Shown here piece by piece: positions 1 to 64,000 of a stretch of 64,000 bases of DNA; positions within the stretch are counted from its first letter, which is position 1; each line of letters starts with the position of its first letter. Under the pieces are notes generated by a model, which was given only the letters and a program-made list of their open reading frames with translations, did not search any database and had not been told where the DNA came from. The stretch comes from Bosea beijingensis (lineage in GTDB: Bacteria; Pseudomonadota; Alphaproteobacteria; Rhizobiales; Beijerinckiaceae). The position numbers and the translations under genes are program-made. The stretch is taken from contig NZ_CP132359.1 in assembly GCF_030758975.1 (NCBI RefSeq), positions 372,001 through 436,000 of the forward strand, in the 5' to 3' direction.

Positions 1-238
1 TCTCCTCCAGCGCCTTCAGCCGGGTAGCGAGTTTGTCGTTCTCCTCGCGGGCGATCAGCGCCATCTCGCGCACCGCCTCGAATTCCTCGCGGGCGACGAC
101 GTCGAGATCACGCAGCAGCCGCTCGATCTGGGTCTTCACCACCGTCTCGACCTCGCGCCGCACGCCCTGCGCCGCGCCTGCGGCATCCGTGGCGAGACGG
201 GCGATATCGTCGAGGATGCGGTTGCCGGGGTTCACCAT
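1..238 (-). CDS. ubiK: Accessory factor UbiK family protein (partial)
   Basis: The window edge removes the C-terminus; 79 residues are visible, starting MVNPGNRILDD at an ATG whose complement ends at 238. The visible part is amphipathic and strongly helical, with a charged heptad-like stretch over residues 35-79 ending in KLATRLKALEE. This is the short BMFP/DUF526 layout, in which a membrane-binding helix is followed by a trimeric coiled coil. UbiK proteins assist the ubiquinone biosynthesis complex, through UbiJ in enterobacteria, and bind lipids. The short length and the coiled-coil end fit; the family call rests on sequence resemblance alone. The gene reads away from the palindrome-containing gap at 239-481. 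Confidence 0.75.
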   Translation of the reverse strand, partial: MVNPGNRILDDIARLATDAAGAAQGVRREVETVVKTQIERLLRDLDVVAREEFEAVREMALIAREENDKLATRLKALEE

Positions 239-249
239 GGCTCTCTCCC

Positions 250-355
250 TTAGAGCATCGGCCCGAAAAGTGTGACGCGGTTTTCGGGAAAAGCCGATGC
301 AAATTCAAAGATCTGGAGCATCGGACTGAGTACGGTATTCAGTCTGATGCTCCAG
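250..355. repeat. Two adjacent imperfect palindromes (intergenic repeat)
   Basis: The gap between divergent ubiK and the M24 gene holds two hairpins. The first pairs GCATCGGC (255-262) with GCCGATGC (293-300), with an inner CCCGAAAA/TTTTCGGG stem at 262-269 and 281-288. The second pairs 313-329 with 339-355 over about 17 bp with one wobble, around a 9-nt loop. Both begin with a GAGCATCGG core. Related sequence recurs at 33961 and 59011, so this looks like a dispersed intergenic palindrome family rather than a terminator; neither hairpin is followed by a T-run. Confidence 0.7.
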
Positions 356-481
356 AGGCGCGAAACTCTCTGAGGACAGCCTATAGGCAGCCCGCGCGGG
401 GGCCGCAATTGCGACCGGTTGTCGGGCTTGCCCGCAAGGCCTCGGCACGATCACATGCGCGACCATCCGGAGGAACGCGCC

Positions 482-1633
482 ATGGCCCTGCATTTCACGC
501 CCGCCGAATTCGCCCGCCGCCGCGATGCCTTGCTGGCCGCGATGCGGAAGGACCGGCTCGATGCGCTCTTCCTGTTCCAGCAGGAATCGATGTTCTGGCT
601 GACCGGCTACGACACCTTCGGCTTCTGCTTCTTCCAGTGCCTCGTCGTCAAAGCCGACGGCACCATGGCGCTCCTGACTCGTTCCGCCGATCTTCGGCAG
701 GCCCAGCAGACCTCGAACCTCACAGACATCCGCATCTGGAAGGACGGCCGCGACGCCGACCCGACGGCCGATCTCCTCACCCTGAACCGCGATCTCGGCC
801 TCGCTGGCAAGCGCATCGGCGTCGAGTTCGAATCCTACGGCCTCGTCGCCTCGAACTATCGCAAGCTCGAAGCCCGCTTCGCCGGGCAGGCCGATCTCAC
901 CGACGCCTCGCTGATCGTCACCCGCCTGCGCGCCGTGAAATCGGCGGAGGAGATCACCTATGTCCGGCGCGCCGCCGTGCTGGCCGATGCCGCCGACCGC
1001 GCGGCGCTCGCTGCGATCCGGGCCGGCGCCGACGAGGGCGAGATTCTCGCCGCCCAGCACAATGCGATCTTCGCGGGCGGCGGCGACTATCCCGCCAATG
1101 AGTTCATCATCGGCTCCGGCCGCGACGCCTTGCTCTGCCGCTACAAATCCGGCCGGCGCCGGCTCGATGCCAACGACCAGATCACCCTCGAATTCGCCGG
1201 CACCGACCGGCACTATCATGTCGCCGCGATGCGCACCGTCGTCGTCGGCGAGCCGCGCCCGCTCCACCGCCCCTATCATGCCGCCGCCCGCGACGCCTTG
1301 CTGGCTTGCGAGGCCGAATTGAAGCCTGGGCGCACGGCCGGTGACGTCTTCGCCGCCCATGCCCGAATCTTCGACGAGCATGGCCTGGCGCAGCACCGAC
1401 TCAATGCCTGCGGCTATTCGTTGGGCGCCAAGTTCACCCCGTCCTGGATGGATTGGCCGATGTTCTATGGGGCCAATGACTGGCCGATCGTGCCGGGCAT
1501 GGTGATGTTCGCTCACATGATCCTGATGGATTCCGCCAGCGAAACCGCGATGTGCCTTGGCCGGACCTATCTGGTCGGCGAAGGCGGCGCCGAGGCGCTC
1601 AACCTGCCCGATCTGGACCTCGTCATCCGTTGA
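482..1633 (+). CDS. M24-family (creatinase/Xaa-Pro peptidase fold) hydrolase
   Basis: A 383-residue protein with a creatinase N-terminal domain (about 1-135) and a pita-bread M24 domain (about 140-383). The ATG at 482 is chosen because GGAGGAA lies 8 nt upstream; an in-frame ATG at 419 has no such site. In metal-dependent M24 peptidases the metal-binding segment has two Asp 11 residues apart, the second just before TRT. Here those positions are Glu217 and Ala228, in LEFAGTDRHYHVAAMRT. The enzyme therefore resembles the metal-free creatinase branch or the DoeA-type ectoine hydrolases, and probably cleaves a C-N bond in a small amide or amidine. No ectoine or creatine genes lie nearby, so the substrate is unknown. 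Confidence 0.8.
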   Translation: MALHFTPAEFARRRDALLAAMRKDRLDALFLFQQESMFWLTGYDTFGFCFFQCLVVKADGTMALLTRSADLRQAQQTSNLTDIRIWKDGRDADPTADLLTLNRDLGLAGKRIGVEFESYGLVASNYRKLEARFAGQADLTDASLIVTRLRAVKSAEEITYVRRAAVLADAADRAALAAIRAGADEGEILAAQHNAIFAGGGDYPANEFIIGSGRDALLCRYKSGRRRLDANDQITLEFAGTDRHYHVAAMRTVVVGEPRPLHRPYHAAARDALLACEAELKPGRTAGDVFAAHARIFDEHGLAQHRLNACGYSLGAKFTPSWMDWPMFYGANDWPIVPGMVMFAHMILMDSASETAMCLGRTYLVGEGGAEALNLPDLDLVIR

Positions 1634-1694
1634 GCCTAGAACGGGCGAGCAGGGAATCTCGAAGCAGTCCACAGCCCAAAGGGCGGGAGGCGTC

Positions 1695-2258
1695 ATGATC
1701 AACCGTTTTAGCGGCCTCGTTCTGGGGCCGGTTTTGGCGCTCGCTGTCGCTGGCTGCCAGGAAACCACCCAGACCGCGGCTCGCCCGCGCGTCGATGCGC
1801 CCGGCGTCCCCGTCTCCGTCCAGAGCATTTCCGGCGCGCCCGAGGACGTCACCACCAGCTTCGCCGGCCTGCTCGGCGAGGCCGCGGCCGAGCGCAAGAT
1901 GGAGATCGTCCCCGGCAACAAGCCGGCGCGCTTCCGGGTCAAGGGCTACCTCACCGCCCAGCCCACCGAGGACGGCCAGACCGCGCTCGCCTTCGTCTGG
2001 GACGTCTACGATTCGACCAAGCAGCGAGCCCAGCGCGTCCAGGGCGAGAGCATCGGCAAGCGCAGCGGCGGTTCCGATCCCTGGGCCGGCATCGATCGCA
2101 CGATCGTCGCCAAGGCGGCGTCGGACTCGATGGATGCGATAGCCGGTTTCCTCGTCACCACACCGGGCGTCGAGACGCTCGCGATCGAGGACAAGCCGGC
2201 GAAACCCGCCGAGCCGGGCACCCGCGTCGCCGCGACCGACGACAAGAAGAAGAGCTGA
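1695..2258 (+). CDS. Putative lipoprotein, unknown function
   Basis: A 187-residue protein starting at ATG 1695 behind GGGAGG. Residues 1-21 are a lipoprotein signal peptide, with the lipobox ending ALAVAGC and Cys21 as the lipidated residue. The mature part has a globular stretch with FRVKGYLTA and a VWDVYD-containing strand, then a charged Lys/Pro/Ala tail ending DDKKKS. The pattern is that of small alphaproteobacterial envelope lipoproteins with an assembly-factor-like middle. I do not recognise a named family. The gene stands alone, 61 bp after the M24 gene and 185 bp before prs. Confidence 0.75.
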   Translation: MINRFSGLVLGPVLALAVAGCQETTQTAARPRVDAPGVPVSVQSISGAPEDVTTSFAGLLGEAAAERKMEIVPGNKPARFRVKGYLTAQPTEDGQTALAFVWDVYDSTKQRAQRVQGESIGKRSGGSDPWAGIDRTIVAKAASDSMDAIAGFLVTTPGVETLAIEDKPAKPAEPGTRVAATDDKKKS

Positions 2259-2342
2259 GGCCCCCGCCGCGGCGACGCTGCGGCAGTGGTTTCCGGGTCA
2301 CGGCATGGCGCCCCGCGCTTTTTGCTGACCGATATTGCACTG

Positions 2343-2405
2343 CAGCGGTCGACTCCATCCGACCGCGCTGTTAAGAGCCGTTCGAATTGAGCCGGCAATG
2401 CCGGC
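2343..2405. other. Two hairpins in the prs leader region
   Basis: GCGGTCG (2345-2351) pairs with CGACCGC (2360-2366). GCCGGC (2391-2396) pairs with GCCGGC (2400-2405) around an AAT loop, 38 bp before the prs ATG. Neither has a T-run, so they may act in the leader or end transcription of the lipoprotein gene inefficiently. The 185-bp gap holds nothing else I can identify. Confidence 0.35.
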
Positions 2406-2443
2406 CCTCCCTGCTCAGCCTTACTGCAACGGTGCGCTACGGC

Positions 2444-3388
<945 letters not shown>

Positions 3389-3399
3389 GAGGTTTCGGC

Positions 3400-4122
3400 T
3401 TGGGCAACTCCCGCGCCCTCGTCCTGTTCTCCGGCGGCCAGGACTCGACCACGACCCTGGCCTGGGCGCTCGACCGCTTCGACGCGGTCGAGACTGTCGG
3501 CTTCGACTACGGCCAGCGCCATCGCATCGAGATGGAGTGCCGTGAGACGATCCGCGCCAAGCTGCCGGCGCTCTCCGCCCGCTATGCCGAGCGGCTCGGC
3601 CCCGACCATGTCTTCGATCTCAAGGCTCTCGGCGCGATCTCGGAGACCGCGCTCACCCGCGAGACCGAGATCGCCTTCGCCGAGACCGGCCTGCCGACGA
3701 CCTTCGTGCCCGGCCGCAACCTGATCTTCCTGACCTTCGCGGCCGCGCTCGCTTATCGCCGCGACCTCAAGCACATCGTGCTCGGCGTCTGCGAGACCGA
3801 TTATTCCGGCTATCCCGATTGCCGCGACGACACGATCAAGGCGATGCAGGTCGCGCTCAATCTCGGGCTCGACCGCCGGCTCGTGCTGCACACGCCGCTG
3901 ATGTGGCGCGACAAGGCGCAGACCTTTGCCCTCGCACGCGCTATCGGCGGCCAGGCCCTGCTCGACCTCGTGATCGAGGACAGCCATAGCTGCTATCTCG
4001 GCGACAGGACGACCCGGCATGGCTGGGGTTACGGCTGCGGCCATTGCCCGGCATGCGATTTGCGATCAAAAGGCTTCGCGGCTTACCTCGCAGCCCCCGA
4101 CGACAGCGGACTTGACTTATGA
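3400..4122 (+). CDS. queC: 7-cyano-7-deazaguanine synthase QueC
   Basis: A 240-residue ATP-dependent enzyme that converts 7-carboxy-7-deazaguanine and ammonia to preQ0 in queuosine synthesis. The start is TTG 3400, 11 bp after prs. The PP-loop SGGQDS is at 11-16. The zinc site is Cys198, Cys213, Cys216 and Cys219, in [27 protein letters not shown] order. The stop overlaps the start of the next gene (ATGA at 4119-4122), a VUT-family transporter, so synthesis and probable precursor uptake are translationally coupled. No queD, queE or queF lies in the immediate neighbourhood; the PTPS-like gene at 48867 lacks QueD catalytic residues and is not a substitute. Confidence 0.96.
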
Positions 4123-4682
4123 CCCGTGACCGCCAGCGCCTGACTGAAGGCGTCATCGCCCTCATCCTGTTCGGCCTGACCATCCCTGCCGCCAACTGGC
4201 TGATCGGCAATGCCGGCGCGGTCTGCGTGCCGAATGGCCCCTGCCTCGTGCCGGTCTGGCCGGGCGTCATGGCGCCGAGCGGCGTCCTGATGGTCGGGCT
4301 CGCGCTCGTCCTGCGCGACATCGTCCAGCGTCGCCTCGGCCCGCTCGCCGGTCTCGGCGCCATAGCGGTCGGCACGCTGATCTCGGCCACGCTGGCCCCG
4401 CCCGCGATCGTTCTCGCCTCGGTCGCGGCCTTCCTGCTTTCGGAGCTCGCCGATTTCGCGGTCTACACGCCGCTGCAGCGCCGCCGCTTCGTCACGGCCG
4501 TCTTCGCCTCCAGCGTGATCGGCCTCGTCGTCGACAGCCTCGTCTTCCTGCATCTCGCCTTCGGCAGTCTCGACTTCCTCGCCGGCCAGATCATCGGCAA
4601 GGCCTGGATGGTGCTGCTCGCCCTGCCCTTGATGCATCTCCTGCGCCGTCGCGACGAGCGGCTCGGCCTGGTCGCCGCCTGA
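4119..4682 (+). CDS. VUT family (YhhQ-like) probable queuosine-precursor transporter
   Basis: A 187-residue inner-membrane protein with about five to six hydrophobic segments. The stretch [16 protein letters not shown] followed by the [12 protein letters not shown] segment is typical of the VUT/YhhQ family, whose E. coli member imports preQ0 and preQ1. Its ATG overlaps the queC stop by 4 bp, which strongly supports a role in deazaguanine uptake. The cell could then obtain preQ0 either by synthesis or from outside. Substrate preference cannot be read from the sequence. Confidence 0.85.
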
Positions 4683-4791
4683 ACGCGGGATCCTGCAATC
4701 CCACGTAAAGTTTGAGGCGGCGTTTCAACCCGCCCTTAAAGCATTTCCGCTAGCATGCGGGTTCTTCGACGAGCACTCAGTCGGACAATCC

Positions 4792-6645
4792 GTGATCAGA
4801 CCTTCGGGCCGCCTGCAGGCTCTGCAGAACGATATTCTTGAAGATATCGCGCGGGGCGAGCCGCTGGCCGCCTGCATGGAGCGTCTCTGCCATCGTGCCG
4901 AGTCGATCTCGCCCGGCGTCATTTGCTCGGTCGTCACCATCGACGATCAGGGCTGCCTTCAGCCCCTCGCCTCGCCCAGCCTGCCCCCGCACTATGTCGG
5001 CGCCATCAAGGGATTGCCGGCAGGACCCAATGTCGGCTCCTGCGGAACCGCGGTCTTCCGCGGCGAGGCTGTCGAAGTCACCGATATCGCGACCGATCCG
5101 CTCTGGGCGCCCTATACCGGGCTGGCCTTGCCGCTCGGCCTGCGCGCCTGCTGGTCGACGCCGATCAAGGCTCGCGACGGCCGCGTCGTCGGCGCCTTCG
5201 CTTTCTATTTCAACCGGCCGCGCCGTGCGCAATTGCTCGAGCGCCAGATCGTCGCGACCTGTGTCCATCTCTGCGCCATTGCGATCGAGCATGACGAGGT
5301 CCGTACCCGCAATCACCGCCTCGCCTATTTCGACACGCTGACCGGCCTGCCGAACCGCAGCCAGTTCAATGGCGCCATTGCCGGCATGAGTGCCTCCGGC
5401 CGCCGCTTCGGGCTGATGCTGATCGATATTGACCACCTCAAGCTGGTCAACGACACGCTCGGCCACGCGGCCGGCGATGCCCTGATCGCAGAGGTCGGCA
5501 CGCGGCTCGGCACGGCGCTCGCCGGTTGCCTCACCTGCCGGATCGGGGGCGACGAATTCGCCGTCCTGATCCCGGATTGCGAGGGGCCGGCGCGCATGCG
5601 CTCCCTCGCCGCGGCCGCCACCGCGGCGATGGCTTCCCCGCTCGACCATGACGGGCACAGCATCGCCCCCAGCATCACCATCGGCGGCGCTATCGCCGGC
5701 GCTGACGGGCAGGACAGCGTCACTCTCCGGCAGAATGCGGATCTCGCGCTCTATCACGCCAAGGAGACGCGGCGCGGCCGCTATGTCCGGTTCCGCCGAC
5801 AGTTGCGCAGTGCGATGATGCACCGCATCCGCGTGCGCCGCGATGTCGCCGGCGCCCTCGGCGACGAGCGCATCATCCCTTATTACCAGCCGGTCATCCG
5901 GCTCGACACGGCCGAGGTCGTCGGCGTCGAGGCCCTGGCCCGGATGCGCCTCGACGACGGCCGCATCGTCACCGCCGGCGAGTTCCAGGACGCGCTTCGC
6001 GATCCGAAGATCGCCCATCGCACCACCACGCAGATGCTGACGGCGGTCGCCGCCGACATGGCCGAATGGCGGGCGGCAAGCCTGAATTTCCAGCATGTCG
6101 CGGTCAACGTCACCTCGGCCGATTTCCAGAAGGGCGATCTGGTGCAGCGCGCCAGCCGCATTCTGGAGAAGGCCGCCGTGCCGATGCAGCAGCTCGTGAT
6201 CGAAGTCACCGAGCAGGTCTTCATGGGCGGTCGCAAGGATGGCGTCGCACGCACCATGGAGGCGCTTCGGGCCTGCGGCTCGCCGGTCGCGCTCGATGAT
6301 TTCGGGACCGGCTTCGCCTCGCTGACCCATCTGCTCGAATTCCCGATCGACATCATCAAGATCGACCGCTCCTTCGTCGGCTCGATCGACAGCGGCACCC
6401 GCAGCGAGATCATCATCGAGGCGCTGCTGACCATGACCCGCCGCCTCGGCATGAAGATCGTGGCCGAGGGCATCGAGACGCAAGGACAGGCCGAGCGCCT
6501 GATCGAGATGGGCTGCCGCCTCGGCCAGGGTTATCTCTATTCCCCGCCAGTTTCGGCCTCGGTCATACGCGAATGGCTGCAGCGCTTCGCCCAGCCCGCA
6601 CAGGTCGCCACTCCCGCTCCCGGCCGCGTCGCGAACGCCGCCTGA
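4792..6645 (+). CDS. GAF-GGDEF-EAL cyclic-di-GMP turnover protein
   Basis: A 617-residue cytoplasmic protein starting at GTG 4792. Domains in order are GAF (about 24-165), GGDEF (about 175-335) and EAL (about 350-605). The cyclase signature GGDEF is intact at 252-256, but the RxxD inhibitory site expected just upstream is absent (LAGC occupies it). The EAL motif at 380-382, the DDFGTG loop, EVTE, KIDRSF and EGIET residues are all present, so the phosphodiesterase half looks active. A bifunctional enzyme with GAF control is likely; the ligand is unknown. It is monocistronic, 109 bp after the transporter gene. Confidence 0.93.
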   Translation: MIRPSGRLQALQNDILEDIARGEPLAACMERLCHRAESISPGVICSVVTIDDQGCLQPLASPSLPPHYVGAIKGLPAGPNVGSCGTAVFRGEAVEVTDIATDPLWAPYTGLALPLGLRACWSTPIKARDGRVVGAFAFYFNRPRRAQLLERQIVATCVHLCAIAIEHDEVRTRNHRLAYFDTLTGLPNRSQFNGAIAGMSASGRRFGLMLIDIDHLKLVNDTLGHAAGDALIAEVGTRLGTALAGCLTCRIGGDEFAVLIPDCEGPARMRSLAAAATAAMASPLDHDGHSIAPSITIGGAIAGADGQDSVTLRQNADLALYHAKETRRGRYVRFRRQLRSAMMHRIRVRRDVAGALGDERIIPYYQPVIRLDTAEVVGVEALARMRLDDGRIVTAGEFQDALRDPKIAHRTTTQMLTAVAADMAEWRAASLNFQHVAVNVTSADFQKGDLVQRASRILEKAAVPMQQLVIEVTEQVFMGGRKDGVARTMEALRACGSPVALDDFGTGFASLTHLLEFPIDIIKIDRSFVGSIDSGTRSEIIIEALLTMTRRLGMKIVAEGIETQGQAERLIEMGCRLGQGYLYSPPVSASVIREWLQRFAQPAQVATPAPGRVANAA

Positions 6646-6742
6646 GCAACGCCAGGCCGGGCTTGAGATCGCGGCGTTTTTCGCCTATGAGCACCCCTGC
6701 GTTCGGCTGACACCCTTGGAGGCTCTGAACGCGCAATCCGAT

Positions 6743-6770
6743 GGCCGCCACGAGGCGGCCTTGTCATTTT
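6743..6770 (+). terminator. Hairpin with T-rich tail before rplY
   Basis: GGCCGCC (6743-6749) pairs perfectly with GGCGGCC (6754-6760) around ACGA and is followed by TTGTCATTTT. It lies 30 bp before the rplY ATG. It could end the upstream GAF-GGDEF-EAL transcript, or act as a leader hairpin controlling rplY. Confidence 0.5.
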
Positions 6771-6790
6771 ACAAGTCAAGGACATCCAAC

Positions 6791-7411
6791 ATGACCGCCG
6801 TGAAGCAAATCGAGGCTTCGGCGCGCGCACAGGTCGGCAAGGGGGCCGCTCGTGCTGTTCGCCGCCAGGGCCAGACGCCTGCCGTGATCTATGGTGGGGG
6901 CGCTGCTCCCGAAGCCATCGCGCTCGACGCCAACAAGACCCGCCAGTTGATTTTCGGCGGCCACTTCCTGACCACGATCTTCGAGATCAGCGTCGCCGGT
7001 AAGAAGCAGCGCGTCATTCCGCGCGATTACCAGCTCGACCCGGTCAAGGATTTCCCGATCCATGTCGACTTCCTGCGCGTCGCCAAGGGCCAGACCGTCA
7101 CGGTCCAGGTCCCGGTTCACGTCGTCGGTCAGGAGCAGAGCCCCGGCGTCAAGAACGGCGGCCTGGTCCAGATTGTCGAGCATAGCCTCGAGGTCACCGT
7201 CGAGCCCGACAACATTCCGGAGTCCATCGACGTGTCGGTGGCCGGCCTGAACATCGGCGACTCCGTCCATGCGGATGCGATCAAGCTCCCGGCCGGCGCC
7301 AAGCTCTCCGTCGGGACCGACGCCACGATCGTCACGGTCTCCGCGCCGACCGTCGAGGCCGAGCCTGAGACTGCCGAGACTGCGGAAGCCGCGACCGAAG
7401 CCAAGGCCTGA
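6791..7411 (+). CDS. rplY: 50S ribosomal protein L25/general stress protein Ctc
   Basis: A 206-residue protein of the long CTC form: an N-terminal L25 domain that binds 5S rRNA (about 1-95), a C-terminal Ctc beta domain (about 96-180) and an acidic Ala/Glu-rich tail. The start is ATG 6791, giving MTAVKQIEASAR. The segment RVIPRDYQLDPVKDFPIHVDFL is typical of the family. It is followed by pth, the usual neighbour in many bacteria, but a strong terminator hairpin separates the two here. Confidence 0.96.
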   Translation: MTAVKQIEASARAQVGKGAARAVRRQGQTPAVIYGGGAAPEAIALDANKTRQLIFGGHFLTTIFEISVAGKKQRVIPRDYQLDPVKDFPIHVDFLRVAKGQTVTVQVPVHVVGQEQSPGVKNGGLVQIVEHSLEVTVEPDNIPESIDVSVAGLNIGDSVHADAIKLPAGAKLSVGTDATIVTVSAPTVEAEPETAETAEAATEAKA

Positions 7412-7457
7412 TGAAACGGCGCCAGCCGGCGCCGCTTCCATCCGGAACGATCACGAG

Positions 7458-7483
7458 ACGGCCGGGCCAGCCCCGGCCGTTTT
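7458..7483 (+). terminator. Intrinsic terminator after rplY
   Basis: ACGGCCGG (7458-7465) pairs with CCGGCCGT (7473-7480) around a 7-nt loop and runs into TTTT. It lies 47 bp after the rplY stop and 34 bp before the pth start, so it should end or attenuate the rplY transcript. Confidence 0.75.
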
Positions 7484-7516
7484 GCTATGTAACGACAAGC
7501 CTGCCGGAGTCCCGCC

Positions 7517-8131
7517 ATGCTGATCTTCGCCGGCCTCGGCAATCCCGGCGCGCGCTATGCCCGCAACCGGCACAATATCGGCTTCATGGCCGTGGACGAA
7601 ATCGCGCGCCTGCATCGTGCCTCGCCCTGGCGCGCCCGCTTCCAGGCCGAGGCCTGCGAGGCGACGATCGGCGGCGAAAAGGTCATCCTGCTCAAGCCGC
7701 AGACCTACATGAACGAATCCGGCCGCGCGATCGGCGAAGCAGCGCGCTTCTTCAAGATCGCGCCGGCAGATGTTGTCGTCTTCCACGATGAGCTCGACCT
7801 CGCCCCCGCGAAGCTGCGCGTGAAGCTCGGCGGCGGCAATGCCGGGCATAACGGCCTGCGCTCGACCACCGCCGCTATCGGCAACGACTATCGCCGTGTG
7901 CGGATGGGCATCGGCCATCCCGGCGACAAGGCGCTGGTCCACTCCTATGTGCTCAACGATTTCGGCAAGCCCGAACAGCCCTGGGTCGAGGACCTCTGCA
8001 CGGCCTGCGCCGACCATGCCGCCCTGCTCGCGGCCCATGACGACACCGGCTTCCAGAACAAGGTGCATCTCTTCATGGACGCGCGCGGCCACGCCGCCGT
8101 GAAGCGCCTCGGCGAGAAGAGCGAAGACTGA
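7517..8131 (+). CDS. pth: Peptidyl-tRNA hydrolase
   Basis: A 204-residue cytoplasmic enzyme that frees tRNA from prematurely released peptidyl-tRNA. The catalytic His is His19 in NRHNIGF. Other conserved elements are GLGNPG near the start, [16 protein letters not shown] and [12 protein letters not shown]. The start is ATG 7517. It faces the exported protein gene at 8138-8743, with only 6 bp between the stop codons. Confidence 0.97.
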
Positions 8132-8137
8132 TTTCGT

Positions 8138-8743
8138 TCAGAGTGGCAGCTTGGCGCCAGCCTTCGCCACCGTGACGCGGCTCGTGCTGTAGCTGCCATC
8201 GGCCTGCCGGCTCGCCGTCATCGCGACCTGCGCACCGGGCTTCAGCTCGCTCGCCTCGGCCGGTGCCGCCATGAGGATCGTCGCTTCCGGCGTGATCGCG
8301 ACCTTCTGCTCGCCACCGGGATAGCTCAGAACGAGACTGGCGCCGTCGACCCTGGAGACGGTCTCGGCCACCGTGGCGTTGGTCATGGTCGCATCCGGCA
8401 GCACGCCCCAGGGCCGGTGCCCCTCGCCCGTGCCGCGCATCGCTTCCGGGAAGATCACCACCTGTACGGCGAGCAGCGTGCCGTCGGCCTGCGGCTTCGC
8501 GCCGACGCCGATGAAGCTGCCCTTTGCGATATCGCTCGCCTTCGCCGCGACCATCCCGCCGACCGAGAAGCCCGGTGCCAGCGCGACCTTGATCTCCCGC
8601 CCGTCAGCGGCCTTGAGGGTCAGGGTCGTTCCGTTCAGCGCCTCGACCTCGCCGCGTAGCCGTGTTCCCGGTGTCTGGGCAGCGGCAATGCCGCCGACAA
8701 GAACAAGAAATGACAGGACAAGCGCGAGGCGAAGGCGATTCAT
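8138..8743 (-). CDS. Exported protein with repeated OB-like strands (DUF5666-like)
   Basis: A 201-residue protein starting at the ATG whose complement ends at 8743. Residues 1-22 form a signal peptide ending IAAAQ. The mature part contains two similar beta-rich halves. The first reads LRGEVEALNGTTLTLKAADG and the second, about 100 residues on, contains VSRVDGASLVLSYPGGEQKV. This is the pattern of DUF5666-type domains, which bind or tune small ligands outside the cytoplasm. The function is unknown. It is divergent from ychF. Confidence 0.75.
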   Translation of the reverse strand: MNRLRLALVLSFLVLVGGIAAAQTPGTRLRGEVEALNGTTLTLKAADGREIKVALAPGFSVGGMVAAKASDIAKGSFIGVGAKPQADGTLLAVQVVIFPEAMRGTGEGHRPWGVLPDATMTNATVAETVSRVDGASLVLSYPGGEQKVAITPEATILMAAPAEASELKPGAQVAMTASRQADGSYSTSRVTVAKAGAKLPL

Positions 8744-8854
8744 TTCGAGGCTCCGATCGAGGCGGCAGGCAGGTGGTCCGATCCAGCACCCGCCTCGGTC
8801 GCGCCGCCATGCACGTTCGCGTGAGGGGCGCAGCAGCCATCCCCAGCGCGGCAC

Positions 8855-8884
8855 TTGTCTTTATCGCGCAAGCCCCCCAATAAG
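8855..8884 (+). promoter_or_regulatory. Possible sigma-70 promoter for ychF
   Basis: TTGTCT (8855-8860) lies 17-18 bp before CAATAAG (8878-8884), about 70 bp upstream of the ychF start. Both boxes are weak matches, so this is only a candidate. Confidence 0.25.
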
Positions 8885-8951
8885 GCCGCAACTTTCAAAA
8901 GCTTCACGCCCGGCCGCGGCTGATCCGCAGCGGGCAACGGAACAGGCGACC

Positions 8952-10049
8952 ATGGGCTTCAAATGCGGAATCGTCGGCCTGCCGAATGTCGGCAAGTCGA
9001 CCCTCTTCAACGCGCTAACGCAGACGGCCGCAGCGCAGGCAGCGAACTATCCGTTCTGCACCATCGAGCCGAATGTCGGTGACGTCGCAGTGCCCGACGA
9101 GCGGCTGGAGAAGCTCGCGGCGATCGCAGGCTCCAAGGAGATCATCCCGACGCGGCTGACCTTTGTCGACATCGCCGGCCTGGTGCGCGGCGCCTCGCGC
9201 GGTGAAGGGCTCGGCAACCAGTTCCTCGCCAATATCCGCGAATGCGACGCCATCGCCCATGTCGTGCGCTGCTTCGAGGATGGCGACATCACGCACGTTG
9301 AAGGAAAGGTCTCGCCGGTCGACGATATCGAGACGATCGAGACCGAATTGATGCTCGCCGATCTCGACAGCCTCGAGAAGCGCGTGCTGCCGCTGGAGAA
9401 GAAGGCGAAGTCCGGCGACAAGGAGGCCAAGGAAGCGGTCGACCTGATGAACCGCTGCCTGACCCTGCTGCGCGATGGTAAGCCGGCCCGCCTCGTCCAG
9501 CTCTCGGCGGAGGAGCGCCGCCCCTTCGAGTTGCTCGGGCTGCTCTCGTCGAAGCCCGTGCTCTATGTCTGCAATGTCGAGGAAGCCAGCGCCGACAAGG
9601 GCAACAGCTTCTCCGAGCTGGTCAAGAAGCGTGCTGCCGAGGAAGGCGCCGTCGCCGTCGTCGTCTCCGCCAAGATCGAGAGCGAGATCGCCGTCCTCCC
9701 GGCCGAGGAGCAGACCGAGTATCTGGAGGCCGTCGGCCTCGACGAGCCCGGCCTGAATCGCGTAATCCGCGCCGGCTACGCCCTGCTCCATCTCGTCACC
9801 TATTTCACGGTCGGCCCGAAGGAGGCCCGTGCCTGGACGATCGAGAAGGGCACAAAGGGGCCGCAGGCCGCCGGCGTGATCCATACCGATTTCGAGAAGG
9901 GCTATATCCGCGCCGAGACCATCGCCTATGACGACTATATCGCCAACAAGGGCGAGGCCGGCGCGCGCGAGGCCGGCAAGTTCCGGCTCGAAGGCAAGGA
10001 ATATGTCGTCGCCGATGGCGACGTGCTGCATTTCCGCTTCGCGAACTGA
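8952..10049 (+). CDS. ychF: Redox-regulated ATPase YchF
   Basis: A 365-residue Obg-family P-loop protein. Walker A is GLPNVGKS (9-16). The usual NKxD specificity motif is replaced by NVEE, the YchF hallmark that allows ATP binding. An alpha-helical insert and a C-terminal TGS domain with DFEKGYIRAE complete the fold. The start ATG 8952 gives MGFKCGIVGLPN. YchF associates with ribosomes and modulates translation and stress responses. A MaoC-like gene begins 14 bp after its stop and may be co-transcribed. Confidence 0.96.
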   Translation: MGFKCGIVGLPNVGKSTLFNALTQTAAAQAANYPFCTIEPNVGDVAVPDERLEKLAAIAGSKEIIPTRLTFVDIAGLVRGASRGEGLGNQFLANIRECDAIAHVVRCFEDGDITHVEGKVSPVDDIETIETELMLADLDSLEKRVLPLEKKAKSGDKEAKEAVDLMNRCLTLLRDGKPARLVQLSAEERRPFELLGLLSSKPVLYVCNVEEASADKGNSFSELVKKRAAEEGAVAVVVSAKIESEIAVLPAEEQTEYLEAVGLDEPGLNRVIRAGYALLHLVTYFTVGPKEARAWTIEKGTKGPQAAGVIHTDFEKGYIRAETIAYDDYIANKGEAGAREAGKFRLEGKEYVVADGDVLHFRFAN

Positions 10050-10063
10050 AGAGCCTGCCGGCG

Positions 10064-11077
10064 ATGGCGTATTTCGAGGATTTCGTTCCGGGCCAGAGCG
10101 CACGCTCGCGCAGCCTCGACGTCTCGCAGGACGACATCGTCGCCTTCGCCTCGCGCTATGACGCGCAGGACTTCCATGTTGATCCCGAAGCCGCCAAGGC
10201 GAGCTTCGTCGGTCGTCTGATCGGCTCGGGCTGGCATAGCTGCTCCCTGCTGATGCGTCTGATGGCCGAGGATTTCCTGCTCGATGCCGCCAGCATGGGT
10301 GCGCCGGGCATCGACGAGGTGAAGTGGCTGCGCCCGCTCCTCCCCGATGACAGCGTCAGCGCCCGGCGCACGGTGCTGGAGAGCAAGGTCTCGCGCTCGC
10401 GCCCCGAGATGGGCCTCGTGCGCTTCAGGCTCGAGCTCCTGAACCAGCGCGACGAGCCGATCCTGGAACAGACCAACTGGATCATGTTCGGCCGCAGGGG
10501 CTCCGGCATCGGCACCCATCCGGCCGGCCCCTGGCTCGACCACGCACCGACCTATCGGCGCCCGACGGTCGAAAACCCGTTGGAAGCGCCCGCCGAGCCA
10601 CCGGGACCGACGCGCTTCTTCGAGGAGCTCTCGATCGGCGACAGCCACGAGCTCGGCAGCTTCGTTTTCACGCCCGCGGAGATCGTCGCCTTCGCCCGCA
10701 GCTTCGATCCGCAGCCCTTCCACATGGACGAGGCAGCGGCGCGCAACAGCTCCTTCGGCCGGCTCGCCGCCTCCGGCTGGCACACGGCCGCCGTCTGGAT
10801 GGCCTGCATGGTCCGGCATCGAAAGAGCCAGCTCGCGGCGGCGCCGGACCGCGTGGCGCGGCTCGGCCCCTCCCCCGGTTTCAGGAACCTGCGCTGGACG
10901 AAACCCGTCTTCGCCGGGGACCGGATCACCTATCGCTCCGAGGTCGGGGACAAGCGCGAAAGCGCCTCTCGCCCGCAATGGGGTCTGTTCTTCCACCGCA
11001 ACACCGGCACGAACCAACACGGCGAAGAGGTCTTCAGCTTCGACGGCTGCGTGTTCGTCGAGCGCAAACCGGCCTGA
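10064..11077 (+). CDS. Tandem MaoC-like (double hot-dog) dehydratase
   Basis: A 337-residue protein made of two similar MaoC-like hot-dog halves (about 1-160 and 175-337). Each half carries the hydratase-type signature: DAQDFHVDPEAAK with RLIGSGWHS in the first, and DPQPFHMDEAAARNSS with RLAASGWHT in the second. Such proteins hydrate or dehydrate acyl-CoA thioesters. Both halves keep the Asp and His of the (R)-hydratase motif, so either or both could be active. The gene was formed by duplication and fusion. The acyl-CoA substrate is unknown and there is no other fatty-acid gene nearby. It ends 2 bp from the end of the convergent GGDEF gene. Confidence 0.85.
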   Translation: MAYFEDFVPGQSARSRSLDVSQDDIVAFASRYDAQDFHVDPEAAKASFVGRLIGSGWHSCSLLMRLMAEDFLLDAASMGAPGIDEVKWLRPLLPDDSVSARRTVLESKVSRSRPEMGLVRFRLELLNQRDEPILEQTNWIMFGRRGSGIGTHPAGPWLDHAPTYRRPTVENPLEAPAEPPGPTRFFEELSIGDSHELGSFVFTPAEIVAFARSFDPQPFHMDEAAARNSSFGRLAASGWHTAAVWMACMVRHRKSQLAAAPDRVARLGPSPGFRNLRWTKPVFAGDRITYRSEVGDKRESASRPQWGLFFHRNTGTNQHGEEVFSFDGCVFVERKPA

Positions 11078-11079
11078 GC

Positions 11080-12381
11080 TCAGCCCGCCTTGAGGCCGGC
11101 CGCAGCGGGCAGATGCGCGGTCTCGATCCGGTCGCGGCCGTTGCGCTTGGCGGCATAGAGCGCCGCATCGGCATGGGCGTAGAGCGCGTCGCCATCGAGC
11201 GGGCCATGCCCGCAGCAAAGCCCGATCGACACCGTCGCGCCCTGGAGTTGCGCATCGACCGCGCGCCAGGGCGCCTGCGCCAATGCCTGCCGGATCGCCT
11301 CGGCGACCGCCGTCGCCTCGTCTGGCGTTACATCCGCGATCAACACGCCGAATTCCTCGCCGCCGAGCCGCGCGACCAGACGCGCCGCGCCGGTCGGCGG
11401 ACCGTCGATGATCTGCGCAATCAATCGCAGACAGGTATCCCCGGCGACATGGCCGAACTGGTCGTTGATCGCTTTGAAATGATCGACATCGACGATCAGC
11501 AGCGCAAGCGCCTGCGACCGCGCCGCCTCGCTGGCGAGGCACTCGATGAAGCGGCGGCGATTGGCAAGCCCGGTCAATCCGTCGGTCTGCGCCAGCTTCA
11601 CCAGTTCGGCATTGGCCTCGCGCAAGGCGTCCTGCGCACTCAGCAGCGCCGCCTGCTGGCGCTTTGCCGCCGTCGTGTCGGCATGGATGAAGCAGCTCAA
11701 GCCCTCCAGCGTGTGGCGGGCAACGACGCGCCGCCAGCGCTGGCCGGGCAGTTCGATCTCGAAGGGCGCCCCGTCATAGCGCAGACCGTTGAGGATGCTG
11801 GCCCGCAGGCCTGCAACCGCCGAGACGCCGCGCCAGCATTCGCTGACGATCTCGTCGAACTTCAGGCCGACGAGCAGCGTGTCGGCGGGAATGTCGTAGA
11901 GATCGCGGAAGGCGTCGTTCGTCGCGATGATCCTGTCCTCGCCGTCGAGGAGCATGGCGCCATCGGGAATGAAGCGCAGCGCCTCGAAGGCCGGCAGCAT
12001 CGCCTCGACCCCGGCGCGCCGCGGCGCTTCCAGCATCTGCCACATCCTGACCCGGCCGCCGCAGGGCGAGAGCAGCGAGTTCGCACGCAGTCGCCGGCCG
12101 TTATGCAGGAACTCGAAGGCCTGCGTCTGGTTCTCGTGGCGGGCCATGCCCTCGGCGATATAGCGATCCATGTCGTGCATCTCCTCCGGCGCGAGCCGGA
12201 GCGTGTAGAAGCGCCGGAGATTCTCGACATAAGGCTCGCCGGGATAGATCAGCCCGTCGTCCTCGGGGAAGAAATGCAGGAACGTGCGGTTCCACCCGAC
12301 GGCACGATGTTCCGCATCGTACTCGCAGACGCCGACCGACAGCACATCGAATGACTCGTGCAGGTAGCGCGAAACGATCAT
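11080..12381 (-). CDS. PAS-GGDEF diguanylate cyclase
   Basis: A 433-residue soluble protein with two PAS-like domains (about 8-115 and 130-240), a short helical linker and a C-terminal GGDEF domain (about 262-420). The active-site motif is GGEEF (340-344), so cyclase activity is likely. The RxxD product-inhibition site is absent from the expected place before it. It should make cyclic di-GMP in response to a signal sensed by a PAS domain; no heme or flavin ligands are evident. There is no partner gene; the next gene upstream is on another topic. Confidence 0.92.
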   Translation of the reverse strand: MIVSRYLHESFDVLSVGVCEYDAEHRAVGWNRTFLHFFPEDDGLIYPGEPYVENLRRFYTLRLAPEEMHDMDRYIAEGMARHENQTQAFEFLHNGRRLRANSLLSPCGGRVRMWQMLEAPRRAGVEAMLPAFEALRFIPDGAMLLDGEDRIIATNDAFRDLYDIPADTLLVGLKFDEIVSECWRGVSAVAGLRASILNGLRYDGAPFEIELPGQRWRRVVARHTLEGLSCFIHADTTAAKRQQAALLSAQDALREANAELVKLAQTDGLTGLANRRRFIECLASEAARSQALALLIVDVDHFKAINDQFGHVAGDTCLRLIAQIIDGPPTGAARLVARLGGEEFGVLIADVTPDEATAVAEAIRQALAQAPWRAVDAQLQGATVSIGLCCGHGPLDGDALYAHADAALYAAKRNGRDRIETAHLPAAAGLKAG

Positions 12382-12434
12382 GCGCTACCCTAAGGTGGCA
12401 GTGTTTAACGCCGCGTAAGGCCGATGCGATCAGA

Positions 12435-13079
12435 TCAACCGACTTTTCCGTAACCCGCGAATTTGGCGCCGACGCGCTCCATTTCGGCCGCATCGAGGAT
12501 GGCTGGCTCGAGCCCCGCCGCCAGAATGTCGAGATACTGCCCGGCGAGATTCTCAACCTCCGCGACGATGGTATGCGCGCCGCCAAGCGTCTGGCCGAGC
12601 GCGATCACGCCGTGATTGGCGAGCAGCACGGCCTTGCGACCGTCCAGCGCCGTTACCGCGTTCTCGGCGAGCTCGGGCGTGCCGAAGGTAGCATACTCGG
12701 CGCAGCGCACATCGGCGCCGCCGCAGAGCGCGATCATGTAGTGGAAGGCCGGAATGCCGCGCCGCGTGCAGGAAAGCGCCGTGGCCCGCGGCGAATGGGT
12801 ATGCACGATCGCCTGCGCATCCGGCCGCGCCTTGTAGATCGCGACATGGAAGGGCCATTCCGAGGACGGCTTGCGGCTGCCGCTCAAGACCGTGCCGTCC
12901 AGCCCGAGATGGATCAGGTCTTCCGGCTTCGTCTGTGCATAGGGCAGGCCCGAGGGCGTGATCAGCAGCCCGCCGCCGAACCGCGAGGAGACATTGCCCG
13001 ATTTCGACGGGCAGAACCCGGCCCGGTCGATCGCCTGCGCGACCGAAACGATCTCCTGCCGCAGCTCCTGCTCGGTCAT
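12435..13079 (-). CDS. Class II aldolase, probable 5-methylthioribulose-1-phosphate aldolase (Ald2-like)
   Basis: A 214-residue zinc aldolase that follows the fuculose-1-phosphate aldolase (FucA) pattern closely, including PSSEWPFH and the [11 protein letters not shown] stretch. Catalytic Glu74 and zinc ligands His93, His95 and His156 are all present. Its ATG overlaps the mtnA stop (ATGA, 13076-13079) in an operon with mtnP and apt. In the DHAP shunt known from Rhodospirillum rubrum and some E. coli, an Ald2 aldolase splits methylthioribulose-1-phosphate into DHAP and methylthioacetaldehyde. The alternative is MtnB dehydratase, which shares the fold. The close FucA resemblance and the absence of mtnC and mtnD nearby favour the aldolase. 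Confidence 0.8.
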
Positions 13080-14185
13080 GTCCTGTCCCTGTTCGCCAGA
13101 TCGGGAAAGAGTTGTGCCAGCCCCTCGGCGCTGGCCGCGCAGACGCCGCGCTCGGTGATGAGCCCGGTGACGAGCCGTGCCGGCGTCACGTCGAAGGCCG
13201 GATTGGCCGCGCCACTGCCCGGCGCGACAACGCGGACCGACCGCACCTCGCCATCCTCGGCCAATCCCGAAAGATGCGTCACCTCTCGCGCCGCGCGCTC
13301 CTCGATCGGGATATCGGCGAGGCCGTCGCTTATGCTCCAGTCGATCGTCGGCGAGGGCAGCGCCACATAGAACGGCACCCCGTTGTCATGCGCTGCGAGC
13401 GCCTTGAGATAGGTCCCGATCTTGTTGGCGACGTCACCGCTCGCCGTCGTCCGGTCGGTGCCGACGATCGCCATGTCGACCTGCCCGTGCTGCATCAGGT
13501 GGCCGCCGGCATTGTCCGCGATCACCGTATGCGGCACGCCATGGGAGCCGAGTTCATAGGCCGTCAGCGCCGCGCCCTGGTTGCGAGGCCGGGTCTCGTC
13601 GACCCAGACATGAACGGGAATGCCGGCATCATGTGCGAAGTAGATCGGCGCCAGCGCCGTGCCCCAGTCGACCGTGGCGAGCCAGCCGGCATTGCAATGG
13701 GTGAGGATGTTGACCAGCGCGCCGGCTGGCTTGCGCGCTGCGATCCCGGCGATCAGCGGCAGGCCATGCTCGCCGATCGACCGACACAGGGCGACATCCT
13801 CGTCGCAGATCGCCGCAGCCTCCGCATAGGCAGCCTCAATGCGGGCCTCCGGCGAGAGCGGTGCAAGGGCGCCACGCATCCGCATGAGCGCCCAGTGCAG
13901 ATTGACGGCGGTGGGTCGCGTCGCGCCGAGCAGGGCGAATGCCGCTTCCAGAGCTTCGTCGGAGGCATCGGCCCGCATCGCCAGCGCCACGCCATAGGCG
14001 GCGGTTGCACCGATCAACGGCGCCCCGCGCACGACCATGCTGCGGATCGCATCAGCCGCCTGCTCGGCCGAGCCGAGCGCCACGGTCTCGAACCGGAACG
14101 GCAGCCGCGTCTGGTCGATCACGACGACGCGCCAGCCATCCTGCGCGAGCCAGATCGTCCGGTAAGGCTGGCCGTTGATCTTCAT
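13076..14185 (-). CDS. mtnA: S-methyl-5-thioribose-1-phosphate isomerase
   Basis: A 369-residue eIF2B-like isomerase that converts methylthioribose-1-phosphate to methylthioribulose-1-phosphate. The catalytic Cys164 lies in THCNAGWLA and the catalytic Asp244 in [17 protein letters not shown] near residue 53 is also conserved. The ATG follows GAGCGG and sits 6 bp after the apt stop, and its own stop overlaps the aldolase start. It is the middle step of the mtnP-mtnA-aldolase salvage route. Confidence 0.95.
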
Positions 14186-14191
14186 GGCCGC

Positions 14192-14791
14192 TCAATGCCC
14201 GCCGAACGAGACCAGCGTGCGCACCGGCACGCCGAGCCGCCGGATCTTGTCGCCGCCGCCGAGCTCCGGCAGGTCGACGATGAAGCAGGCCGCCACGACC
14301 TCGGCGCCCAACCCTGCGAGCAGATTGACCGCCGCCTCCGCCGTGCCGCCGGTAGCGATCAGGTCGTCGACGAGCAGGACGCGCTCGCCCGGCTGCACCG
14401 CGTCGCGATGGATCTCGATCTCGTCCGTGCCGTATTCGAGCGCATAGGTCGCACGCAGCGTCTCCAGCGGCAGCTTGCCCCTCTTGCGAACGGGAACGAA
14501 GCCGGCCGAGAGCTGATGCGCCACCGCCCCGCCCAGGATGAAGCCGCGCGCCTCGATCCCCGCGATCTTGGCGATCTTCAAGCCTGCGAAGGGCTGAACC
14601 AATTCGTCGACCGCCCGGCGGAAGGCCCGTGCATCGCCGAGCAGCGTGGTGATGTCGCGAAAGACGATACCGGGCCGGGGATAGTCGGGAATCGCGCGGA
14701 TGCTGTCGGCGAGGTTCATTGGCACCGTCTCGGGAGAACTGACGGAGGCCTTGGTCGGACGCCGGGCAGACTTCGTCAAGGGCGCCGTCAT
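14192..14791 (-). CDS. apt: Adenine phosphoribosyltransferase
   Basis: A 199-residue enzyme that joins adenine to PRPP to give AMP. The PRPP motif is [16 protein letters not shown], and the fold is the standard type I PRTase with [16 protein letters not shown] near the start. I place the start at 14791, where the ATG shares one base with the mtnP stop (TGATG) and AAGG lies upstream. This gives a 24-residue polar N-terminal extension; an ATG at 14719 would give a family-typical 175-residue protein with a weaker ribosome site. Sitting between mtnP and mtnA, it recycles the adenine released by MtnP. Confidence 0.92.
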
Positions 14792-15669
14792 CACGCCGCC
14801 TTGAGCACGCGCCCGGCGACGGCATCGAGCTTCGCCAGCAGGGCCGGATCGCGGAAGGCCGGCGCGGTCACGATGGCGTTGTCGAGCGCGTTGTGGGAGC
14901 CGGCCGGGCACGGCTCGCGCTCGGCCGGAAAATCGGCGGCGAGCCGCGCCACGAGCTGACGGGCCTTGTGAGCGTTGTCATGCAGCACGGCGATGACCGA
15001 GGCGACGTCGACCGCACCGTGCAATTCGTGCCAGCAGTCGTAGTCGGTCACCATCGCGACGGTCGCATAGGTGATCTCGGCCTCGCGGGCGAGCTTGGCT
15101 TCCGGCATCGCGGTCATGCCGATCAGGTCGTAGCCGAGCCCGCGATAGGTCATGGATTCCGCATAGGTCGAGAATTGCGGCCCTTCCATCGTGACCAGCG
15201 TGCCGCCGCGCACGAAGGGCAATTCCTCGGCCTGCGCCGCCGCCGCGATCCGCGCCTGCAGGGCGGGACCGACCGGATGAGCGACGGAAACATGAGCGAC
15301 GCAGCCGCGGCCGAAGAAGGAGTTCTCGCGCCGGCTCGTCCGGTCGACGAACTGGTCGACCAGCACGAACAGGCCGGGATAGAACTCGGCCTTGTAGGAG
15401 CCGCAGGCCGAGAGCGAGACGAGATCGGTCACCCCCGCCCGCTTCATCACGTCGATATTGGCGCGGTAATTGATTTCCGACGGCGGGATCGAATGACCGC
15501 GGCCATGGCGCGGCAGGAAGACGATCTTCGTTTGGCCCATGCGTCCGATCCGCAATATGTCGGAGGGCTCGCCCCAAGGGCTTTCGATGCGCTCCTCGCG
15601 CAAGTCGGTCAGGCCCGGCAGATCGTAGATGCCCGATCCGCCGATGATTCCGAGAACGGCTTCGCTCAT
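14791..15669 (-). CDS. mtnP: S-methyl-5'-thioadenosine phosphorylase
   Basis: A 292-residue trimeric purine-nucleoside-phosphorylase-family enzyme that splits methylthioadenosine with phosphate into adenine and methylthioribose-1-phosphate. Motifs include [11 protein letters not shown] at the N-terminus, [26 protein letters not shown] and [12 protein letters not shown]. The ATG at 15669 is preceded by GAGGAA. It is the first gene of a four-gene operon (mtnP, apt, mtnA, aldolase) with overlaps or a 6-bp gap. A palindrome at 15731-15775 lies in its leader. Confidence 0.95.
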
Positions 15670-15730
15670 GGTCGATTCCTCATTGCGGCGCGGAAAGGAC
15701 CACCTTTCGATGACGGTCGCAATACGACCC

Positions 15731-15775
15731 GGCGGGATGCCGTCATGCCTGAGCTTGCTCCAGGCATCTCCCGCC
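15731..15775. repeat. Nested palindrome, REP-like, upstream of mtnP
   Basis: An outer stem GGCGGGA (15731-15737)/TCCCGCC (15769-15775) encloses an inner hairpin ATGCCTGAGC (15745-15754)/GCTCCAGGCAT (15757-15767) with a TT loop. The core resembles the CATGCC..GAGCTTG..GGCAT palindromes scattered between genes in many alphaproteobacteria. It would also fold in the mtnP leader transcript, so a regulatory role cannot be excluded. Confidence 0.55.
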
Positions 15776-15810
15776 GAAGCAACCTCCCGGCGCCCCCTTA
15801 CGCGCAAAGA

Positions 15811-15836
15811 AAAAGGCCCCGTCGCCGGGGCCTTTT
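15811..15836 (-). terminator. Intrinsic terminator of the petABC operon
   Basis: An 11-bp stem, AAAAGGCCCCG (15811-15821) with CGGGGCCTTTT (15826-15836), closes a TCGC loop. The A-tract and T-tract make it symmetrical. It lies 22 bp beyond the cytochrome c1 stop on the minus strand. Confidence 0.85.
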
Positions 15837-15857
15837 CCAGAACTCCAATCACCCGCC

Positions 15858-16739
15858 TCAGTGAGCCGGCGAGCCGTCCGGCATGCGCGACCACACCTTC
15901 TTCTTGGTGTAGTAGAGCAGGAAGGCGAAGATCGTGAGGAACGCCATCACCTGCATGCCCATGCGCTTGCGCGCCTCGAGATGCGGTTCGGCCATCCAGA
16001 CCATGAAGGCAGCCACGTCGCGAGAATACTGGTCGACGGTTTCCGGCACCGGCGACTTGCCGTCAGCGCCCTTCGGGTACTCGACCTGTCCATCCGAAAT
16101 CGGCTTCGGCATCGCGATCAGGTTGCCGGGCATGTACTCGTTGTAGTTCTGCCCGGGCAGCAAGGCGGGGAAGCCGGCCGGCGGCTCCTTGTAGCCCACC
16201 ATCAGGGCGTGGATGTAGTCCGGCCCCTGCTCCTGGTACTGCGTGAAGATATCGAAGACGAAGGCCGGGAAGCCGCGAGTATAGGTGCGTGCCTTGGCCA
16301 GGACCGAGAAGTCCGGCGGGTAGGCGCCGCCCTGGGCCGCACGGGCCGCCTGCTCGTTCGGAAACGGCGACGGGAAACGATCGGCCGGGCGGCCGGGCCG
16401 CTCGAACATCTCGCCCTGCTCGTTCGGGCCGTCCTTGATCTGATAGGTCGCGGCGAGGGCTGCGACCTGCCCCGGCGTGAACTCGGGGCCACCGGGCTGC
16501 GACAGGTTGCGGAAGGAAACCAAGCTCGCGCCATGGCAGCTCGCGCAGACTTCCTTGTAGACCTTGAAGCCGCGCTGAAGCTGGGCCCGGTCGAACTTGC
16601 CGAATGGTCCCGAGAACGACCAGGTGAGAGCCGGCGGCTTCGGGCTGGCTTCGGCGGCCTGCGCCGCCGGCTGCACGAACGCCAGCGAGAGGCCGGCAGC
16701 GAGCCCGGTCAGGGCGAGACGAAACGATGTTCTGCTCAT
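15858..16739 (-). CDS. petC: Cytochrome c1 of the bc1 complex
   Basis: A 293-residue periplasmic, membrane-anchored c-type cytochrome. It has a Sec signal peptide (about 1-29), the heme site CASCH (65-69), a likely Met ligand in the NLIAMPKPISDG region and a C-terminal anchor (about 266-283) followed by a basic tail. It passes electrons from the Rieske protein to a soluble or membrane cytochrome c. It is last in the petABC operon, 7 bp after cytochrome b, and is followed by a strong terminator. It is separate from cytochrome b rather than fused as in some rhizobia. Confidence 0.96.
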   Translation of the reverse strand: MSRTSFRLALTGLAAGLSLAFVQPAAQAAEASPKPPALTWSFSGPFGKFDRAQLQRGFKVYKEVCASCHGASLVSFRNLSQPGGPEFTPGQVAALAATYQIKDGPNEQGEMFERPGRPADRFPSPFPNEQAARAAQGGAYPPDFSVLAKARTYTRGFPAFVFDIFTQYQEQGPDYIHALMVGYKEPPAGFPALLPGQNYNEYMPGNLIAMPKPISDGQVEYPKGADGKSPVPETVDQYSRDVAAFMVWMAEPHLEARKRMGMQVMAFLTIFAFLLYYTKKKVWSRMPDGSPAH

Positions 16740-16746
16740 GGTTCCG

Positions 16747-18024
16747 TCAGCCCTTGACGTTCGGTTCGGCAGCGGTCGCGACGCGCGCCGCCGAACCGCG
16801 ATCGGCGGAAGCGAGCACGGAATCGGCGATCGAGGTCGGCAGCGCATTCGAGCGTTCGAACAGCCCCACGATGAACAGCGCGACGAAGAAGCCGAAATAC
16901 AGCACGGTGAGGATGCGCGAGAGGGTCACATAGGGCTCATCGGCCGGCATAGCGCCGAGATAGCCGAGGCCGATGCAGATCAGGACGAATATCCAGAAGA
17001 GCTGGCGCCCGATCGGCCGATAGCTCATCGACTTGACCTTGGAGGTGTCAATCCAGGGCAGGAAGGCGAGGACCACGATCGCGCCGCCCATGGCGATGAC
17101 GCCACCGAGCTTGTCGGGGATGGCGCGCAGGATCGCATAGAACGGCAGGAAGTACCATTCCGGAACGATGTGGGCCGGCGTCGAGGCCGGGTTGGCGACG
17201 ATGTAGTTGTCGGCATGGCCCAGATAGTTCGGCTGGTAGAACACGAACCAGGCGAACAGGATCATGAACACGACCATGCCGAGGATGTCCTTGACGGTCG
17301 CGTAGGGCGTGAACGGCACGGTGTCCTTGGCGACGTTCTTCACCTCGACGCCGGTCGGGTTGTTCTGGCCCACGACATGCAGCGCCCAGATATGCAGCAC
17401 GACGACGCCGAAGATCATGAACGGCAGCAGGTAATGCAGCGAGAAGAAGCGGTTCAGCGTCGGGTTGTCGACCGAGTAGCCGCCCCACAGGAAGGTGACG
17501 ATCGTCTCGCCGATCACCGGCAGCGCGGAGAACAGATTGGTGATGACGGTCGCGCCCCAGAAGGACATCTGGCCCCAGGGCAGCACGTAGCCCATGAACG
17601 CCGTCGCCATCATCAGCAGGAAGATGACCACGCCGAGGATCCAGAGAACCTCGCGCGGCGCCTTGTAGGAGCCGTAATAAAGCCCTCGGAAGATATGCAT
17701 GTAGACGGCGACGAAGAACATCGAGGCGCCGTTGGAGTGCAGGTAGCGCAATAGCCAGCCGTAGTTCACGTCGCGCATGATGTGCTCGACCGAATTGAAG
17801 GCGAGCAGCGAGTTGGCCGTGTAGTGCATCGCCAGGATGACGCCGGTGATGATCTGCGCCACCAGCATGAACACGAGGATACCACCGAAGGTCCACAGGT
17901 AGTTCAGGTTGCGCGGCACCGGGTAGGAGACCGCCGAGTCATGGGCGAGCCGGATGATCGGCAGGCGTGCGTCGAGCCAGCGTTCGATGCCGGTCTTCGG
18001 GACGTAGGAACTGTGACCACTCAT
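16747..18024 (-). CDS. petB: Cytochrome b of the bc1 complex
   Basis: A 425-residue integral membrane protein with about eight transmembrane helices that carries two b hemes and the quinol-oxidising and quinone-reducing sites. The region [20 protein letters not shown] and the PEWY motif of the Qo site are present, as are His pairs in the helices around [13 protein letters not shown] and VVLHIWALH. The ATG at 18024 follows GAGG. It lies between Rieske (52-bp gap) and cytochrome c1 (7-bp gap) in one operon. Confidence 0.97.
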
Positions 18025-18076
18025 GAAGAATGCCTCAAGGCTGTCTCATCTTGGCGGGAAAGCGTCGAGCGCATGC

Positions 18077-18625
18077 TCAGCCGATCTTGATCTTGGTGTC
18101 GCCGTTGAAGGCGTAGGGCGGCACCGGCAGGTTGAGCGGCGCCGGGCCCTTGCGGATGCGGCCGGAGGAATCGTAGTGCGAGCCGTGGCAGGGGCAGAAC
18201 CAGCCGTCGAAATCGCCCTTCGATTCGCCCGGCGAGGTGCCCAGCGGAATGCAGCCGAGATGGGTGCAGTTGCCGAAGACGACGAGGATCTGCTCGTGCC
18301 CGGCCTTGGTGCGCTGGGCGTCGGTCTGCGGATCGCGGAGCGTCGCGACATCGACCGCCTTGGCCTCGTCGATCTCCTTCTTGGTGCGATGACGCACGAA
18401 AACCGGCTTGCCGCGCCAGAACAGCTTGATCGCCTGCCCCTCCGCGATGGGCGCGAGGTCGACATCGACCGGAGCGCCGGCCGCGACCGTCTGCGCGTCG
18501 GGCGCGAGCTGGCTGACCAGGGGGATGACGACGGCGCCGAGACCGACGGCGCCAAATGCGCCGGTCGCAAGCATCAGGAAATCGCGGCGGGTAGTTTCGG
18601 TCGATGTATCGGTCGCGTGCGCCAC
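18077..18625 (-). CDS. petA: Ubiquinol-cytochrome c reductase Rieske iron-sulfur subunit
   Basis: A 182-residue protein exported by the Tat system (twin-arginine motif RRDFLML near residue 13) and anchored by its N-terminal helix. The 2Fe-2S ligands are Cys120, His122, Cys144 and His147; Cys125 and Cys146 form the usual disulfide, giving CTHLGC and CPCHGSHYD boxes. The start is GTG at 18625, preceded by AAGAGGA. It is the first gene of petABC. A 190-bp gap separates it from the ABC exporter upstream and should hold the operon promoter. Confidence 0.97.
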
Positions 18626-18704
18626 GATCCAATCCTCTTACACGTCTTGCGAGCTGGAACAGCTCGAAATTATCGCCTCTCGCCCTCATAGGGGCGCGCC
18701 GCTG

Positions 18705-18721
18705 CCGCCGCAATGCGGCGG
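18705..18721. other. Hairpin between the ABC exporter and petA
   Basis: CCGCCGC (18705-18711) pairs perfectly with GCGGCGG (18715-18721) around AAT, about 95 bp beyond the exporter stop. No T-run follows on either strand, so a termination role is uncertain. Confidence 0.35.
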
Positions 18722-18739
18722 TGCGTCACCTTGGGCTCT

Positions 18740-18769
18740 TTGACATGCAGATTGGACGAAGTCTACTGT
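18740..18769 (+). promoter_or_regulatory. Promoter-like TTGACA/TACTGT pair, antisense to the ABC exporter
   Basis: A perfect TTGACA (18740-18745) is followed after 18 bp by TACTGT (18764-18769). It points into the 3' end of the minus-strand ABC exporter gene, so any transcript would be antisense. It is a sequence match only and may be chance. Confidence 0.25.
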
Positions 18770-18816
18770 CTGGAACGCCCCGGCCATGCATGGCACACAG
18801 TCCGTCGACGTAGACG

Positions 18817-20682
<1,866 letters not shown>

Positions 20683-21049
20683 GCCTGCTTCGCTAGCGGG
20701 AATGAGGGGACGGAACAAACGACAATTCGGGATACCGGCTTCCCCCATGCCGCCCCTTGTCAGGAGCCGGCCGGGCAAGCGTCGCCACAGATGCAGCTAG
20801 AGGCTGTTATGAACCATGGGAGAGGATTTGATGAGGTCAAACAGCCTCTAGGCGCCTCCGGTGGCGGCATTAGGGCAAAGGCCAAGTGTCTGCCCGCTTG
20901 AGCGCGGCAGCGAAGGGCAAAGATAGAACAATCATAAAATCATCACATCTGTGTATAGCACCTGATATCCTTCACAGTCGTTCCCGAGGAACCCGCAAGC
21001 AACAGACTCTGTTTTTGGCAGCATAGACTAACCCGCCAAGGAGAGAGCC
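20683..21049. other. 367-bp intergenic region with an inverted repeat
   Basis: This gap separates the divergent ABC exporter and the Gly-rich lipoprotein gene. It is AT-richer than its surroundings at 20920-20960. It holds the inverted repeat at 20797-20851 and a weak promoter-like pair, TTGAGC (20898) and GATAGA (20922), in the direction of the lipoprotein gene. The ribosome site AAGGAGAG lies at its right end. I see no convincing small gene. Confidence 0.6.
20797..20851. repeat. 12-bp inverted repeat, possible IS5-like remnant or MITE
   Basis: CTAGAGGCTGTT (20797-20808) and AACAGCCTCTAG (20840-20851) are a perfect 12-bp inverted repeat with a 31-bp middle. The inner arm extends imperfectly (TGAACC against GGTCA). 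Each end carries a CTAG/TAG palindrome outside GAGGCTGTT, which resembles the termini of IS5-like elements that target such sites. There is no transposase. It could equally be a simple regulatory hairpin. Confidence 0.5.
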
Positions 21050-21877
21050 ATGCGGCTGCAAATACTCGGCGCGTTGAGCGCCTGCACACTTCTCGCTGCT
21101 TGCAACAGTGCTGCCGAATATACCGCCTTCGATGGCTGCGACGGCCTGCGTGGCGGCGCCAAGAGCAAATGCCTGAGGCTCGCTGCGACCTATAGCCCGA
21201 CAGTGAACAACCGCGGCGCGAACGGATCGCGCGATGTCGCGAGCAACAATCCCGTGAATCCGGGAAATCCCGGAAACCCGGGCAATCCGGGGAACCCAGG
21301 CAATCCGAATAATCCCGGCAATCCTGGAGATCCCGGCGGCAACAACCCGGGCGGCCTGCTGGGCCTCGCCCTCGGGCTCGGCGCCAATGCTGGCGGCATC
21401 GGGGCCAATGCCGGCGCACGGGCTGGGGTCGGCAATGGTGGGCTCGCGGCGGGAGCCGGGGCAAATGTCGGAGCTGGAAATGGCGGACTTGGCGCTGGGG
21501 CCGGGGTCGGCGCCGGAGGCGGCGGTATCGGTGCAGGCTTGGGGGCCGGTGCCGGCAACGCCAATGGCGGCCTCGGTGCCGCGGCAGGAGCGAATGTCGG
21601 CAACGGCGGCATAGGCGCCGGCGTCGGCGCCGGTCTCGGCAATTCCTCGGGCGGCCTGGGCGCAGCAGCCGGAGTCGGTGCCGGCAATGGCGGCCTCGGA
21701 GCCGGTCTGGGCGCCGGTCTCGGAAATGCTACCGGCGGGCTCGGCGCCGTCGCCGGCGCTGGCCTCAACGGTGACGGCCTCGGCGTCGGCGCAGGCGTCG
21801 GCAACGGCTCGGGCGGCCTTGGAGCCGGCGTCGGCGTCGGCAATGGCGGCCTCGGCGTCGGCGTCGGCATCAACTGA
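21050..21877 (+). CDS. NPG-repeat and glycine-rich lipoprotein
   Basis: A 275-residue protein behind a clear AAGGAGAG site. Residues 1-18 are a lipoprotein signal peptide with LLAAC and Cys18 as the acylated residue. A short Cys-containing head follows (19-66; Cys30 and Cys41). Residues 67-102 are tandem Asn-Pro-Gly triplets with some variation. Residues 103-275 are almost only Gly, Ala, Val, Leu, Ile and Asn in about ten units of 11-16 residues, each opening NGGLG, GGLG or NGGIG. The layout suggests a surface anchor, a stiff or polyproline-II spacer, and a regular beta or Gly-helix domain. No family is recognised; structural or adhesive roles are guesses. Confidence 0.85.
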   Translation: MRLQILGALSACTLLAACNSAAEYTAFDGCDGLRGGAKSKCLRLAATYSPTVNNRGANGSRDVASNNPVNPGNPGNPGNPGNPGNPNNPGNPGDPGGNNPGGLLGLALGLGANAGGIGANAGARAGVGNGGLAAGAGANVGAGNGGLGAGAGVGAGGGGIGAGLGAGAGNANGGLGAAAGANVGNGGIGAGVGAGLGNSSGGLGAAAGVGAGNGGLGAGLGAGLGNATGGLGAVAGAGLNGDGLGVGAGVGNGSGGLGAGVGVGNGGLGVGVGIN

Positions 21878-21900
21878 ACCCGCAAACCTGCGGATAACCG

Positions 21901-21945
21901 AACCGGGAGAGTGCTGCGGCTATCGGCCGAAAGCCTCTCCCGGTT
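21901..21945. terminator. Inverted repeat after the Gly-rich gene (possible terminator)
   Basis: AACCGGGAGAG (21901-21911) pairs perfectly with CTCTCCCGGTT (21935-21945); the 23-nt middle can fold further through GGC..GCC. It starts 23 bp after the stop. There is no T-run, so termination would be weak or Rho-assisted. Confidence 0.45.
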
Positions 21946-22033
21946 CAGCACGACCGGATTTCGCAGGATCGGGCGATGCTGCGTTCCCCGCCCGGGCTTG
22001 ACGCATCCCGACACGACCCGGCATCACCGGCTC

Positions 22034-22537
22034 ATGCTTCGCCTCGCCCTCTTCCAGCCGGATATCCCGCAGAACGCGGGCACGATGATCCGCATGGCCG
22101 CTTGCCTCGGTATCGCCGTCGACCTCGTCGAGCCTGCCGCCTTCGACGTCTCCGACCGGCATTTCCGGCGCTCGGGCATGGATTATCTCGAACGGGCCGC
22201 CGTCCGGCGTCATGATTCTTTCGCGGCTTTCGACAGTTGGCGCCGGGCGGAAGGCCACCGCCTCGTCCTGGCGGAGACCGACGGCGCGACGCCCCTGCCC
22301 GATTTCACCTTCCGCCCCGGCGACATCATCCTCGTCGGCCGTGAGTCGGCCGGCGTGACGGCCGAGGTCCAGGCCGCGGCGGAGGTCAGCCTGCACATTC
22401 CCATGCAGGCGGGATTGCGTTCGATCAATGTCGCGCTGGCGGCAGCGATGGTAATGGGCGAGGCCTTGCGACAGACTGGCGGCTATCCGGGCCGCGATGG
22501 AACAGAAGCAGACGATGGTCACCCCGAAGCCCGTTGA
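22034..22537 (+). CDS. trmL: tRNA (cytidine(34)-2'-O)-methyltransferase
   Basis: A 167-residue SPOUT methyltransferase that 2'-O-methylates the wobble base of certain tRNAs. Family motifs include [19 protein letters not shown] at the N-terminus, the GRESAGV turn and the knot segment [17 protein letters not shown]. The start is ATG 22034. Its 3' end overlaps hemF by 41 bp, and the last 15 or so residues are polar and not conserved in the family, which suggests the stop has drifted into hemF. Confidence 0.94.
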
Positions 22538-23441
22538 ATCCCCTTCCGCCGACCCCGCCGTCGTGGCGGCGCTGAAGCCCCGCGCCGCCGCCTGGTTCGA
22601 GACCCTGCGCGATCGCATCTGCGCCGCCTTCGAAGCGGTCGAGGACGAGGCCGCTGGTCCCTTCCCGCCCGAGGCTGACACGGCCGGGCGCTTCGTCCGC
22701 ACACCCTGGCAACGCACCAACCACGATGGCGCGCCCGGCGGCGGCGGCGTCATGTCGATCATGAAGGGCCGCGTGTTCGAGAAGGTCGGTGTTCACGTCT
22801 CGACCGTGCATGGCACCTTCCACCCGGATTTCGCCGGGCAGATTCCCGGCGCGGCGCAGGATCCGCGCTTCCACGCGACCGGCATCTCACTGATCGCCCA
22901 TCCCTGGAATCCGCACGCCCCGACCGTTCACATGAACACGCGGCTTGTCGTCACCACGAAGCCCTGGTTCGGCGGTGGCGCCGACCTGACGCCGGTCCTG
23001 GACACCCGCCGCAACCAGGACGATCCGGACGCGCATGACTTCCATGCCGCGATGCGCACGCCCTGCGAGCGCTTTCCCGCCGTCGCCGACTATCCACGCT
23101 TCAAGGCCTGGTGCGACGAGTATTTCTTCCTGAAGCACCGCAACGAGCCCCGCGGCATCGGCGGCATCTTCTACGACTATGTCTGGACCGGCGATGTCGA
23201 AGCCGATTTCGCCTTCACCCAGGCGGTCGGCGAAGCCTTCCTCGGCAGCTATCCCGAGATCCTGCGCCGCAACCTCGGCCAGCCCTGGAGCGAGGCCGAG
23301 CGCCATGAGCAGCAGGTCCGGCGCGGCCGCTATGTCGAGTTCAACCTGCTTTACGATCGCGGCACGATCTTCGGGCTGAAGACCGGCGGCAATGTCGATT
23401 CCATCCTGTCCTCGATGCCGCCGACAGTGCGCTGGCCCTGA
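22497..23441 (+). CDS. hemF: Oxygen-dependent coproporphyrinogen III oxidase
   Basis: A 314-residue soluble enzyme that uses O2 to decarboxylate two propionates of coproporphyrinogen III in heme synthesis. Conserved blocks include [17 protein letters not shown], the HMNTR metal-site region, [24 protein letters not shown] and [14 protein letters not shown]. The start is taken as ATG 22497 ([12 protein letters not shown]); a second ATG at 22515 would shorten the overlap with trmL. Its presence indicates aerobic heme synthesis. Confidence 0.96.
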
Positions 23442-23467
23442 GCCAAGGCTTCCTTGCGCAATCCGCG

Positions 23468-24703
23468 CTAATGGGTGGCTGTCAGAGCCGACCTGACGAA
23501 TTCGATCTGCTCGTCCACCCCGGCCGGGCAGCCGGCCTCGATCCAGCCCTGCCGGGCTGTCGCGAGCGCCTGTCCGATGCGTGGTCCGGGCGCGGCCCCG
23601 AGGCTGATGACGTCCCTGCCCGTGGGCAGGAACGGGGGCGTCCGGCCAAGTTCACCGATGAGGCGCTGCACGTCGCTCCCGCCTTTGCTTCCCGCCGAAG
23701 CGTTGAGCAGGACGAGGGCCGCAGCCGCAGCATCGTCTCCGGCGCCATGGGCGACATGGCGCAGCGCCGCGATGCCGGGCAAACCGGCCTGACCGCCAAG
23801 GCCTTCCAGCGCCCGCGCGATCCGTTCGATCCGGTCGAATTCCTCGTTCGAGAGTCGCAACCGCTCGCGCAGCCGCAGCGCGTCCTCGCTGGCGGCAACC
23901 GCCAGCGCCGCCAGCCGAAACGCCGGCTGGACGCTCTCGCCATCATATCGGGCGATCGCGGCAAAGCGCGAGAGATGCGGCACCCCGCCGATCACGGGCA
24001 TAACGAGCCCGGCACCAGCCATCGCGCCGAGGGTCGCGACGACGCCGGGAGCGACGAGTAGCTTCAGCAGTTCCGCCCGCACACGCTCGCGCGACAGTCC
24101 GGCGAGCCCCTCGCGGCCAGCGATGCAGGCGCGCAAGCCCTCGGCATCGGGCTCGCCCTCGCCATAGCGGGCATGGAAGCGGAAGAAGCGCAGAATGCGC
24201 AGGTAATCCTCGCGGATGCGTGTCGCGGCATCGCCGATGAAGCGAACGCGCCGCCTGGCGAGATCGTCGAGCCCGCCGCAATAATCATGCACCGTGCCGC
24301 CCCGGCCGAGCCCGAGCGCATTGATGGTGAAGTCGCGGCGCAAGGCATCCGCCGCGAAATCGCGGCCGAACACCACCTTGGCCCGCCGCCCGTCCGTCTC
24401 GACATCGCGCCGCAGCGTCGTCACCTCGAAACTCGCGCCGTCAGTGACGAGCGTGACCGTGCCGTGCTCGATGCCCGTCGGCACTGCCTTGAACCCGGCC
24501 GCCATGCCCCGCCGGATCATCTCCTGCGGCAAGGCCGTCGTGGCGAGATCGATATCGCTCGCCGGCTCGCCGATCAGCAGGTTGCGGACCGCGCCGCCGA
24601 CGACGCGGGTTTCCTCGCCGTGGCCGTCGAGCGCCGACAACAGCCGCGCAAGCGCCGGCTGGGCCAGGAAGCGCGCGATCTCGCCGGCTCGGCCGCCGCT
24701 CAT
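23468..24703 (-). CDS. cca: CCA tRNA nucleotidyltransferase / poly(A) polymerase family
   Basis: A 411-residue class II nucleotidyltransferase. The head domain carries VVGGAVRNLL and the catalytic pair Asp50 and Asp52 in SDIDLATTA; the RRDFTINALGL motif and the RIREDYLRILRFFRF helix follow. It adds or repairs CCA at tRNA 3' ends; a poly(A) polymerase role is the alternative in this family. The start ATG overlaps the stop of the DUF6111 gene (ATGA, 24700-24703). It is convergent with hemF. Confidence 0.9.
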   Translation of the reverse strand: MSGGRAGEIARFLAQPALARLLSALDGHGEETRVVGGAVRNLLIGEPASDIDLATTALPQEMIRRGMAAGFKAVPTGIEHGTVTLVTDGASFEVTTLRRDVETDGRRAKVVFGRDFAADALRRDFTINALGLGRGGTVHDYCGGLDDLARRRVRFIGDAATRIREDYLRILRFFRFHARYGEGEPDAEGLRACIAGREGLAGLSRERVRAELLKLLVAPGVVATLGAMAGAGLVMPVIGGVPHLSRFAAIARYDGESVQPAFRLAALAVAASEDALRLRERLRLSNEEFDRIERIARALEGLGGQAGLPGIAALRHVAHGAGDDAAAAALVLLNASAGSKGGSDVQRLIGELGRTPPFLPTGRDVISLGAAPGPRIGQALATARQGWIEAGCPAGVDEQIEFVRSALTATH

Positions 24704-24957
24704 TTGAAGCGGCCGGGCACCAGCACCCCGTTCTCCATATGCGGTGGCTCGTAGACGCCCTTGCTGCGCGGCGCGATGAAACCGCCATAGATCAGCACGG
24801 CGATCGCCAGCAGGAAGCCGACCACCGCCAGGGCGAAGACATGGCGGCTCCAGTGCTCGACATCGAAGGGATTGCGCCGCTTGATGACGAGATAGCCTGC
24901 GAAGATACAGAAAGGCAGGACGAAGAGCAGAACCTCTTCGATGATCGCGCGCAGCAT
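24700..24957 (-). CDS. Small membrane protein, DUF6111 family
   Basis: An 85-residue protein with two hydrophobic segments (about 5-25 and 41-62) and a short polar tail ending LVPGRFK. It is a small alphaproteobacterial family of unknown function that often sits next to cca and a Nudix gene, as here. It is translationally coupled to cca by a 4-bp overlap. No catalytic residues are evident. Confidence 0.75.
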   Translation of the reverse strand: MLRAIIEEVLLFVLPFCIFAGYLVIKRRNPFDVEHWSRHVFALAVVGFLLAIAVLIYGGFIAPRSKGVYEPPHMENGVLVPGRFK

Positions 24958-25000
24958 CGGCTTCGTCGTTCCCAGGCGCGGTGTCCGCGCAATAGCAGTT

Positions 25001-25660
25001 CTACCCGGCCAGCCGCTCGTAGAGATTGCGGATCATGCCGGCGGTCGCCCCCCAGATATAGCGACCCTCGAACGGCATCGCATAGTAGGTGCGGAAATGC
25101 CCTTTCCACTCGATGCCCTCGCGCTTGTGATTCGCGGGGTCGAGCAGGAAGGAGAGCGGCGTCTCGAAGGCCTCGTCGACCTCGTTGTGATTGATCGTCA
25201 GCGAGAAGGGCGGCTCGACCAGCGCCACCACCGGCACGATCCGGTAGCCGGTGCCGGTCAGATAGGCATCGAGGAAGCCGAGCGTGCGGATATGCGAGCG
25301 CGACAGGCCGATCTCCTCCTCGGTTTCGCGCAGCGCCGTGACGACCGGCGAGCCATCGACGGCATCGACCCGTCCTCCCGGAAAGGCGACCTGCGCCGAG
25401 TGATTGCGCAGAGCTGCCGCGCGCTGGGTCAGCAGCACGGTCGGTCCCGTTGGGCGCGGCACGATGCCGATCAGCACGGCGGCCGGCACGGCGCGCTTCT
25501 CGTCGGGGATCGGCACGGGTGCCGCCTGATTCTCATGATCGCCGCGCGGCCGGCTGATCACATCCCCCAGCATGGGCGGCTCGGCTCGCAATCGCTCGCG
25601 CGCCAGCGCCGCGAAGCCCTCGCTGCTCAGGTTGAGGGCGGCCTCGGTTGTCTTCAGCAC
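25001..25660 (-). CDS. CoA pyrophosphatase (Nudix hydrolase)
   Basis: A 219-residue Nudix protein. The stretch LLTQRAAALRNHSAQVAFPGG is the signature of the CoA-pyrophosphatase subfamily, which cleaves CoA to 3',5'-ADP and phosphopantetheine. The Nudix box runs from Gly96 to Leu119 with RETEEEIGL intact, but its first acidic position is Asp102 rather than Glu. The start is GTG 25660, which shares one base with the stop of the DUF1285 gene (TAGTG). Confidence 0.9.
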   Translation of the reverse strand: MLKTTEAALNLSSEGFAALARERLRAEPPMLGDVISRPRGDHENQAAPVPIPDEKRAVPAAVLIGIVPRPTGPTVLLTQRAAALRNHSAQVAFPGGRVDAVDGSPVVTALRETEEEIGLSRSHIRTLGFLDAYLTGTGYRIVPVVALVEPPFSLTINHNEVDEAFETPLSFLLDPANHKREGIEWKGHFRTYYAMPFEGRYIWGATAGMIRNLYERLAG

Positions 25661-26271
25661 TAGATGCCCTCGATCTCGCTCGCCGGCACTGCCGGGTAAA
25701 ACTGCGTCGCGGCGGCGATCCCGAACATTGCCTGCCCTTCGACGTCCCTGATCTCCCCAAGCGCGAGCAGGTCATAGGTCAACGCCCGCGTCAGCCGGGC
25801 CGAGAGGCCACGCCGGACATGGACATAAGGCGTCAATCCGTCCTGCGCAGCCCGCGCGAAACGCAGGGCGTGGTCCGGCCCGACGCAGACGAGATCGTCG
25901 ACCTGTGTCCGGAACGCGAGCGTCCGGTTGTCGCCTCCGCCGTCGACCTGCATCTCGACGGCCTGGAACGGCGCGTCCTCGACGCTGATCCCGACCTTCT
26001 CGACCGGGGTCACGAGAAAGTAATCGTCGCCCTCGCGCTTCAGCACCGAGGAGAACAGCTTCACCAGCGCCGGCCGCCCGATCGGCGTACCCATGTAGAA
26101 CCAGGTACCGTCGGCAGCGATGCGCATGTCGAGATCGCCGCAGAAAGGCGGGTTCCAGCGCTCGACCGGCGGCAGGCCGCGCGTCTTGCCGCCGCCGAGC
26201 GAGGCCATCAGGCGCTCCATCGCATTGCCCGGTCCGGTCATCGAAAGGCCAATCTCCACCTGTTGCGGCAT
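25660..26271 (-). CDS. DUF1285 domain-containing protein
   Basis: A 203-residue cytoplasmic protein starting at ATG 26271, MPQQVEIGLSMTG. The core includes PPVERWNPPFCGDLDMRI and TWFYMGTPIGRPALVKLFS, the typical DUF1285 opening. The fold is known from structural genomics but the function is not. It is the first gene in a minus-strand run DUF1285-Nudix-DUF6111-cca and diverges from the MoxR operon across 172 bp. Confidence 0.88.
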   Translation of the reverse strand: MPQQVEIGLSMTGPGNAMERLMASLGGGKTRGLPPVERWNPPFCGDLDMRIAADGTWFYMGTPIGRPALVKLFSSVLKREGDDYFLVTPVEKVGISVEDAPFQAVEMQVDGGGDNRTLAFRTQVDDLVCVGPDHALRFARAAQDGLTPYVHVRRGLSARLTRALTYDLLALGEIRDVEGQAMFGIAAATQFYPAVPASEIEGI

Positions 26272-26443
26272 CGTGCCTGCATCGTGTTTCCGCCTTGAAC
26301 TCCACATAATCGTGAAGCCGAGTTGATGTGTACCGTTCCATTCGGCGCTTGAGCCGCCGTGATGGCCCGTCCACACTGAACGGCCGAACGCATCGACGGT
26401 TCGCAGGACGGTGCAGCGGCCCGCGACAGTGAAGGAGACCGAC

Positions 26444-27466
26444 ATGGCGGCGCAAGCCCGGGCAAACGAGAGCACTTCGCCGATCGACCTCGACACAGGC
26501 ATCGTCGAGGCGGCCGAAGCCGCGCTCGGCGCCATCGGCGCGGCGCGCAAGGAAATCGGCCAGGTCATCTTCGGCCAGCAGAAGGTCGTCGACCTCTCGC
26601 TGGTGACGCTGCTTTCGGGCGGCCATGGCCTGCTGGTCGGCGTTCCCGGCCTCGCCAAGACCAAGCTCGTCGAGGCGATGGGCACCGTGCTCGGCCTCGC
26701 AGCGCGGCGCGTCCAGTTCACGCCGGACCTGATGCCATCGGACATCCTCGGCTCCGAGGTTCTCGACGAATCGAGTGACGGCAAGCGCCATTTCCGCTTC
26801 ATCAAGGGTCCGGTCTTCGCCCAGTTGCTGATGGCGGACGAGATCAACCGCGCCTCGCCACGCACCCAGTCGGCCCTGCTCCAGGCCATGCAGGAGCACC
26901 ACGTCACCGTCGCCGGCGAGCGCTACGATCTGCCGGCGCCTTTCCATGTGCTGGCGACGCAAAACCCGATCGAGCAGGAGGGCACCTATCCCCTGCCCGA
27001 GGCCCAGCTCGACCGTTTCCTTCTGGAGATCGATGTCGGTTATCCCGACCGCGAGGCCGAGCGCCGCATCCTGCTGGAGACGACCGGCGCCGCCGAATAC
27101 AAGCCCTCGCCGGCGATGACCGCGGAGACGCTGATGTCGATCCAGCGCCTCGTCCGTCGCCTGCCGGTTGGCGACGCCGTGGTCGAGGCGATTCTCGATC
27201 TCGTCCGCTCCGCCCGCCCCGGCGAGGGCGAGGCCTCGGTCACCGACAAGCTCTCCTGGGGTCCTGGTCCGCGCGCCAGCCAGTCGCTGACACTGGCCGT
27301 GCGTGCCCGTGCCCTCGTCGAAGGCCGACTCGCCCCATCCGTCGACGATGTCGCGGCACTCGCCATCCCCGTCCTGAAGCACCGCGTCGCGCTCACCTTC
27401 GCCGCCCGTGCCGATGGCGAGACGGTCGAGGGCCTGATCGGCAAGCTCGTGGAACGGCTGGGATAG
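26444..27466 (+). CDS. MoxR-family AAA+ ATPase
   Basis: A 340-residue cytoplasmic chaperone-like ATPase. Walker A is GVPGLAKTK and Walker B is LLMADEINRASPRTQSAL; the sensor and lid regions follow (ATQNPIEQEGTYPLPEAQLDRF). The ATG at 26444 is preceded by GAAGGAGA. MoxR proteins insert cofactors or mature partners that carry von Willebrand-type domains. It heads a four-gene operon with DUF58, DUF4159 and a large membrane protein. Confidence 0.94.
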   Translation: MAAQARANESTSPIDLDTGIVEAAEAALGAIGAARKEIGQVIFGQQKVVDLSLVTLLSGGHGLLVGVPGLAKTKLVEAMGTVLGLAARRVQFTPDLMPSDILGSEVLDESSDGKRHFRFIKGPVFAQLLMADEINRASPRTQSALLQAMQEHHVTVAGERYDLPAPFHVLATQNPIEQEGTYPLPEAQLDRFLLEIDVGYPDREAERRILLETTGAAEYKPSPAMTAETLMSIQRLVRRLPVGDAVVEAILDLVRSARPGEGEASVTDKLSWGPGPRASQSLTLAVRARALVEGRLAPSVDDVAALAIPVLKHRVALTFAARADGETVEGLIGKLVERLG

Positions 27467-27470
27467 GCCG

Positions 27471-28388
27471 ATGCTGCGCACGCGTGTCCTGGCTCCGAGC
27501 GAAAGGCAGCCCTCGCGGCCGGTCCTGACGGAATCGCTCGACCTTGCCGCGCGCCTCCCGCGCCTGATCCTGGAATCGCGCCGCGTCTCCGCCAGCATCC
27601 ATGGCATCCACGGCCGCCGCCGCTCCGGCCCGGGTGAGACCTTCTGGCAGTACCGCCCGCTGGTCGCCGGCGAAGCGGCCTCGCGCATCGACTGGCGCCG
27701 CTCCGCCCGCGACGGCCATCTCTTCGTCCGCGAGCGCGAATGGGAAGCCTCGCATTCGATCTGGCTCTGGATCGACCGATCGCCCTCGATGGGCTTCGCC
27801 TCCTCGCTGGCCATGACCTCGAAGCTCGACCGCGCGCTGGTCGCCGGTTTCGCGCTGGCCGAGACGATGGTCGAGGGCGGCGAGCGCGTCGGCCATCTCG
27901 GGCTGACACGGGCGCTCGCCTCGCGCCGCATCGTCGAGATGCTGGCGCAGGCGATCGTCGCGGACGAACGCAACGCCTCCTCCGACCTGCCGCCGGAGGC
28001 GCCGCTGCCCCGACTGGCCGACGCGATCGTCATCACCGACGGGCTGTCGCCCGCCTCCGCTCTCGCCCAGCGGATCGCGACGCTCGCCTCATCGGGCGCG
28101 CGTGGCCATGTCCTGCTGATCGCCGATCCGATCGAGGAGACCTTCCCCTTCAGCGGCCAGGCCGAGCTCTTCGACCTTGAGGACGGGCTGACCCTGCGCG
28201 TCGGCGATGCCGGTGCCTGGGGCGATGAGTACCGTCAGCGCCTCGCCACCCATCGCGAGGCCATCGCCGAAGCCTGCCGCAAGGCGGGCTGGACGCTGAC
28301 GCTGCATCGCACCGACCGCCCCGCCAGCGAAGCGGTGCTGCGCATCGCAAGCCTTGTCGCTGCGTCGCGCAGCGCCTCGGGCTTCTGA
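27471..28388 (+). CDS. DUF58 domain-containing protein
   Basis: A 305-residue protein starting 4 bp after the moxR stop. The DUF58 core includes GPGETFWQYRPLVAGEAASRIDW-type residues with RRSARDGHLFVRERE, then a VWA-like fold with WIDRSPSMGF. The DxSxS-like metal site reads DRSPSM, so it may still bind a metal ion. DUF58 proteins are regular partners of MoxR ATPases. There is no membrane segment, so it is probably cytoplasmic. Confidence 0.9.
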   Translation: MLRTRVLAPSERQPSRPVLTESLDLAARLPRLILESRRVSASIHGIHGRRRSGPGETFWQYRPLVAGEAASRIDWRRSARDGHLFVREREWEASHSIWLWIDRSPSMGFASSLAMTSKLDRALVAGFALAETMVEGGERVGHLGLTRALASRRIVEMLAQAIVADERNASSDLPPEAPLPRLADAIVITDGLSPASALAQRIATLASSGARGHVLLIADPIEETFPFSGQAELFDLEDGLTLRVGDAGAWGDEYRQRLATHREAIAEACRKAGWTLTLHRTDRPASEAVLRIASLVAASRSASGF

Positions 28389-28400
28389 GGGGAAACACCG

Positions 28401-31229
28401 ATGCTCAGCGCCCTGCCCTTCAGCTTCTCCGCCCCGCTCGCTCTCGCCGCGCTCGCATTGCTGCCGGCGCTCTGGCTGATCCTGCGGGTGACGCCGCCGC
28501 GTCCGCGCCGCATCGACTTCCCGCCGCTGAAGATCATGGCGGACCTGATCGCCAAGCGCGAGACGCCGGCCCATACGCCCTGGTGGCTGCTCGCCCTGCG
28601 CATGGCGGTGGCCGCGCTCGCGATCCTCGCCGTCGCCGGCCCGGTCTGGAATCCTGTGCGCGATGCCGCACCCTCGCGCGGTCCCGTTCTGCTGCTGATC
28701 GATAACGGCTTCGGCGCCGCGATCGACTGGTCCGAGCGTGTCGCGGTCGCGGAATCGCGCATCGCCGCCGCCACACGCGAAGGCCGCCCCGTCGCCGTGG
28801 TCGGCCTCGCCGAAGCGCCGGCCGCCATAGCGTTGGCCGAGCCCCGCATCGCGCTTGACCGTCTGCGCGCGCTCCCGCTCCAGCCGCACGCGCCCGACCG
28901 CGCCGCCCACCTCCAGCGCATCGAAGCCTTCCTGCAGGGCTCCCCCGGCGCCGAGATTGTCTGGGTCGCCGATAGCCTCGCCGTCTCCGACGATGGCAGT
29001 TTCCTCGCCCGCCTGAAGCAGGACGCCGAAGCCCGCCGCCTCGCTGTTCATGCCGCCCCGGCCGCGCAGCTTGCTCTCTCCGCGCCGGAGAACCTCGCGG
29101 GCGCCCTGACCGTCAAGGTGCTGCGCCCGACCACGAACGCCGCCGCGACGGGACAGGTCCGCGCGCTCGATCTCAAGGGCCTGCCGCTCGGCAACGCCCC
29201 CTTCATCTTCGAGGGCAGCAATCTGGAGACGACAGCCCGCCTGACCTTGCCGATCGAGGTCCGCAACGCCGTCTCGCGGCTGGAGATCGTCGGCGAGCGC
29301 AGTGCCGGCGCCGTGGCGCTGCTCGACGACCGGGCCAAGCGTCGCCGCATCGGCCTCGTCTCCGGCGCGACCGCCGACACCGCGCAGCCCTTGCTGTCGC
29401 CGACCTATTACCTCTCCCGCGCACTCCAGCCCTTCGCCGAGATTCGCGAGCCGCGGCAGGGCTCGACCGACCCGATCGGCGAATTGCTGGCTCAGAATCT
29501 CTCGGTGCTGGTCCTCGCCGATATCGGCGCGCTCGACCGTGAGACGGCCGAGAAGGTCACCAGCTTCGTCGAGCGCGGCGGCGTGCTGCTGCGCTTCGCC
29601 GGCGCCCGCCTCGCAGCCGCTTCCGACGACCTGACGCCCGTGCGCCTGCGTCGCGGCGGCCGTACGCTAGGCGGTGGCCTCTCCTGGGAAACGCCGCGCA
29701 AGCTCGCGCCCTTCACCCGCGAGAGCCCCTTCTTCGGCCTGAATATCAGCGACGACATCCGCGTCAGCCGCCAGATCCTGGCCGAGCCGGAGCCCAATCT
29801 CTCCCGCAAGACCTGGGCGGCCTTGGAGGACGGCACGCCCGTCGTCACCGCCGAGCGACGCGGCGACGGTCTGATCGCCATGGTCCATGTCACCGCCGAC
29901 ACCACCTGGTCGAACCTTCCGCTCTCGGGCCTCTTCGTCGACATGCTCCGCAAGATCGTCAATCTCGCCGGCAACGGCCCCGCCGCAGTCGAAACCCAGA
30001 GCGACGACAAGCGCGTCGAGACCTTGTCGCCGGCCCGCGTGCTCGACGGCATCGGCCAGTTCCGCACGGCGCCTGCAACGGCCCAGCCGGTGGCGCGCAA
30101 CTATGCCGGCCGCGCGACGCTCGCCCACCCGCCCGGCCTCTACGGCCCGACAGACGGCTCGCTCGCCGTCAACGCGTTGACGCCGACCGACACGCTCACG
30201 GCGCTCGACCTCGCGAGCCTCGGCGTCACCGTGCTGCCGATCGACGAGCCGGTGGCGCGCGACATCCGTCCGCCGCTGCTGGTTCTCGCCCTGCTGCTGC
30301 TCGTTATCGACACGCTGGCGACACTCTGGCTCGGTGGCCGTCTCAGCCTCGGCCGCCTGCGCAAGGCGGCCGTGCCGGCTGCGATCCTGCTCACGTTCGC
30401 GGCCTCCTTCGCGCTGACGCCCGATACCGCCCGCGCCCAGCAGCCCGCGCCGAACGCGCAGGCCGATACCCGCCCACCAATTCCCCGTGCCCTGCTCGCC
30501 AATGGCGCGATGACCCGGCTGGCCTATGTCGTCACCGGCGACAAGCCCGTCGACGACATGTCCAAGGCGGGCCTCACCGGCCTCAACACCGTGCTCGGCG
30601 CCCGCACGGCACTGGAGCCGGGCGAGCCGGTCGGCGTCAGCGTCGAGCGCGACGAACTCGCGTTCTTCCCCGTGCTCTACTGGCCGATCGTCGCCGGCCG
30701 GCCGCTGCCTTCGGCCGAGACGTTGCGCAAGCTCGAAGCCTATATGAAGGGCGGCGGCCTCGTGATCTTCGACACACGCGATGCGATGAGTGCGCGCCCC
30801 GGCGGCGGCACCACGCCCGAGGGCGACCAGCTCAAGCGCATGCTGCAGACGCTCGACATTCCCGAGCTGGAGCCGTTGCCACGCGACCACGTCCTGACCA
30901 AGACCTTCTACATCCTCGATGAGCTCGTCGGCCGCTACGATACCGGCACGACCTGGGTCGAGACCCTGCCGCCCGCCGATAGCGACGGCCGCCGCCCTGC
31001 CCGTGCCGGTGACAACGTCTCGCCCATCGTCATCACCGCCAACGATCTCGCCGCCGCCTGGGCGATCGATCGGCGCGGCGAAGGGCTGGTGCCGCTATCC
31101 GGCGGCGATCCGCGCCAGCGCGAGATGGCGCTCCGCGGCGGCGTCAACCTTGTGATGTACGCGCTCACCGGCAACTACAAGGCCGATCAGGTCCATGTCC
31201 CGGCCCTGCTCGAGCGCCTGGGACAATAG
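28401..31229 (+). CDS. BatA-N / DUF4159 large membrane protein
   Basis: A 942-residue protein. The N-terminal 85 residues are a BatA-type membrane region with two helices (about 6-27 and 59-80). A long periplasmic part follows, then two more helices (about 620-645 and 657-680) and a C-terminal DUF4159 domain (about 695-942) that resembles a class I glutamine amidotransferase fold. The start ATG follows GAGGGG. It is third in the moxR operon. Role unknown: the group is thought to assemble or regulate envelope components. Confidence 0.87.
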   Translation: MLSALPFSFSAPLALAALALLPALWLILRVTPPRPRRIDFPPLKIMADLIAKRETPAHTPWWLLALRMAVAALAILAVAGPVWNPVRDAAPSRGPVLLLIDNGFGAAIDWSERVAVAESRIAAATREGRPVAVVGLAEAPAAIALAEPRIALDRLRALPLQPHAPDRAAHLQRIEAFLQGSPGAEIVWVADSLAVSDDGSFLARLKQDAEARRLAVHAAPAAQLALSAPENLAGALTVKVLRPTTNAAATGQVRALDLKGLPLGNAPFIFEGSNLETTARLTLPIEVRNAVSRLEIVGERSAGAVALLDDRAKRRRIGLVSGATADTAQPLLSPTYYLSRALQPFAEIREPRQGSTDPIGELLAQNLSVLVLADIGALDRETAEKVTSFVERGGVLLRFAGARLAAASDDLTPVRLRRGGRTLGGGLSWETPRKLAPFTRESPFFGLNISDDIRVSRQILAEPEPNLSRKTWAALEDGTPVVTAERRGDGLIAMVHVTADTTWSNLPLSGLFVDMLRKIVNLAGNGPAAVETQSDDKRVETLSPARVLDGIGQFRTAPATAQPVARNYAGRATLAHPPGLYGPTDGSLAVNALTPTDTLTALDLASLGVTVLPIDEPVARDIRPPLLVLALLLLVIDTLATLWLGGRLSLGRLRKAAVPAAILLTFAASFALTPDTARAQQPAPNAQADTRPPIPRALLANGAMTRLAYVVTGDKPVDDMSKAGLTGLNTVLGARTALEPGEPVGVSVERDELAFFPVLYWPIVAGRPLPSAETLRKLEAYMKGGGLVIFDTRDAMSARPGGGTTPEGDQLKRMLQTLDIPELEPLPRDHVLTKTFYILDELVGRYDTGTTWVETLPPADSDGRRPARAGDNVSPIVITANDLAAAWAIDRRGEGLVPLSGGDPRQREMALRGGVNLVMYALTGNYKADQVHVPALLERLGQ

Positions 31230-31231
31230 CC

Positions 31232-33322
31232 ATGTGGAGCGTCTCCCTCGCCCCGATGGTGCCTCTGCCGCTGCTGATCGGGCTTGCCGTGCTCGCGGCT
31301 CTGGCTGCGGGCGCCGCCATCGTTCTCGCCGGCCGCAGCGCCATCCTGCGTGCGCTCGCCCTCGTCGTGCTGACCACGGCACTCGCCGATCCCTCGCTCG
31401 TCTTCGAGGATCGCGAGCCGGTCAAGGACGTCGTCTCCGTCGTGGTCGACCGCTCGGCCTCGAACCGTCTCGCCGACCGCGTGGCCCAGACAGATGCGGC
31501 CGTCGCCGAGATCGAGCGGCAATTGCGCGGCATTCCCAATGTCGAACCGCGGATCGTCGAGCTGCGTGATGCGCAAGGGTCCAATGACGGCACCCGCCTG
31601 TTCGAGGCGTTATCATCAAGCCTCGCCGACGTGCCCTCCGAGCGTGTCGCCGGCGCCATCGCGATCACAGACGGTCTCGCCCATGACGCCCCACCCAATG
31701 CCGAAGCGCTCGGCCTGCGCGCGCCGCTGCATGTCCTGACCACCGGCCGCAATGCCGAGATCGACCGCCGCATCGTACTGGTCGATTCGCCCCGTTTCGG
31801 CATCGTCGGCAAGGACCAGATCATCCGCCTGCGCGTCGCCGACAAGGGGGGCCCCGGCCGTGCCGGCCTCACCATCCGCCGCGATGGCGAAATCGTCGCC
31901 CGCCGCGAGGTCACGACCGGCCAGACGGTGCAGGTCCCCGTCCGCATCGACCGGGGCGGGCCGAACGTCGTCGAGATCGAGGCGCAGGCCATCGACAACG
32001 AATTGACGCTGGCGAATAACCGCGCCGTCATCACCATCGAGGGCGTGCGCGACAAGCTCCGCGTTTTGCTGGTCTCGGGCGAGCCGCATCCGGGCGAGCG
32101 CACCTGGCGCAATCTCCTCAAGGCCGACGCCAATGTCGATCTCGTGCATTTCACCATCCTGCGGCCGCCGGAGAAGCAGGACGGTACGCCGATCAACGAG
32201 CTTTCGCTGATCGCTTTCCCGACGCGCGAGCTGTTCCAGGTCAAGATCAAGGAATTCGACCTGATCATCTTCGACCGCTACGCCAACCAGTCGATCCTGC
32301 CGCTGCTCTATTTCGAGAACATCGTCCGCTATGTCCGCGATGGCGGTGCATTGCTCGTCGCGGCAGGGCCGGAATATGCGGGCTCGCAGACCTTGGCCCG
32401 CACCCCGCTCGGCCAGATCCTGCCCGCCCTGCCCGATGGCAGCGTCATCGACGAGGCCTATCGCGCTGAGGTCAGCGAGCCCGGCAAGCGCCACCCCGTC
32501 ACCCGCGACCTGCCGGGCTCGGAGGTCTCGCCGCCGCGCTGGGGCGAATGGCTGCGCATGGTCGGCGCCCAGGCGCGAGCCGGCGGCGCGCCGGTGATGA
32601 CCGGCCCGGGCGATCGGCCGCTCCTGATGCTGGCGCGCGAGCAGAAGGGCCGCGTCGCGCTTTTCCTCTCCGATCATGCCTGGCTCTGGGCCCGCGGCTT
32701 CCGCGATGGCGGCCCCTATCTCGACCTGCTGCGCCGCCTCAGCCACTGGCTGATGAAGGAGCCGGAGCTGGAGGAAGAGGCGCTGCGCGCCACGGTGCGC
32801 GGCGCAACCGTCGAGGTCGAGCGCCAGACGCTGCGCGACAATCCCGGCCCCATCACCATCACCGGCCCGGACGGCCAGTCACGCACGGTGACGCTCGAGC
32901 CCGGCCGCCCCGGCCTGTTCACCGCTCGCATCCCGACCAGCGATCTCGGCCTCTACCGGCTGACCGCCGACAATCTCACCGCCTTCGCCAGCGTCGGCCC
33001 CGAGAACCCGCGCGAACTGATGGAAGTGGTCAGCGATCCCGGCGCGCTCCAGCAACTGGCGCAGGCGACCGGCGGCTCCTCGCGGCGGATCGGCCGCGAG
33101 AGCGGCTCGGCCGTCAGCGTGCCGCGCATCGTGCCGATGCGCTCCGGCAGCCAGTTCGCCGGCAACGACTGGATCGGGCTGAGGATCAGCGATTCCGGGA
33201 TCGTGCGCGGCGTGCGCATCTCGCCGCTCTTCATCGGATTGCTCGGCCTGGCCGTACTGTTCGGCGCGCTCGTCGCCGGCTGGCTCGGTGAGAGCGGCAG
33301 GCGCCTCAAGCGTCAGAGCTGA
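31232..33322 (+). CDS. Large membrane protein with amidotransferase-like domain
   Basis: A 696-residue protein that starts 2 bp after the DUF4159 stop. Two N-terminal helices (about 10-50) are followed by a VWA-like segment (VVVDRSASN), beta-rich periplasmic regions and a domain like a class I glutamine amidotransferase around residues 290-500 without the catalytic Cys I would expect. A C-terminal helix (about 665-685) and a basic tail end it. It is the fourth gene of the MoxR cluster. Its last 17 bp overlap the convergent GNAT gene. Confidence 0.8.
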   Translation: MWSVSLAPMVPLPLLIGLAVLAALAAGAAIVLAGRSAILRALALVVLTTALADPSLVFEDREPVKDVVSVVVDRSASNRLADRVAQTDAAVAEIERQLRGIPNVEPRIVELRDAQGSNDGTRLFEALSSSLADVPSERVAGAIAITDGLAHDAPPNAEALGLRAPLHVLTTGRNAEIDRRIVLVDSPRFGIVGKDQIIRLRVADKGGPGRAGLTIRRDGEIVARREVTTGQTVQVPVRIDRGGPNVVEIEAQAIDNELTLANNRAVITIEGVRDKLRVLLVSGEPHPGERTWRNLLKADANVDLVHFTILRPPEKQDGTPINELSLIAFPTRELFQVKIKEFDLIIFDRYANQSILPLLYFENIVRYVRDGGALLVAAGPEYAGSQTLARTPLGQILPALPDGSVIDEAYRAEVSEPGKRHPVTRDLPGSEVSPPRWGEWLRMVGAQARAGGAPVMTGPGDRPLLMLAREQKGRVALFLSDHAWLWARGFRDGGPYLDLLRRLSHWLMKEPELEEEALRATVRGATVEVERQTLRDNPGPITITGPDGQSRTVTLEPGRPGLFTARIPTSDLGLYRLTADNLTAFASVGPENPRELMEVVSDPGALQQLAQATGGSSRRIGRESGSAVSVPRIVPMRSGSQFAGNDWIGLRISDSGIVRGVRISPLFIGLLGLAVLFGALVAGWLGESGRRLKRQS

Positions 33323-33821
33323 AGCGCATCGAGGTCACCGCCCCGCTGCGCTGCTTCAGCACGCCCTCGACCAGCTCGAGCGCGAGGAAACGCGCCGGAT
33401 CAGCCGGCCCCGGCAGCACGAGCTGGCCGGGCGGCAGCACCTTGAAGCCGAAGCGGGCGTAATAGGGCGCGTCCCCGATCAGCATGATCAGGTCGTGTCC
33501 GGCCTCGCGCGCTGACTCGATCGAACGGTTCATCAGCGCCGCCCCGATGCCCCTTCCCTCGAAGGCGGGATCGACGGTCAGCGGTCCGAGCATCAGCGCC
33601 TTGTGGCCGCCGGCGAGAACCGCCGTCACCTTCACCGAGCCGACGAGGAAGGTGCCGACATGGGCGGCGAAGGACAGGGCGTGGTCGGGCGGGACGCCCT
33701 CGCGCAGGCGGAAGGCGGTGCGCGCGAAGCGGCCGGGGCCGAAAGCGCGCTCATGCAGTCGCTCGATCGCGGCGGCGTCCACGGGGAGTTCGTGGCGGAT
33801 GGTCAGAGGCAGGGATGTCAT
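33306..33821 (-). CDS. GNAT-family N-acetyltransferase
   Basis: A 171-residue acetyltransferase. The acetyl-CoA loop is in the LTVDPAFEGRGIGAALM motif (Q/RxxGxG/A type). The following MLIGDAPYYARFGFKVL is typical of the YhbS-like branch of GNAT proteins. The substrate is unknown. Its 3' end overlaps the convergent 696-residue gene by 17 bp. Confidence 0.88.
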   Translation of the reverse strand: MTSLPLTIRHELPVDAAAIERLHERAFGPGRFARTAFRLREGVPPDHALSFAAHVGTFLVGSVKVTAVLAGGHKALMLGPLTVDPAFEGRGIGAALMNRSIESAREAGHDLIMLIGDAPYYARFGFKVLPPGQLVLPGPADPARFLALELVEGVLKQRSGAVTSMRFSSDA

Positions 33822-34165
33822 GATGATCGACGTGTAGCGCGGGGAGCAGATCGGCAGAGCGAGGGCAGGCGCGTGCGGGCGCGTTGCCGGAAGGGCGCAT
33901 TCAGCGCGCCGGTCGTCGCAGGTCTCGCAGGCTCAGGCGGATCATCATGAAAGCGCCTCTACAGCATCGGATCGGAAAGGGAAATCCGCCTTTCGGAAAA
34001 ATCTGATGTGGCGCGATAGAGCACCCGAGCGATGTCCATCCTCTTGCGCCGATCTGCTGCGGAGACTTGTCGGCTCCGTCGCTTTGGTCTCAACTCCGGT
34101 TTCCAGGCGGGGGAACAACCCACGGAAGCCGCAGGCGATCTCGCCTGTCGGAACGGAGACGACCG
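33822..34165. other. 344-bp intergenic region between GNAT and the lyase-like gene
   Basis: The region separates two divergent genes. Its middle holds a degenerate palindrome at about 33961-34020. The right end carries ACGGAGAC upstream of ATG 34166. I see no coding sequence of its own. Confidence 0.55.
33961..34020. repeat. Degenerate copy of the GAGCATCGG palindrome
   Basis: AGCATCGGATCGGAAAGGG starts at 33963, with the partial partner CCTTTCGGAAAAATCTGATGT after about 8 nt. The arms match imperfectly (one or two mismatches). The element resembles the first palindrome at 250-300, with the same core followed by a TTTCGG arm. Confidence 0.45.
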
Positions 34166-35689
34166 ATGTCCGGATATAAGCCGCTCGCCGCCGCCCTGCT
34201 TCTGGCGGCGACTGCCCTGCCTGCTCATGCCCAGCAACCGGCGCCGCCGAAGGAGCCCGTCCGCGACGAGTTCTTCTGGCTCGGCGAGATCAACAAGGCG
34301 AGCACGGTCATCAATGCCGAGCAGGGCCTGCTCGACCGGGCGCTGGCGCCGAAGCTCGCACAGGGCATCGCCAAGGTCCTCGAGGCCGGCAACCAGCCCG
34401 GCGCAAGGCGGCCTTCCACCGTCATCACCTTCGAGCCCCTGATGATCAAGGAAGCCGGGGTCGAGGTCACGCTGATCCATGCCGGCCGCTCCAGCCAGGA
34501 CATGCATGCGACCTATCGCGCCGCGATCATGCGAGACCGGCTCCTGACCTTGGCAGAGCGCCTCAACCAGGCGACGCGGACGATGGTCGAGCTCGCCGCG
34601 ACACATCGCGACACGGTCGTGCCCAACTACACCAACGGCGTCGCCGCGCAGCCCAACAGCTACGGTCATTACCTGCTCGGCCTCGCCGCCGGGCTCGATC
34701 GCGACGCGCAGCGCATTCGCGAGACCTATGCCCGCGTCGATCGCTCGCCGATGGGCACGACGGTGCTGAACGGCACGAGCTGGCCGCTCGATCGCCAGCG
34801 CATGGCGGATTATCTCGGCTTCGCCGGCCTCGTCGAGAACGCCTATGACGCCTCGCAGATCGCCGCGGCCGACCTGCCCGTGGAGGTCGGCGGCATCGTC
34901 ACCGGCATCGCGCTGCATGTCGGCGGCTTCATCGAGGACGTGATGACGCAATATGCGCAGTCGCGCCCCTGGATCATCCTGCGCGAAGGCGGCGGCAATA
35001 CCTATGTCTCCAGCGCCATGCCGCAGAAGCGCAATCCGGGCCTGTTGAACGGCACGCGTGAGGATGCCTCTACCGCGCTCTCGCTGGCGATGGGACCGGT
35101 CTTCAGGGCGCATAATATCCCGCCCGGCATGCCCGACGCGAAGGACGCCAAAACCAACAGCGCCATGACCGACAGCGCGACCAAGGCCCTGCAGGGGCTC
35201 GACCGCATCCTGAAGGCGCTCGCCATCGACCCCGAACGCGCGCTCGAAGAACTCAACAGCGACTGGACGGCCTCGCAGGAGCTCGCCGACGTGCTGATGC
35301 GGAAATACAAACTGCCCTTCCGCGCCGGCCACCATTTCGCGTCGGAGGTCGTCGACTACGCCAAGCTCAACAACATCAAGCCGACCGAGTTTCCCTATGC
35401 GCAGGCACAGGCGATCTACCGCAAGGCCGCACCGGAAATGGGGCTCGCCGCTGCCGATCTGCCGATGAGCGAAGCCGAGTTCCGCGCGACGCTCGACCCC
35501 GTCGCGATTATCAGGAATCGCGCCACCTCTGGCGGTCCGCAGCCGGCCGAGATGGACCGGATGCTGGCCGAGGCGAAGCAGCGGCTCGACCGGCAGGATA
35601 CCTGGATCAAGGACAGGCGCGCGAAGATCACGGCAGGTCTGGCCAAGCTCGACGCCGATTTCGGCGCGCTGGCGAAGAGCGCGAACTGA
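34166..35689 (+). CDS. Exported argininosuccinate-lyase-like protein (fumarase/aspartase superfamily)
   Basis: A 507-residue protein with a Sec signal peptide (about 1-22, ending LPAHAQQ), so it is probably periplasmic. The rest follows argininosuccinate lyase: GRSSQDMH (107-114) for the arginine-site loop, AQPNSYGH (161-168), DRSPMGTTVLNGTSWPLDR (about 192-210) and the superfamily signature SSAMPQKRNP (282-291) with catalytic Ser283. The Thr-His pair normally in GYTHLQ..AQP is Thr-Asn (Asn157), so a key acid/base residue is missing. Normal arginine synthesis is unlikely because it is exported and solitary. The substrate is unknown. ATG 34166 has ACGGAGAC upstream. Confidence 0.82.
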   Translation: MSGYKPLAAALLLAATALPAHAQQPAPPKEPVRDEFFWLGEINKASTVINAEQGLLDRALAPKLAQGIAKVLEAGNQPGARRPSTVITFEPLMIKEAGVEVTLIHAGRSSQDMHATYRAAIMRDRLLTLAERLNQATRTMVELAATHRDTVVPNYTNGVAAQPNSYGHYLLGLAAGLDRDAQRIRETYARVDRSPMGTTVLNGTSWPLDRQRMADYLGFAGLVENAYDASQIAAADLPVEVGGIVTGIALHVGGFIEDVMTQYAQSRPWIILREGGGNTYVSSAMPQKRNPGLLNGTREDASTALSLAMGPVFRAHNIPPGMPDAKDAKTNSAMTDSATKALQGLDRILKALAIDPERALEELNSDWTASQELADVLMRKYKLPFRAGHHFASEVVDYAKLNNIKPTEFPYAQAQAIYRKAAPEMGLAAADLPMSEAEFRATLDPVAIIRNRATSGGPQPAEMDRMLAEAKQRLDRQDTWIKDRRAKITAGLAKLDADFGALAKSAN

Positions 35690-35707
35690 TCGACAGCGCG
35701 GTCGCGC

Positions 35708-36217
35708 TCACCACTCCGTTGAAGGCGGTTGCCCGGACGTGATCTCCGCCAGCCGCCGCCGCGTCGCCGGCGTCGTGCCGTCCGGCAGATTATCGAGCGG
35801 GAAGAAGCCGGCCTCCGCGATCTCGCGATCCGGCTGCTTGATGGATTCGACCCGGAACTGGCGCAGGATATAGACGGCGACATGATCGCGGCGCGAGATC
35901 CTCCGGTTGAAGAACAGCCCATGCAGGACAGGTCGTTCGGTCGGAGCGATGCACGCCTCCTCCGACAATTCGCGCTCCAGCGACAATTCCGCCGTCTCTC
36001 CGACCTCGACCCCTCCACCCGGAAAATGCCAGCCGGGCACATAGGTGTGGCGGATCAGGAAGACCTCGCCGCGCTCGTTCAGCACGACGGCGCGCACGCC
36101 GAGGGTCATGCCCCGCGCGAAGCGGAAATAAAGATGCAGCAGCCACGTCAGCAGGCGCTGCGCAGGCGTGCGCGGCTTCTCCGGATCGGCGGCTGGCGGC
36201 GGCGGCGCTGATTGCAT
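35708..36217 (-). CDS. Nudix hydrolase
   Basis: A 169-residue Nudix protein starting at ATG 36217 with GAGA upstream; a TTG at 36232 is an alternative. The Nudix box GGGVEVGETAELSLEREL followed by SEEACI matches except for Cys where the motif ends in Gly. Its target is unknown. It lies 18 bp from the lyase-like gene and is convergent with it. Confidence 0.85.
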   Translation of the reverse strand: MQSAPPPPAADPEKPRTPAQRLLTWLLHLYFRFARGMTLGVRAVVLNERGEVFLIRHTYVPGWHFPGGGVEVGETAELSLERELSEEACIAPTERPVLHGLFFNRRISRRDHVAVYILRQFRVESIKQPDREIAEAGFFPLDNLPDGTTPATRRRLAEITSGQPPSTEW

Positions 36218-36549
36218 CCGATCGATTCTCAAGGGCGGGTTAATTGTCTATGCAAAAAACGCATGACGGACCGTCAAGCGCTTCAGTTGCTCTGCCACAA
36301 ACGCGCCCCAAATGAGGCAGATATCGCACTGCAACATCAGGACACCGAAACCATGCTTCTCTCTTTCATCATCGCTCGCTTCAAGGCCAAGCCGGCCTAT
36401 GTCTGGAAGCCCGCCGTCACGCTGACCGATTCGCGCATCGTGTCGGAACTGACCGGCGCCGCCAACTGAGGTCTTTCGACCTTTCCGCGGTCCAGGCGCG
36501 CCATCGGCGCGCTTGACTGACGGCCTCCTGCGGGGGCAAGCGCTAGAGC
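36218..36549. other. 332-bp region between Nudix and phosphoesterase genes
   Basis: This stretch is AT-richer at its left end (36235-36280) than the genes around it. It holds one possible small gene at 36353-36469 and otherwise nothing I can identify. Confidence 0.45.
36353..36469 (+). CDS. Possible 38-residue small protein
   Basis: An ATG at 36353 preceded by CAGGAC opens a 38-residue frame that begins MLLSFIIARFKAKPAYVW and ends ELTGAAN, with a short hydrophobic N-terminus and a basic patch. I do not recognise it. Codon use is like the surrounding genes, and an upstream in-frame extension to 36212 would overlap the Nudix start. It could be chance. Confidence 0.35.
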   Translation: MLLSFIIARFKAKPAYVWKPAVTLTDSRIVSELTGAAN

Positions 36550-37440
36550 GTGTTCAAGCTCGCGCATCTGTCCGACCCGCATCTCGGCCCGCTCGCCGGG
36601 TTTTCGCTGCATCAGCTCTTCGGCAAGCGCGCGACGGGTTACGTCAACTGGCGCCGCAAGCGCCGGCACGCCCATGACATGGATATCCTGGCGCGCATCG
36701 TCGCCGATATCCACGCTCAGGCGCCCAACCATGTCGCCTGCACCGGCGACGTCGCCCATATCGGCCTGCCCGACGAATTCAAGACCGCCATCGCCTTTCT
36801 CGACGAGCTCGGCCCGCGCGAGACCGTGAGCTTCGTGCCGGGCAATCACGATGCCTATGCCCGCTCCTCGCTGAAGCCGCTGGCCGGCCTGCTCGCGCCC
36901 TGGATCGCCGATGACGAGGGCAAGGCCGGCTACCCCTGGTATCGCCGCCGCGACCAGGTCGCGCTGATTGGCGTCAATAGCGGAGTGCCGACCCTCCCCC
37001 TGATGGCGACCGGCCGCGTCGGCAGCGAGCAGATCGCCCGCACCGAGGCGCTGCTGGACCGCGCCCGCGACGAAGGGCTGATCCGCGTCGTGCTGATCCA
37101 TCACCCGCCCTATGTCGGCGGCGCCAAGCGCGGCCGCGAACTGGTCGATGCCGCCGCCTTCGAGGCGATGCTGAAGCGCAAGGGAGCAGACCTCGTCCTG
37201 CACGGCCATAATCACAGCTTCTCGCTGGCCTGGCGGCCCGGCCTGCGCCGCGACGTGCCGATCATCGGCGTGCCCTCGGCCTCTATCGGCCCGCGCGGCC
37301 ATGGCGAGCTCGGCACCTGGCATCTCTTCCGCATCGACGGCGACGCAAAAGAACCGGCGATCACGCTGGAGCAGCGCGGCTTCGAGCCGGACGGCACGGT
37401 GATTCTTCGCCAGGAGATCACTCTGACGAAAGCCACCTGA
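36550..37440 (+). CDS. Calcineurin-like metallophosphoesterase
   Basis: A 296-residue enzyme with the full metallophosphoesterase motif set: DPHLG (Asp9, His11), TGDVAH, PGNHDA, IHHPPYVGG and HGHNHSF. It should bind two metal ions and hydrolyse a phosphomonoester or diester, for example a cyclic nucleotide as in the CpdA branch. The start is GTG 36550. It is convergent with the SDR gene. Confidence 0.92.
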   Translation: MFKLAHLSDPHLGPLAGFSLHQLFGKRATGYVNWRRKRRHAHDMDILARIVADIHAQAPNHVACTGDVAHIGLPDEFKTAIAFLDELGPRETVSFVPGNHDAYARSSLKPLAGLLAPWIADDEGKAGYPWYRRRDQVALIGVNSGVPTLPLMATGRVGSEQIARTEALLDRARDEGLIRVVLIHHPPYVGGAKRGRELVDAAAFEAMLKRKGADLVLHGHNHSFSLAWRPGLRRDVPIIGVPSASIGPRGHGELGTWHLFRIDGDAKEPAITLEQRGFEPDGTVILRQEITLTKAT

Positions 37441-37450
37441 AGGGTGTTAT

Positions 37451-37493
37451 CCCGTGTCTGCGCAGCGGCGCTGCGCACCGCAGCGCGCACGGG
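37451..37493. terminator. Convergent-gene stem-loop region
   Basis: An outer stem CCCGTG (37451-37456)/CACGGG (37488-37493) encloses TGCGCAGCG (37459-37467)/CGCTGCGCA (37469-37477). GCGCTGC (37468-37474) can also pair with GCAGCGC. It lies between the stop codons of the phosphoesterase and SDR genes and may stop both transcripts, although there is no T-run. Confidence 0.45.
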
Positions 37494-37521
37494 AAGACAT
37501 CACCTCCGAAAATACCGACTG

Positions 37522-38268
37522 TCAGACGCAGCGGCCACCGTCGACCGCCAGCACCGAGCCGGTCACCATGTCGGCCTCGTCCGAGCACAGGAACAGCGCC
37601 GCATTGGCGATGTCCTGCGGCGTCGAGAAACGGCCCCACGGGATCGAAGCGGTGAACTGCGCACGACGTTCCGGCGTATCCTCGCCCATGAAGGTGGCAA
37701 GCAATGGCGTCTCGCCGGCGACAGGCGCGATGGCATTGACGCGGATCTTGTCCGGCGCCAGCTCCACCGCCATCGACTGCGAGATCAGGTTCGCGGCGCC
37801 CTTCGAGCCGTTGTACCAGGTCAGGCCCGGGCGCGGGCGCACACCGGCCGTCGAGCCGATATTCAGGATCACGCCGCCGCCATGCTGCCGGAAATGCGGC
37901 ACGGTCGCGCGCGCCATCAGATAGATCGACTTCACGTTCACCGCGAAGATCCGGTCGAACTCCTCCTCGGTCACCTCGGTCATCGGCTTGTTGCGATGGG
38001 TGGTGCCGGCATTGTTCACGACGATGTCGAGCCGCCCGACCTTGGCGAGGATCTTCTCGACCGCCTTGTCGACGCTCTTGGCCTTGCCGACATCGCAGGT
38101 CACGGCGAAGGCCTTTCGGCCGATCGCCTTGGCGGCTTCCTTGGCCTTGTCGCCGTTGATGTCGAGCACCGCGACGCGCGCGCCTTCACGCACGAAGGTC
38201 TCTGCGATGCCGAAGCCGAACCCCTGCGCAGCGCCGGTCACCAGCGCCGTCTTGCCCTTCAGTCTCAT
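37522..38268 (-). CDS. Short-chain dehydrogenase/reductase
   Basis: A 248-residue NAD(P)-dependent oxidoreductase. The coenzyme motif TGAAQGFG (11-18), NNAG (85-88) and the catalytic Ser139, Tyr152 and Lys156 are all present. ATG 38268 is preceded by GAGGGACG. Asp36 at the end of the second beta strand (AVLDING) suggests NAD(H) over NADP(H). The C-terminus VTGSVLAVDGGRCV is typical of classical SDR. The substrate cannot be told. Confidence 0.94.
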   Translation of the reverse strand: MRLKGKTALVTGAAQGFGFGIAETFVREGARVAVLDINGDKAKEAAKAIGRKAFAVTCDVGKAKSVDKAVEKILAKVGRLDIVVNNAGTTHRNKPMTEVTEEEFDRIFAVNVKSIYLMARATVPHFRQHGGGVILNIGSTAGVRPRPGLTWYNGSKGAANLISQSMAVELAPDKIRVNAIAPVAGETPLLATFMGEDTPERRAQFTASIPWGRFSTPQDIANAALFLCSDEADMVTGSVLAVDGGRCV

Positions 38269-38370
38269 GGTCGTCCCTCGCGGTCTCGTTGCCACGATGT
38301 TTGAAACGATTGAGCGTGGCGGTAAATGCGCTTTTTGCGCGCGGGCGGATGCGGAAATGGGATAGCGGCC

Positions 38371-40176
38371 TTAAGCCCCGATCTCCTCGCGCAGCATCTC
38401 CAGCTCCAGCCAGCGCTCCTCGGCTTCGCCGATCTCGCGTGCGACCTCTTCGAGCCTTGCCGTCGCCTTGGCGAAGAGCTTCGGATCGCGCGTGTAGAGA
38501 TCACCGGCGACCGCCGTGTTGAGCTTGGCTGCCTCGGCCTGTAGCGTCTCGATCTTCTTCGGCAGCGTCTCCAGCGCGTGCTTCTCGTTGAAGGAGAGCT
38601 TGCGCTTGGAGGCGGACGCGGCTGGCGCCGTAGAAGCCTTGGGAGCCGCGGGCGCCGCCTTCTCGACCGGCCGCACCTTGGCCCCGACGCCGCGGCCTCG
38701 CTGCGCCAGCATGTCGGAATACCCCCCGGCGAATTCGGTCCAGACGCCGTCGCCATCCGAGATCAGCACGGAGGAGACGACCCGGTCGATGAAGTCGCGG
38801 TCGTGGCTGACCAGCAGCACCGTGCCCTGGTAGTCGGCCAGCAGTTCCTGCAGCAGGTCGAGCGTCTCGAGGTCGAGATCGTTGGTCGGCTCGTCCAGCA
38901 CCAGCAGGTTCGAGGGCTTGGCCAGCGCACGCGCCAGCATCAAACGCCCGCGCTCGCCGCCCGAGAGCGCGCCGACCGGCGTGCCGCGCTGGATCGGCTG
39001 GAACAGGAAGTCCTTCATATAGGAGATCACATGGCGCGGCTGCCCGCCGACCATGACCTGGTCCGAACCGCCGCCGGTCAGGACATCGCCGAGCGGCGTT
39101 TCCGGGTTGAGGCTCTCGCGGCGCTGGTCGAGCGTCACCATCTCCAGCGCCGTGCCGAGCTTGACCTTGCCGGAATCGGGCGCGAGCGCGCCGGTCAGCA
39201 GGTTGATCAGCGTGGTCTTGCCGGCGCCGTTCGGTCCGACGATGCCGATCCGGTCGCCGCGCGCCACCCTGAGCGACAGGTTCTTGACGATGGTGTTGTC
39301 GCCATAGGCCTTGGCGACATCGATCGCCTCGATGACGAGCTTGCCGGAGCTCTGCGCCTCGCTCGCCTCCAGCCGGACATTGCCCTGCGCGGCCCGCGCC
39401 GTGCGGCGCTGGTCGCGCAGCGCATGCAGCTCGCCGAGACGGCGCTGGTTGCGCGTGCGCCGGGCGCTGACGCCGTAGCGCAGCCAGTCCTCCTCGCGCG
39501 CGATCTTGCGGTCGAGCTTGTGGCGGTCGAGCTCCTCCTGCGCCAGCACCTCGTCGCGCCACGCCTCGAACTCGCCGAAGCCTCTCTCTGCTCGCTTGGT
39601 CACGCCGCGATCGAGCCAGATCGTCGCGCGCGAGAGCGAGGTCAGGAAGCGCCGGTCGTGGCTGATCAGCACCATGGCCGAGCGCAGCGATTTCAGCTCC
39701 TGCTCCAGCCATTCGATGACGGGCAGATCGAGATGGTTGGTCGGCTCGTCCAGCAGCAGGATATCCGGCTCCGGCGCCAGCACCCGTGCCAGCGCCGCGC
39801 GGCGGCCCTCGCCGCCCGACATCGAGGCCGGGCTCTCCTGCCCGGTCAGGCCGAGTTCGGTCAGCAGGTATTGCGCGCGATAGGTATCGTCGCCCGGCCC
39901 GAGCCCCGCCTCGACATAGGCGAGTGCCGTGTCGAACCCGGTGAAATCCGGCTCCTGCGGCAGGTAGCGGATGGTCGCGCCCGGCTGAACGAAGATCTCG
40001 GCATGATCCGGTTCGACGATCCCCGCCGCGATCTTGAGCAGCGTCGACTTGCCCGAGCCGTTGCGGCCGACGAGGCAGACGCGCACGCCGGCCGAGACCG
40101 CGATCTCGGCGGCTTCGAGCAACGGCTGTCCGCCAAAGGTGAGCGCGACGTCGCGCAGATGCAGCAAGGGGGCCAT
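38371..40176 (-). CDS. ABC-F family ATPase (Uup-like)
   Basis: A 601-residue cytoplasmic protein with two ABC ATPase domains and no membrane part. Walker A boxes are GRNGSGKS and GPNGAGKTT; signatures are MSGGEGRR and LSGGERGR; Walker B are ILLLDEPTNHLD and LLVLDEPTNDLD. The arginine-rich linker between them (SARRTRNQRRL) and the coiled-coil C-terminus (about 530-601) fit Uup. ABC-F proteins act on ribosomes or, for Uup, on branched DNA. Confidence 0.92.
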   Translation of the reverse strand: MAPLLHLRDVALTFGGQPLLEAAEIAVSAGVRVCLVGRNGSGKSTLLKIAAGIVEPDHAEIFVQPGATIRYLPQEPDFTGFDTALAYVEAGLGPGDDTYRAQYLLTELGLTGQESPASMSGGEGRRAALARVLAPEPDILLLDEPTNHLDLPVIEWLEQELKSLRSAMVLISHDRRFLTSLSRATIWLDRGVTKRAERGFGEFEAWRDEVLAQEELDRHKLDRKIAREEDWLRYGVSARRTRNQRRLGELHALRDQRRTARAAQGNVRLEASEAQSSGKLVIEAIDVAKAYGDNTIVKNLSLRVARGDRIGIVGPNGAGKTTLINLLTGALAPDSGKVKLGTALEMVTLDQRRESLNPETPLGDVLTGGGSDQVMVGGQPRHVISYMKDFLFQPIQRGTPVGALSGGERGRLMLARALAKPSNLLVLDEPTNDLDLETLDLLQELLADYQGTVLLVSHDRDFIDRVVSSVLISDGDGVWTEFAGGYSDMLAQRGRGVGAKVRPVEKAAPAAPKASTAPAASASKRKLSFNEKHALETLPKKIETLQAEAAKLNTAVAGDLYTRDPKLFAKATARLEEVAREIGEAEERWLELEMLREEIGA

Positions 40177-40312
40177 GATCCGTCCTGTGTTCGGCCTGCG
40201 GGATAGACCGCCACTGCTCCGCTGTCACGCCCGCAAGCCATGGCACGGCCCTTGCCAGTCGCCTCAAGCCCCTTATCGTGATCCGGATTGTGGCCTGATG
40301 AGTCCAAGAGCG

Positions 40313-40651
40313 ATGCCCAGCGAACGCCCCATCGGGATCGGCCATAATGGCGGCCCGCCACTGAAGGAGCGCAAACGCCGCTCCGCTACGGGTTCGGGCG
40401 GCATCGGCCGCTATTTCGACTGGCGCTTCGCCCATCGCAAGGCCTGGAAGAAGCCGCGCGAGGTCGCGCTCAGGCGCGAGGAGAACGCCTCGGCGCTTGG
40501 CCTCACCTACGAGGAATATTCGCTGGAGATCATGGAGCGCGGCTATTTCCCGCAGCCCGAACATGTCGCGACGATCAAGTCGAAGCGGGCCCAGCGCCGC
40601 AAGGATGGCGGCGTGGTCGGCCGGTCCCTAAAGGGCATGAAGCTGAGCTGA
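40313..40651 (+). CDS. Small basic protein with IGHNGGPP motif
   Basis: A 112-residue basic protein. The N-terminus MPSERPIGIGHNGGPPLKER carries the IGHNGGPPL motif seen at the start of many unrelated alphaproteobacterial proteins. The rest is helical (GRYFDWRFAHRKAWKKPR, then a region like YEEYSLEIMERG) and ends in a basic tail, KGMKLS. The ATG at 40313 has AAGAG upstream; an ATG at 40298 would add five residues. The function is unknown; DNA binding is plausible from the charge. Confidence 0.75.
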   Translation: MPSERPIGIGHNGGPPLKERKRRSATGSGGIGRYFDWRFAHRKAWKKPREVALRREENASALGLTYEEYSLEIMERGYFPQPEHVATIKSKRAQRRKDGGVVGRSLKGMKLS

Positions 40652-40654
40652 GGT

Positions 40655-41701
40655 TCAGCCGCCAAACCAGCGCCGGGCCAGTCGCGTCGCCGGCTTCTCG
40701 AAGAAGCGATAGACCAGAAGCGCCGCGACCACGGAGCCGGCGAGCGCCAGCGCGATGTAGAGCGCGGGCGAATGCAGACCGAGCCGCAGCACGACCTCGC
40801 GCATCCCACGGATCACGAAGGGGTGGACGAGATAGAGCGCATAGGAGGCGTCCCCCACCGCAGCCAGCGCCTTCACAGGCGGGAAAGGCACGATGCCCTC
40901 GCGGCCGCAGCCCGCGGCGAGCATCAGCAGCACGGCGGCCCCGCCGCGCCACAATACGCTGCTCCACGGCCCATCCGTGCCCGGAAAATGGGCAGCCATG
41001 ACCAGCAAGGCGGCACCGGCCATTGCAACGGCGATCCGCACCGCCCCGTGCAGGCGCAAGCCCTTCTGCCTGAGGACGGCGATCCCCATCCCCGCTGCGA
41101 ATTCGAGTACGATCGGTTGGCCCCAGAAACCGAAGGGCAGTGACAACGGCCCCTTCAGGCTCTCGCTGCCAACAAGCAGAGCCAGCACAAGCGTGATCGC
41201 GGGCAAGGTCCAGGCTCGCGGCAGCATCAAGCCAGCCGCGAACAGGACGTAGAACAGCATCTCGTAGTTCAGCGTCCAGCCCAGCGAATAGACCGGCTGA
41301 ACCAGCCCTTGGGTCGAGACCACAGGCCAGAACAGGTAGGAACCGAGGATCTGCTGGAGGTTCGGCACGCCGGAATTGAGCACGGCTGGGACAGCGAGCC
41401 CGACCAGCAGGAACAGCGTCGTCATCGCCCAATAGAGCGGCACGATGCGCGCGAGCCGCCGCTTCAGGAAGAGGCGCGAGGCACCATCGCGCCCGAACAG
41501 GTCCTGCGAGGCATGGACCATGATGAAGCCGGATACGACGAAGAAGATGTCGACGCCGGCCATCCAGGGCAGGACATCGCTGCGCGTGAAGCTCAGGCCC
41601 GCGCGCGCCGCCACTACGGCCGCATCCGGCTGGACATGGTGGATCGCCACCATGAAGGCCGCGAGCGCGCGCAGAACCTGGATCGAATGGATGGGCTGCA
41701 C
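40655..41701 (-). CDS. Acyltransferase 3 family membrane protein
   Basis: A 348-residue integral membrane protein with about ten helices. The start is GTG 41701, giving VQPIHSIQVLRALAAF after AGG. The catalytic His of this family is in the AIHH segment near residue 20; the VDIFFVVSGFIM motif follows. Members (OafA, NodX type) O-acetylate surface sugars or other envelope molecules. No polysaccharide cluster is adjacent, so the acceptor is unknown. It lies 34 bp after glucokinase on the same strand. Confidence 0.88.
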   Translation of the reverse strand: MQPIHSIQVLRALAAFMVAIHHVQPDAAVVAARAGLSFTRSDVLPWMAGVDIFFVVSGFIMVHASQDLFGRDGASRLFLKRRLARIVPLYWAMTTLFLLVGLAVPAVLNSGVPNLQQILGSYLFWPVVSTQGLVQPVYSLGWTLNYEMLFYVLFAAGLMLPRAWTLPAITLVLALLVGSESLKGPLSLPFGFWGQPIVLEFAAGMGIAVLRQKGLRLHGAVRIAVAMAGAALLVMAAHFPGTDGPWSSVLWRGGAAVLLMLAAGCGREGIVPFPPVKALAAVGDASYALYLVHPFVIRGMREVVLRLGLHSPALYIALALAGSVVAALLVYRFFEKPATRLARRWFGG

Positions 41702-41735
41702 GCGAACCTGAGGAAGTGCTGAACAGAAAGACCGC

Positions 41736-42740
41736 TCAGCCAAACCACAGCCGCTTGGGATCGTCGAGCCCGAAGCGATGGAGATTGGCGGCGATCGCCG
41801 CCAGACCCTGCTCGGCCGCATCCGTTGCGGTGATGACATGCAGGGCGAAACGCCCGGCCAGATCCTCCATCGGCGGCTTGCCGGCGAAGGCCGCGCGAAT
41901 CGCCGCCTTGTCGGCCAGCGGCAAGAGGTGCGGCGCGATGCCGCCCGCGATATAGACGCCGTCCGTCGCCTTGAAGATCAGCGCGAGGTCGCCCGCGACC
42001 CGCGCCAGCAGGCGCCAGAAGCAGACCACCGCCATCAGCGCCGCCGGATCGCCGTCATGGGCTAGGCGGGAAACGTCGGCCGCGCTGACCTCGGCCTCCA
42101 GCATGCCGGAGGTCCGCGCCACCGCCTTGTGCAGGCGCACCAGCCCGTCACCACTCAGCAGATGCTCTACGGTGAGGCGCGGAATGCCCTCGCTGAGCGC
42201 CGGCCAGATCCGCTGCTCGGTCTGGTCCTCCGGGCCGACGCCGATATGGCCGGATTCGGTCGGGATCAGCACGCCGCGCTCGCCACGCATCAGGAGAGCC
42301 GCGGCGCCGAAGCCGGTTCCCGGCCCCAGCACCAGCTTCACGCCTTCAGGCTCCGGATCGCCTTCGACCAATGTGGTGAGATCGCCCGGCCTCAACACCG
42401 CGAGCGAAGCGGAGAGGGCCTCGAAATCATTGACCATCAAGCCTTGGCTCAGTCCAAGAGCTCCCGCGATCCGCGGCCCGTCGAGATGCCAGACCGCATT
42501 GGTCAACTGCGCCTGCCGGCCGTCGAGCGGACCGGCAACCGCTATCACGGCCGAATGAGGCTTGTCCGGCACTTCCGCGAGCACGGCAGCAAAGGCTGCT
42601 TCGGCGGTCGGATAGCTGCCCGTGCCGATCCGCGCCAATGGCCGATGCGCACACTCGGCATCGCTCACCAGAGACAGGCGGCAATTCGTGCCGCCGATAT
42701 CGGCGACCAGCACCGGATAGGAGATCGAGGGGGGGCGCAT
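41736..42740 (-). CDS. glk: Glucokinase
   Basis: A 334-residue sugar kinase of the ASKHA fold that phosphorylates glucose with ATP. The phosphate loop is VADIGGTNCRL, and LGPGTGFGAA, ESGHIGVGP and VYIAGGIAP give the glucokinase pattern. The ATG shares one base with the stop of the isomerase gene upstream (TGATG). Confidence 0.94.
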   Translation of the reverse strand: MRPPSISYPVLVADIGGTNCRLSLVSDAECAHRPLARIGTGSYPTAEAAFAAVLAEVPDKPHSAVIAVAGPLDGRQAQLTNAVWHLDGPRIAGALGLSQGLMVNDFEALSASLAVLRPGDLTTLVEGDPEPEGVKLVLGPGTGFGAAALLMRGERGVLIPTESGHIGVGPEDQTEQRIWPALSEGIPRLTVEHLLSGDGLVRLHKAVARTSGMLEAEVSAADVSRLAHDGDPAALMAVVCFWRLLARVAGDLALIFKATDGVYIAGGIAPHLLPLADKAAIRAAFAGKPPMEDLAGRFALHVITATDAAEQGLAAIAANLHRFGLDDPKRLWFG

Positions 42741-43519
42741 CAGAGCGGCTTTCGCCAGGGCGCGAACCAGCCCAGCCCTTCGAGCGTGCCGGCCTCGGGC
42801 CGATACTCGCAGCCGACGAAGCCGTCATAGCCGAGGCCGTCGAGCTCGTCGAACAGCACCGGATAGTCCGGCCCGGAGGCGTCGGGCTCATGCCGGCCGT
42901 TGGCGCGGGCGATCTGGACATGGCCGACGAGCGGGTAGAGCGCCTTCAACTTCGCCGAGACGCCGCCATGGATCAGCTCGCAGTGATACATGTCGAATTG
43001 CAGCCGCACATTCGGCCGGCCGGATTCGCGGACATAAGCCGCCGCCTGGTCGAAATCATTGAGGAAATAGCCGGGCATGTCCTTGCCGTTGATCGGCTCC
43101 AGCAGGAGGTCGATCCCCTGTTCGCCGAGCTTGTCGGCGGCATAGGCGAGCGAGGCCCGATAGGTCTTCTGCGCGACGGGGTCGTTGGGGTCGGCCAGCC
43201 CCGCCATCATGTGCAGCCGCTTGACCCCGGTCTCATGAACATAGGACAGCGCGGTATCGACCGAAGCCCTGAACTCGTCCTCGCGGCCCGCCAACGAGGC
43301 GATGCCGCGCTCGCCCCTCGCGAAATCGCCGGGCGGCAGGTTGTAGAGCGCCTGTGTGAGGTTGCCGCCCGCCAGTCCGAGCCCGATCTGCTCGGGCGTC
43401 TGCTCATAGGGGAACAGGAACTCGACCGCCTCGAACCCCGCTTCGGCGGCCGCCTTGAAGCGATCGAGGAACTCCCATTCGGTGAACATCATCGACAGGT
43501 TGGCGGCGAAACGCGGCAT
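42740..43519 (-). CDS. OtnI-type 2-oxo-tetronate isomerase / hydroxypyruvate isomerase
   Basis: A 259-residue TIM-barrel isomerase. The family pattern includes MPRFAANLSMMFTE at the start, AGFEAVEFLFPYE, LLLEPINGKDMPGYFLN and LQFDMYHCELIHGG. Metal ligands should include Glu in LLEPIN and Asp and His in the DMYHC segment. Such enzymes isomerise 2-oxo-tetronates or hydroxypyruvate. It is translationally coupled to glucokinase, which suggests sugar-acid catabolism, but there is no otnC or otnK nearby. Confidence 0.87.
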   Translation of the reverse strand: MPRFAANLSMMFTEWEFLDRFKAAAEAGFEAVEFLFPYEQTPEQIGLGLAGGNLTQALYNLPPGDFARGERGIASLAGREDEFRASVDTALSYVHETGVKRLHMMAGLADPNDPVAQKTYRASLAYAADKLGEQGIDLLLEPINGKDMPGYFLNDFDQAAAYVRESGRPNVRLQFDMYHCELIHGGVSAKLKALYPLVGHVQIARANGRHEPDASGPDYPVLFDELDGLGYDGFVGCEYRPEAGTLEGLGWFAPWRKPL

Positions 43520-43633
43520 GTGTCTCTCTGCAGGCTGGGCGGTATCGGTGGCCGCAGGCTAAACCGATGCGCCCGCCGCGTCATTGCCAAACGCGGCAGG
43601 GAGGCAATGCGTTCCGCTACGGCCGTCCGGCCG

Positions 43634-44611
43634 TCACTTCTTCTCCGGCTTCGGCGGCGGGTTCGGATCGGTCGAGAAGCGCCGGAACACCATGTCGGGC
43701 GAGGAGGTGTTGTGGCGCGAATGCGTCGTGCGCCCCATCCAGATATCGGTGGCCTTGCCGCCGGGATAGGACATCAGCGCCTCCTCCCGCCAGCCCTTGG
43801 CACCGGGCTCGCGCAGGGCGATGCGGGCGACATCGTTGTTGAACTCTGTGACATACATCGAGCGCAGCGCCAGAAAGCCTTTGCCTCCCGTCACCGGTTT
43901 GTCGAGCACGGCGTCGAGCACCATCCGATTCTCGTCGACGCTGTCGAGCTTGAGGCTCCCGGACGAGCCGTCCTTGAAGCTCAGCTTGAAAGTCAGCGTC
44001 TTCGGGTCGAATTCGATCTCCTTGATGTTCACGACAGGACGCCTCTCCTGCTCGATCGGCCCGAACAGGAAAGAGGAACCGTAGGAGGAAAAGCCGAGAT
44101 GCTCCGGCGGCAGCGGCCTGGCGCGCCAATTGCCGTCCTGCGGATAGACGACCAGCACCTCATGAGACTTGTCCTTGCCGAGCTTCCAGAGCTGGACGAG
44201 GTGCAGGTTCTTCTCGACGCGATCACCGACGCGGAAGGTCGCCTCAGCCGGGCGCCAGAAGCTCGGAAAGGTATAGCCGACCAGCCAGTAATCGATCGAT
44301 TCATAGAAGGTGACGCGGCGCGGCGGCGTCGGCGGCGTGAAGGACGGGTCGCCCTTCATGTCGCAATTGGTCCAGTCGGCATCCCAGTTGTCGCGCACGA
44401 GCCCCGCGACATAGGCCGGATGCGCCGCCTCGATCTGGAAGCGCCGGACTTCGGGAGAGACCACCTTGATCGTGACATTGTCCTTTTCGGCGCAGAGCAC
44501 CGGCTCGGATTCGTTCTTCACCTCGACCGCGACATCGCCCGCTGCCCGCGCGACCGTCAGCGAGGCGAGAAGAGCGAGTGAAACCGCGAGCGGGCGAAGA
44601 AGGCTGGTCAT
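43634..44611 (-). CDS. Exported hypothetical protein
   Basis: A 325-residue protein with a Sec signal peptide (about 1-23, ending TVARA). The ATG at 44611 has AGGGATCG upstream. The mature part has beta-rich segments, two Cys (in LCAEKDN and NCDMKG) and a Pro/Lys tail ending PKPEKK. I do not recognise a domain. It is divergent from a small membrane-protein gene. Confidence 0.8.
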   Translation of the reverse strand: MTSLLRPLAVSLALLASLTVARAAGDVAVEVKNESEPVLCAEKDNVTIKVVSPEVRRFQIEAAHPAYVAGLVRDNWDADWTNCDMKGDPSFTPPTPPRRVTFYESIDYWLVGYTFPSFWRPAEATFRVGDRVEKNLHLVQLWKLGKDKSHEVLVVYPQDGNWRARPLPPEHLGFSSYGSSFLFGPIEQERRPVVNIKEIEFDPKTLTFKLSFKDGSSGSLKLDSVDENRMVLDAVLDKPVTGGKGFLALRSMYVTEFNNDVARIALREPGAKGWREEALMSYPGGKATDIWMGRTTHSRHNTSSPDMVFRRFSTDPNPPPKPEKK

Positions 44612-44788
44612 GGCGATCCCTGATGATGAGGTTCGGACAGCCTGATCGCAGCGAGATGAACCGTGGCTGACCGGCTTATGGCGAAACCGCGGCAGCCGCG
44701 ACAACGAGCCCGCTTCCGGCATCAGGCCCAGCACTGCTACGAACGGGAAGCGCAGAAGTTCCCTCCTCTGCAGCCGACGGGGCGATCG

Positions 44789-45181
44789 ATGCAGCCGCTG
44801 CTTTTTGGGGCCGGGGTGGTGATGGCGCTGACGGCGCTGGTCCACTCGGTCGTCGGCGAGTTCCTGATCTTCCGGCAATTGCGCAACGGCGGCATCGTTC
44901 CGACGCAAGGAGGCCCGCTGCTGCGGGAGCGCCATGTCAGGATCCTCTGGGCGAGCTGGCATCTCGTCAGCATCCTGGGATGCGCGGTCGCCGCGATCCT
45001 GATCGCCCTCGCGCTGGTGCCGGGTCAGCCCCTGCCGAGCACATGGCTGGTGAAGGTCGCGATCGTGGCATCGCTGGCCGGCTCGGCGCTGGTACTGTTC
45101 GCGACGCGCGGGCGCCATCCCGGCTGGTTCAGCCTACTGGTCGCAGCGATCCTCGCCTGGCTCGGCGTAAGCAGCCTCTGA
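44789..45181 (+). CDS. Small four-helix membrane protein
   Basis: A 130-residue protein starting at ATG 44789 with four hydrophobic helices (about 5-24, 52-72, 82-100, 108-128), MQPLLFGAGVVMALTALVHS first. The ribosome site is weak. The sequence resembles small alphaproteobacterial integral membrane proteins of unknown function. An upstream frame from 44663 is basic and lacks family features. Confidence 0.65.
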   Translation: MQPLLFGAGVVMALTALVHSVVGEFLIFRQLRNGGIVPTQGGPLLRERHVRILWASWHLVSILGCAVAAILIALALVPGQPLPSTWLVKVAIVASLAGSALVLFATRGRHPGWFSLLVAAILAWLGVSSL

Positions 45182-45187
45182 GGCGCC

Positions 45188-45946
45188 TCAACCCGTCAGG
45201 ATCGCGTAGACATCGCCCGAATTGGCCTCATGCGGCAGGCTGCGCAGATAATCGCCCATCGCCTCGGCGCTCGCCGGCTCCGCGAGTTCGAGGATCTGGC
45301 TCTCGCCGATCGCAACGTTGAAGCGATAGGGGCCGAGCGTTTCGAGCAGGGCGAGACAGGCCTCGGCAACCTCGCGCTGGATCGTCGTGAACTCGAAGGA
45401 GATCACCGGCACCGCCTTGGTCAGGCCGGCCAGCACATGCGCCTCGAAGCCCTCGACATCGATCTTGAGCAGCTTCGGCAGGCCGTAGCGCTGGATCAAC
45501 CGGTCGAGCGTCGTGCAGGGCGCGGTGATCTCATGATCCCAGATTTGCCCTTCCCAGCCGCCAGCGCCTGCGGCAGCACCGATGAAGGCGGCCGAGGCTG
45601 TCGAGACCGTGGGATTCTCGCTGTTGATCCGGAGCGCGATCGAGCCCTCATGGTCGCCGCAGGCCGCCTCGACCAATGTCACCAGAGGATCGCGCCGATG
45701 GATGAGGCGGATGACGCGGGCCGGCCCCGGCTGCGGTTCCAGCGCAACGACACGCGCGCCCAGTCTACGGAAGGAGGAAATCCGGTCGCCGACATGGGCG
45801 CCGATATCGAAGGCAAGATCGCCAGGCGCGAGGAAGGTCCCGTAGAGCCGGTCCATCGCCGCATTGCGCTGCTTGTCGCCATGATAAACACGCAGCGAGC
45901 GCGACAGCGCCTTCACCGTGCCCTTGGGATAGGTCACGGCGTTCAT
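45188..45946 (-). CDS. FkbM-family methyltransferase
   Basis: A 252-residue SAM-dependent methyltransferase. Motif I is FDIGAHVGDRISSFRRLG, motif with ALEPQPG follows and LKIDVEGFEAHVLAGL is the FkbM hallmark. FkbM enzymes usually O-methylate sugars or polyketides. Its ATG overlaps the opgH stop by 4 bp (ATGA, 45943-45946), so the two are translationally coupled. This suggests methylation of the osmoregulated glucan or of a related surface sugar. Confidence 0.9.
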   Translation of the reverse strand: MNAVTYPKGTVKALSRSLRVYHGDKQRNAAMDRLYGTFLAPGDLAFDIGAHVGDRISSFRRLGARVVALEPQPGPARVIRLIHRRDPLVTLVEAACGDHEGSIALRINSENPTVSTASAAFIGAAAGAGGWEGQIWDHEITAPCTTLDRLIQRYGLPKLLKIDVEGFEAHVLAGLTKAVPVISFEFTTIQREVAEACLALLETLGPYRFNVAIGESQILELAEPASAEAMGDYLRSLPHEANSGDVYAILTG

Positions 45947-47772
45947 GCCGCCTCCCCGTCACGGATTGCGGCGAGCACCGGCGGCAGGTCGAAATCCTCG
46001 GGAATGCCGCAGAGCCCGCGCCGCGCCAGCCAGGCACCGCAAGCGGGCGCCGCCGTCAGCATGGCGAAGGGGATCGCCAGCACGTAGCCCGCGGTCAACG
46101 GCAGCGACCAGAAAAGCACCGCTGGCGCCACCAGACTCAGCGTGACGAACAAATAGGCCCCGAACAGCAGATGCGGCCACAGTCCCATGAAAGCCGTCGC
46201 GAAGGACAGTGCGTGGGCATCGCGTGCCTGCCCGTTCCAGCCGATCCTGGCCCGTCCGAAGGCGAGCCCGATCATGAACAGCGTGGTGCGGAAACTCGAA
46301 ACGGCACCTTGCAGGAAGGAGAACACCAGCTCGACCGCCGCCGAGACGAGGAACCGCGCCTTGCCGCCGTAACGTTCGACGCCACCGCGCGTCAGCAGGA
46401 TGTCGGCGAAACCGGCAAGCTTGGGCGAGAGATACATCGCCAGAAACAGCAGATAGAGCCCACCTGCGAGCACGGCCGGATAATCGGCGATCGCCCGATC
46501 CTCGACGACCTTCAGCGGCAGGAGCGCGATCATCAGTGTCCAGGCCGGCAGGCCGAGGAACATCAGGATCGCCCAGACAAGCTGGAAACGGCTCATCGGC
46601 TTGAGGCCGGGAATGTCGATCAGCTTGAGATATTGCAGGTTGCCGAGGCACCAGCGCAGGTCGCGCTTGGCGAATTCCAGCATGGTCGGCGGGTTCTCCT
46701 CCCAGCTCCCGCCTTCGACCGGCAGCACGCGCACCTCGTAGCCGGCGCGGCGCATCAAGGTCGCCTCAACCTGGTCATGGCTCATCACGGCTCCGCCCAG
46801 AGGCGGCCCGCCCGGCAGCACCGGCAGATGACAGTGCTCGCGGAACGGCGCGATCCGCACGAGCGCGTTATGTCCCCAGAACGGCCCGCAATCGCCGCCC
46901 CACCAGGCCGAGCCCATGGTGTAGGGCCGCATGCCGTGGCGCATGCCGAACTGGAAGATGCGGGCGAAGGCCGAACGGCTGGGCATGCCGACCACCAGAC
47001 TTTGCAGGATTCCGAGCTTCGGATGCGCCTGCATCATTCGGGCCATCCCGAGGATCGTCTCGCCCGCCATGACGCTGTCGGCATCGAGAGGCAGCATCAG
47101 TTCGTAGCGCTCGCCCCAGCGCTCGCAGAAATCGCGGAGATTGCCGGCCTTGAACCCGGCATTGTCGCTGCGGCGGCGATAGGTCAATCGCGCCGGATCG
47201 CCGAGTTCACGCGTCCAGGCCGCGGCCAGCTTCTCCTCGGCTTCGGCAACCGCCGGATCGCTGGTATCCGACAGCACGAAATAGTCGAACCAGGCGCCCT
47301 CGCCGGTCGCATCGAGGCTGTCCTTGACGACCTTGAGCCGCCGGAAGGCGCGGGCCGGATCCTCGTTGCGCAAGGTCATCAGGACGGCGGTGCGGAGGGT
47401 CAACGGTGTCGCCTCCTCGCTGGCCACGGCAAAGGGCGCGACCCCGGCAAGCCCATCAGCCTTGCCATGCAGGAGCCAGAGCCCGATCGCGGCATTCCAG
47501 AAACCGAGCACGGTCCAGGGCGCCCCGAACAGGAAGGCGATGAAGATCGCGATATCCACGACGCTCCAGCCGCCTGCCCCCAGCACGCGGGCGAGTCCGG
47601 CGAGCAGCAGGGCGAGCGTGCCGAGATTCAGAGCGAGGACGAGGAACCGCCGGCGCCGCAGCACCGTTTCCGCCTGCAGCCCGGCCGGGGTCAGACCGTT
47701 CGGCCCGGCCTCTTGCGTCGCCCGCCGGAACGTGGTCGGAGCGGGACGCTGGTTCATGGCGGTCTCTGTCAT
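45943..47772 (-). CDS. opgH: Glucans biosynthesis glucosyltransferase OpgH (MdoH)
   Basis: A 609-residue inner-membrane glucosyltransferase. Two N-terminal helices precede a GT2 catalytic domain with DADSVM and RDLRWCLGNLQ (the RW pair of the QxxRW motif), then several C-terminal helices. It makes the linear or cyclic backbone of osmoregulated periplasmic glucans from UDP-glucose. No opgG is adjacent, which is unusual. The start at 47772 is an ATG; another lies five codons later. The next gene upstream on the opposite strand starts 39 bp away. Confidence 0.92.
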   Translation of the reverse strand: MTETAMNQRPAPTTFRRATQEAGPNGLTPAGLQAETVLRRRRFLVLALNLGTLALLLAGLARVLGAGGWSVVDIAIFIAFLFGAPWTVLGFWNAAIGLWLLHGKADGLAGVAPFAVASEEATPLTLRTAVLMTLRNEDPARAFRRLKVVKDSLDATGEGAWFDYFVLSDTSDPAVAEAEEKLAAAWTRELGDPARLTYRRRSDNAGFKAGNLRDFCERWGERYELMLPLDADSVMAGETILGMARMMQAHPKLGILQSLVVGMPSRSAFARIFQFGMRHGMRPYTMGSAWWGGDCGPFWGHNALVRIAPFREHCHLPVLPGGPPLGGAVMSHDQVEATLMRRAGYEVRVLPVEGGSWEENPPTMLEFAKRDLRWCLGNLQYLKLIDIPGLKPMSRFQLVWAILMFLGLPAWTLMIALLPLKVVEDRAIADYPAVLAGGLYLLFLAMYLSPKLAGFADILLTRGGVERYGGKARFLVSAAVELVFSFLQGAVSSFRTTLFMIGLAFGRARIGWNGQARDAHALSFATAFMGLWPHLLFGAYLFVTLSLVAPAVLFWSLPLTAGYVLAIPFAMLTAAPACGAWLARRGLCGIPEDFDLPPVLAAIRDGEAA

Positions 47773-47811
47773 GGTAGGCAGACAGGCTCGGACGGACGGG
47801 ATCGGACGCGA

Positions 47812-48831
47812 ATGGCGCGGGAGCTAAAGCCTGCAACATCGACTGACGCAAGGACAAAGGCTCTTGCGCTTTGGTATACAGCGCCCCGTGAATGCAACCT
47901 GAATGAGGTCGCCTTGCCGGCTCTTGGGCCGGAGGACTATCTGCTGACGACGCTCTGGAGCGGCGTCAGCCGCGGCACCGAGCGACTGGTCTGCGAGGGC
48001 CGGGTGCCCGTTTCCGAGCACCAGCGCATGCGCGCGCCCTTTCAGGAAGGCAGCTTCCCGTTTCCCGTCAAATACGGCTATTGCACCGTCGGCCGCGTCG
48101 AGGCCGGTCCGCAGGACAGGATCGGCCGCATCGCCTTCTGTCTCCACCCGCATCAGGACCGTTTCGTCGCGCCAAGCGGAAGTCTCGTACTGGTGCCGGA
48201 TGCGGTTCCGCCTCGGCGCGCGATCCTCGCCGCCAACATGGAGACGGCTCTGAACGCCCATTGGGATGCCGGCTCCGGCCCCGCTGACAGGATCGTGATC
48301 GTCGGCGGCGGCGTTATCGGGCTGCTCGTCGCCTGGCTTGCGGCTCGCTTGCCGGGAGCAGAGGTCACCCTCGTCGATGTCGAGCCAAGCCGGGCCAAGC
48401 TCGCCGCCGAGCTGGGCTTCGGCTTTGCTTTGCCCGATGCAGCGCCCAACGACGCCGACATCGTCTTCCACACCAGCGCTACCGCAGCCGGCCTCGCCAC
48501 CGCCATCGCGGCAGCCGGCACCGAGGCGCGCATCGTCGAGCTGAGCTGGTACGGCGAAGGCGCCGTTCCCGCCGCGCTCGGTGGCGCCTTCCATGCCCGC
48601 CGGCTGCAGCTCGTCTCGTCGCAGGTCGGCCTGGTCTCGGCCTCACGCCGCGCGCGCTGGAATTTTGCCCGCCGGGCCGAAGCCGCCATGGCCCTGCTCG
48701 CCGACGACCGGCTCGATGCGCTGATCACTGACGAGATCGCCTTTCGCGACCTGCCGCAGCGCCTGCCCGGCCTGCTCGCGCCGGGCGCCGCTGGCCTGAC
48801 CGCCGCGATTTGCTATGAAACGCGGCCCTGA
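47812..48831 (+). CDS. MDR-family dehydrogenase without canonical zinc ligands
   Basis: A 339-residue medium-chain dehydrogenase/reductase. The N-terminal domain contains LWSGVSRGTERLVCEG and KYGYCTVGRV. The Cys/His-Glu residues that hold catalytic zinc in alcohol dehydrogenases are absent there. The Rossmann domain has VIVGGGVIGLLVAWLA and a likely NAD-binding acidic residue (LVDVEPS). Its shape resembles the BchC-type branch. It is first in a coupled run with a PTPS-like protein, a glycosyltransferase and a methyltransferase. The start ATG 47812 is only 39 bp from opgH and lacks a strong ribosome site. Confidence 0.82.
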   Translation: MARELKPATSTDARTKALALWYTAPRECNLNEVALPALGPEDYLLTTLWSGVSRGTERLVCEGRVPVSEHQRMRAPFQEGSFPFPVKYGYCTVGRVEAGPQDRIGRIAFCLHPHQDRFVAPSGSLVLVPDAVPPRRAILAANMETALNAHWDAGSGPADRIVIVGGGVIGLLVAWLAARLPGAEVTLVDVEPSRAKLAAELGFGFALPDAAPNDADIVFHTSATAAGLATAIAAAGTEARIVELSWYGEGAVPAALGGAFHARRLQLVSSQVGLVSASRRARWNFARRAEAAMALLADDRLDALITDEIAFRDLPQRLPGLLAPGAAGLTAAICYETRP

Positions 48832-48866
48832 CCGGGCCGAGCCTGAAACCCATCCCGGGAGATCGC

Positions 48867-49268
48867 ATGTTTTCCGTCGAAGTCCGCGACCGCATCATGA
48901 TCGGCCATTCCCTGCCCGATCCCTTTTTCGGTCCGGCGCAGAACATGCACGGCGCCACCTTCGTGGTCGATGTCGCCTTCTTTCGGGAGGCGCTGAACCG
49001 GCAGAACGTCGTGGTCGACATTGGCGCGGCACTCGACACCCTCGCCGAGACGCTGAAGCCCCTGAAGTATCAGAACCTCGACGCCCTCACGCAATTCGCG
49101 GGTGTGCTGACCACCACCGAATTCCTCTGCAAGCACATTTTCGACGCCATGGCGGCAGCGGCGAAATCCGGCGCGCTCGGCGCCGATGGCGCAGGGCTGA
49201 GCAAGATCCGCGTCACCCTGCACGAGACCGACCTCGCCCGCGCGAGCTACGAGGGCGCGCTGGCGTGA
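48867..49268 (+). CDS. PTPS/QueD-fold protein with altered active site
   Basis: A 133-residue T-fold protein of the 6-pyruvoyl-tetrahydropterin synthase family. The catalytic CxxxHGH motif reads AQNMHGA: the Cys is Ala24, the third zinc His is Ala30, and only His14 and His28 remain. The Asp-His motif of the active site reads LKYQNLD. The pterin-anchoring Glu120 (LHETDLARASYEG) and Glu85 (LTTTEFL) are kept. It therefore probably binds a pterin but is not an ordinary synthase; assembly with another subunit or a new reaction is possible. It overlaps the next gene by 4 bp (GTGA). Confidence 0.85.
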   Translation: MFSVEVRDRIMIGHSLPDPFFGPAQNMHGATFVVDVAFFREALNRQNVVVDIGAALDTLAETLKPLKYQNLDALTQFAGVLTTTEFLCKHIFDAMAAAAKSGALGADGAGLSKIRVTLHETDLARASYEGALA

Positions 49269-50329
49269 GCGACATCGTCTTCGCCATCCCCGGCGATATC
49301 GATGCGCCGACCGGCGGCTATGGCTACGACCGGCGCCTCCTGCGCGAATGGCGGGAAGCCGGCATCGAAGCCCGTCATCTCGCCCTGCCCGGCTCCTTCC
49401 CCTTTCCGACGGTCAAGGATCTCGCGGCGGCAGAACAGCTCCTCGTCACGACCGCGCCCGACGACATCCTGCTCGTCGATGGCCTGGCCTTCGGCGCCTT
49501 CCCGGAGGCGCTCGCGGCACGCTTTGCGGATCGACTGGTCGCGCTGGTCCACCATCCACTGGCACTGGAGACGGGGCACAGCCCGAAGGCCGCCGAGACG
49601 TTGCGGCTGAGCGAAACGCTTGCTCTGCGCCATGCCCGCGCCATCGTCGTCACCAGCCCGGCGACGAAGCTGACGCTGGAAGCGGAATTCCAAGTCCCCG
49701 CCGACAAGATCGCCGTCGCGATCCCCGGCACCGACCCGGCGCCGCGTGCTCAGGGCTCCGGACGCAGCGAGGCGCTGTACATGCTCGCCGTCGGCTCGCT
49801 CATTCCCCGCAAGGGCTACGGCATCCTCGTCGAAGCGCTGGCGGAAATCGCGGATCGTCCGTGGACGCTGACCATCGCCGGCTCTCCCGATCATGCTCCG
49901 GCGACGGCAGCGGAATTGCGCGATGGCATCGCCCGCGCCGGACTTGCCGATCGCATCGCGCTGACGGGCGGCGTAGGAGCGGAGCAACTCGCTCTACTCT
50001 ATGACGAAGCCGATCTGTTCGTGATGTCGTCGCTCTATGAAGGCTACGGCATGGTGCTGACCGAAGCGCTGGCGCGCGGTCTGCCGATCGTCACGACGCT
50101 GAGTGGTGCCGGCGCCGACGCCCTGCCCGATGCCGCCGCCCTCAAGGTACCGCCCCGCGACACAGCGGCACTTGCCAAGGCGCTCGCGAGACTGATTGAT
50201 GCGCCGGCAGAGCGTCGGCAGCGCGCCGATGCCGCATGGGCCGCAGCCGGCGATCTGCCGCGCTGGAGCGAGACCGCGCGCATCGTCGCGGAGACGTGCC
50301 TGCGCGACGGCGGCCGAAAGGTGGGGTAA
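49265..50329 (+). CDS. GT4-family glycosyltransferase
   Basis: A 354-residue GT-B enzyme. The start is GTG 49265, overlapping the PTPS-like stop. The N-terminal acceptor half has IPGDIDAPTGGYGYDRRLL. The C-terminal donor half has LYEGYGMVLTEALARGLPIV, the E(x7)E-type donor motif of GT4, and VGSLIPRKGYGILVEAL. It should transfer a sugar from a nucleotide-sugar to a small acceptor; the context suggests a pterin-like acceptor. Its TAA overlaps the next ATG (TAATG). Confidence 0.9.
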   Translation: MSDIVFAIPGDIDAPTGGYGYDRRLLREWREAGIEARHLALPGSFPFPTVKDLAAAEQLLVTTAPDDILLVDGLAFGAFPEALAARFADRLVALVHHPLALETGHSPKAAETLRLSETLALRHARAIVVTSPATKLTLEAEFQVPADKIAVAIPGTDPAPRAQGSGRSEALYMLAVGSLIPRKGYGILVEALAEIADRPWTLTIAGSPDHAPATAAELRDGIARAGLADRIALTGGVGAEQLALLYDEADLFVMSSLYEGYGMVLTEALARGLPIVTTLSGAGADALPDAAALKVPPRDTAALAKALARLIDAPAERRQRADAAWAAAGDLPRWSETARIVAETCLRDGGRKVG

Positions 50330-51168
50330 TGGCTGGTTTCTCTCCGGAATGGCTCGCCTTGCGCGAGCCGGCCGATCATGCGGCACGCAATCCGCAGGTT
50401 CTCGCCGCCGTCGGCGGCTACTTTGCCGACAAGGCCTCGCTCTCGGTGCTCGATCTCGGCTGCGGCGCCGGCTCCAATCTGCGCGGAACCTATGCCGCCC
50501 TGCCCGATCGCCAGCACTGGACACTCGTCGATCACGATGCCGAGCTTCTCGCCTTCGCCCGCGAGCGCCTGATGGAATGGGCCGACGAGGCGCGCGAGCA
50601 GGGCGAGGAACTCGTGCTCGCCAAGGACGGCAAGACGATTACGGTCGACACCCGCAAGGTCGACCTCAACAAGGACCTCGAATGGGTGCTGGGCTGGCAG
50701 CCGGATCTCGTCACTGCTGCCGCGCTGTTCGACTTGGCCTCGAAGCGCTGGATCGAGCGCTTCGTCGCGGCTCTGGCCGCCCAGCACCTGCCGCTCTATG
50801 CCGTATTGACCCATGACGGCCGCGAGACCTGGCTGCCCGAGCACCCGGCCGATACCGGCATCCATGCCGCCTTCACCGACCATCAGCATCGCGACAAGGG
50901 TTTTGGCCCGGCCGCCGGTCCGGGGGCCAGCGAGATCATGGCGGAAGCCTTCCGCAAGTCGGGCTTCGCGATTTCGAGCGGCGACAGCAATTGGCTGCTG
51001 GACGCGAAACGCCGGCCTCTGCAGCAAGCGCTGGCGGAAGGCGTCGCCTCGGCCGTCGGCGAGACCGAGCGCCTCGACCCCAAGACCATCGCGGATTGGC
51101 TCGCAACGCGCCGTGAAGCGCAATCAGCCATGATCGGCCACCAGGACCTCTGGGCCCGTCCGATCTAG
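50329..51168 (+). CDS. Class I SAM-dependent methyltransferase
   Basis: A 279-residue methyltransferase. Motif I is VLDLGCGAGSNLRG, followed by WTLVDHDAELL. It keeps the Rossmann fold, and the C-terminal third is longer than in simple type 11 enzymes. Its ATG shares one base with the glycosyltransferase stop, so it belongs to the same operon. The substrate is unknown. It ends 7 bp before the b561 gene on the other strand. Confidence 0.9.
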   Translation: MAGFSPEWLALREPADHAARNPQVLAAVGGYFADKASLSVLDLGCGAGSNLRGTYAALPDRQHWTLVDHDAELLAFARERLMEWADEAREQGEELVLAKDGKTITVDTRKVDLNKDLEWVLGWQPDLVTAAALFDLASKRWIERFVAALAAQHLPLYAVLTHDGRETWLPEHPADTGIHAAFTDHQHRDKGFGPAAGPGASEIMAEAFRKSGFAISSGDSNWLLDAKRRPLQQALAEGVASAVGETERLDPKTIADWLATRREAQSAMIGHQDLWARPI

Positions 51169-51175
51169 AAAGACT

Positions 51176-51739
51176 CTACCTCACCCACGGCAACATGCGC
51201 CGCATCACGCCGTCCTTGAGGATCAGGTAGTGGTGCAGCGCCGCGCCGATATGCATCAGCGCGAGCGCACCGGTCGCGAGCGCAAGCTTGCCATGGATGG
51301 AAAGCACGCGTTTGGCCGCCTCCTCGTTGGGCTTGGCCAATGCCGGCAGGTCGAACAGGTCGAAGATCGTCAGCGCCGGAAACAGCGACACCCCGATCCA
51401 GCCGAGCAGCGGCACGACGATGAGCAAGCCGTAAAGCAACCAGTGCATCAGATGTGACGCGACCCTCTGCCACCAGGCCAGGCTCGGCTCGTCCGGTGGC
51501 GCTCCGTGCAGCAAACGATAGGCCAGCCGGCCCGCCATCAACCACAGCAGCAGGAAGCCGACGAGCTTGTGCGCGCTGTAGAGCCCGTTGGTCAGCCCGT
51601 CCCAGATATTCAGGACATTGCCGCGATAGCTCATGGTGAGCCCGACCGGGATCATCACGAGGACCGCGGCGACTGTGATCCAGTGCAGCGCCCGGGCGGC
51701 CGGGCTGTAGACGCGGGTTGCCGGCATTTCGTCTTGCAT
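51176..51739 (-). CDS. Cytochrome b561 family protein
   Basis: A 187-residue membrane protein with four helices. Likely heme ligands are His19 (ARALHWITV), His57 (SAHKLVGF), and His near 149 and 163 (SIHGKLALAT, MHIGAAL). It resembles the YodB/CybB type, which transfers electrons across the membrane, for example from quinol. It sits between the modification operon and ribA but reads the other way. Confidence 0.88.
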   Translation of the reverse strand: MQDEMPATRVYSPAARALHWITVAAVLVMIPVGLTMSYRGNVLNIWDGLTNGLYSAHKLVGFLLLWLMAGRLAYRLLHGAPPDEPSLAWWQRVASHLMHWLLYGLLIVVPLLGWIGVSLFPALTIFDLFDLPALAKPNEEAAKRVLSIHGKLALATGALALMHIGAALHHYLILKDGVMRRMLPWVR

Positions 51740-51995
51740 CGGAAAGCCTCCTGACCTGCTGCCGGAACGATATTCATCTCACGTTCAAGCGCATGCGCCC
51801 ATAGGACTGCGACATGCTCCGGAAGTTCCCGTTTTCGCTTGCTGACGCGCGCCATCTGACGGGGTTTTGATCATGGAACCGGCGCCCCGCCCGCCACGTT
51901 GCTGGCAGAGCGCACTGCAAGGTCCTATATCGATACCCGATGGTGCCCTGGACGCTCCCTCGGCCGCTTCCCGGCCCAATCTGACGGACTTTTCG

Positions 51996-53123
51996 ATGCC
52001 TGAGTCGCGTACGCTCTTCGGCCCATCCCTCCAGACGGATCTCGTGAAGGTCGAGCGGGCGATCGCCGAGTTTCGCGCCGGCCGCCCCGTCCTGCTCCGC
52101 GACGGCGGGCGGTTGGCGCTGGCCCTTTCCGCCGAGCTCGCCGACGCCGAACTCGTCCGCCGGTTCGATCGTCTGGCGCAGGGCCGCGGCCATCTCGTGC
52201 TGAGCGCCGCACGCTTGCGCCGTCTCGGCGCCAAGGGGCGCCTGGAGACCGGCATATTCGCGCTCCCGACCATTGATAGCGGCCGCATCGAGACGCTCGC
52301 GCTCAAGATTGACGGCCGCATGGATGCGCCCGTCGCCCCGGCTTCAGCTCTCGACGAGGCCGCGCTTGAACTCGCCCGCCTCTCGCTCGTGCTGCCGGCC
52401 GTGATCCTTGTGCCGGTCAGTGCCGAGGTGGTGGCCGGCGAGCCGCTCGTCGAGGTCGAAATCGCTGCCGTCGACAGCTACCGCGCCGAGCAGGCGGCGA
52501 CGCTCAAGATCGTCGGCCGCGCCCCGGTGCCGCTCGAAGGCGCGCCGGACACCGAGTTCGTCGTCTTCCGCGGCGGCGAGGGCCTGCGCGATCAGGTCGC
52601 GATCATCGTCGGCAAGCCCGATCTCGCCGCTGCCATGCCGGTTCGCCTGCATTCGGCCTGCCTGACCGGCGATCTCTTCGGCTCGCTGAAATGCGATTGC
52701 GGCGACCAGCTCCGCGAGACGGTGCAGTGGATGTCCGAGAACGAGGGCGGCATCCTGCTCTATCTGGACCAGGAAGGCCGTGGCAACGGCATCTCCAACA
52801 AGATGCGCGCCTACAAGCTGCAGAGCCAGGGCTGGGACACCTATGACGCCGACGAGGTCCTCGGCTTCGATCTCGACCAGCGCCATTTCGATTTCGCCGC
52901 GACGATGCTGAAGCAGCTCGGCGTCTCGCGGGTGGTGGCGCTGACCAACAATCCGCAGAAGATCGGCGCGATCGAGGCCGCCGGGCTGGAAGTGGCCGCA
53001 ACCCAGCGCGTGCTCGGCCGTCCGAACGCCCATAACGTCCGCTATCTCGCCTCGAAGCGCGACCGTGCCGGCCATTTTATCGACATGGACGCGCTGATGG
53101 CGCGCGCCGCCCCGACGGATTGA
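51996..53123 (+). CDS. ribA: GTP cyclohydrolase II with degenerate RibB-like domain
   Basis: A 375-residue two-domain protein. The C-terminal half is a complete GTP cyclohydrolase II: zinc ligands Cys222, Cys233 and Cys235 (HSACLTGDLFGSLKCDCGDQ), EGRGNGI and the TNNPQKI end motif. The first step of riboflavin synthesis from GTP is its usual job. The N-terminal 185 residues follow the RibB fold (FRAGRPVLLRD, GRGHLVL) but lack the acidic DDEDRENEGD-type catalytic motif, so dihydroxybutanone-phosphate synthase activity is not expected. The start ATG 51996 is 257 bp from the b561 start. Its product or intermediate could also feed the neighbouring pterin-like operon. Confidence 0.92.
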   Translation: MPESRTLFGPSLQTDLVKVERAIAEFRAGRPVLLRDGGRLALALSAELADAELVRRFDRLAQGRGHLVLSAARLRRLGAKGRLETGIFALPTIDSGRIETLALKIDGRMDAPVAPASALDEAALELARLSLVLPAVILVPVSAEVVAGEPLVEVEIAAVDSYRAEQAATLKIVGRAPVPLEGAPDTEFVVFRGGEGLRDQVAIIVGKPDLAAAMPVRLHSACLTGDLFGSLKCDCGDQLRETVQWMSENEGGILLYLDQEGRGNGISNKMRAYKLQSQGWDTYDADEVLGFDLDQRHFDFAATMLKQLGVSRVVALTNNPQKIGAIEAAGLEVAATQRVLGRPNAHNVRYLASKRDRAGHFIDMDALMARAAPTD

Positions 53124-53154
53124 CCCCGGTCCCGTTTGCGATCAGGCCAGGCTG

Positions 53155-55518
53155 ATGCCCGAGCCCGACAACACCCCGCCCGACAATCCCGGACGCTGGC
53201 CGCTCGCCAGCGTCTGCGCGATCGTGTTTATCGCCTGGCTTGCCCTGTCCTGGCCCTGGCTCTCGGGCACCGTCACGATTCCCTGGGACGCCAAGGCGCA
53301 TTTCCACCCGCAGCTCCAGTTCCTCGCCGATGCCTGGCACAAGGGCCTCTCGCCCTTCTGGACGCCCTATGTCTTCTCCGGCTCGCCGCAGGTCGCCGAT
53401 CCGCAATCCCTGATCTTCTCGCCCTCCTTCGCGCTGATCGCCGCGCTGAATCCGGCTCCCGATTTCCGCTGGAGCGATGGCGCCCTGCTCGGCACGCTGC
53501 TTCTTGGAGCGCTGTCGATCGTCCTGATCTTCCGCGACCGCGGCTGGCATCCGGCCGGCGCCGTCGTCGCGGCTCTCTCCTTCGCCTTCGGCGCGGCGGC
53601 CGCCTGGCGCATCCAGCATGTCGGGCAGGTGCTGAGCCTCGGCTATTTCGCGATCACGCTCTTCCTTTTATCGCGTGCGCTGGAGCGCAGCTCTATCGCC
53701 TATGGCTTCGCAGCAGGCATCGTCTCCGGCTTCATGGTGCTGGGACGCGATCAGATCGCGCTGCTCGGCGTCTATGTCCTCGCCGGGCTGACCATCGCCG
53801 CCATCCTGATGGCGAAGAGCCCATGGCGGGCCTTCCGCGCCAGCCTGCCGCCGCTCGTCGCCGGCACGCTCGGCGCCATCCTGGTCGCAACGGTCCCGAT
53901 CCTGCTGACCGCCTTCATCGCGCAGGAATCGAACCGACCCGTCATCGATTTCGTCGAGGCCGGCAAGGGCTCGCTCCACCCGGCCGCGCTCCTGACCGGG
54001 CTATTCGCCAATCTCTATGGCGCCGCCGGACCGCTCGCCGATTTCTGGGGCGCGCCAAGCCCGGCCTGGGAAGCGCGCTTCGGCCCGCTCAGCCTCTTCC
54101 TCGCCCGCAACATGAGCCAGCTCTATCTCGGCCTGCTGCCGATGGGGCTGATCCTGACGGTCGGCCTCGTCCGCGGCGCGCTCTGGCGGCGCGAGATCGT
54201 CCCGCTGACCGTTGCGGCCATCATCGTCCTGCTCTTCGCGCTCGGCCGCTACACGCCGGCCTTCCGGGTGCTGTTCGAATTGCCCGGCATCAGCTTCTAT
54301 CGCCGCCCGGCCGATGCGCTGTTCATCCTCGGTGCCCTACTTGCCCTGCTCGGCGGCTACCTGACCCATCTCGTCATGACCGGCAGCGCCCCGAAGGCAC
54401 GCCCCTGGCACATCGCCCTCGAAGCCCTGATTTTCACGGGGGCGCTCGCTCTCGCGTTGTGGCTGGCCTGGACGGTTGGGCGCATCCCGGTCGCGACCAT
54501 GCCGCTCGTCTTCGCCGCGTTATGCGCCATGCTCTCGCTCGGCGGCCTTGTCGCGGCGCATGGGCTCGCCAAACGGAACTCGGTCCTCGCCGCGACCATG
54601 GTGCTGGCGGCGACGCTGACCATCGACCTCGCGGTCAACAATGGCCCGAGCGAATCCACGGCCCTGCCCGCGCAGACCTATGACGTGCTGCGCAAAGACA
54701 GCAACAACGAGACCATCGCCCTGCTGAAGCGCGAGACGGCCCGCACCATGGCGCCTGATCGCCGCGACCGCATCGAGCTTGCGGCCATCGACTTCCACTG
54801 GCCCAATGCCAGCCTCGTCCACGGTCTCGACAACACGCTGGGCTACAATCCGCTGCGGCTCGGCCTCTACACCAAGGCGACCGGGGCCGGAGACCATGTC
54901 GCGCTGCCCGACCAGCGCACGTTCTCGCCGCTGATGCCGGGCTATCGCTCCCTGCTCGCCGACATGCTCGGCCTGCGCTTCATCGCGACCGGAGTTCCCG
55001 TCGAGCAGATCGACAAGCGCCTGAAGCCCGGCGACCTCAGGCAGATCGCCCGGACCAAGGACGCTTTCGTCTACGAGAACCCCCGCGCCCTGCCGCGCGT
55101 GCTGCTGGTGACAGAGGCCCGAAAGGCCGATTTCGACGCCATCCTGAAATCCGGCGAATGGCCGCAAGGCTTCGACCCGCGCCGCACCGTCCTGCTCGAC
55201 CGCGACCCCCCTCCACTCCCCACCGGCCCGCTCGGACCCGATAGTGTCGCGATCCGCGACTACGGCACGACGACGGTCACCCTCTCGGCCGAGACGGCGC
55301 GCGGCGGCTATCTCGTGCTCAACGATGTCTGGCACCATTGGTGGCAGGTCGAGATCGACGGCCAGCCGGCCGAATTGCTCCGTGCCAACGTGTTGTTCCG
55401 GGCTGTCGTCGTGCCGCCCGGCAAGTCGACGGTGCGCTTCGTCTTCCGCCCGCTGCAAGGGCTCTGGCAGGATATCGCCGCGTATCTGCACAAGCCTCCG
55501 GCAACGCAGCCGGGTTAG
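53155..55518 (+). CDS. YfhO-like large membrane protein
   Basis: A 787-residue protein with about 12 hydrophobic helices in the first 500 residues and a C-terminal periplasmic domain (about 510-787). The N-terminal DAKAHFHPQLQFLADAW and SGSPQVADPQSL stretches match the YfhO/GT-C membrane-glycosyltransferase pattern. The role is probably lipid-linked sugar transfer or envelope modification. It starts 31 bp after ribA and may be co-transcribed. Confidence 0.85.
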   Translation: MPEPDNTPPDNPGRWPLASVCAIVFIAWLALSWPWLSGTVTIPWDAKAHFHPQLQFLADAWHKGLSPFWTPYVFSGSPQVADPQSLIFSPSFALIAALNPAPDFRWSDGALLGTLLLGALSIVLIFRDRGWHPAGAVVAALSFAFGAAAAWRIQHVGQVLSLGYFAITLFLLSRALERSSIAYGFAAGIVSGFMVLGRDQIALLGVYVLAGLTIAAILMAKSPWRAFRASLPPLVAGTLGAILVATVPILLTAFIAQESNRPVIDFVEAGKGSLHPAALLTGLFANLYGAAGPLADFWGAPSPAWEARFGPLSLFLARNMSQLYLGLLPMGLILTVGLVRGALWRREIVPLTVAAIIVLLFALGRYTPAFRVLFELPGISFYRRPADALFILGALLALLGGYLTHLVMTGSAPKARPWHIALEALIFTGALALALWLAWTVGRIPVATMPLVFAALCAMLSLGGLVAAHGLAKRNSVLAATMVLAATLTIDLAVNNGPSESTALPAQTYDVLRKDSNNETIALLKRETARTMAPDRRDRIELAAIDFHWPNASLVHGLDNTLGYNPLRLGLYTKATGAGDHVALPDQRTFSPLMPGYRSLLADMLGLRFIATGVPVEQIDKRLKPGDLRQIARTKDAFVYENPRALPRVLLVTEARKADFDAILKSGEWPQGFDPRRTVLLDRDPPPLPTGPLGPDSVAIRDYGTTTVTLSAETARGGYLVLNDVWHHWWQVEIDGQPAELLRANVLFRAVVVPPGKSTVRFVFRPLQGLWQDIAAYLHKPPATQPG

Positions 55519-55615
55519 CCCGCCGGCCGCGGCGGGAAGGCGAAAATCGCCTCTCCTGCCAATTTCCGCCGCGCTATCGTGGCAAACAGCCCGGCCTGAT
55601 AACCAGACTTGCGAG

Positions 55616-57154
55616 ATGACGATGACGGCGGCACCCGCTTCGACCGGCGGAGGGACGAAGGCGACCCGGCGCGAATGGCTCGGCCTGATTGCGATCGCGC
55701 TGCCCTGCATGATCTATTCGATGGATCTGACGGTGCTGAACCTCGCCGTGCCGACGCTGACGCGCGAGTTGAAGCCGAGCGCCAGCCAGCTCCTCTGGAT
55801 CATCGACATCTACGGCTTCATGGTCGCCGGCTTCCTGATGACCATGGGCACGCTGGGAGACCGCATCGGCCGCCGCCGCCTGCTGATGATCGGCGCCGCC
55901 TTCTTCGGCGTCGCCTCGACGGTCGCTGCCTTCTCGAACAGCGCGGAGATGCTGATCGCGATGCGCGCCGTGCTCGGCATCGCCGGCGCGACGCTGGCGC
56001 CCTCTACGCTCTCGCTGATCACCGTGATGTTCACCGACGAGAAGGAGCGCACCTTCGCGATCTCGATGTGGATCGCCAGCTTCTCGGCCGGCGCGATCAT
56101 CGGCCCGGTCGTCGGCGGTTTCCTGATCGAGTATTTCTGGTGGGGCTCGGTCTTCCTGATCGCCGTGCCGCCAATGCTGCTGCTCCTCGCGATCGGCCCG
56201 ATCCTGCTGCCGGAGTACCGCGCGCCGAATGCCGGGCGCATCGACGTGCTCAGCGCACTGCTCTCGCTCGCCGCCGTGCTCAGCCTGATCTATGGCGTCA
56301 AGCACTGGGCAGCCGAGGGCTTCGACTGGCTGGCCGCCGCGGCGATCCTCGTCGGCTTCGCCTTCGTCCTGATCTTCATCCGCCGTCAGAAGCGGCTCGC
56401 CGACCCGGTGGTCGACCTCGCCATGTTCCGGATTCCGGCCTTCCGGGCGGCGCTGGCGATCAACCTTGCCGGCATCCTCTTCATGTTCGGCAGCTTCATC
56501 TTCATGGCGCAGTATTTCCAGCTCGTCGCCGGTTTGACGCCACTGCAGGCCGGGCTCTGGTCGCTTCCCTCGGCGATCGCCTTCACGCTCGCCTCCTTCG
56601 TGACGCCGGCGCTGGTCGGGCGCTACAAGCCGGCGACCCTGATGGCCGGCGGGATGGCGCTTTCGGCGCTCGGCTTCGTCTGGCTCGTCTTCGCGCCGAG
56701 CCTGATCCAGATCGTCGCGGCCTCGGTCGTGTTCTCGATCGGCTTCACGCCGGTGATCACGCTGACGACCGGCATCGTCGTCGGCTCGGCTCCACCCGAG
56801 CGCACCGGCGCGGCCTCCGCCATGTCGGAAACCTCGGCCGAACTCGGCGGCGCGCTCGGCATTGCCGTGCTCGGCAGCCTGGGCGCCGCCCTCTATCGCA
56901 GCCGCATGGCGGATGTCGCCGTATCCGGCGTCAGTGCGGATGCGCTCGCCCCGGCACGCTCGACTCTCGGTGGCGCGCTGGCGCTGGCCGCGGGGCTCTC
57001 GCCCGATCATGCCGGGCCGATGCTGGCTCGCGCCAGCGAGGCCTTCATGGTCGGCTTCCGCGCGGTGGCGATCCTGTCGATCGTCGGCATGCTGTTCTGC
57101 ATCGTCATCACGCTGACGACCCTGCGCGACGCCCGCACGGGCGACGCGCACTGA
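55616..57154 (+). CDS. 14-helix MFS transporter (DHA2 family)
   Basis: A 512-residue drug:proton antiporter type protein with 14 predicted helices. The family motif GTLGDRIGRRRLL is in the second loop, and the motif C antiporter glycines GPVVGG are present. The start is ATG 55616, with a second ATG two codons later. It resembles SmvA/QacA-type exporters. It ends 8 bp from the convergent HAD gene. Confidence 0.93.
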   Translation: MTMTAAPASTGGGTKATRREWLGLIAIALPCMIYSMDLTVLNLAVPTLTRELKPSASQLLWIIDIYGFMVAGFLMTMGTLGDRIGRRRLLMIGAAFFGVASTVAAFSNSAEMLIAMRAVLGIAGATLAPSTLSLITVMFTDEKERTFAISMWIASFSAGAIIGPVVGGFLIEYFWWGSVFLIAVPPMLLLLAIGPILLPEYRAPNAGRIDVLSALLSLAAVLSLIYGVKHWAAEGFDWLAAAAILVGFAFVLIFIRRQKRLADPVVDLAMFRIPAFRAALAINLAGILFMFGSFIFMAQYFQLVAGLTPLQAGLWSLPSAIAFTLASFVTPALVGRYKPATLMAGGMALSALGFVWLVFAPSLIQIVAASVVFSIGFTPVITLTTGIVVGSAPPERTGAASAMSETSAELGGALGIAVLGSLGAALYRSRMADVAVSGVSADALAPARSTLGGALALAAGLSPDHAGPMLARASEAFMVGFRAVAILSIVGMLFCIVITLTTLRDARTGDAH

Positions 57155-57162
57155 ACGCAGCC

Positions 57163-58023
57163 TCAGGCCAGCGCACCCATCGCCGCAATCGGCTGGACGG
57201 GCAGTCCGTCCAGCACCTTGGCCAGGCCGGGCGCGTCGACCTCCCCGCCGCGCATGGTCTCGTCGCGATGGATGCCGCCGGCAATGAACAGGCTGTCGAA
57301 ACCCATCAGGCGCGCCCCGGCGAGGTCGGTGCGAACCGCGTCGCCGATCACCAGCACCTTGCCGGGCTCGACCGATCGGCCGCCACGGGCATCGGCCGCC
57401 GCCGCCAGCGCGAGGTCATAGGCCGGGCGATACGGCTTGCCGGCCCAGGCGACGGAGCCGCCGAGCTCCTCGTAGATCGTCGCGAGCGCACCGGCGCAAG
57501 GCAGCAGGTCCTCGCCGACATGCACGACGAGATCGGGATTGCCGCAGATAAGGGGCAGACCGCGCCGGGCGAAGCGCTCCAATAGCGGCCGGTACTGCTC
57601 CGGCGTCTCGGTGCGGTAGTCGTTGAGCTCGGTCGCAACGACGATATCGGCCTTGTCCTCGTCGACGAGCGCGACATCCAGTCCGTCGAACACGGCTCGG
57701 TCGCTCTGCCAGCCGATATGGTAGGCGCGCTTGTGATGGCTCTGCGCGATCAGCGCTCGCGTGACGTCGCCGGAAGTGACGAGCCGATCCCAGGCCTCGC
57801 GCGGCACGCGCTTGGCGTCGAGCAGTCCTGCGACCTGCTGCGACGGCCCCGGCGCGTTCGAGAGCAGCACCACCGTGCCGCCGCGCTCGCGATAGGCGAT
57901 CAGCGCGTCGCAGGCCGGCTCCAGCGCCCAGAGCCCGTCATGCACCACGCCCCAGACATCGCTGATCAGCACATCGTAGCGGGCGAGGAGATCGCCCGCC
58001 CGCTTCAGAATCGGAACGCTCAT
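57163..58023 (-). CDS. HAD-superfamily hydrolase (TIGR01459 type)
   Basis: A 286-residue HAD IIA hydrolase. Motif I is ISDVWGVVHDG, motif II TVVLLSNAPGPS, and the C-terminal GKPYRPAYDLA with VIGDAVRTDLAGA gives motifs III and IV. It is probably a phosphatase. The start ATG shares one base with the upstream kinase stop (TGATG), so the two are coupled. Confidence 0.9.
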   Translation of the reverse strand: MSVPILKRAGDLLARYDVLISDVWGVVHDGLWALEPACDALIAYRERGGTVVLLSNAPGPSQQVAGLLDAKRVPREAWDRLVTSGDVTRALIAQSHHKRAYHIGWQSDRAVFDGLDVALVDEDKADIVVATELNDYRTETPEQYRPLLERFARRGLPLICGNPDLVVHVGEDLLPCAGALATIYEELGGSVAWAGKPYRPAYDLALAAAADARGGRSVEPGKVLVIGDAVRTDLAGARLMGFDSLFIAGGIHRDETMRGGEVDAPGLAKVLDGLPVQPIAAMGALA

Positions 58024-58961
58024 CAGGACCGCGCCTCCGCAGCGATGCGGGCCTCGACATCGACGCGACGCGGCAGCGGCGCCACCGCACCATACCCCAG
58101 CGTCGAAAGCGCCGCCGCGACATTGGCGTAGGCACCGGCGGCGAAGGCATCGCCCGTGCGCAGGTATTCGGCAAGGAAGGCGCCGTCATAGCAATCGCCC
58201 GCGCCGGTCGCGTCGATCGCATCGACCTTGATCGGTCGGAAGCGCTCGCGCCGAACCGGTGTCGCCACCAGCGAGCCCTCGTGGCCGAGCGTCAACGCCA
58301 CGACCCGCGCGCCAAGCCCGAGATAGAAATCGACGATGGCATCGGGGTTGTTGAGCCCCGTGAGCTGCGTCGCATCATCGAGACCGGGCAGGATGATGTC
58401 GGCCATGGCGCAGGCGGCATGGATGATCGCCCTGGCGCGGGTCAGCGGCCAGAGTTTAAGGCGCAGGTTGGTGTCGTAGGCAGTGAGCACGCCGGCCTTG
58501 CGCGCGGTGTCGAACGCGTCGAACACGGCGTCGCAGGCGCTGGCTGAGATCGCCTGGCTGATGCCGGAAGCCTGGATGATCCGGGCGGAGCGGATCAGGT
58601 CGCGCGGCAGGTCGCGCGGGCCGTAGAGGCTCGCGGCCGAGCCGGCGCGCAGATAGGAGAAGACATGGCCGGACGGGCCGTGATCGACGAAATAGAGGCC
58701 GGTCGGCGCGCTCGGATGGGTCGCGACATGGCTGTCGTCGACGCCTTCGCGCTTCCACAGGCCGCGGATCGAATGACCGGCGCTGTCATCGCCCAGCGCG
58801 CCGAGATAGCCGACCGACATGCCCTGGCGCGCCGCCGCGACCGCGCAGTTCGAGGTATCGCCGCCATGCCCGAACAGGAAGGCGCCGCTCTCGGCGCGGG
58901 TCGCATTGAACTCGCCGAGCGGTTCGCCGAGGCAGAGAAGATCGAAGCGGCTGTCGGTCAC
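58023..58961 (-). CDS. PfkB-family sugar kinase (KdgK-like)
   Basis: A 312-residue ribokinase-family enzyme. The N-terminal LCLGEPLGEFNA and GGDTSNCAVAAAR and the C-terminal anion hole DATGAGDCYDG with catalytic Asp256 are present. It resembles 2-keto-3-deoxygluconate kinases. The start is GTG 58961, with a weak ribosome site. It is coupled to the HAD hydrolase. Confidence 0.9.
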   Translation of the reverse strand: MTDSRFDLLCLGEPLGEFNATRAESGAFLFGHGGDTSNCAVAAARQGMSVGYLGALGDDSAGHSIRGLWKREGVDDSHVATHPSAPTGLYFVDHGPSGHVFSYLRAGSAASLYGPRDLPRDLIRSARIIQASGISQAISASACDAVFDAFDTARKAGVLTAYDTNLRLKLWPLTRARAIIHAACAMADIILPGLDDATQLTGLNNPDAIVDFYLGLGARVVALTLGHEGSLVATPVRRERFRPIKVDAIDATGAGDCYDGAFLAEYLRTGDAFAAGAYANVAAALSTLGYGAVAPLPRRVDVEARIAAEARS

Positions 58962-59010
58962 GTTTCAAACCATTCAGATGGCGAGGGAATGCCGGGGAAC
59001 ACAGCCTTCC

Positions 59011-59075
59011 TAGAGCATCGAATGGCAAAGTGAAATCCGGTGTCGGCGAAGAATCCGGCACCCGGAGACTGTAGC
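59011..59075. repeat. Third degenerate copy of the GAGCATCG palindrome
   Basis: TAGAGCATCGAATGGCAAAG starts at 59011; a weak stem TCCGGTGTCGG..CCGGCACCCGGA follows at about 59036-59067. The core resembles the elements at 250 and 33961, but the pairing is poor. Confidence 0.4.
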
Positions 59076-59087
59076 GGGGGACTGCGC

Positions 59088-60338
59088 TTACTCCGCCGCT
59101 TCCCGCTTCGGAGCGGCATTCATCAGCCGGTCCGCCAGCTTGACGATTTCCTGACGCAGAGCTGCGTCATTGGCTCCCGCGCCTCCAGGTCCGCCCCGGC
59201 GCAATGCCGATATCTCGTCCATCAGGTGAGTTCGGTCGGCCCTCGCCTGGGTCAGAGCGCCTTGCAGCGTCTGGAGTTCGGCCCGCAGCATCTCGATCTG
59301 GCTTTCGCGTTCGTTCTGAGCGTCCTGCAAGGTCACGACCTCCTCCCGATTCCGCTGCTTGGCCGCCTCGTGCTCGCCCTTCGCAGCGGTCAGCGCCAGG
59401 TCAAGTGCAGCCCGCATGTCCCTGGTCGCAGCATGGTCGGCCTGTTCCTGCCGAAGCTGCGTGTCGAGCTGGTGGGCTGCCACGCCCGCCGTGCTGGCCC
59501 GGGCATCGGCAGCGGCCAATCCGGCCTCGGCCTGCGCCGCGCGCGCGTCGAAGGCATCGGCCCGCACCCTCTCGCCGTCGCGCTCGCCGGTCATGGCGCG
59601 CAGCGCCGCCTCGCTCTGAGCAAGGCGTTTCTCGGTCAGGGCGAGCTTGTCCGCAAGCTCGTCGCCCTTGCCTTGCAGCACCATGATCCGCGTCCCGTCC
59701 TCGACCTGCGCGACGCGCAGCTTCTCGGCCTGACTCCGGCTTTCGCCTAATTCCCGCTCGCGTTCCGCCAGCATCGTCTCGATGCGCCCGACGGTCTCGC
59801 GCTCCCAGTCCAATTCGCCGCTGCGCGCCACCAGATCGGCGCCGGTGCCGGTCAGCGCCGCGCGCGTCTCTTCGAGATTGCGTTCGAGGCTCGCGAGGTC
59901 GGCGACGCGCTTCTCCAGCGTCGCGGCCGTTTCGCCATGGCCGGCCCGCTCGCTCGCCAGCGCTCCTTGCGTATCGGCAAGCTCGCCGCGCGTTTGCTCG
60001 AGGTCGGCTTCCAGCCCGCCGATCCGGGCATCGCGTTCGCCAAGCTCGCGCTCGAGCCGGCCGATCGCCATGTCGCGCCGGCCGAGTTCCTGCATCGCGC
60101 CGGCCTTGGCGGCGAAGCCGCGCTCGGCATCCTGCTCGGCCGAGCGCATGCGCAAGGCCAGCTCGGCGCGTAAGTGGTCGCGGTCGGCGGCGATTTCGGC
60201 GAGAGACAGCGGAAACGCCGCCTCGGCCCGCTTGCGGGCCAGCCTGTCGGCCCGCCGCGCCAGCGCCGGCACGGCCGCCAGCGCCAAGAGGGCGGCGCAG
60301 AGGAAGCCGAGCGCAAACAGCATGGCGGCTTCGATCAA
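59088..60338 (-). CDS. Membrane-anchored coiled-coil protein
   Basis: A 416-residue protein. One N-terminal helix (about 6-26) is followed by a charged segment and almost 300 residues of heptad-rich coiled coil, with many Glu, Ala, Arg and Leu. A Gly-rich break (RRGGPGGAGAND) and a short C-terminal helix end it. The TTG start at 60338 is preceded by GGGAGA; an ATG at 60323 is the alternative. It could organise the envelope or cell division, but nothing specific is recognised. Confidence 0.75.
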   Translation of the reverse strand: MIEAAMLFALGFLCAALLALAAVPALARRADRLARKRAEAAFPLSLAEIAADRDHLRAELALRMRSAEQDAERGFAAKAGAMQELGRRDMAIGRLERELGERDARIGGLEADLEQTRGELADTQGALASERAGHGETAATLEKRVADLASLERNLEETRAALTGTGADLVARSGELDWERETVGRIETMLAERERELGESRSQAEKLRVAQVEDGTRIMVLQGKGDELADKLALTEKRLAQSEAALRAMTGERDGERVRADAFDARAAQAEAGLAAADARASTAGVAAHQLDTQLRQEQADHAATRDMRAALDLALTAAKGEHEAAKQRNREEVVTLQDAQNERESQIEMLRAELQTLQGALTQARADRTHLMDEISALRRGGPGGAGANDAALRQEIVKLADRLMNAAPKREAAE

Positions 60339-60445
60339 GTCTCAGGTCTCCCGGCTGCAAGCTGAGATCGAATCTGCCATGGCGGCGGCGCCATGGCCAG
60401 AGACCATCGCCCGAACGTGACGGCGACGGCCCCTTCAGTCTCGGC

Positions 60446-61033
60446 CTAGAACGGATTCCAGGTCGCCTGCGACGTGAACTTGAGATAGCCGAGATTGACG
60501 CCGAGACGCCAGCCGACGCCGGTGCGGATCGGCACCACCATGATGCCGCCCGCCGTCAGCGCGGTGAAGCCGAAGCCGCCGATGAAATAGGCCGAGCCGT
60601 CGATGCCGGCGAAGCGCTGGTAGAGCGCATCGACCACCGGCAGGTTGTAGACCAGCATCATCGTGCGCGCGCCTTCGCCGCCGAAATCGAAGCCGATCGA
60701 GGGGCCTTGCCAGAACACGCGGCGGTCACCGGCATTGCGCGTATAGAGCTGGCCCTCGCCATAGCGCAGGCCGCCGACGAAGGCGCCGGAGGCTTCCTGG
60801 CCGAGGACATAGCCGTTCGGCTCGCCCCAGCGGCGCACCGCCTCCTCGATCGTCAGCGCGAGACCGCGCGAGACGTTGCCGAAGAACTTGTGGCCGGAGC
60901 CGACGAGTTCGTTCTGGCTGAACGACTGCTGCTCCTGGTATTTCTGGGCGAGCGCCGGAAGCGGCATCCCGCTCAGGCTCGCGCCGGCCACGGCGAGACC
61001 GCCCGTTATCAGGTTGCGGCGGGTCTGGGTCAT
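60446..61033 (-). CDS. eipA: EipA-family envelope integrity protein (DUF1134)
   Basis: A 195-residue exported protein. The start is the ATG at 61033, because GGAG lies 9 nt upstream; an ATG at 61042 adds three residues. The N-terminus (TRRNLITGGLAV) carries a twin-arginine-like signal. The mature part has the DUF1134 pattern, including GQEASGAFVGGLRYGEG and GFDFGGEGARTM. In Brucella EipA is a periplasmic protein needed for envelope integrity. Confidence 0.9.
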   Translation of the reverse strand: MTQTRRNLITGGLAVAGASLSGMPLPALAQKYQEQQSFSQNELVGSGHKFFGNVSRGLALTIEEAVRRWGEPNGYVLGQEASGAFVGGLRYGEGQLYTRNAGDRRVFWQGPSIGFDFGGEGARTMMLVYNLPVVDALYQRFAGIDGSAYFIGGFGFTALTAGGIMVVPIRTGVGWRLGVNLGYLKFTSQATWNPF

Positions 61034-61327
61034 CAGCGACATCTCCAGGCAGGGCGCCAGACAAGGCAGAGCGCCGGGGCGGTTCGATCGTCCGTCCGCT
61101 CGGCACCGGCGGGGGCTGCGCGGCAGCCGGCCCGGGATGGATGCGGTACGGGCCGGGGGGCGGGCCGATCCTGGGCCATCCGCCGCCCGGCCGAACGTCG
61201 AAGCGTGACGTTCGGCGAATGCGAATCAATTCGGTAACGAATTTGATACGCTGCAAATCTATCCAAGGCGTGAAGATTCCGGAGAGCCGCTGAGCCCGGG
61301 ATGGGACTTGTCCGAGGATTTGATGCG

Positions 61328-61864
61328 ATGAAGGCCGCAACAAGGCAGCGCTGGGGCTTGCTCGCCGCCGGCGCCGTCGCGCTCTCCCTGATCGGGCGGC
61401 CAGGCTTCGCGAGCACCCCGTCCGCCGCGCCGACGCCCGTACCCTTCGCTGCCCTGTTTGAGATGCCCTCGCTCGGCGAGATGATGCAGCGGGACCTGCG
61501 CACCGGCCTCGCCATCAACGGCTTCGACCCGGTCTCCTATCGGCTCGGCACCAAGCCCATGGCGGGACGCGCCGAATACGAACTCATCCAGGATCGCTTC
61601 GTCTGGCGCTTCGCCTCGCAGGCCAATCTCGAAGCCTTCCGCGACGCGCCGGATATCTACATGCCCGCTTTCGGCGGCTTCGATCCGACCGGCGTCGCCA
61701 ATGGCCTCGCCGTCGAGAGCGACCCGAGCCAGTTCGCGGTGATCGGGTCGCGCCTCTTCCTGTTCCGCTCCGCCGGAAACCGCCAGCGCTTCCTGCGGGA
61801 AGCCGGATTGCTGGCCCAGGCCGAAAGCCGCTGGAACGCGGTGCTGCGCCTCGTCGCCCGCTAG
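61328..61864 (+). CDS. Exported YHS-like domain protein
   Basis: A 178-residue protein starting at ATG 61328 after GAGG. An N-terminal signal or anchor (about 9-29) precedes a domain with LAINGFDPVSYRLGTKPMAGRAEYE-type pattern and FVWRFASQANLEAFRDAPDIY, which fits YHS domains. The metal-binding Cys usual in the YHS core near GGYC is absent (GGFDPTG). Its role is unknown. Confidence 0.78.
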   Translation: MKAATRQRWGLLAAGAVALSLIGRPGFASTPSAAPTPVPFAALFEMPSLGEMMQRDLRTGLAINGFDPVSYRLGTKPMAGRAEYELIQDRFVWRFASQANLEAFRDAPDIYMPAFGGFDPTGVANGLAVESDPSQFAVIGSRLFLFRSAGNRQRFLREAGLLAQAESRWNAVLRLVAR

Positions 61865-61877
61865 GCAGGCGGCTGCT

Positions 61878-62711
61878 TCAGCCGCCGCAATCCCCGGCGA
61901 TGGCCTGTCGCGCCAGCTTTTCGCTCGATGCCGCAACGAAGGGCGGATTGCGGAACTGGCGCTCGCTGCGCCCGTAATCGGGCAGCGTACCGTCTAGCGT
62001 CAGCACGATCCCGCCCGCGGCCGAGAGGATCGCGTCGCCGGCCGCGATGTCCCATTCCATCGTCTGGCCGCAGCGGACATGGATGTCGGCCTCGCCCGAG
62101 GCGATCATTCCGAACTTCACCGCCGACGAGACCGGAATACCCTTGCTGCAGCACATCGCCGCCGCGATGCCGTCGCTGCGGCCGTCGCCATGGAAGCGGC
62201 TGACCAGTGCGACCGGCCCTTCGCCCGGCACGGCCCTGACACTTGTCGGTCGCGCTTCGCCCAGAAGGCCCCCATCCGGGGCGAAGTCCTGCTCATAGGC
62301 ATGCGCACCGGAGAACCAGAGCCGCCCCATCGCCGGGGCTGCGATAGCGCCTGCGATCGGCCTGCCGTCGCGGACGACCGCAATCGCCACGCAATAACTG
62401 TCGCCGCCCGCGAGGAACTCGCGCGTGCCGTCGAGCGGATCGAGCAGGATGAAGATGGCGTCCGGCGCCGTATTCTGCGCCGTCTCCTCGCTGACGATCG
62501 GAAAGCCGGGCAACAGGCGCGTCAGCGCCTCCTTGGCGGCGTGGTCGGCCGCAAGATCGGCGGAGCAGACCGGCGAGCCGTCGCTCTTGAGCGTCACGTC
62601 GCGTGCCGCCCGCTTCGCCAGCAGAACGGCGGCACTCACAGCCGCAGCTTCCGCGAGCTTGCGCCCCAGCCCGTCGCGGTCGCGCAGGCGGGGATCGTCA
62701 TGGCCGATCAT
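61878..62711 (-). CDS. cysQ: 3'(2'),5'-bisphosphate nucleotidase CysQ
   Basis: A 277-residue inositol-monophosphatase-fold enzyme. The metal site has LLDPLDGTREF and the second motif WDIAAGDAIL; GSPVCSADLAAD gives the N-terminal Asp. It removes the 3'-phosphate from PAP left by sulfate activation. A related inositol phosphatase is the alternative. It ends 14 bp from the YHS-like gene end. Confidence 0.92.
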   Translation of the reverse strand: MIGHDDPRLRDRDGLGRKLAEAAAVSAAVLLAKRAARDVTLKSDGSPVCSADLAADHAAKEALTRLLPGFPIVSEETAQNTAPDAIFILLDPLDGTREFLAGGDSYCVAIAVVRDGRPIAGAIAAPAMGRLWFSGAHAYEQDFAPDGGLLGEARPTSVRAVPGEGPVALVSRFHGDGRSDGIAAAMCCSKGIPVSSAVKFGMIASGEADIHVRCGQTMEWDIAAGDAILSAAGGIVLTLDGTLPDYGRSERQFRNPPFVAASSEKLARQAIAGDCGG

Positions 62712-62836
62712 CGCGGCCCATCCTTCCCGTAATCGTCCCCGATATGGCGATTAACCACATGAAAACCAAGATAGCAGCATATCAAGCGATAACGGCGCCC
62801 CAATCCGGCGCGTCCCCGTTTCAGGACCTCGCCCCC

Positions 62837-63478
62837 ATGACCGACATCTCGCTCGAGCCGCTCGATCTGGCTGCGCTTCTCTGCAGCCGCGTCTGCCATG
62901 ACGTGATCAGCCCGGTCGGCGCGATTGTCAACGCTCTCGAAGTCCTGGAGGAAGATGATCCCTCGATGCGCGATTTCGCGCTGGAGCTGATCAAGAAGAG
63001 CGCGCGCGCCGCCTCGGCCCGCCTGCAATTCGCCCGCCTCGCCTTCGGCGCCGCCGGTTCCGCCGGCGCGATGATCGATCTCGGCGATGCCGGCAATGTC
63101 GCCAACGGCTTCCTCAACGACGAGAAGCTCTCACTCGACTGGGACGCGCCGCGCGCATTGCTGCCGAAGAACCAGGTCAAGCTTCTGCTCAACCTCCTGG
63201 TCATCGCGACGCAGGCCGTGCCGCGCGGCGGCAAGCTCGTCTCGCGCGCCACGGTCGAAGGCGAGCAGGGCACGTTCGAGATCACCGCGACCGGCTCGCA
63301 TGCCCGCATTCCCGCCCATGTCGAGGAGCTCCTGGCCGGGCGCTCGGAAACCGGCACGATCGACGCCCATGCCGTCCAGCCGCTCTATACCGGCATGGTC
63401 GCACGCGCCGCTGAAATGGGCATCACCTTCGCCATCGACGGCGATACCGTGACGATCAAGGCCGCCAAGGCGGCTTGA
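62837..63478 (+). CDS. chpT: Histidine phosphotransferase ChpT
   Basis: A 213-residue protein that passes phosphate from the CckA kinase to CtrA and CpdR, master regulators of the alphaproteobacterial cell cycle. The phosphorylated His21 lies in SRVCHDVISPVGAIVNALE. The C-terminal half resembles a histidine-kinase ATP-binding fold but lacks nucleotide-binding motifs, as is normal for ChpT. The start ATG 62837 follows CAGGAC. Confidence 0.93.
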   Translation: MTDISLEPLDLAALLCSRVCHDVISPVGAIVNALEVLEEDDPSMRDFALELIKKSARAASARLQFARLAFGAAGSAGAMIDLGDAGNVANGFLNDEKLSLDWDAPRALLPKNQVKLLLNLLVIATQAVPRGGKLVSRATVEGEQGTFEITATGSHARIPAHVEELLAGRSETGTIDAHAVQPLYTGMVARAAEMGITFAIDGDTVTIKAAKAA

Positions 63479-63572
63479 AGGATCGTTACCGGTCGAGAGG
63501 CGATCTCAACCGATCATAAACCGTTCTCCTGCTTTAGTTCCTGCAGCGTTCCGCGTTGAGTGAAGTTCCTGC

Positions 63573-64000
63573 ATGGACGAGTTGCTGCAAGAGTTCCTGA
63601 CGGAGACCGGCGAGAATCTCGACACGGTCGATCGGGAACTCGTTCGCTTCGAGCAGGACCCGAACGACCGCGACATCCTGCGGAACATCTTCCGGCTGGT
63701 CCATACGGTGAAGGGCACCTGCGGCTTCATCGGCCTGCCGCGGCTGGAAGCGCTGACCCACGCCGCCGAGTCGGTGATCGGGCAGTTCCGCGACGGCGCC
63801 ACCGTCAGGCCCATCGCCGTCACCGCGATCCTGGAAACGATCGACCGGATCAAGGACATCCTGGCCGAGCTTGCCGAGAAGGGGCAGGAGCCCGAAGGCA
63901 ACGACGAGACGCTGATCGGCGAGCTGTTCGCGCTGGCCGAGCACGCCAAGGGCGAGCTCAGGCAGCAGGCTCCGGCCGACATCTCGCTCGACCCGGTCGC
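63573..64000 (+). CDS. cheA: CheA-type chemotaxis histidine kinase (partial)
   Basis: The window edge cuts the gene; 142 codons are visible. It starts MDELLQEFLTETGENLDT at ATG 63573. The HPt domain has the phosphorylated His44 in RLVHTVKGTCGFIGL, then a helix pair and an acidic linker. The rest of the kinase lies beyond the window. It follows chpT by 94 bp. Confidence 0.88.
   Translation, partial: MDELLQEFLTETGENLDTVDRELVRFEQDPNDRDILRNIFRLVHTVKGTCGFIGLPRLEALTHAAESVIGQFRDGATVRPIAVTAILETIDRIKDILAELAEKGQEPEGNDETLIGELFALAEHAKGELRQQAPADISLDPV

Follow-up and report, generated by a model that had tools for sequence, protein, structure and literature searches.

A widespread gene set around a PTPS-IV protein in Bosea beijingensis, probably making a decorated small molecule from GTP

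What might be made by a gene set that joins an oxidoreductase, a T-fold protein, a glycosyltransferase and a methyltransferase, with a GTP cyclohydrolase II encoded close by? The question is raised by a locus of Bosea beijingensis within the 64,000-nucleotide stretch of DNA analysed here (the window, to which all positions refer). We conclude that this locus is probably one version of a widespread gene set for making a sugar-decorated, methylated small molecule from GTP; the protein families involved are known, and the pathway is apparently undescribed.

The locus and its proteins

Four genes are closely packed on the plus strand, encoding an MDR-family oxidoreductase (47812-48831), a T-fold protein of the PTPS-IV type (48867-49268), a GT4 glycosyltransferase (49265-50329; PF13692, E 6.5e-28) and a class I SAM-dependent methyltransferase (MT, 50329-51168). 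The GTG start of the GT4 gene shares four bases with the TGA of the PTPS-IV gene, and the GT4 stop and MT start are coupled as TAATG. A cytochrome b561-type membrane protein (51176-51739, PF01292) is encoded next on the minus strand, and beyond it, 827 bp past the end of the MT gene, lies a plus-strand gene for GTP cyclohydrolase II (RibA, 51996-53123, with an ATG start at 51996; PF00925, E 2.3e-46). This is the arrangement of the original prediction, with which the re-derived coordinates, strands and families agree. On the other side, both on the minus strand, are a divergent membrane GT2 resembling MdoH (45943-47772; NCBIfam NF003963, 949.3 bits against a cut-off of 884) and an FkbM-family methyltransferase (45188-45946, PF05050), while a YfhO/PMT-like membrane protein, both of whose family matches are below cut-off, is encoded on the plus strand at 53155-55518. 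A riboswitch search between positions 42000 and 58000 gave no match at Rfam gathering scores.

The T-fold protein matches PF01242 (E 2.4e-19, 69.9 bits against a cut-off of 22.4) and belongs to PTPS-IV, a subfamily of COG0720 already published; at residues 21-25 it carries FGPAQ, given as the PTPS-IV signature in a passage of PMC5445326. Across the 35 representative loci defined below, the five positions of this motif are conserved in 35 (F), 35 (G), 34 (P), 35 (A) and 35 (Q) cases. The original prediction had spoken of an altered PTPS, and the catalytic residues of PTPS are indeed gone, both in a 144-row alignment of PTPS-IV and in alignment to 1b66 and 3i2b. The motif Cys has disappeared from 143 of the 144 rows, the third zinc His is Ala in every row, and Tyr replaces the catalytic His of eukaryotic PTPS in 136; the first zinc His and the HG His are kept, and E85 and E120 are invariant throughout. 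The window protein is identical at 71 of 132 residues to SCO6650 (PDB 3D7J), for which we know of no PTPS activity. Two familiar identities were tried and rejected: QueD/PTPS-I (CxxxHGH), given HGA in place of HGH, no Cys and a score below cut-off, and eukaryotic PTPS-II (CxxxxxHGH with catalytic Asp/His), whose motif is not found on comparison with 1b66 and 3i2b. A queuosine GO term is attached to the PTPS-IV protein in six of the 14 plasmid records examined (20 matched), an annotation for which the residues present give no support.

The oxidoreductase, a constant companion of PTPS-IV, scores 25.4 with ADH_zinc_N, below the cut-off of 31.8, and its predicted model shows the MDR fold (pLDDT 87; query TM 0.73-0.76 to the top three PDB matches). 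Zinc ADHs carry a GHE motif where this protein, compared by eye, has GYC, and its catalytic zinc ligands are apparently lost. BchC, its best NCBIfam match, was rejected at 54.2 bits against a cut-off of 291.25. Stops were flagged in 12 of 132 extracted MDR matches, all within the last seven codons, and are therefore natural gene ends. The MT protein draws only methyltransferase matches, all below cut-off, and fold comparison with Foldseek gave no substrate clue for either enzyme, returning generic class I methyltransferases for MT and generic MDRs for the oxidoreductase.

Conservation and gene neighbourhood

PTPS-IV was found at 144 loci, some genomes being counted twice; 25 without 6 kb on each side were left out, and the remaining 119 were reduced to 35 representatives below 80% PTPS identity, all of which hold PTPS-IV by construction. 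Related places were the best 80 of 230 matches, and the regions drawn from the 27 PTPS-carrying genomes of the phylum comprised 20, a further three and the window.

The MDR/PTPS/GT4/MT unit is conserved and co-inherited far beyond the Bosea strain. PTPS-like and MDR genes occur in the identical 27 of 398 Pseudomonadota genomes (Fisher 1.7e-42, ignoring relatedness) and in the identical 30 of 60 genomes of the same family, accompanied by MT in 25 and 29 of these, respectively. The order of the four genes, conservation of which outside the strain the original prediction had left to be checked, is likewise retained: MDR adjoins PTPS in 33 of the 35 diverged loci, Actinomycetota among them, GT4 lies directly downstream of PTPS in 30 and MT directly after GT4 in 29. 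The predicted five-gene order survives in this part but not in RibA as a fixed member, which is within 10 kb of PTPS-IV at 15 of 35 loci and roughly 14-15 kb away in the two other sampled genomes of the genus. The cluster occurs in Alphaproteobacteria, in Actinomycetota and in at least one gammaproteobacterium. GT4 is present in 32 and MT in 31 of the representatives, one or the other being missing from clusters L149, L155, L163, L165 and L176, and on three actinobacterial plasmids PTPS-IV is the sole cluster gene.

RibA of the window is, by its sequence, a GTP cyclohydrolase II, scoring 507.9 bits with NF006456 (cut-off 464) and showing the zinc Cys/Tyr motifs when aligned to 2bz0. The claim that no standard riboflavin gene is present must be dropped, RibA itself being such an enzyme; because it is the sole canonical-type GTP cyclohydrolase II of the genome, it probably also serves riboflavin synthesis. 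RibA of this type occurs in 28 of 30 same-family genomes with PTPS and in 9 of 30 others (p 5.5e-7, ignoring relatedness). Its proximity at just 15 loci and its probable requirement for riboflavin count against a GTP cyclohydrolase II feed.

A RibD-C reductase is encoded at 22 of the 35 representative loci; the chance level for proximity of RibD-C or RibA is about 1% (based on 2 and 3 occurrences within 5.56 Mb). Of the PF00925/PF01872 pair the Bosea locus has RibA, without RibD-C. All three cluster RibD-C proteins scanned are without a deaminase domain. Creatininase, also absent from the Bosea locus, is found in seven of the 35 clusters, and in L167, L170 and L173 it occurs together with RibA and RibD-C; a creatininase-family enzyme is presented in part of PMC9478397 as a proven formamidase on a formylamino intermediate. 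A rule pairing creatininase with Met-type RibA holds at two Streptomyces loci (L147, L173) and fails in L167, L170 and L171, from another class of the phylum, which have creatininase yet retain Tyr in RibA; this failure outside Streptomyces is a point against the scheme below. So too are the lack of RibD-C and creatininase in the Bosea locus, the less than universal presence of GT4 and MT, and the solitary PTPS-IV of the plasmids.

Several other genes also recur within 10 kb, namely those for the MdoH-like GT2 (16 of 35 loci), cytochrome b561 (12), the FkbM methyltransferase (8) and the YfhO/PMT-like protein (6, chiefly close relatives). Sister clusters further encode a CDP-alcohol phosphatidyltransferase (11 of 35) and a flippase-like protein (9 of 35); a search for the cluster-type transferase elsewhere in the Bosea genome gave no more than three matches, all of them weak (best E 1.8e-5). 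The MdoH-like GT2, b561, the phosphatidyltransferase and the flippase-like protein suggest a product destined to, or across, the envelope. Among 44 loci the other recurrent families resemble, by eye, antisense frames of known genes, with the exception of a PfkB kinase at four.

A route from GTP and its alternatives

Because RibA and RibD-C recur beside PTPS-IV in distant bacteria, we look to a GTP-derived 2-aminopyrimidinone or pterin. Taking the observed gene content, adjacency, co-occurrence and loss of PTPS residues as the ground, and reading every chemical step and the product from the enzyme families, we hypothesize a route fed by GTP cyclohydrolase II and leading to a 2-aminopyrimidinone or pterin that bears a sugar and a methyl group, with a cluster built on the MDR/PTPS-IV pair; we hold the balance for and against it to be even. 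RibA would open GTP to 2,5-diamino-6-ribosylamino-4(3H)-pyrimidinone 5'-phosphate, a step possibly divided between RibA and a formamidase-like creatininase where the latter is present. In most sister clusters the deaminase-less RibD-C reductase would reduce the intermediate while leaving the 2-amino group in place; in Bosea the genome's own RibD may substitute, or the reduction may be omitted. PTPS-IV, no longer a PTPS/QueD enzyme, might hold the 2-amino-4-oxo ring via a glutamate that never varies and, acting together with an MDR oxidoreductase apparently free of metal, remodel the side chain or close a pterin-like ring, after which GT4 would attach a sugar and MT a methyl group. A link to the envelope may be provided by the MdoH-like GT2 and b561 in Bosea, and by the CDP-alcohol phosphatidyltransferase and flippase-like protein in other clusters.

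It is conceivable, if unlikely, that RibA and RibD-C are incidental and that the product of the core is a sugar or glycolipid of the envelope, with PTPS-IV as a binding or assembly subunit handling neither pterin nor pyrimidine. The MdoH-like GT2, FkbM, CDP-alcohol phosphatidyltransferase, flippase-like and YfhO-like neighbours do resemble envelope glycan and lipid genes, and RibA is sometimes distant and probably serves riboflavin; however, RibD-C is found at far more loci than chance would give, and E85 and E120 of PTPS-IV do not vary. A tetrahydropterin glycoside made from the FolE product dihydroneopterin triphosphate, with RibA a mere neighbour, would suit the usual dependence of PTPS proteins on FolE products, and a glycosyltransferase and methyltransferase match known pterin decorations (as outlined in PMC13259868). 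We consider it improbable: PTPS-IV is without the residues needed to act on that compound, among recurrent neighbours at the 44 loci no FolE- or FolB-like family stands out by eye, and the recurrent genes are RibA and RibD-C instead. A flavin or deazaflavin (F420-like) side branch is highly improbable, for although RibA and RibD-C are part of such routes and a passage of PMC5041015, citing unpublished work, places PTPS-IV in archaeal F420 synthesis, the three cluster RibD-C proteins scanned are without the deaminase needed for riboflavin, no radical-SAM family stands out by eye among the same neighbours, and RibD and RibE/RibH-like genes are present at other sites in the Bosea genome.

Returning to the GTP cyclohydrolase II-fed route, it is tempting to extend it, in what is decidedly a long shot, to a new class of envelope redox molecule. 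This would be a 2-aminopyrimidinone or pterin carrying methyl and sugar groups, linked to phospholipid in many lineages by the CDP-alcohol phosphatidyltransferase, moved by the flippase-like protein and served by b561, with Bosea and relatives holding a variant that lacks the transferase and has an MdoH-type glycosyltransferase beside it. If the proposed route is correct, a pathway spanning all the lineages named above has been overlooked because its genes bear queuosine, riboflavin and generic sugar names; the orphan crystal structure 3D7J and the PTPS-IV subfamily would gain a role, and the target of a T-fold protein devoid of metal site and catalytic residues would become testable.

Comparison with known systems

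Literature searches returned a remark on the PTPS-IV neighbourhood and no account of the complete cluster with its MDR, GT4, MT and membrane genes. The statement that no established pathway has this gene set therefore applies to the cluster as a whole and not to PTPS-IV and its PF00925/PF01872 neighbourhood, which are in print (a passage of PMC5445326). The cyanobacterial pterin glycosides and the proposed 2'-O-methylmonapterin of Agrobacterium are similar in being glycosylated or methylated pterins, but are FolE-derived (both as outlined in PMC13259868), and no FolE was noticed by eye near PTPS-IV clusters. The archaeal-type start of riboflavin synthesis, with cyclohydrolase, formamidase and RibD-C reductase, is paralleled by the three genes found together in L167, L170 and L173; the window differs in having RibA alone, and the remaining cluster genes are foreign to riboflavin synthesis. 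QueD and eukaryotic PTPS share with the window protein the T-fold, PF01242 and the two retained histidines, but it scores 29.9 bits against a QueD cut-off of 89.25. With SCO6650 it shares FGPAQ and more than half of its aligned residues; of the PF00925/PF01872 neighbourhood published for PTPS-IV, the window has the RibA part.

A conserved four-gene unit

The window carries four plus-strand genes, for an MDR dehydrogenase (47812-48831), a PTPS-like protein of the PTPS-IV type (48867-49268), a GT4 glycosyltransferase (49265-50329) and a methyltransferase, MT (50329-51168). Re-reading of the sequence bore out the genes, strands, coordinates and overlaps of the original prediction, whose observation is confirmed as a whole: 35 bp separate the MDR gene from PTPS, PTPS shares 4 bases with GT4, which in turn shares 1 base with MT, and RibA (51996-53123, plus strand) starts with the ATG at 51996, 827 bp past MT. 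The G+C content of the cluster (68.2%) is near-equal to that of the window (67.6%), and no Rfam elements were found in 42000-58000. The PTPS-like protein is 98% identical to its Bosea robiniae counterpart.

The four-gene unit is real and old, and its predicted conservation beyond this strain was upheld: PTPS occurs in 30 of 60 same-family genomes (23 of 43 genera), and comparison of the sets places MDR in exactly the same 30, with MT in 29 of these and in 0 of the remaining 30. Across 398 Pseudomonadota genomes, PTPS and MDR matches fall in an identical 27, and MT in 25 of the 27 plus one genome without PTPS. Fisher values for MDR with PTPS (1.7e-17 for 60 genomes, 1.7e-42 for 398) are optimistic owing to relatedness; in the MDR searches of both sets and the MT search of the 398, only part of the first-look candidates was scored in some genomes. 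A relative of the cluster MT lies at C2:66663-67433 of one surveyed genome, G421, which has neither a PTPS nor an MDR match.

Diverged and plasmid-borne loci

Of 144 PTPS-like loci, 119 had flanks of 6 kb or more in both directions; thinning these to below 80% PTPS identity left 35, the window included. Scored by tblastn matches within 10 kb of PTPS, these 35 loci contain MDR in 33, GT4 in 32 and MT in 31, with same-strand adjacency for MDR-PTPS in 33, PTPS-GT4 in 30 and GT4-MT in 29. Compared pairwise between loci, the four core genes have diverged in a correlated way (r 0.55-0.70; 0 of 500 permutations equally high), and b561 (51176-51739, minus strand, in the window) correlates more weakly with the core (r 0.31-0.43; 0 to 5 of 500).

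Other neighbours, by the same scoring, are RibD-C (22/35), GT2/MdoH (16; 45943-47772, minus strand), RibA (15), b561 (12), CDP-alcohol phosphatidyltransferase (11), a flippase-like protein (9), FkbM (8; 45188-45946, minus strand), creatininase (7), a YfhO-like protein (6; 53155-55518, plus strand) and a sulfatase-like protein (5). The chance of finding a gene for GTP cyclohydrolase II or for RibD-C this near is about 1%, given 3 and 2 such places, respectively, in the 5.56-Mb genome. Ten proteins, examples of RibD-C, creatininase, RibA, CDP-alcohol phosphatidyltransferase, flippase-like and sulfatase-like, were checked against Pfam; the sulfatase-like example scores just under its cut-off. Two loci from different genomes of one genus (L163, L165) keep MDR, PTPS-IV, GT4, RibD-C and RibA with GT4 now upstream; neither gave a match to MT. 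A protein of about 325 aa (43634-44611, minus strand, inferred start) looks secreted, has no Pfam match and adjoins FkbM and the MdoH-like GT2, an arrangement conserved in 79 of 109 loci (L031-L139). A PfkB-family sugar kinase (58026-58961, minus strand) has relatives near the cluster in three loci (L149, L159, L176).

Of 20 plasmid records with PTPS-IV, 14 were read. MDR-PTPS-GT4-MT stand in that order on eight, from Streptomyces fungicidicus, S. globisporus, Microbacterium, Thiodictyon, Methylosinus, Agrobacterium, Neorhizobium and Rhizobium; two others carry MDR-PTPS-MT and one MDR-PTPS-GT4. On three Streptomyces plasmids (L146, L174, L179) PTPS-IV stands alone, the other cluster genes being absent, which is possibly a separate use of the fold. 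Its neighbours there are cupin, MBL-fold and BTAD/sigma regulator genes.

RibA and its probable part in riboflavin supply

By family score and aligned motifs, the window RibA is a standard GTP cyclohydrolase II. PF00925 occurs at two other places in this Bosea genome. One is a RibBA (L180:1868-3148, minus strand) in whose cyclohydrolase half neither the zinc Cys motif nor the Tyr motif can be made out by eye. The other is a 442-aa protein with a different architecture (PF12471 and, at 57 bits, PF00925); by eye, Cys residues are still present at its zinc motif, and it is a putative enzyme of a type known from uracil catabolism. The window RibA is therefore the genome's only canonical-type enzyme, on which the genome, given the RibBA losses, seems to rely. 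RibD lies at 942-948 kb (Pfam), beside genes that by eye resemble RibE and RibH. The window RibA probably also feeds riboflavin, barring a bypass like the one that PMC9478397 describes for Sinorhizobium.

The original prediction of RibA as a pathway gene holds in part. RibA of the window type occurs in 28 of the 30 PTPS-bearing same-family genomes versus 9 of the 30 others, and lies about 3 kb downstream of the cluster in many named Bosea loci; against this, it is some 14-15 kb away in the two other same-genus genomes sampled. RibA counts as a feeder associated with the cluster and not as one of its fixed members.

A proposed pathway and its relation to known systems

The proposed glycosylated, methylated pterin is partly supported, in its conserved unit and its GTP-derived context, and is extended here; we infer all of its chemistry. 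RibA, creatininase and RibD-C would open GTP and yield a 2-aminopyrimidinone that retains its 2-amino group, a fit suggested because all three RibD-C proteins scanned with Pfam lack the deaminase and one member of the creatininase family has been proven to act as a formamidase on the formylamino intermediate (PMC9478397). The RibA Tyr is Met in two Streptomyces clusters with creatininase and is kept in three creatininase clusters that belong to a different class of the phylum. S. coelicolor SCO6655, a GTP cyclohydrolase II with the Tyr-to-Met change, reportedly halts at the formylamino intermediate. The family Glu anchors a 2-amino-4-oxo ring, and PTPS-IV, with its invariant Glu, may be a natural binder of the 2-aminopyrimidinone ring, with MDR as its constant partner. 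GT4 and MT would tailor the product, which, given the membrane neighbours, could be lipid-linked, exported or both; among the solved structures related to GT4 are D-inositol-3-phosphate and phosphatidylinositol-mannoside glycosyltransferases. A search of this Bosea genome gave no strong match to a CDP-alcohol phosphatidyltransferase of the cluster type.

The pathway is widely shared and apparently undescribed: no description of the whole cluster was found in the openly licensed literature. PMC5445326 mentions PTPS-IV by name, gives its FGPAQ signature and reports a cluster of 561 sequences with PF00925 and PF01872 in the neighbourhood, calling PF00925 GTP cyclohydrolase I/FolE2, unlike Pfam's own name, GTP cyclohydrolase II; PMC5041015 involves PTPS-IV in archaeal F420 synthesis on unpublished work; PMC2853524 counts SCO6655 as one of the genes that anticorrelate with predicted flux; PMC3509567 cites Streptomyces GTP cyclohydrolase II work; and PMC13259868, a review of pterin signals, lacks the terms PTPS and RibA.

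The window PTPS-like protein is a member of a known subfamily. It falls 59 bits short of the QueD cut-off, and S. coelicolor SCO6650 (3D7J; E 8.6e-37; 71/132 residues identical), which reportedly has neither PTPS activity nor zinc, is its sole strong match among solved structures. Across 144 aligned PTPS-IV rows Ala always takes the place of the final His in the HGH zinc motif. All 144 keep the HG His, and 143 keep the first zinc His, the exception being a gap; residues E85 and E120 never vary, the catalytic His place is Tyr in 136, and a Cys within residues 15-31 occurs in one. The S. fungicidicus cluster PTPS matches SCO6650 at 121 of 132 residues, and the order of that cluster (PTPS, GT4, MT, flippase-like, creatininase, RibA) would fit the numbering SCO6650 to SCO6655 in S. 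coelicolor.
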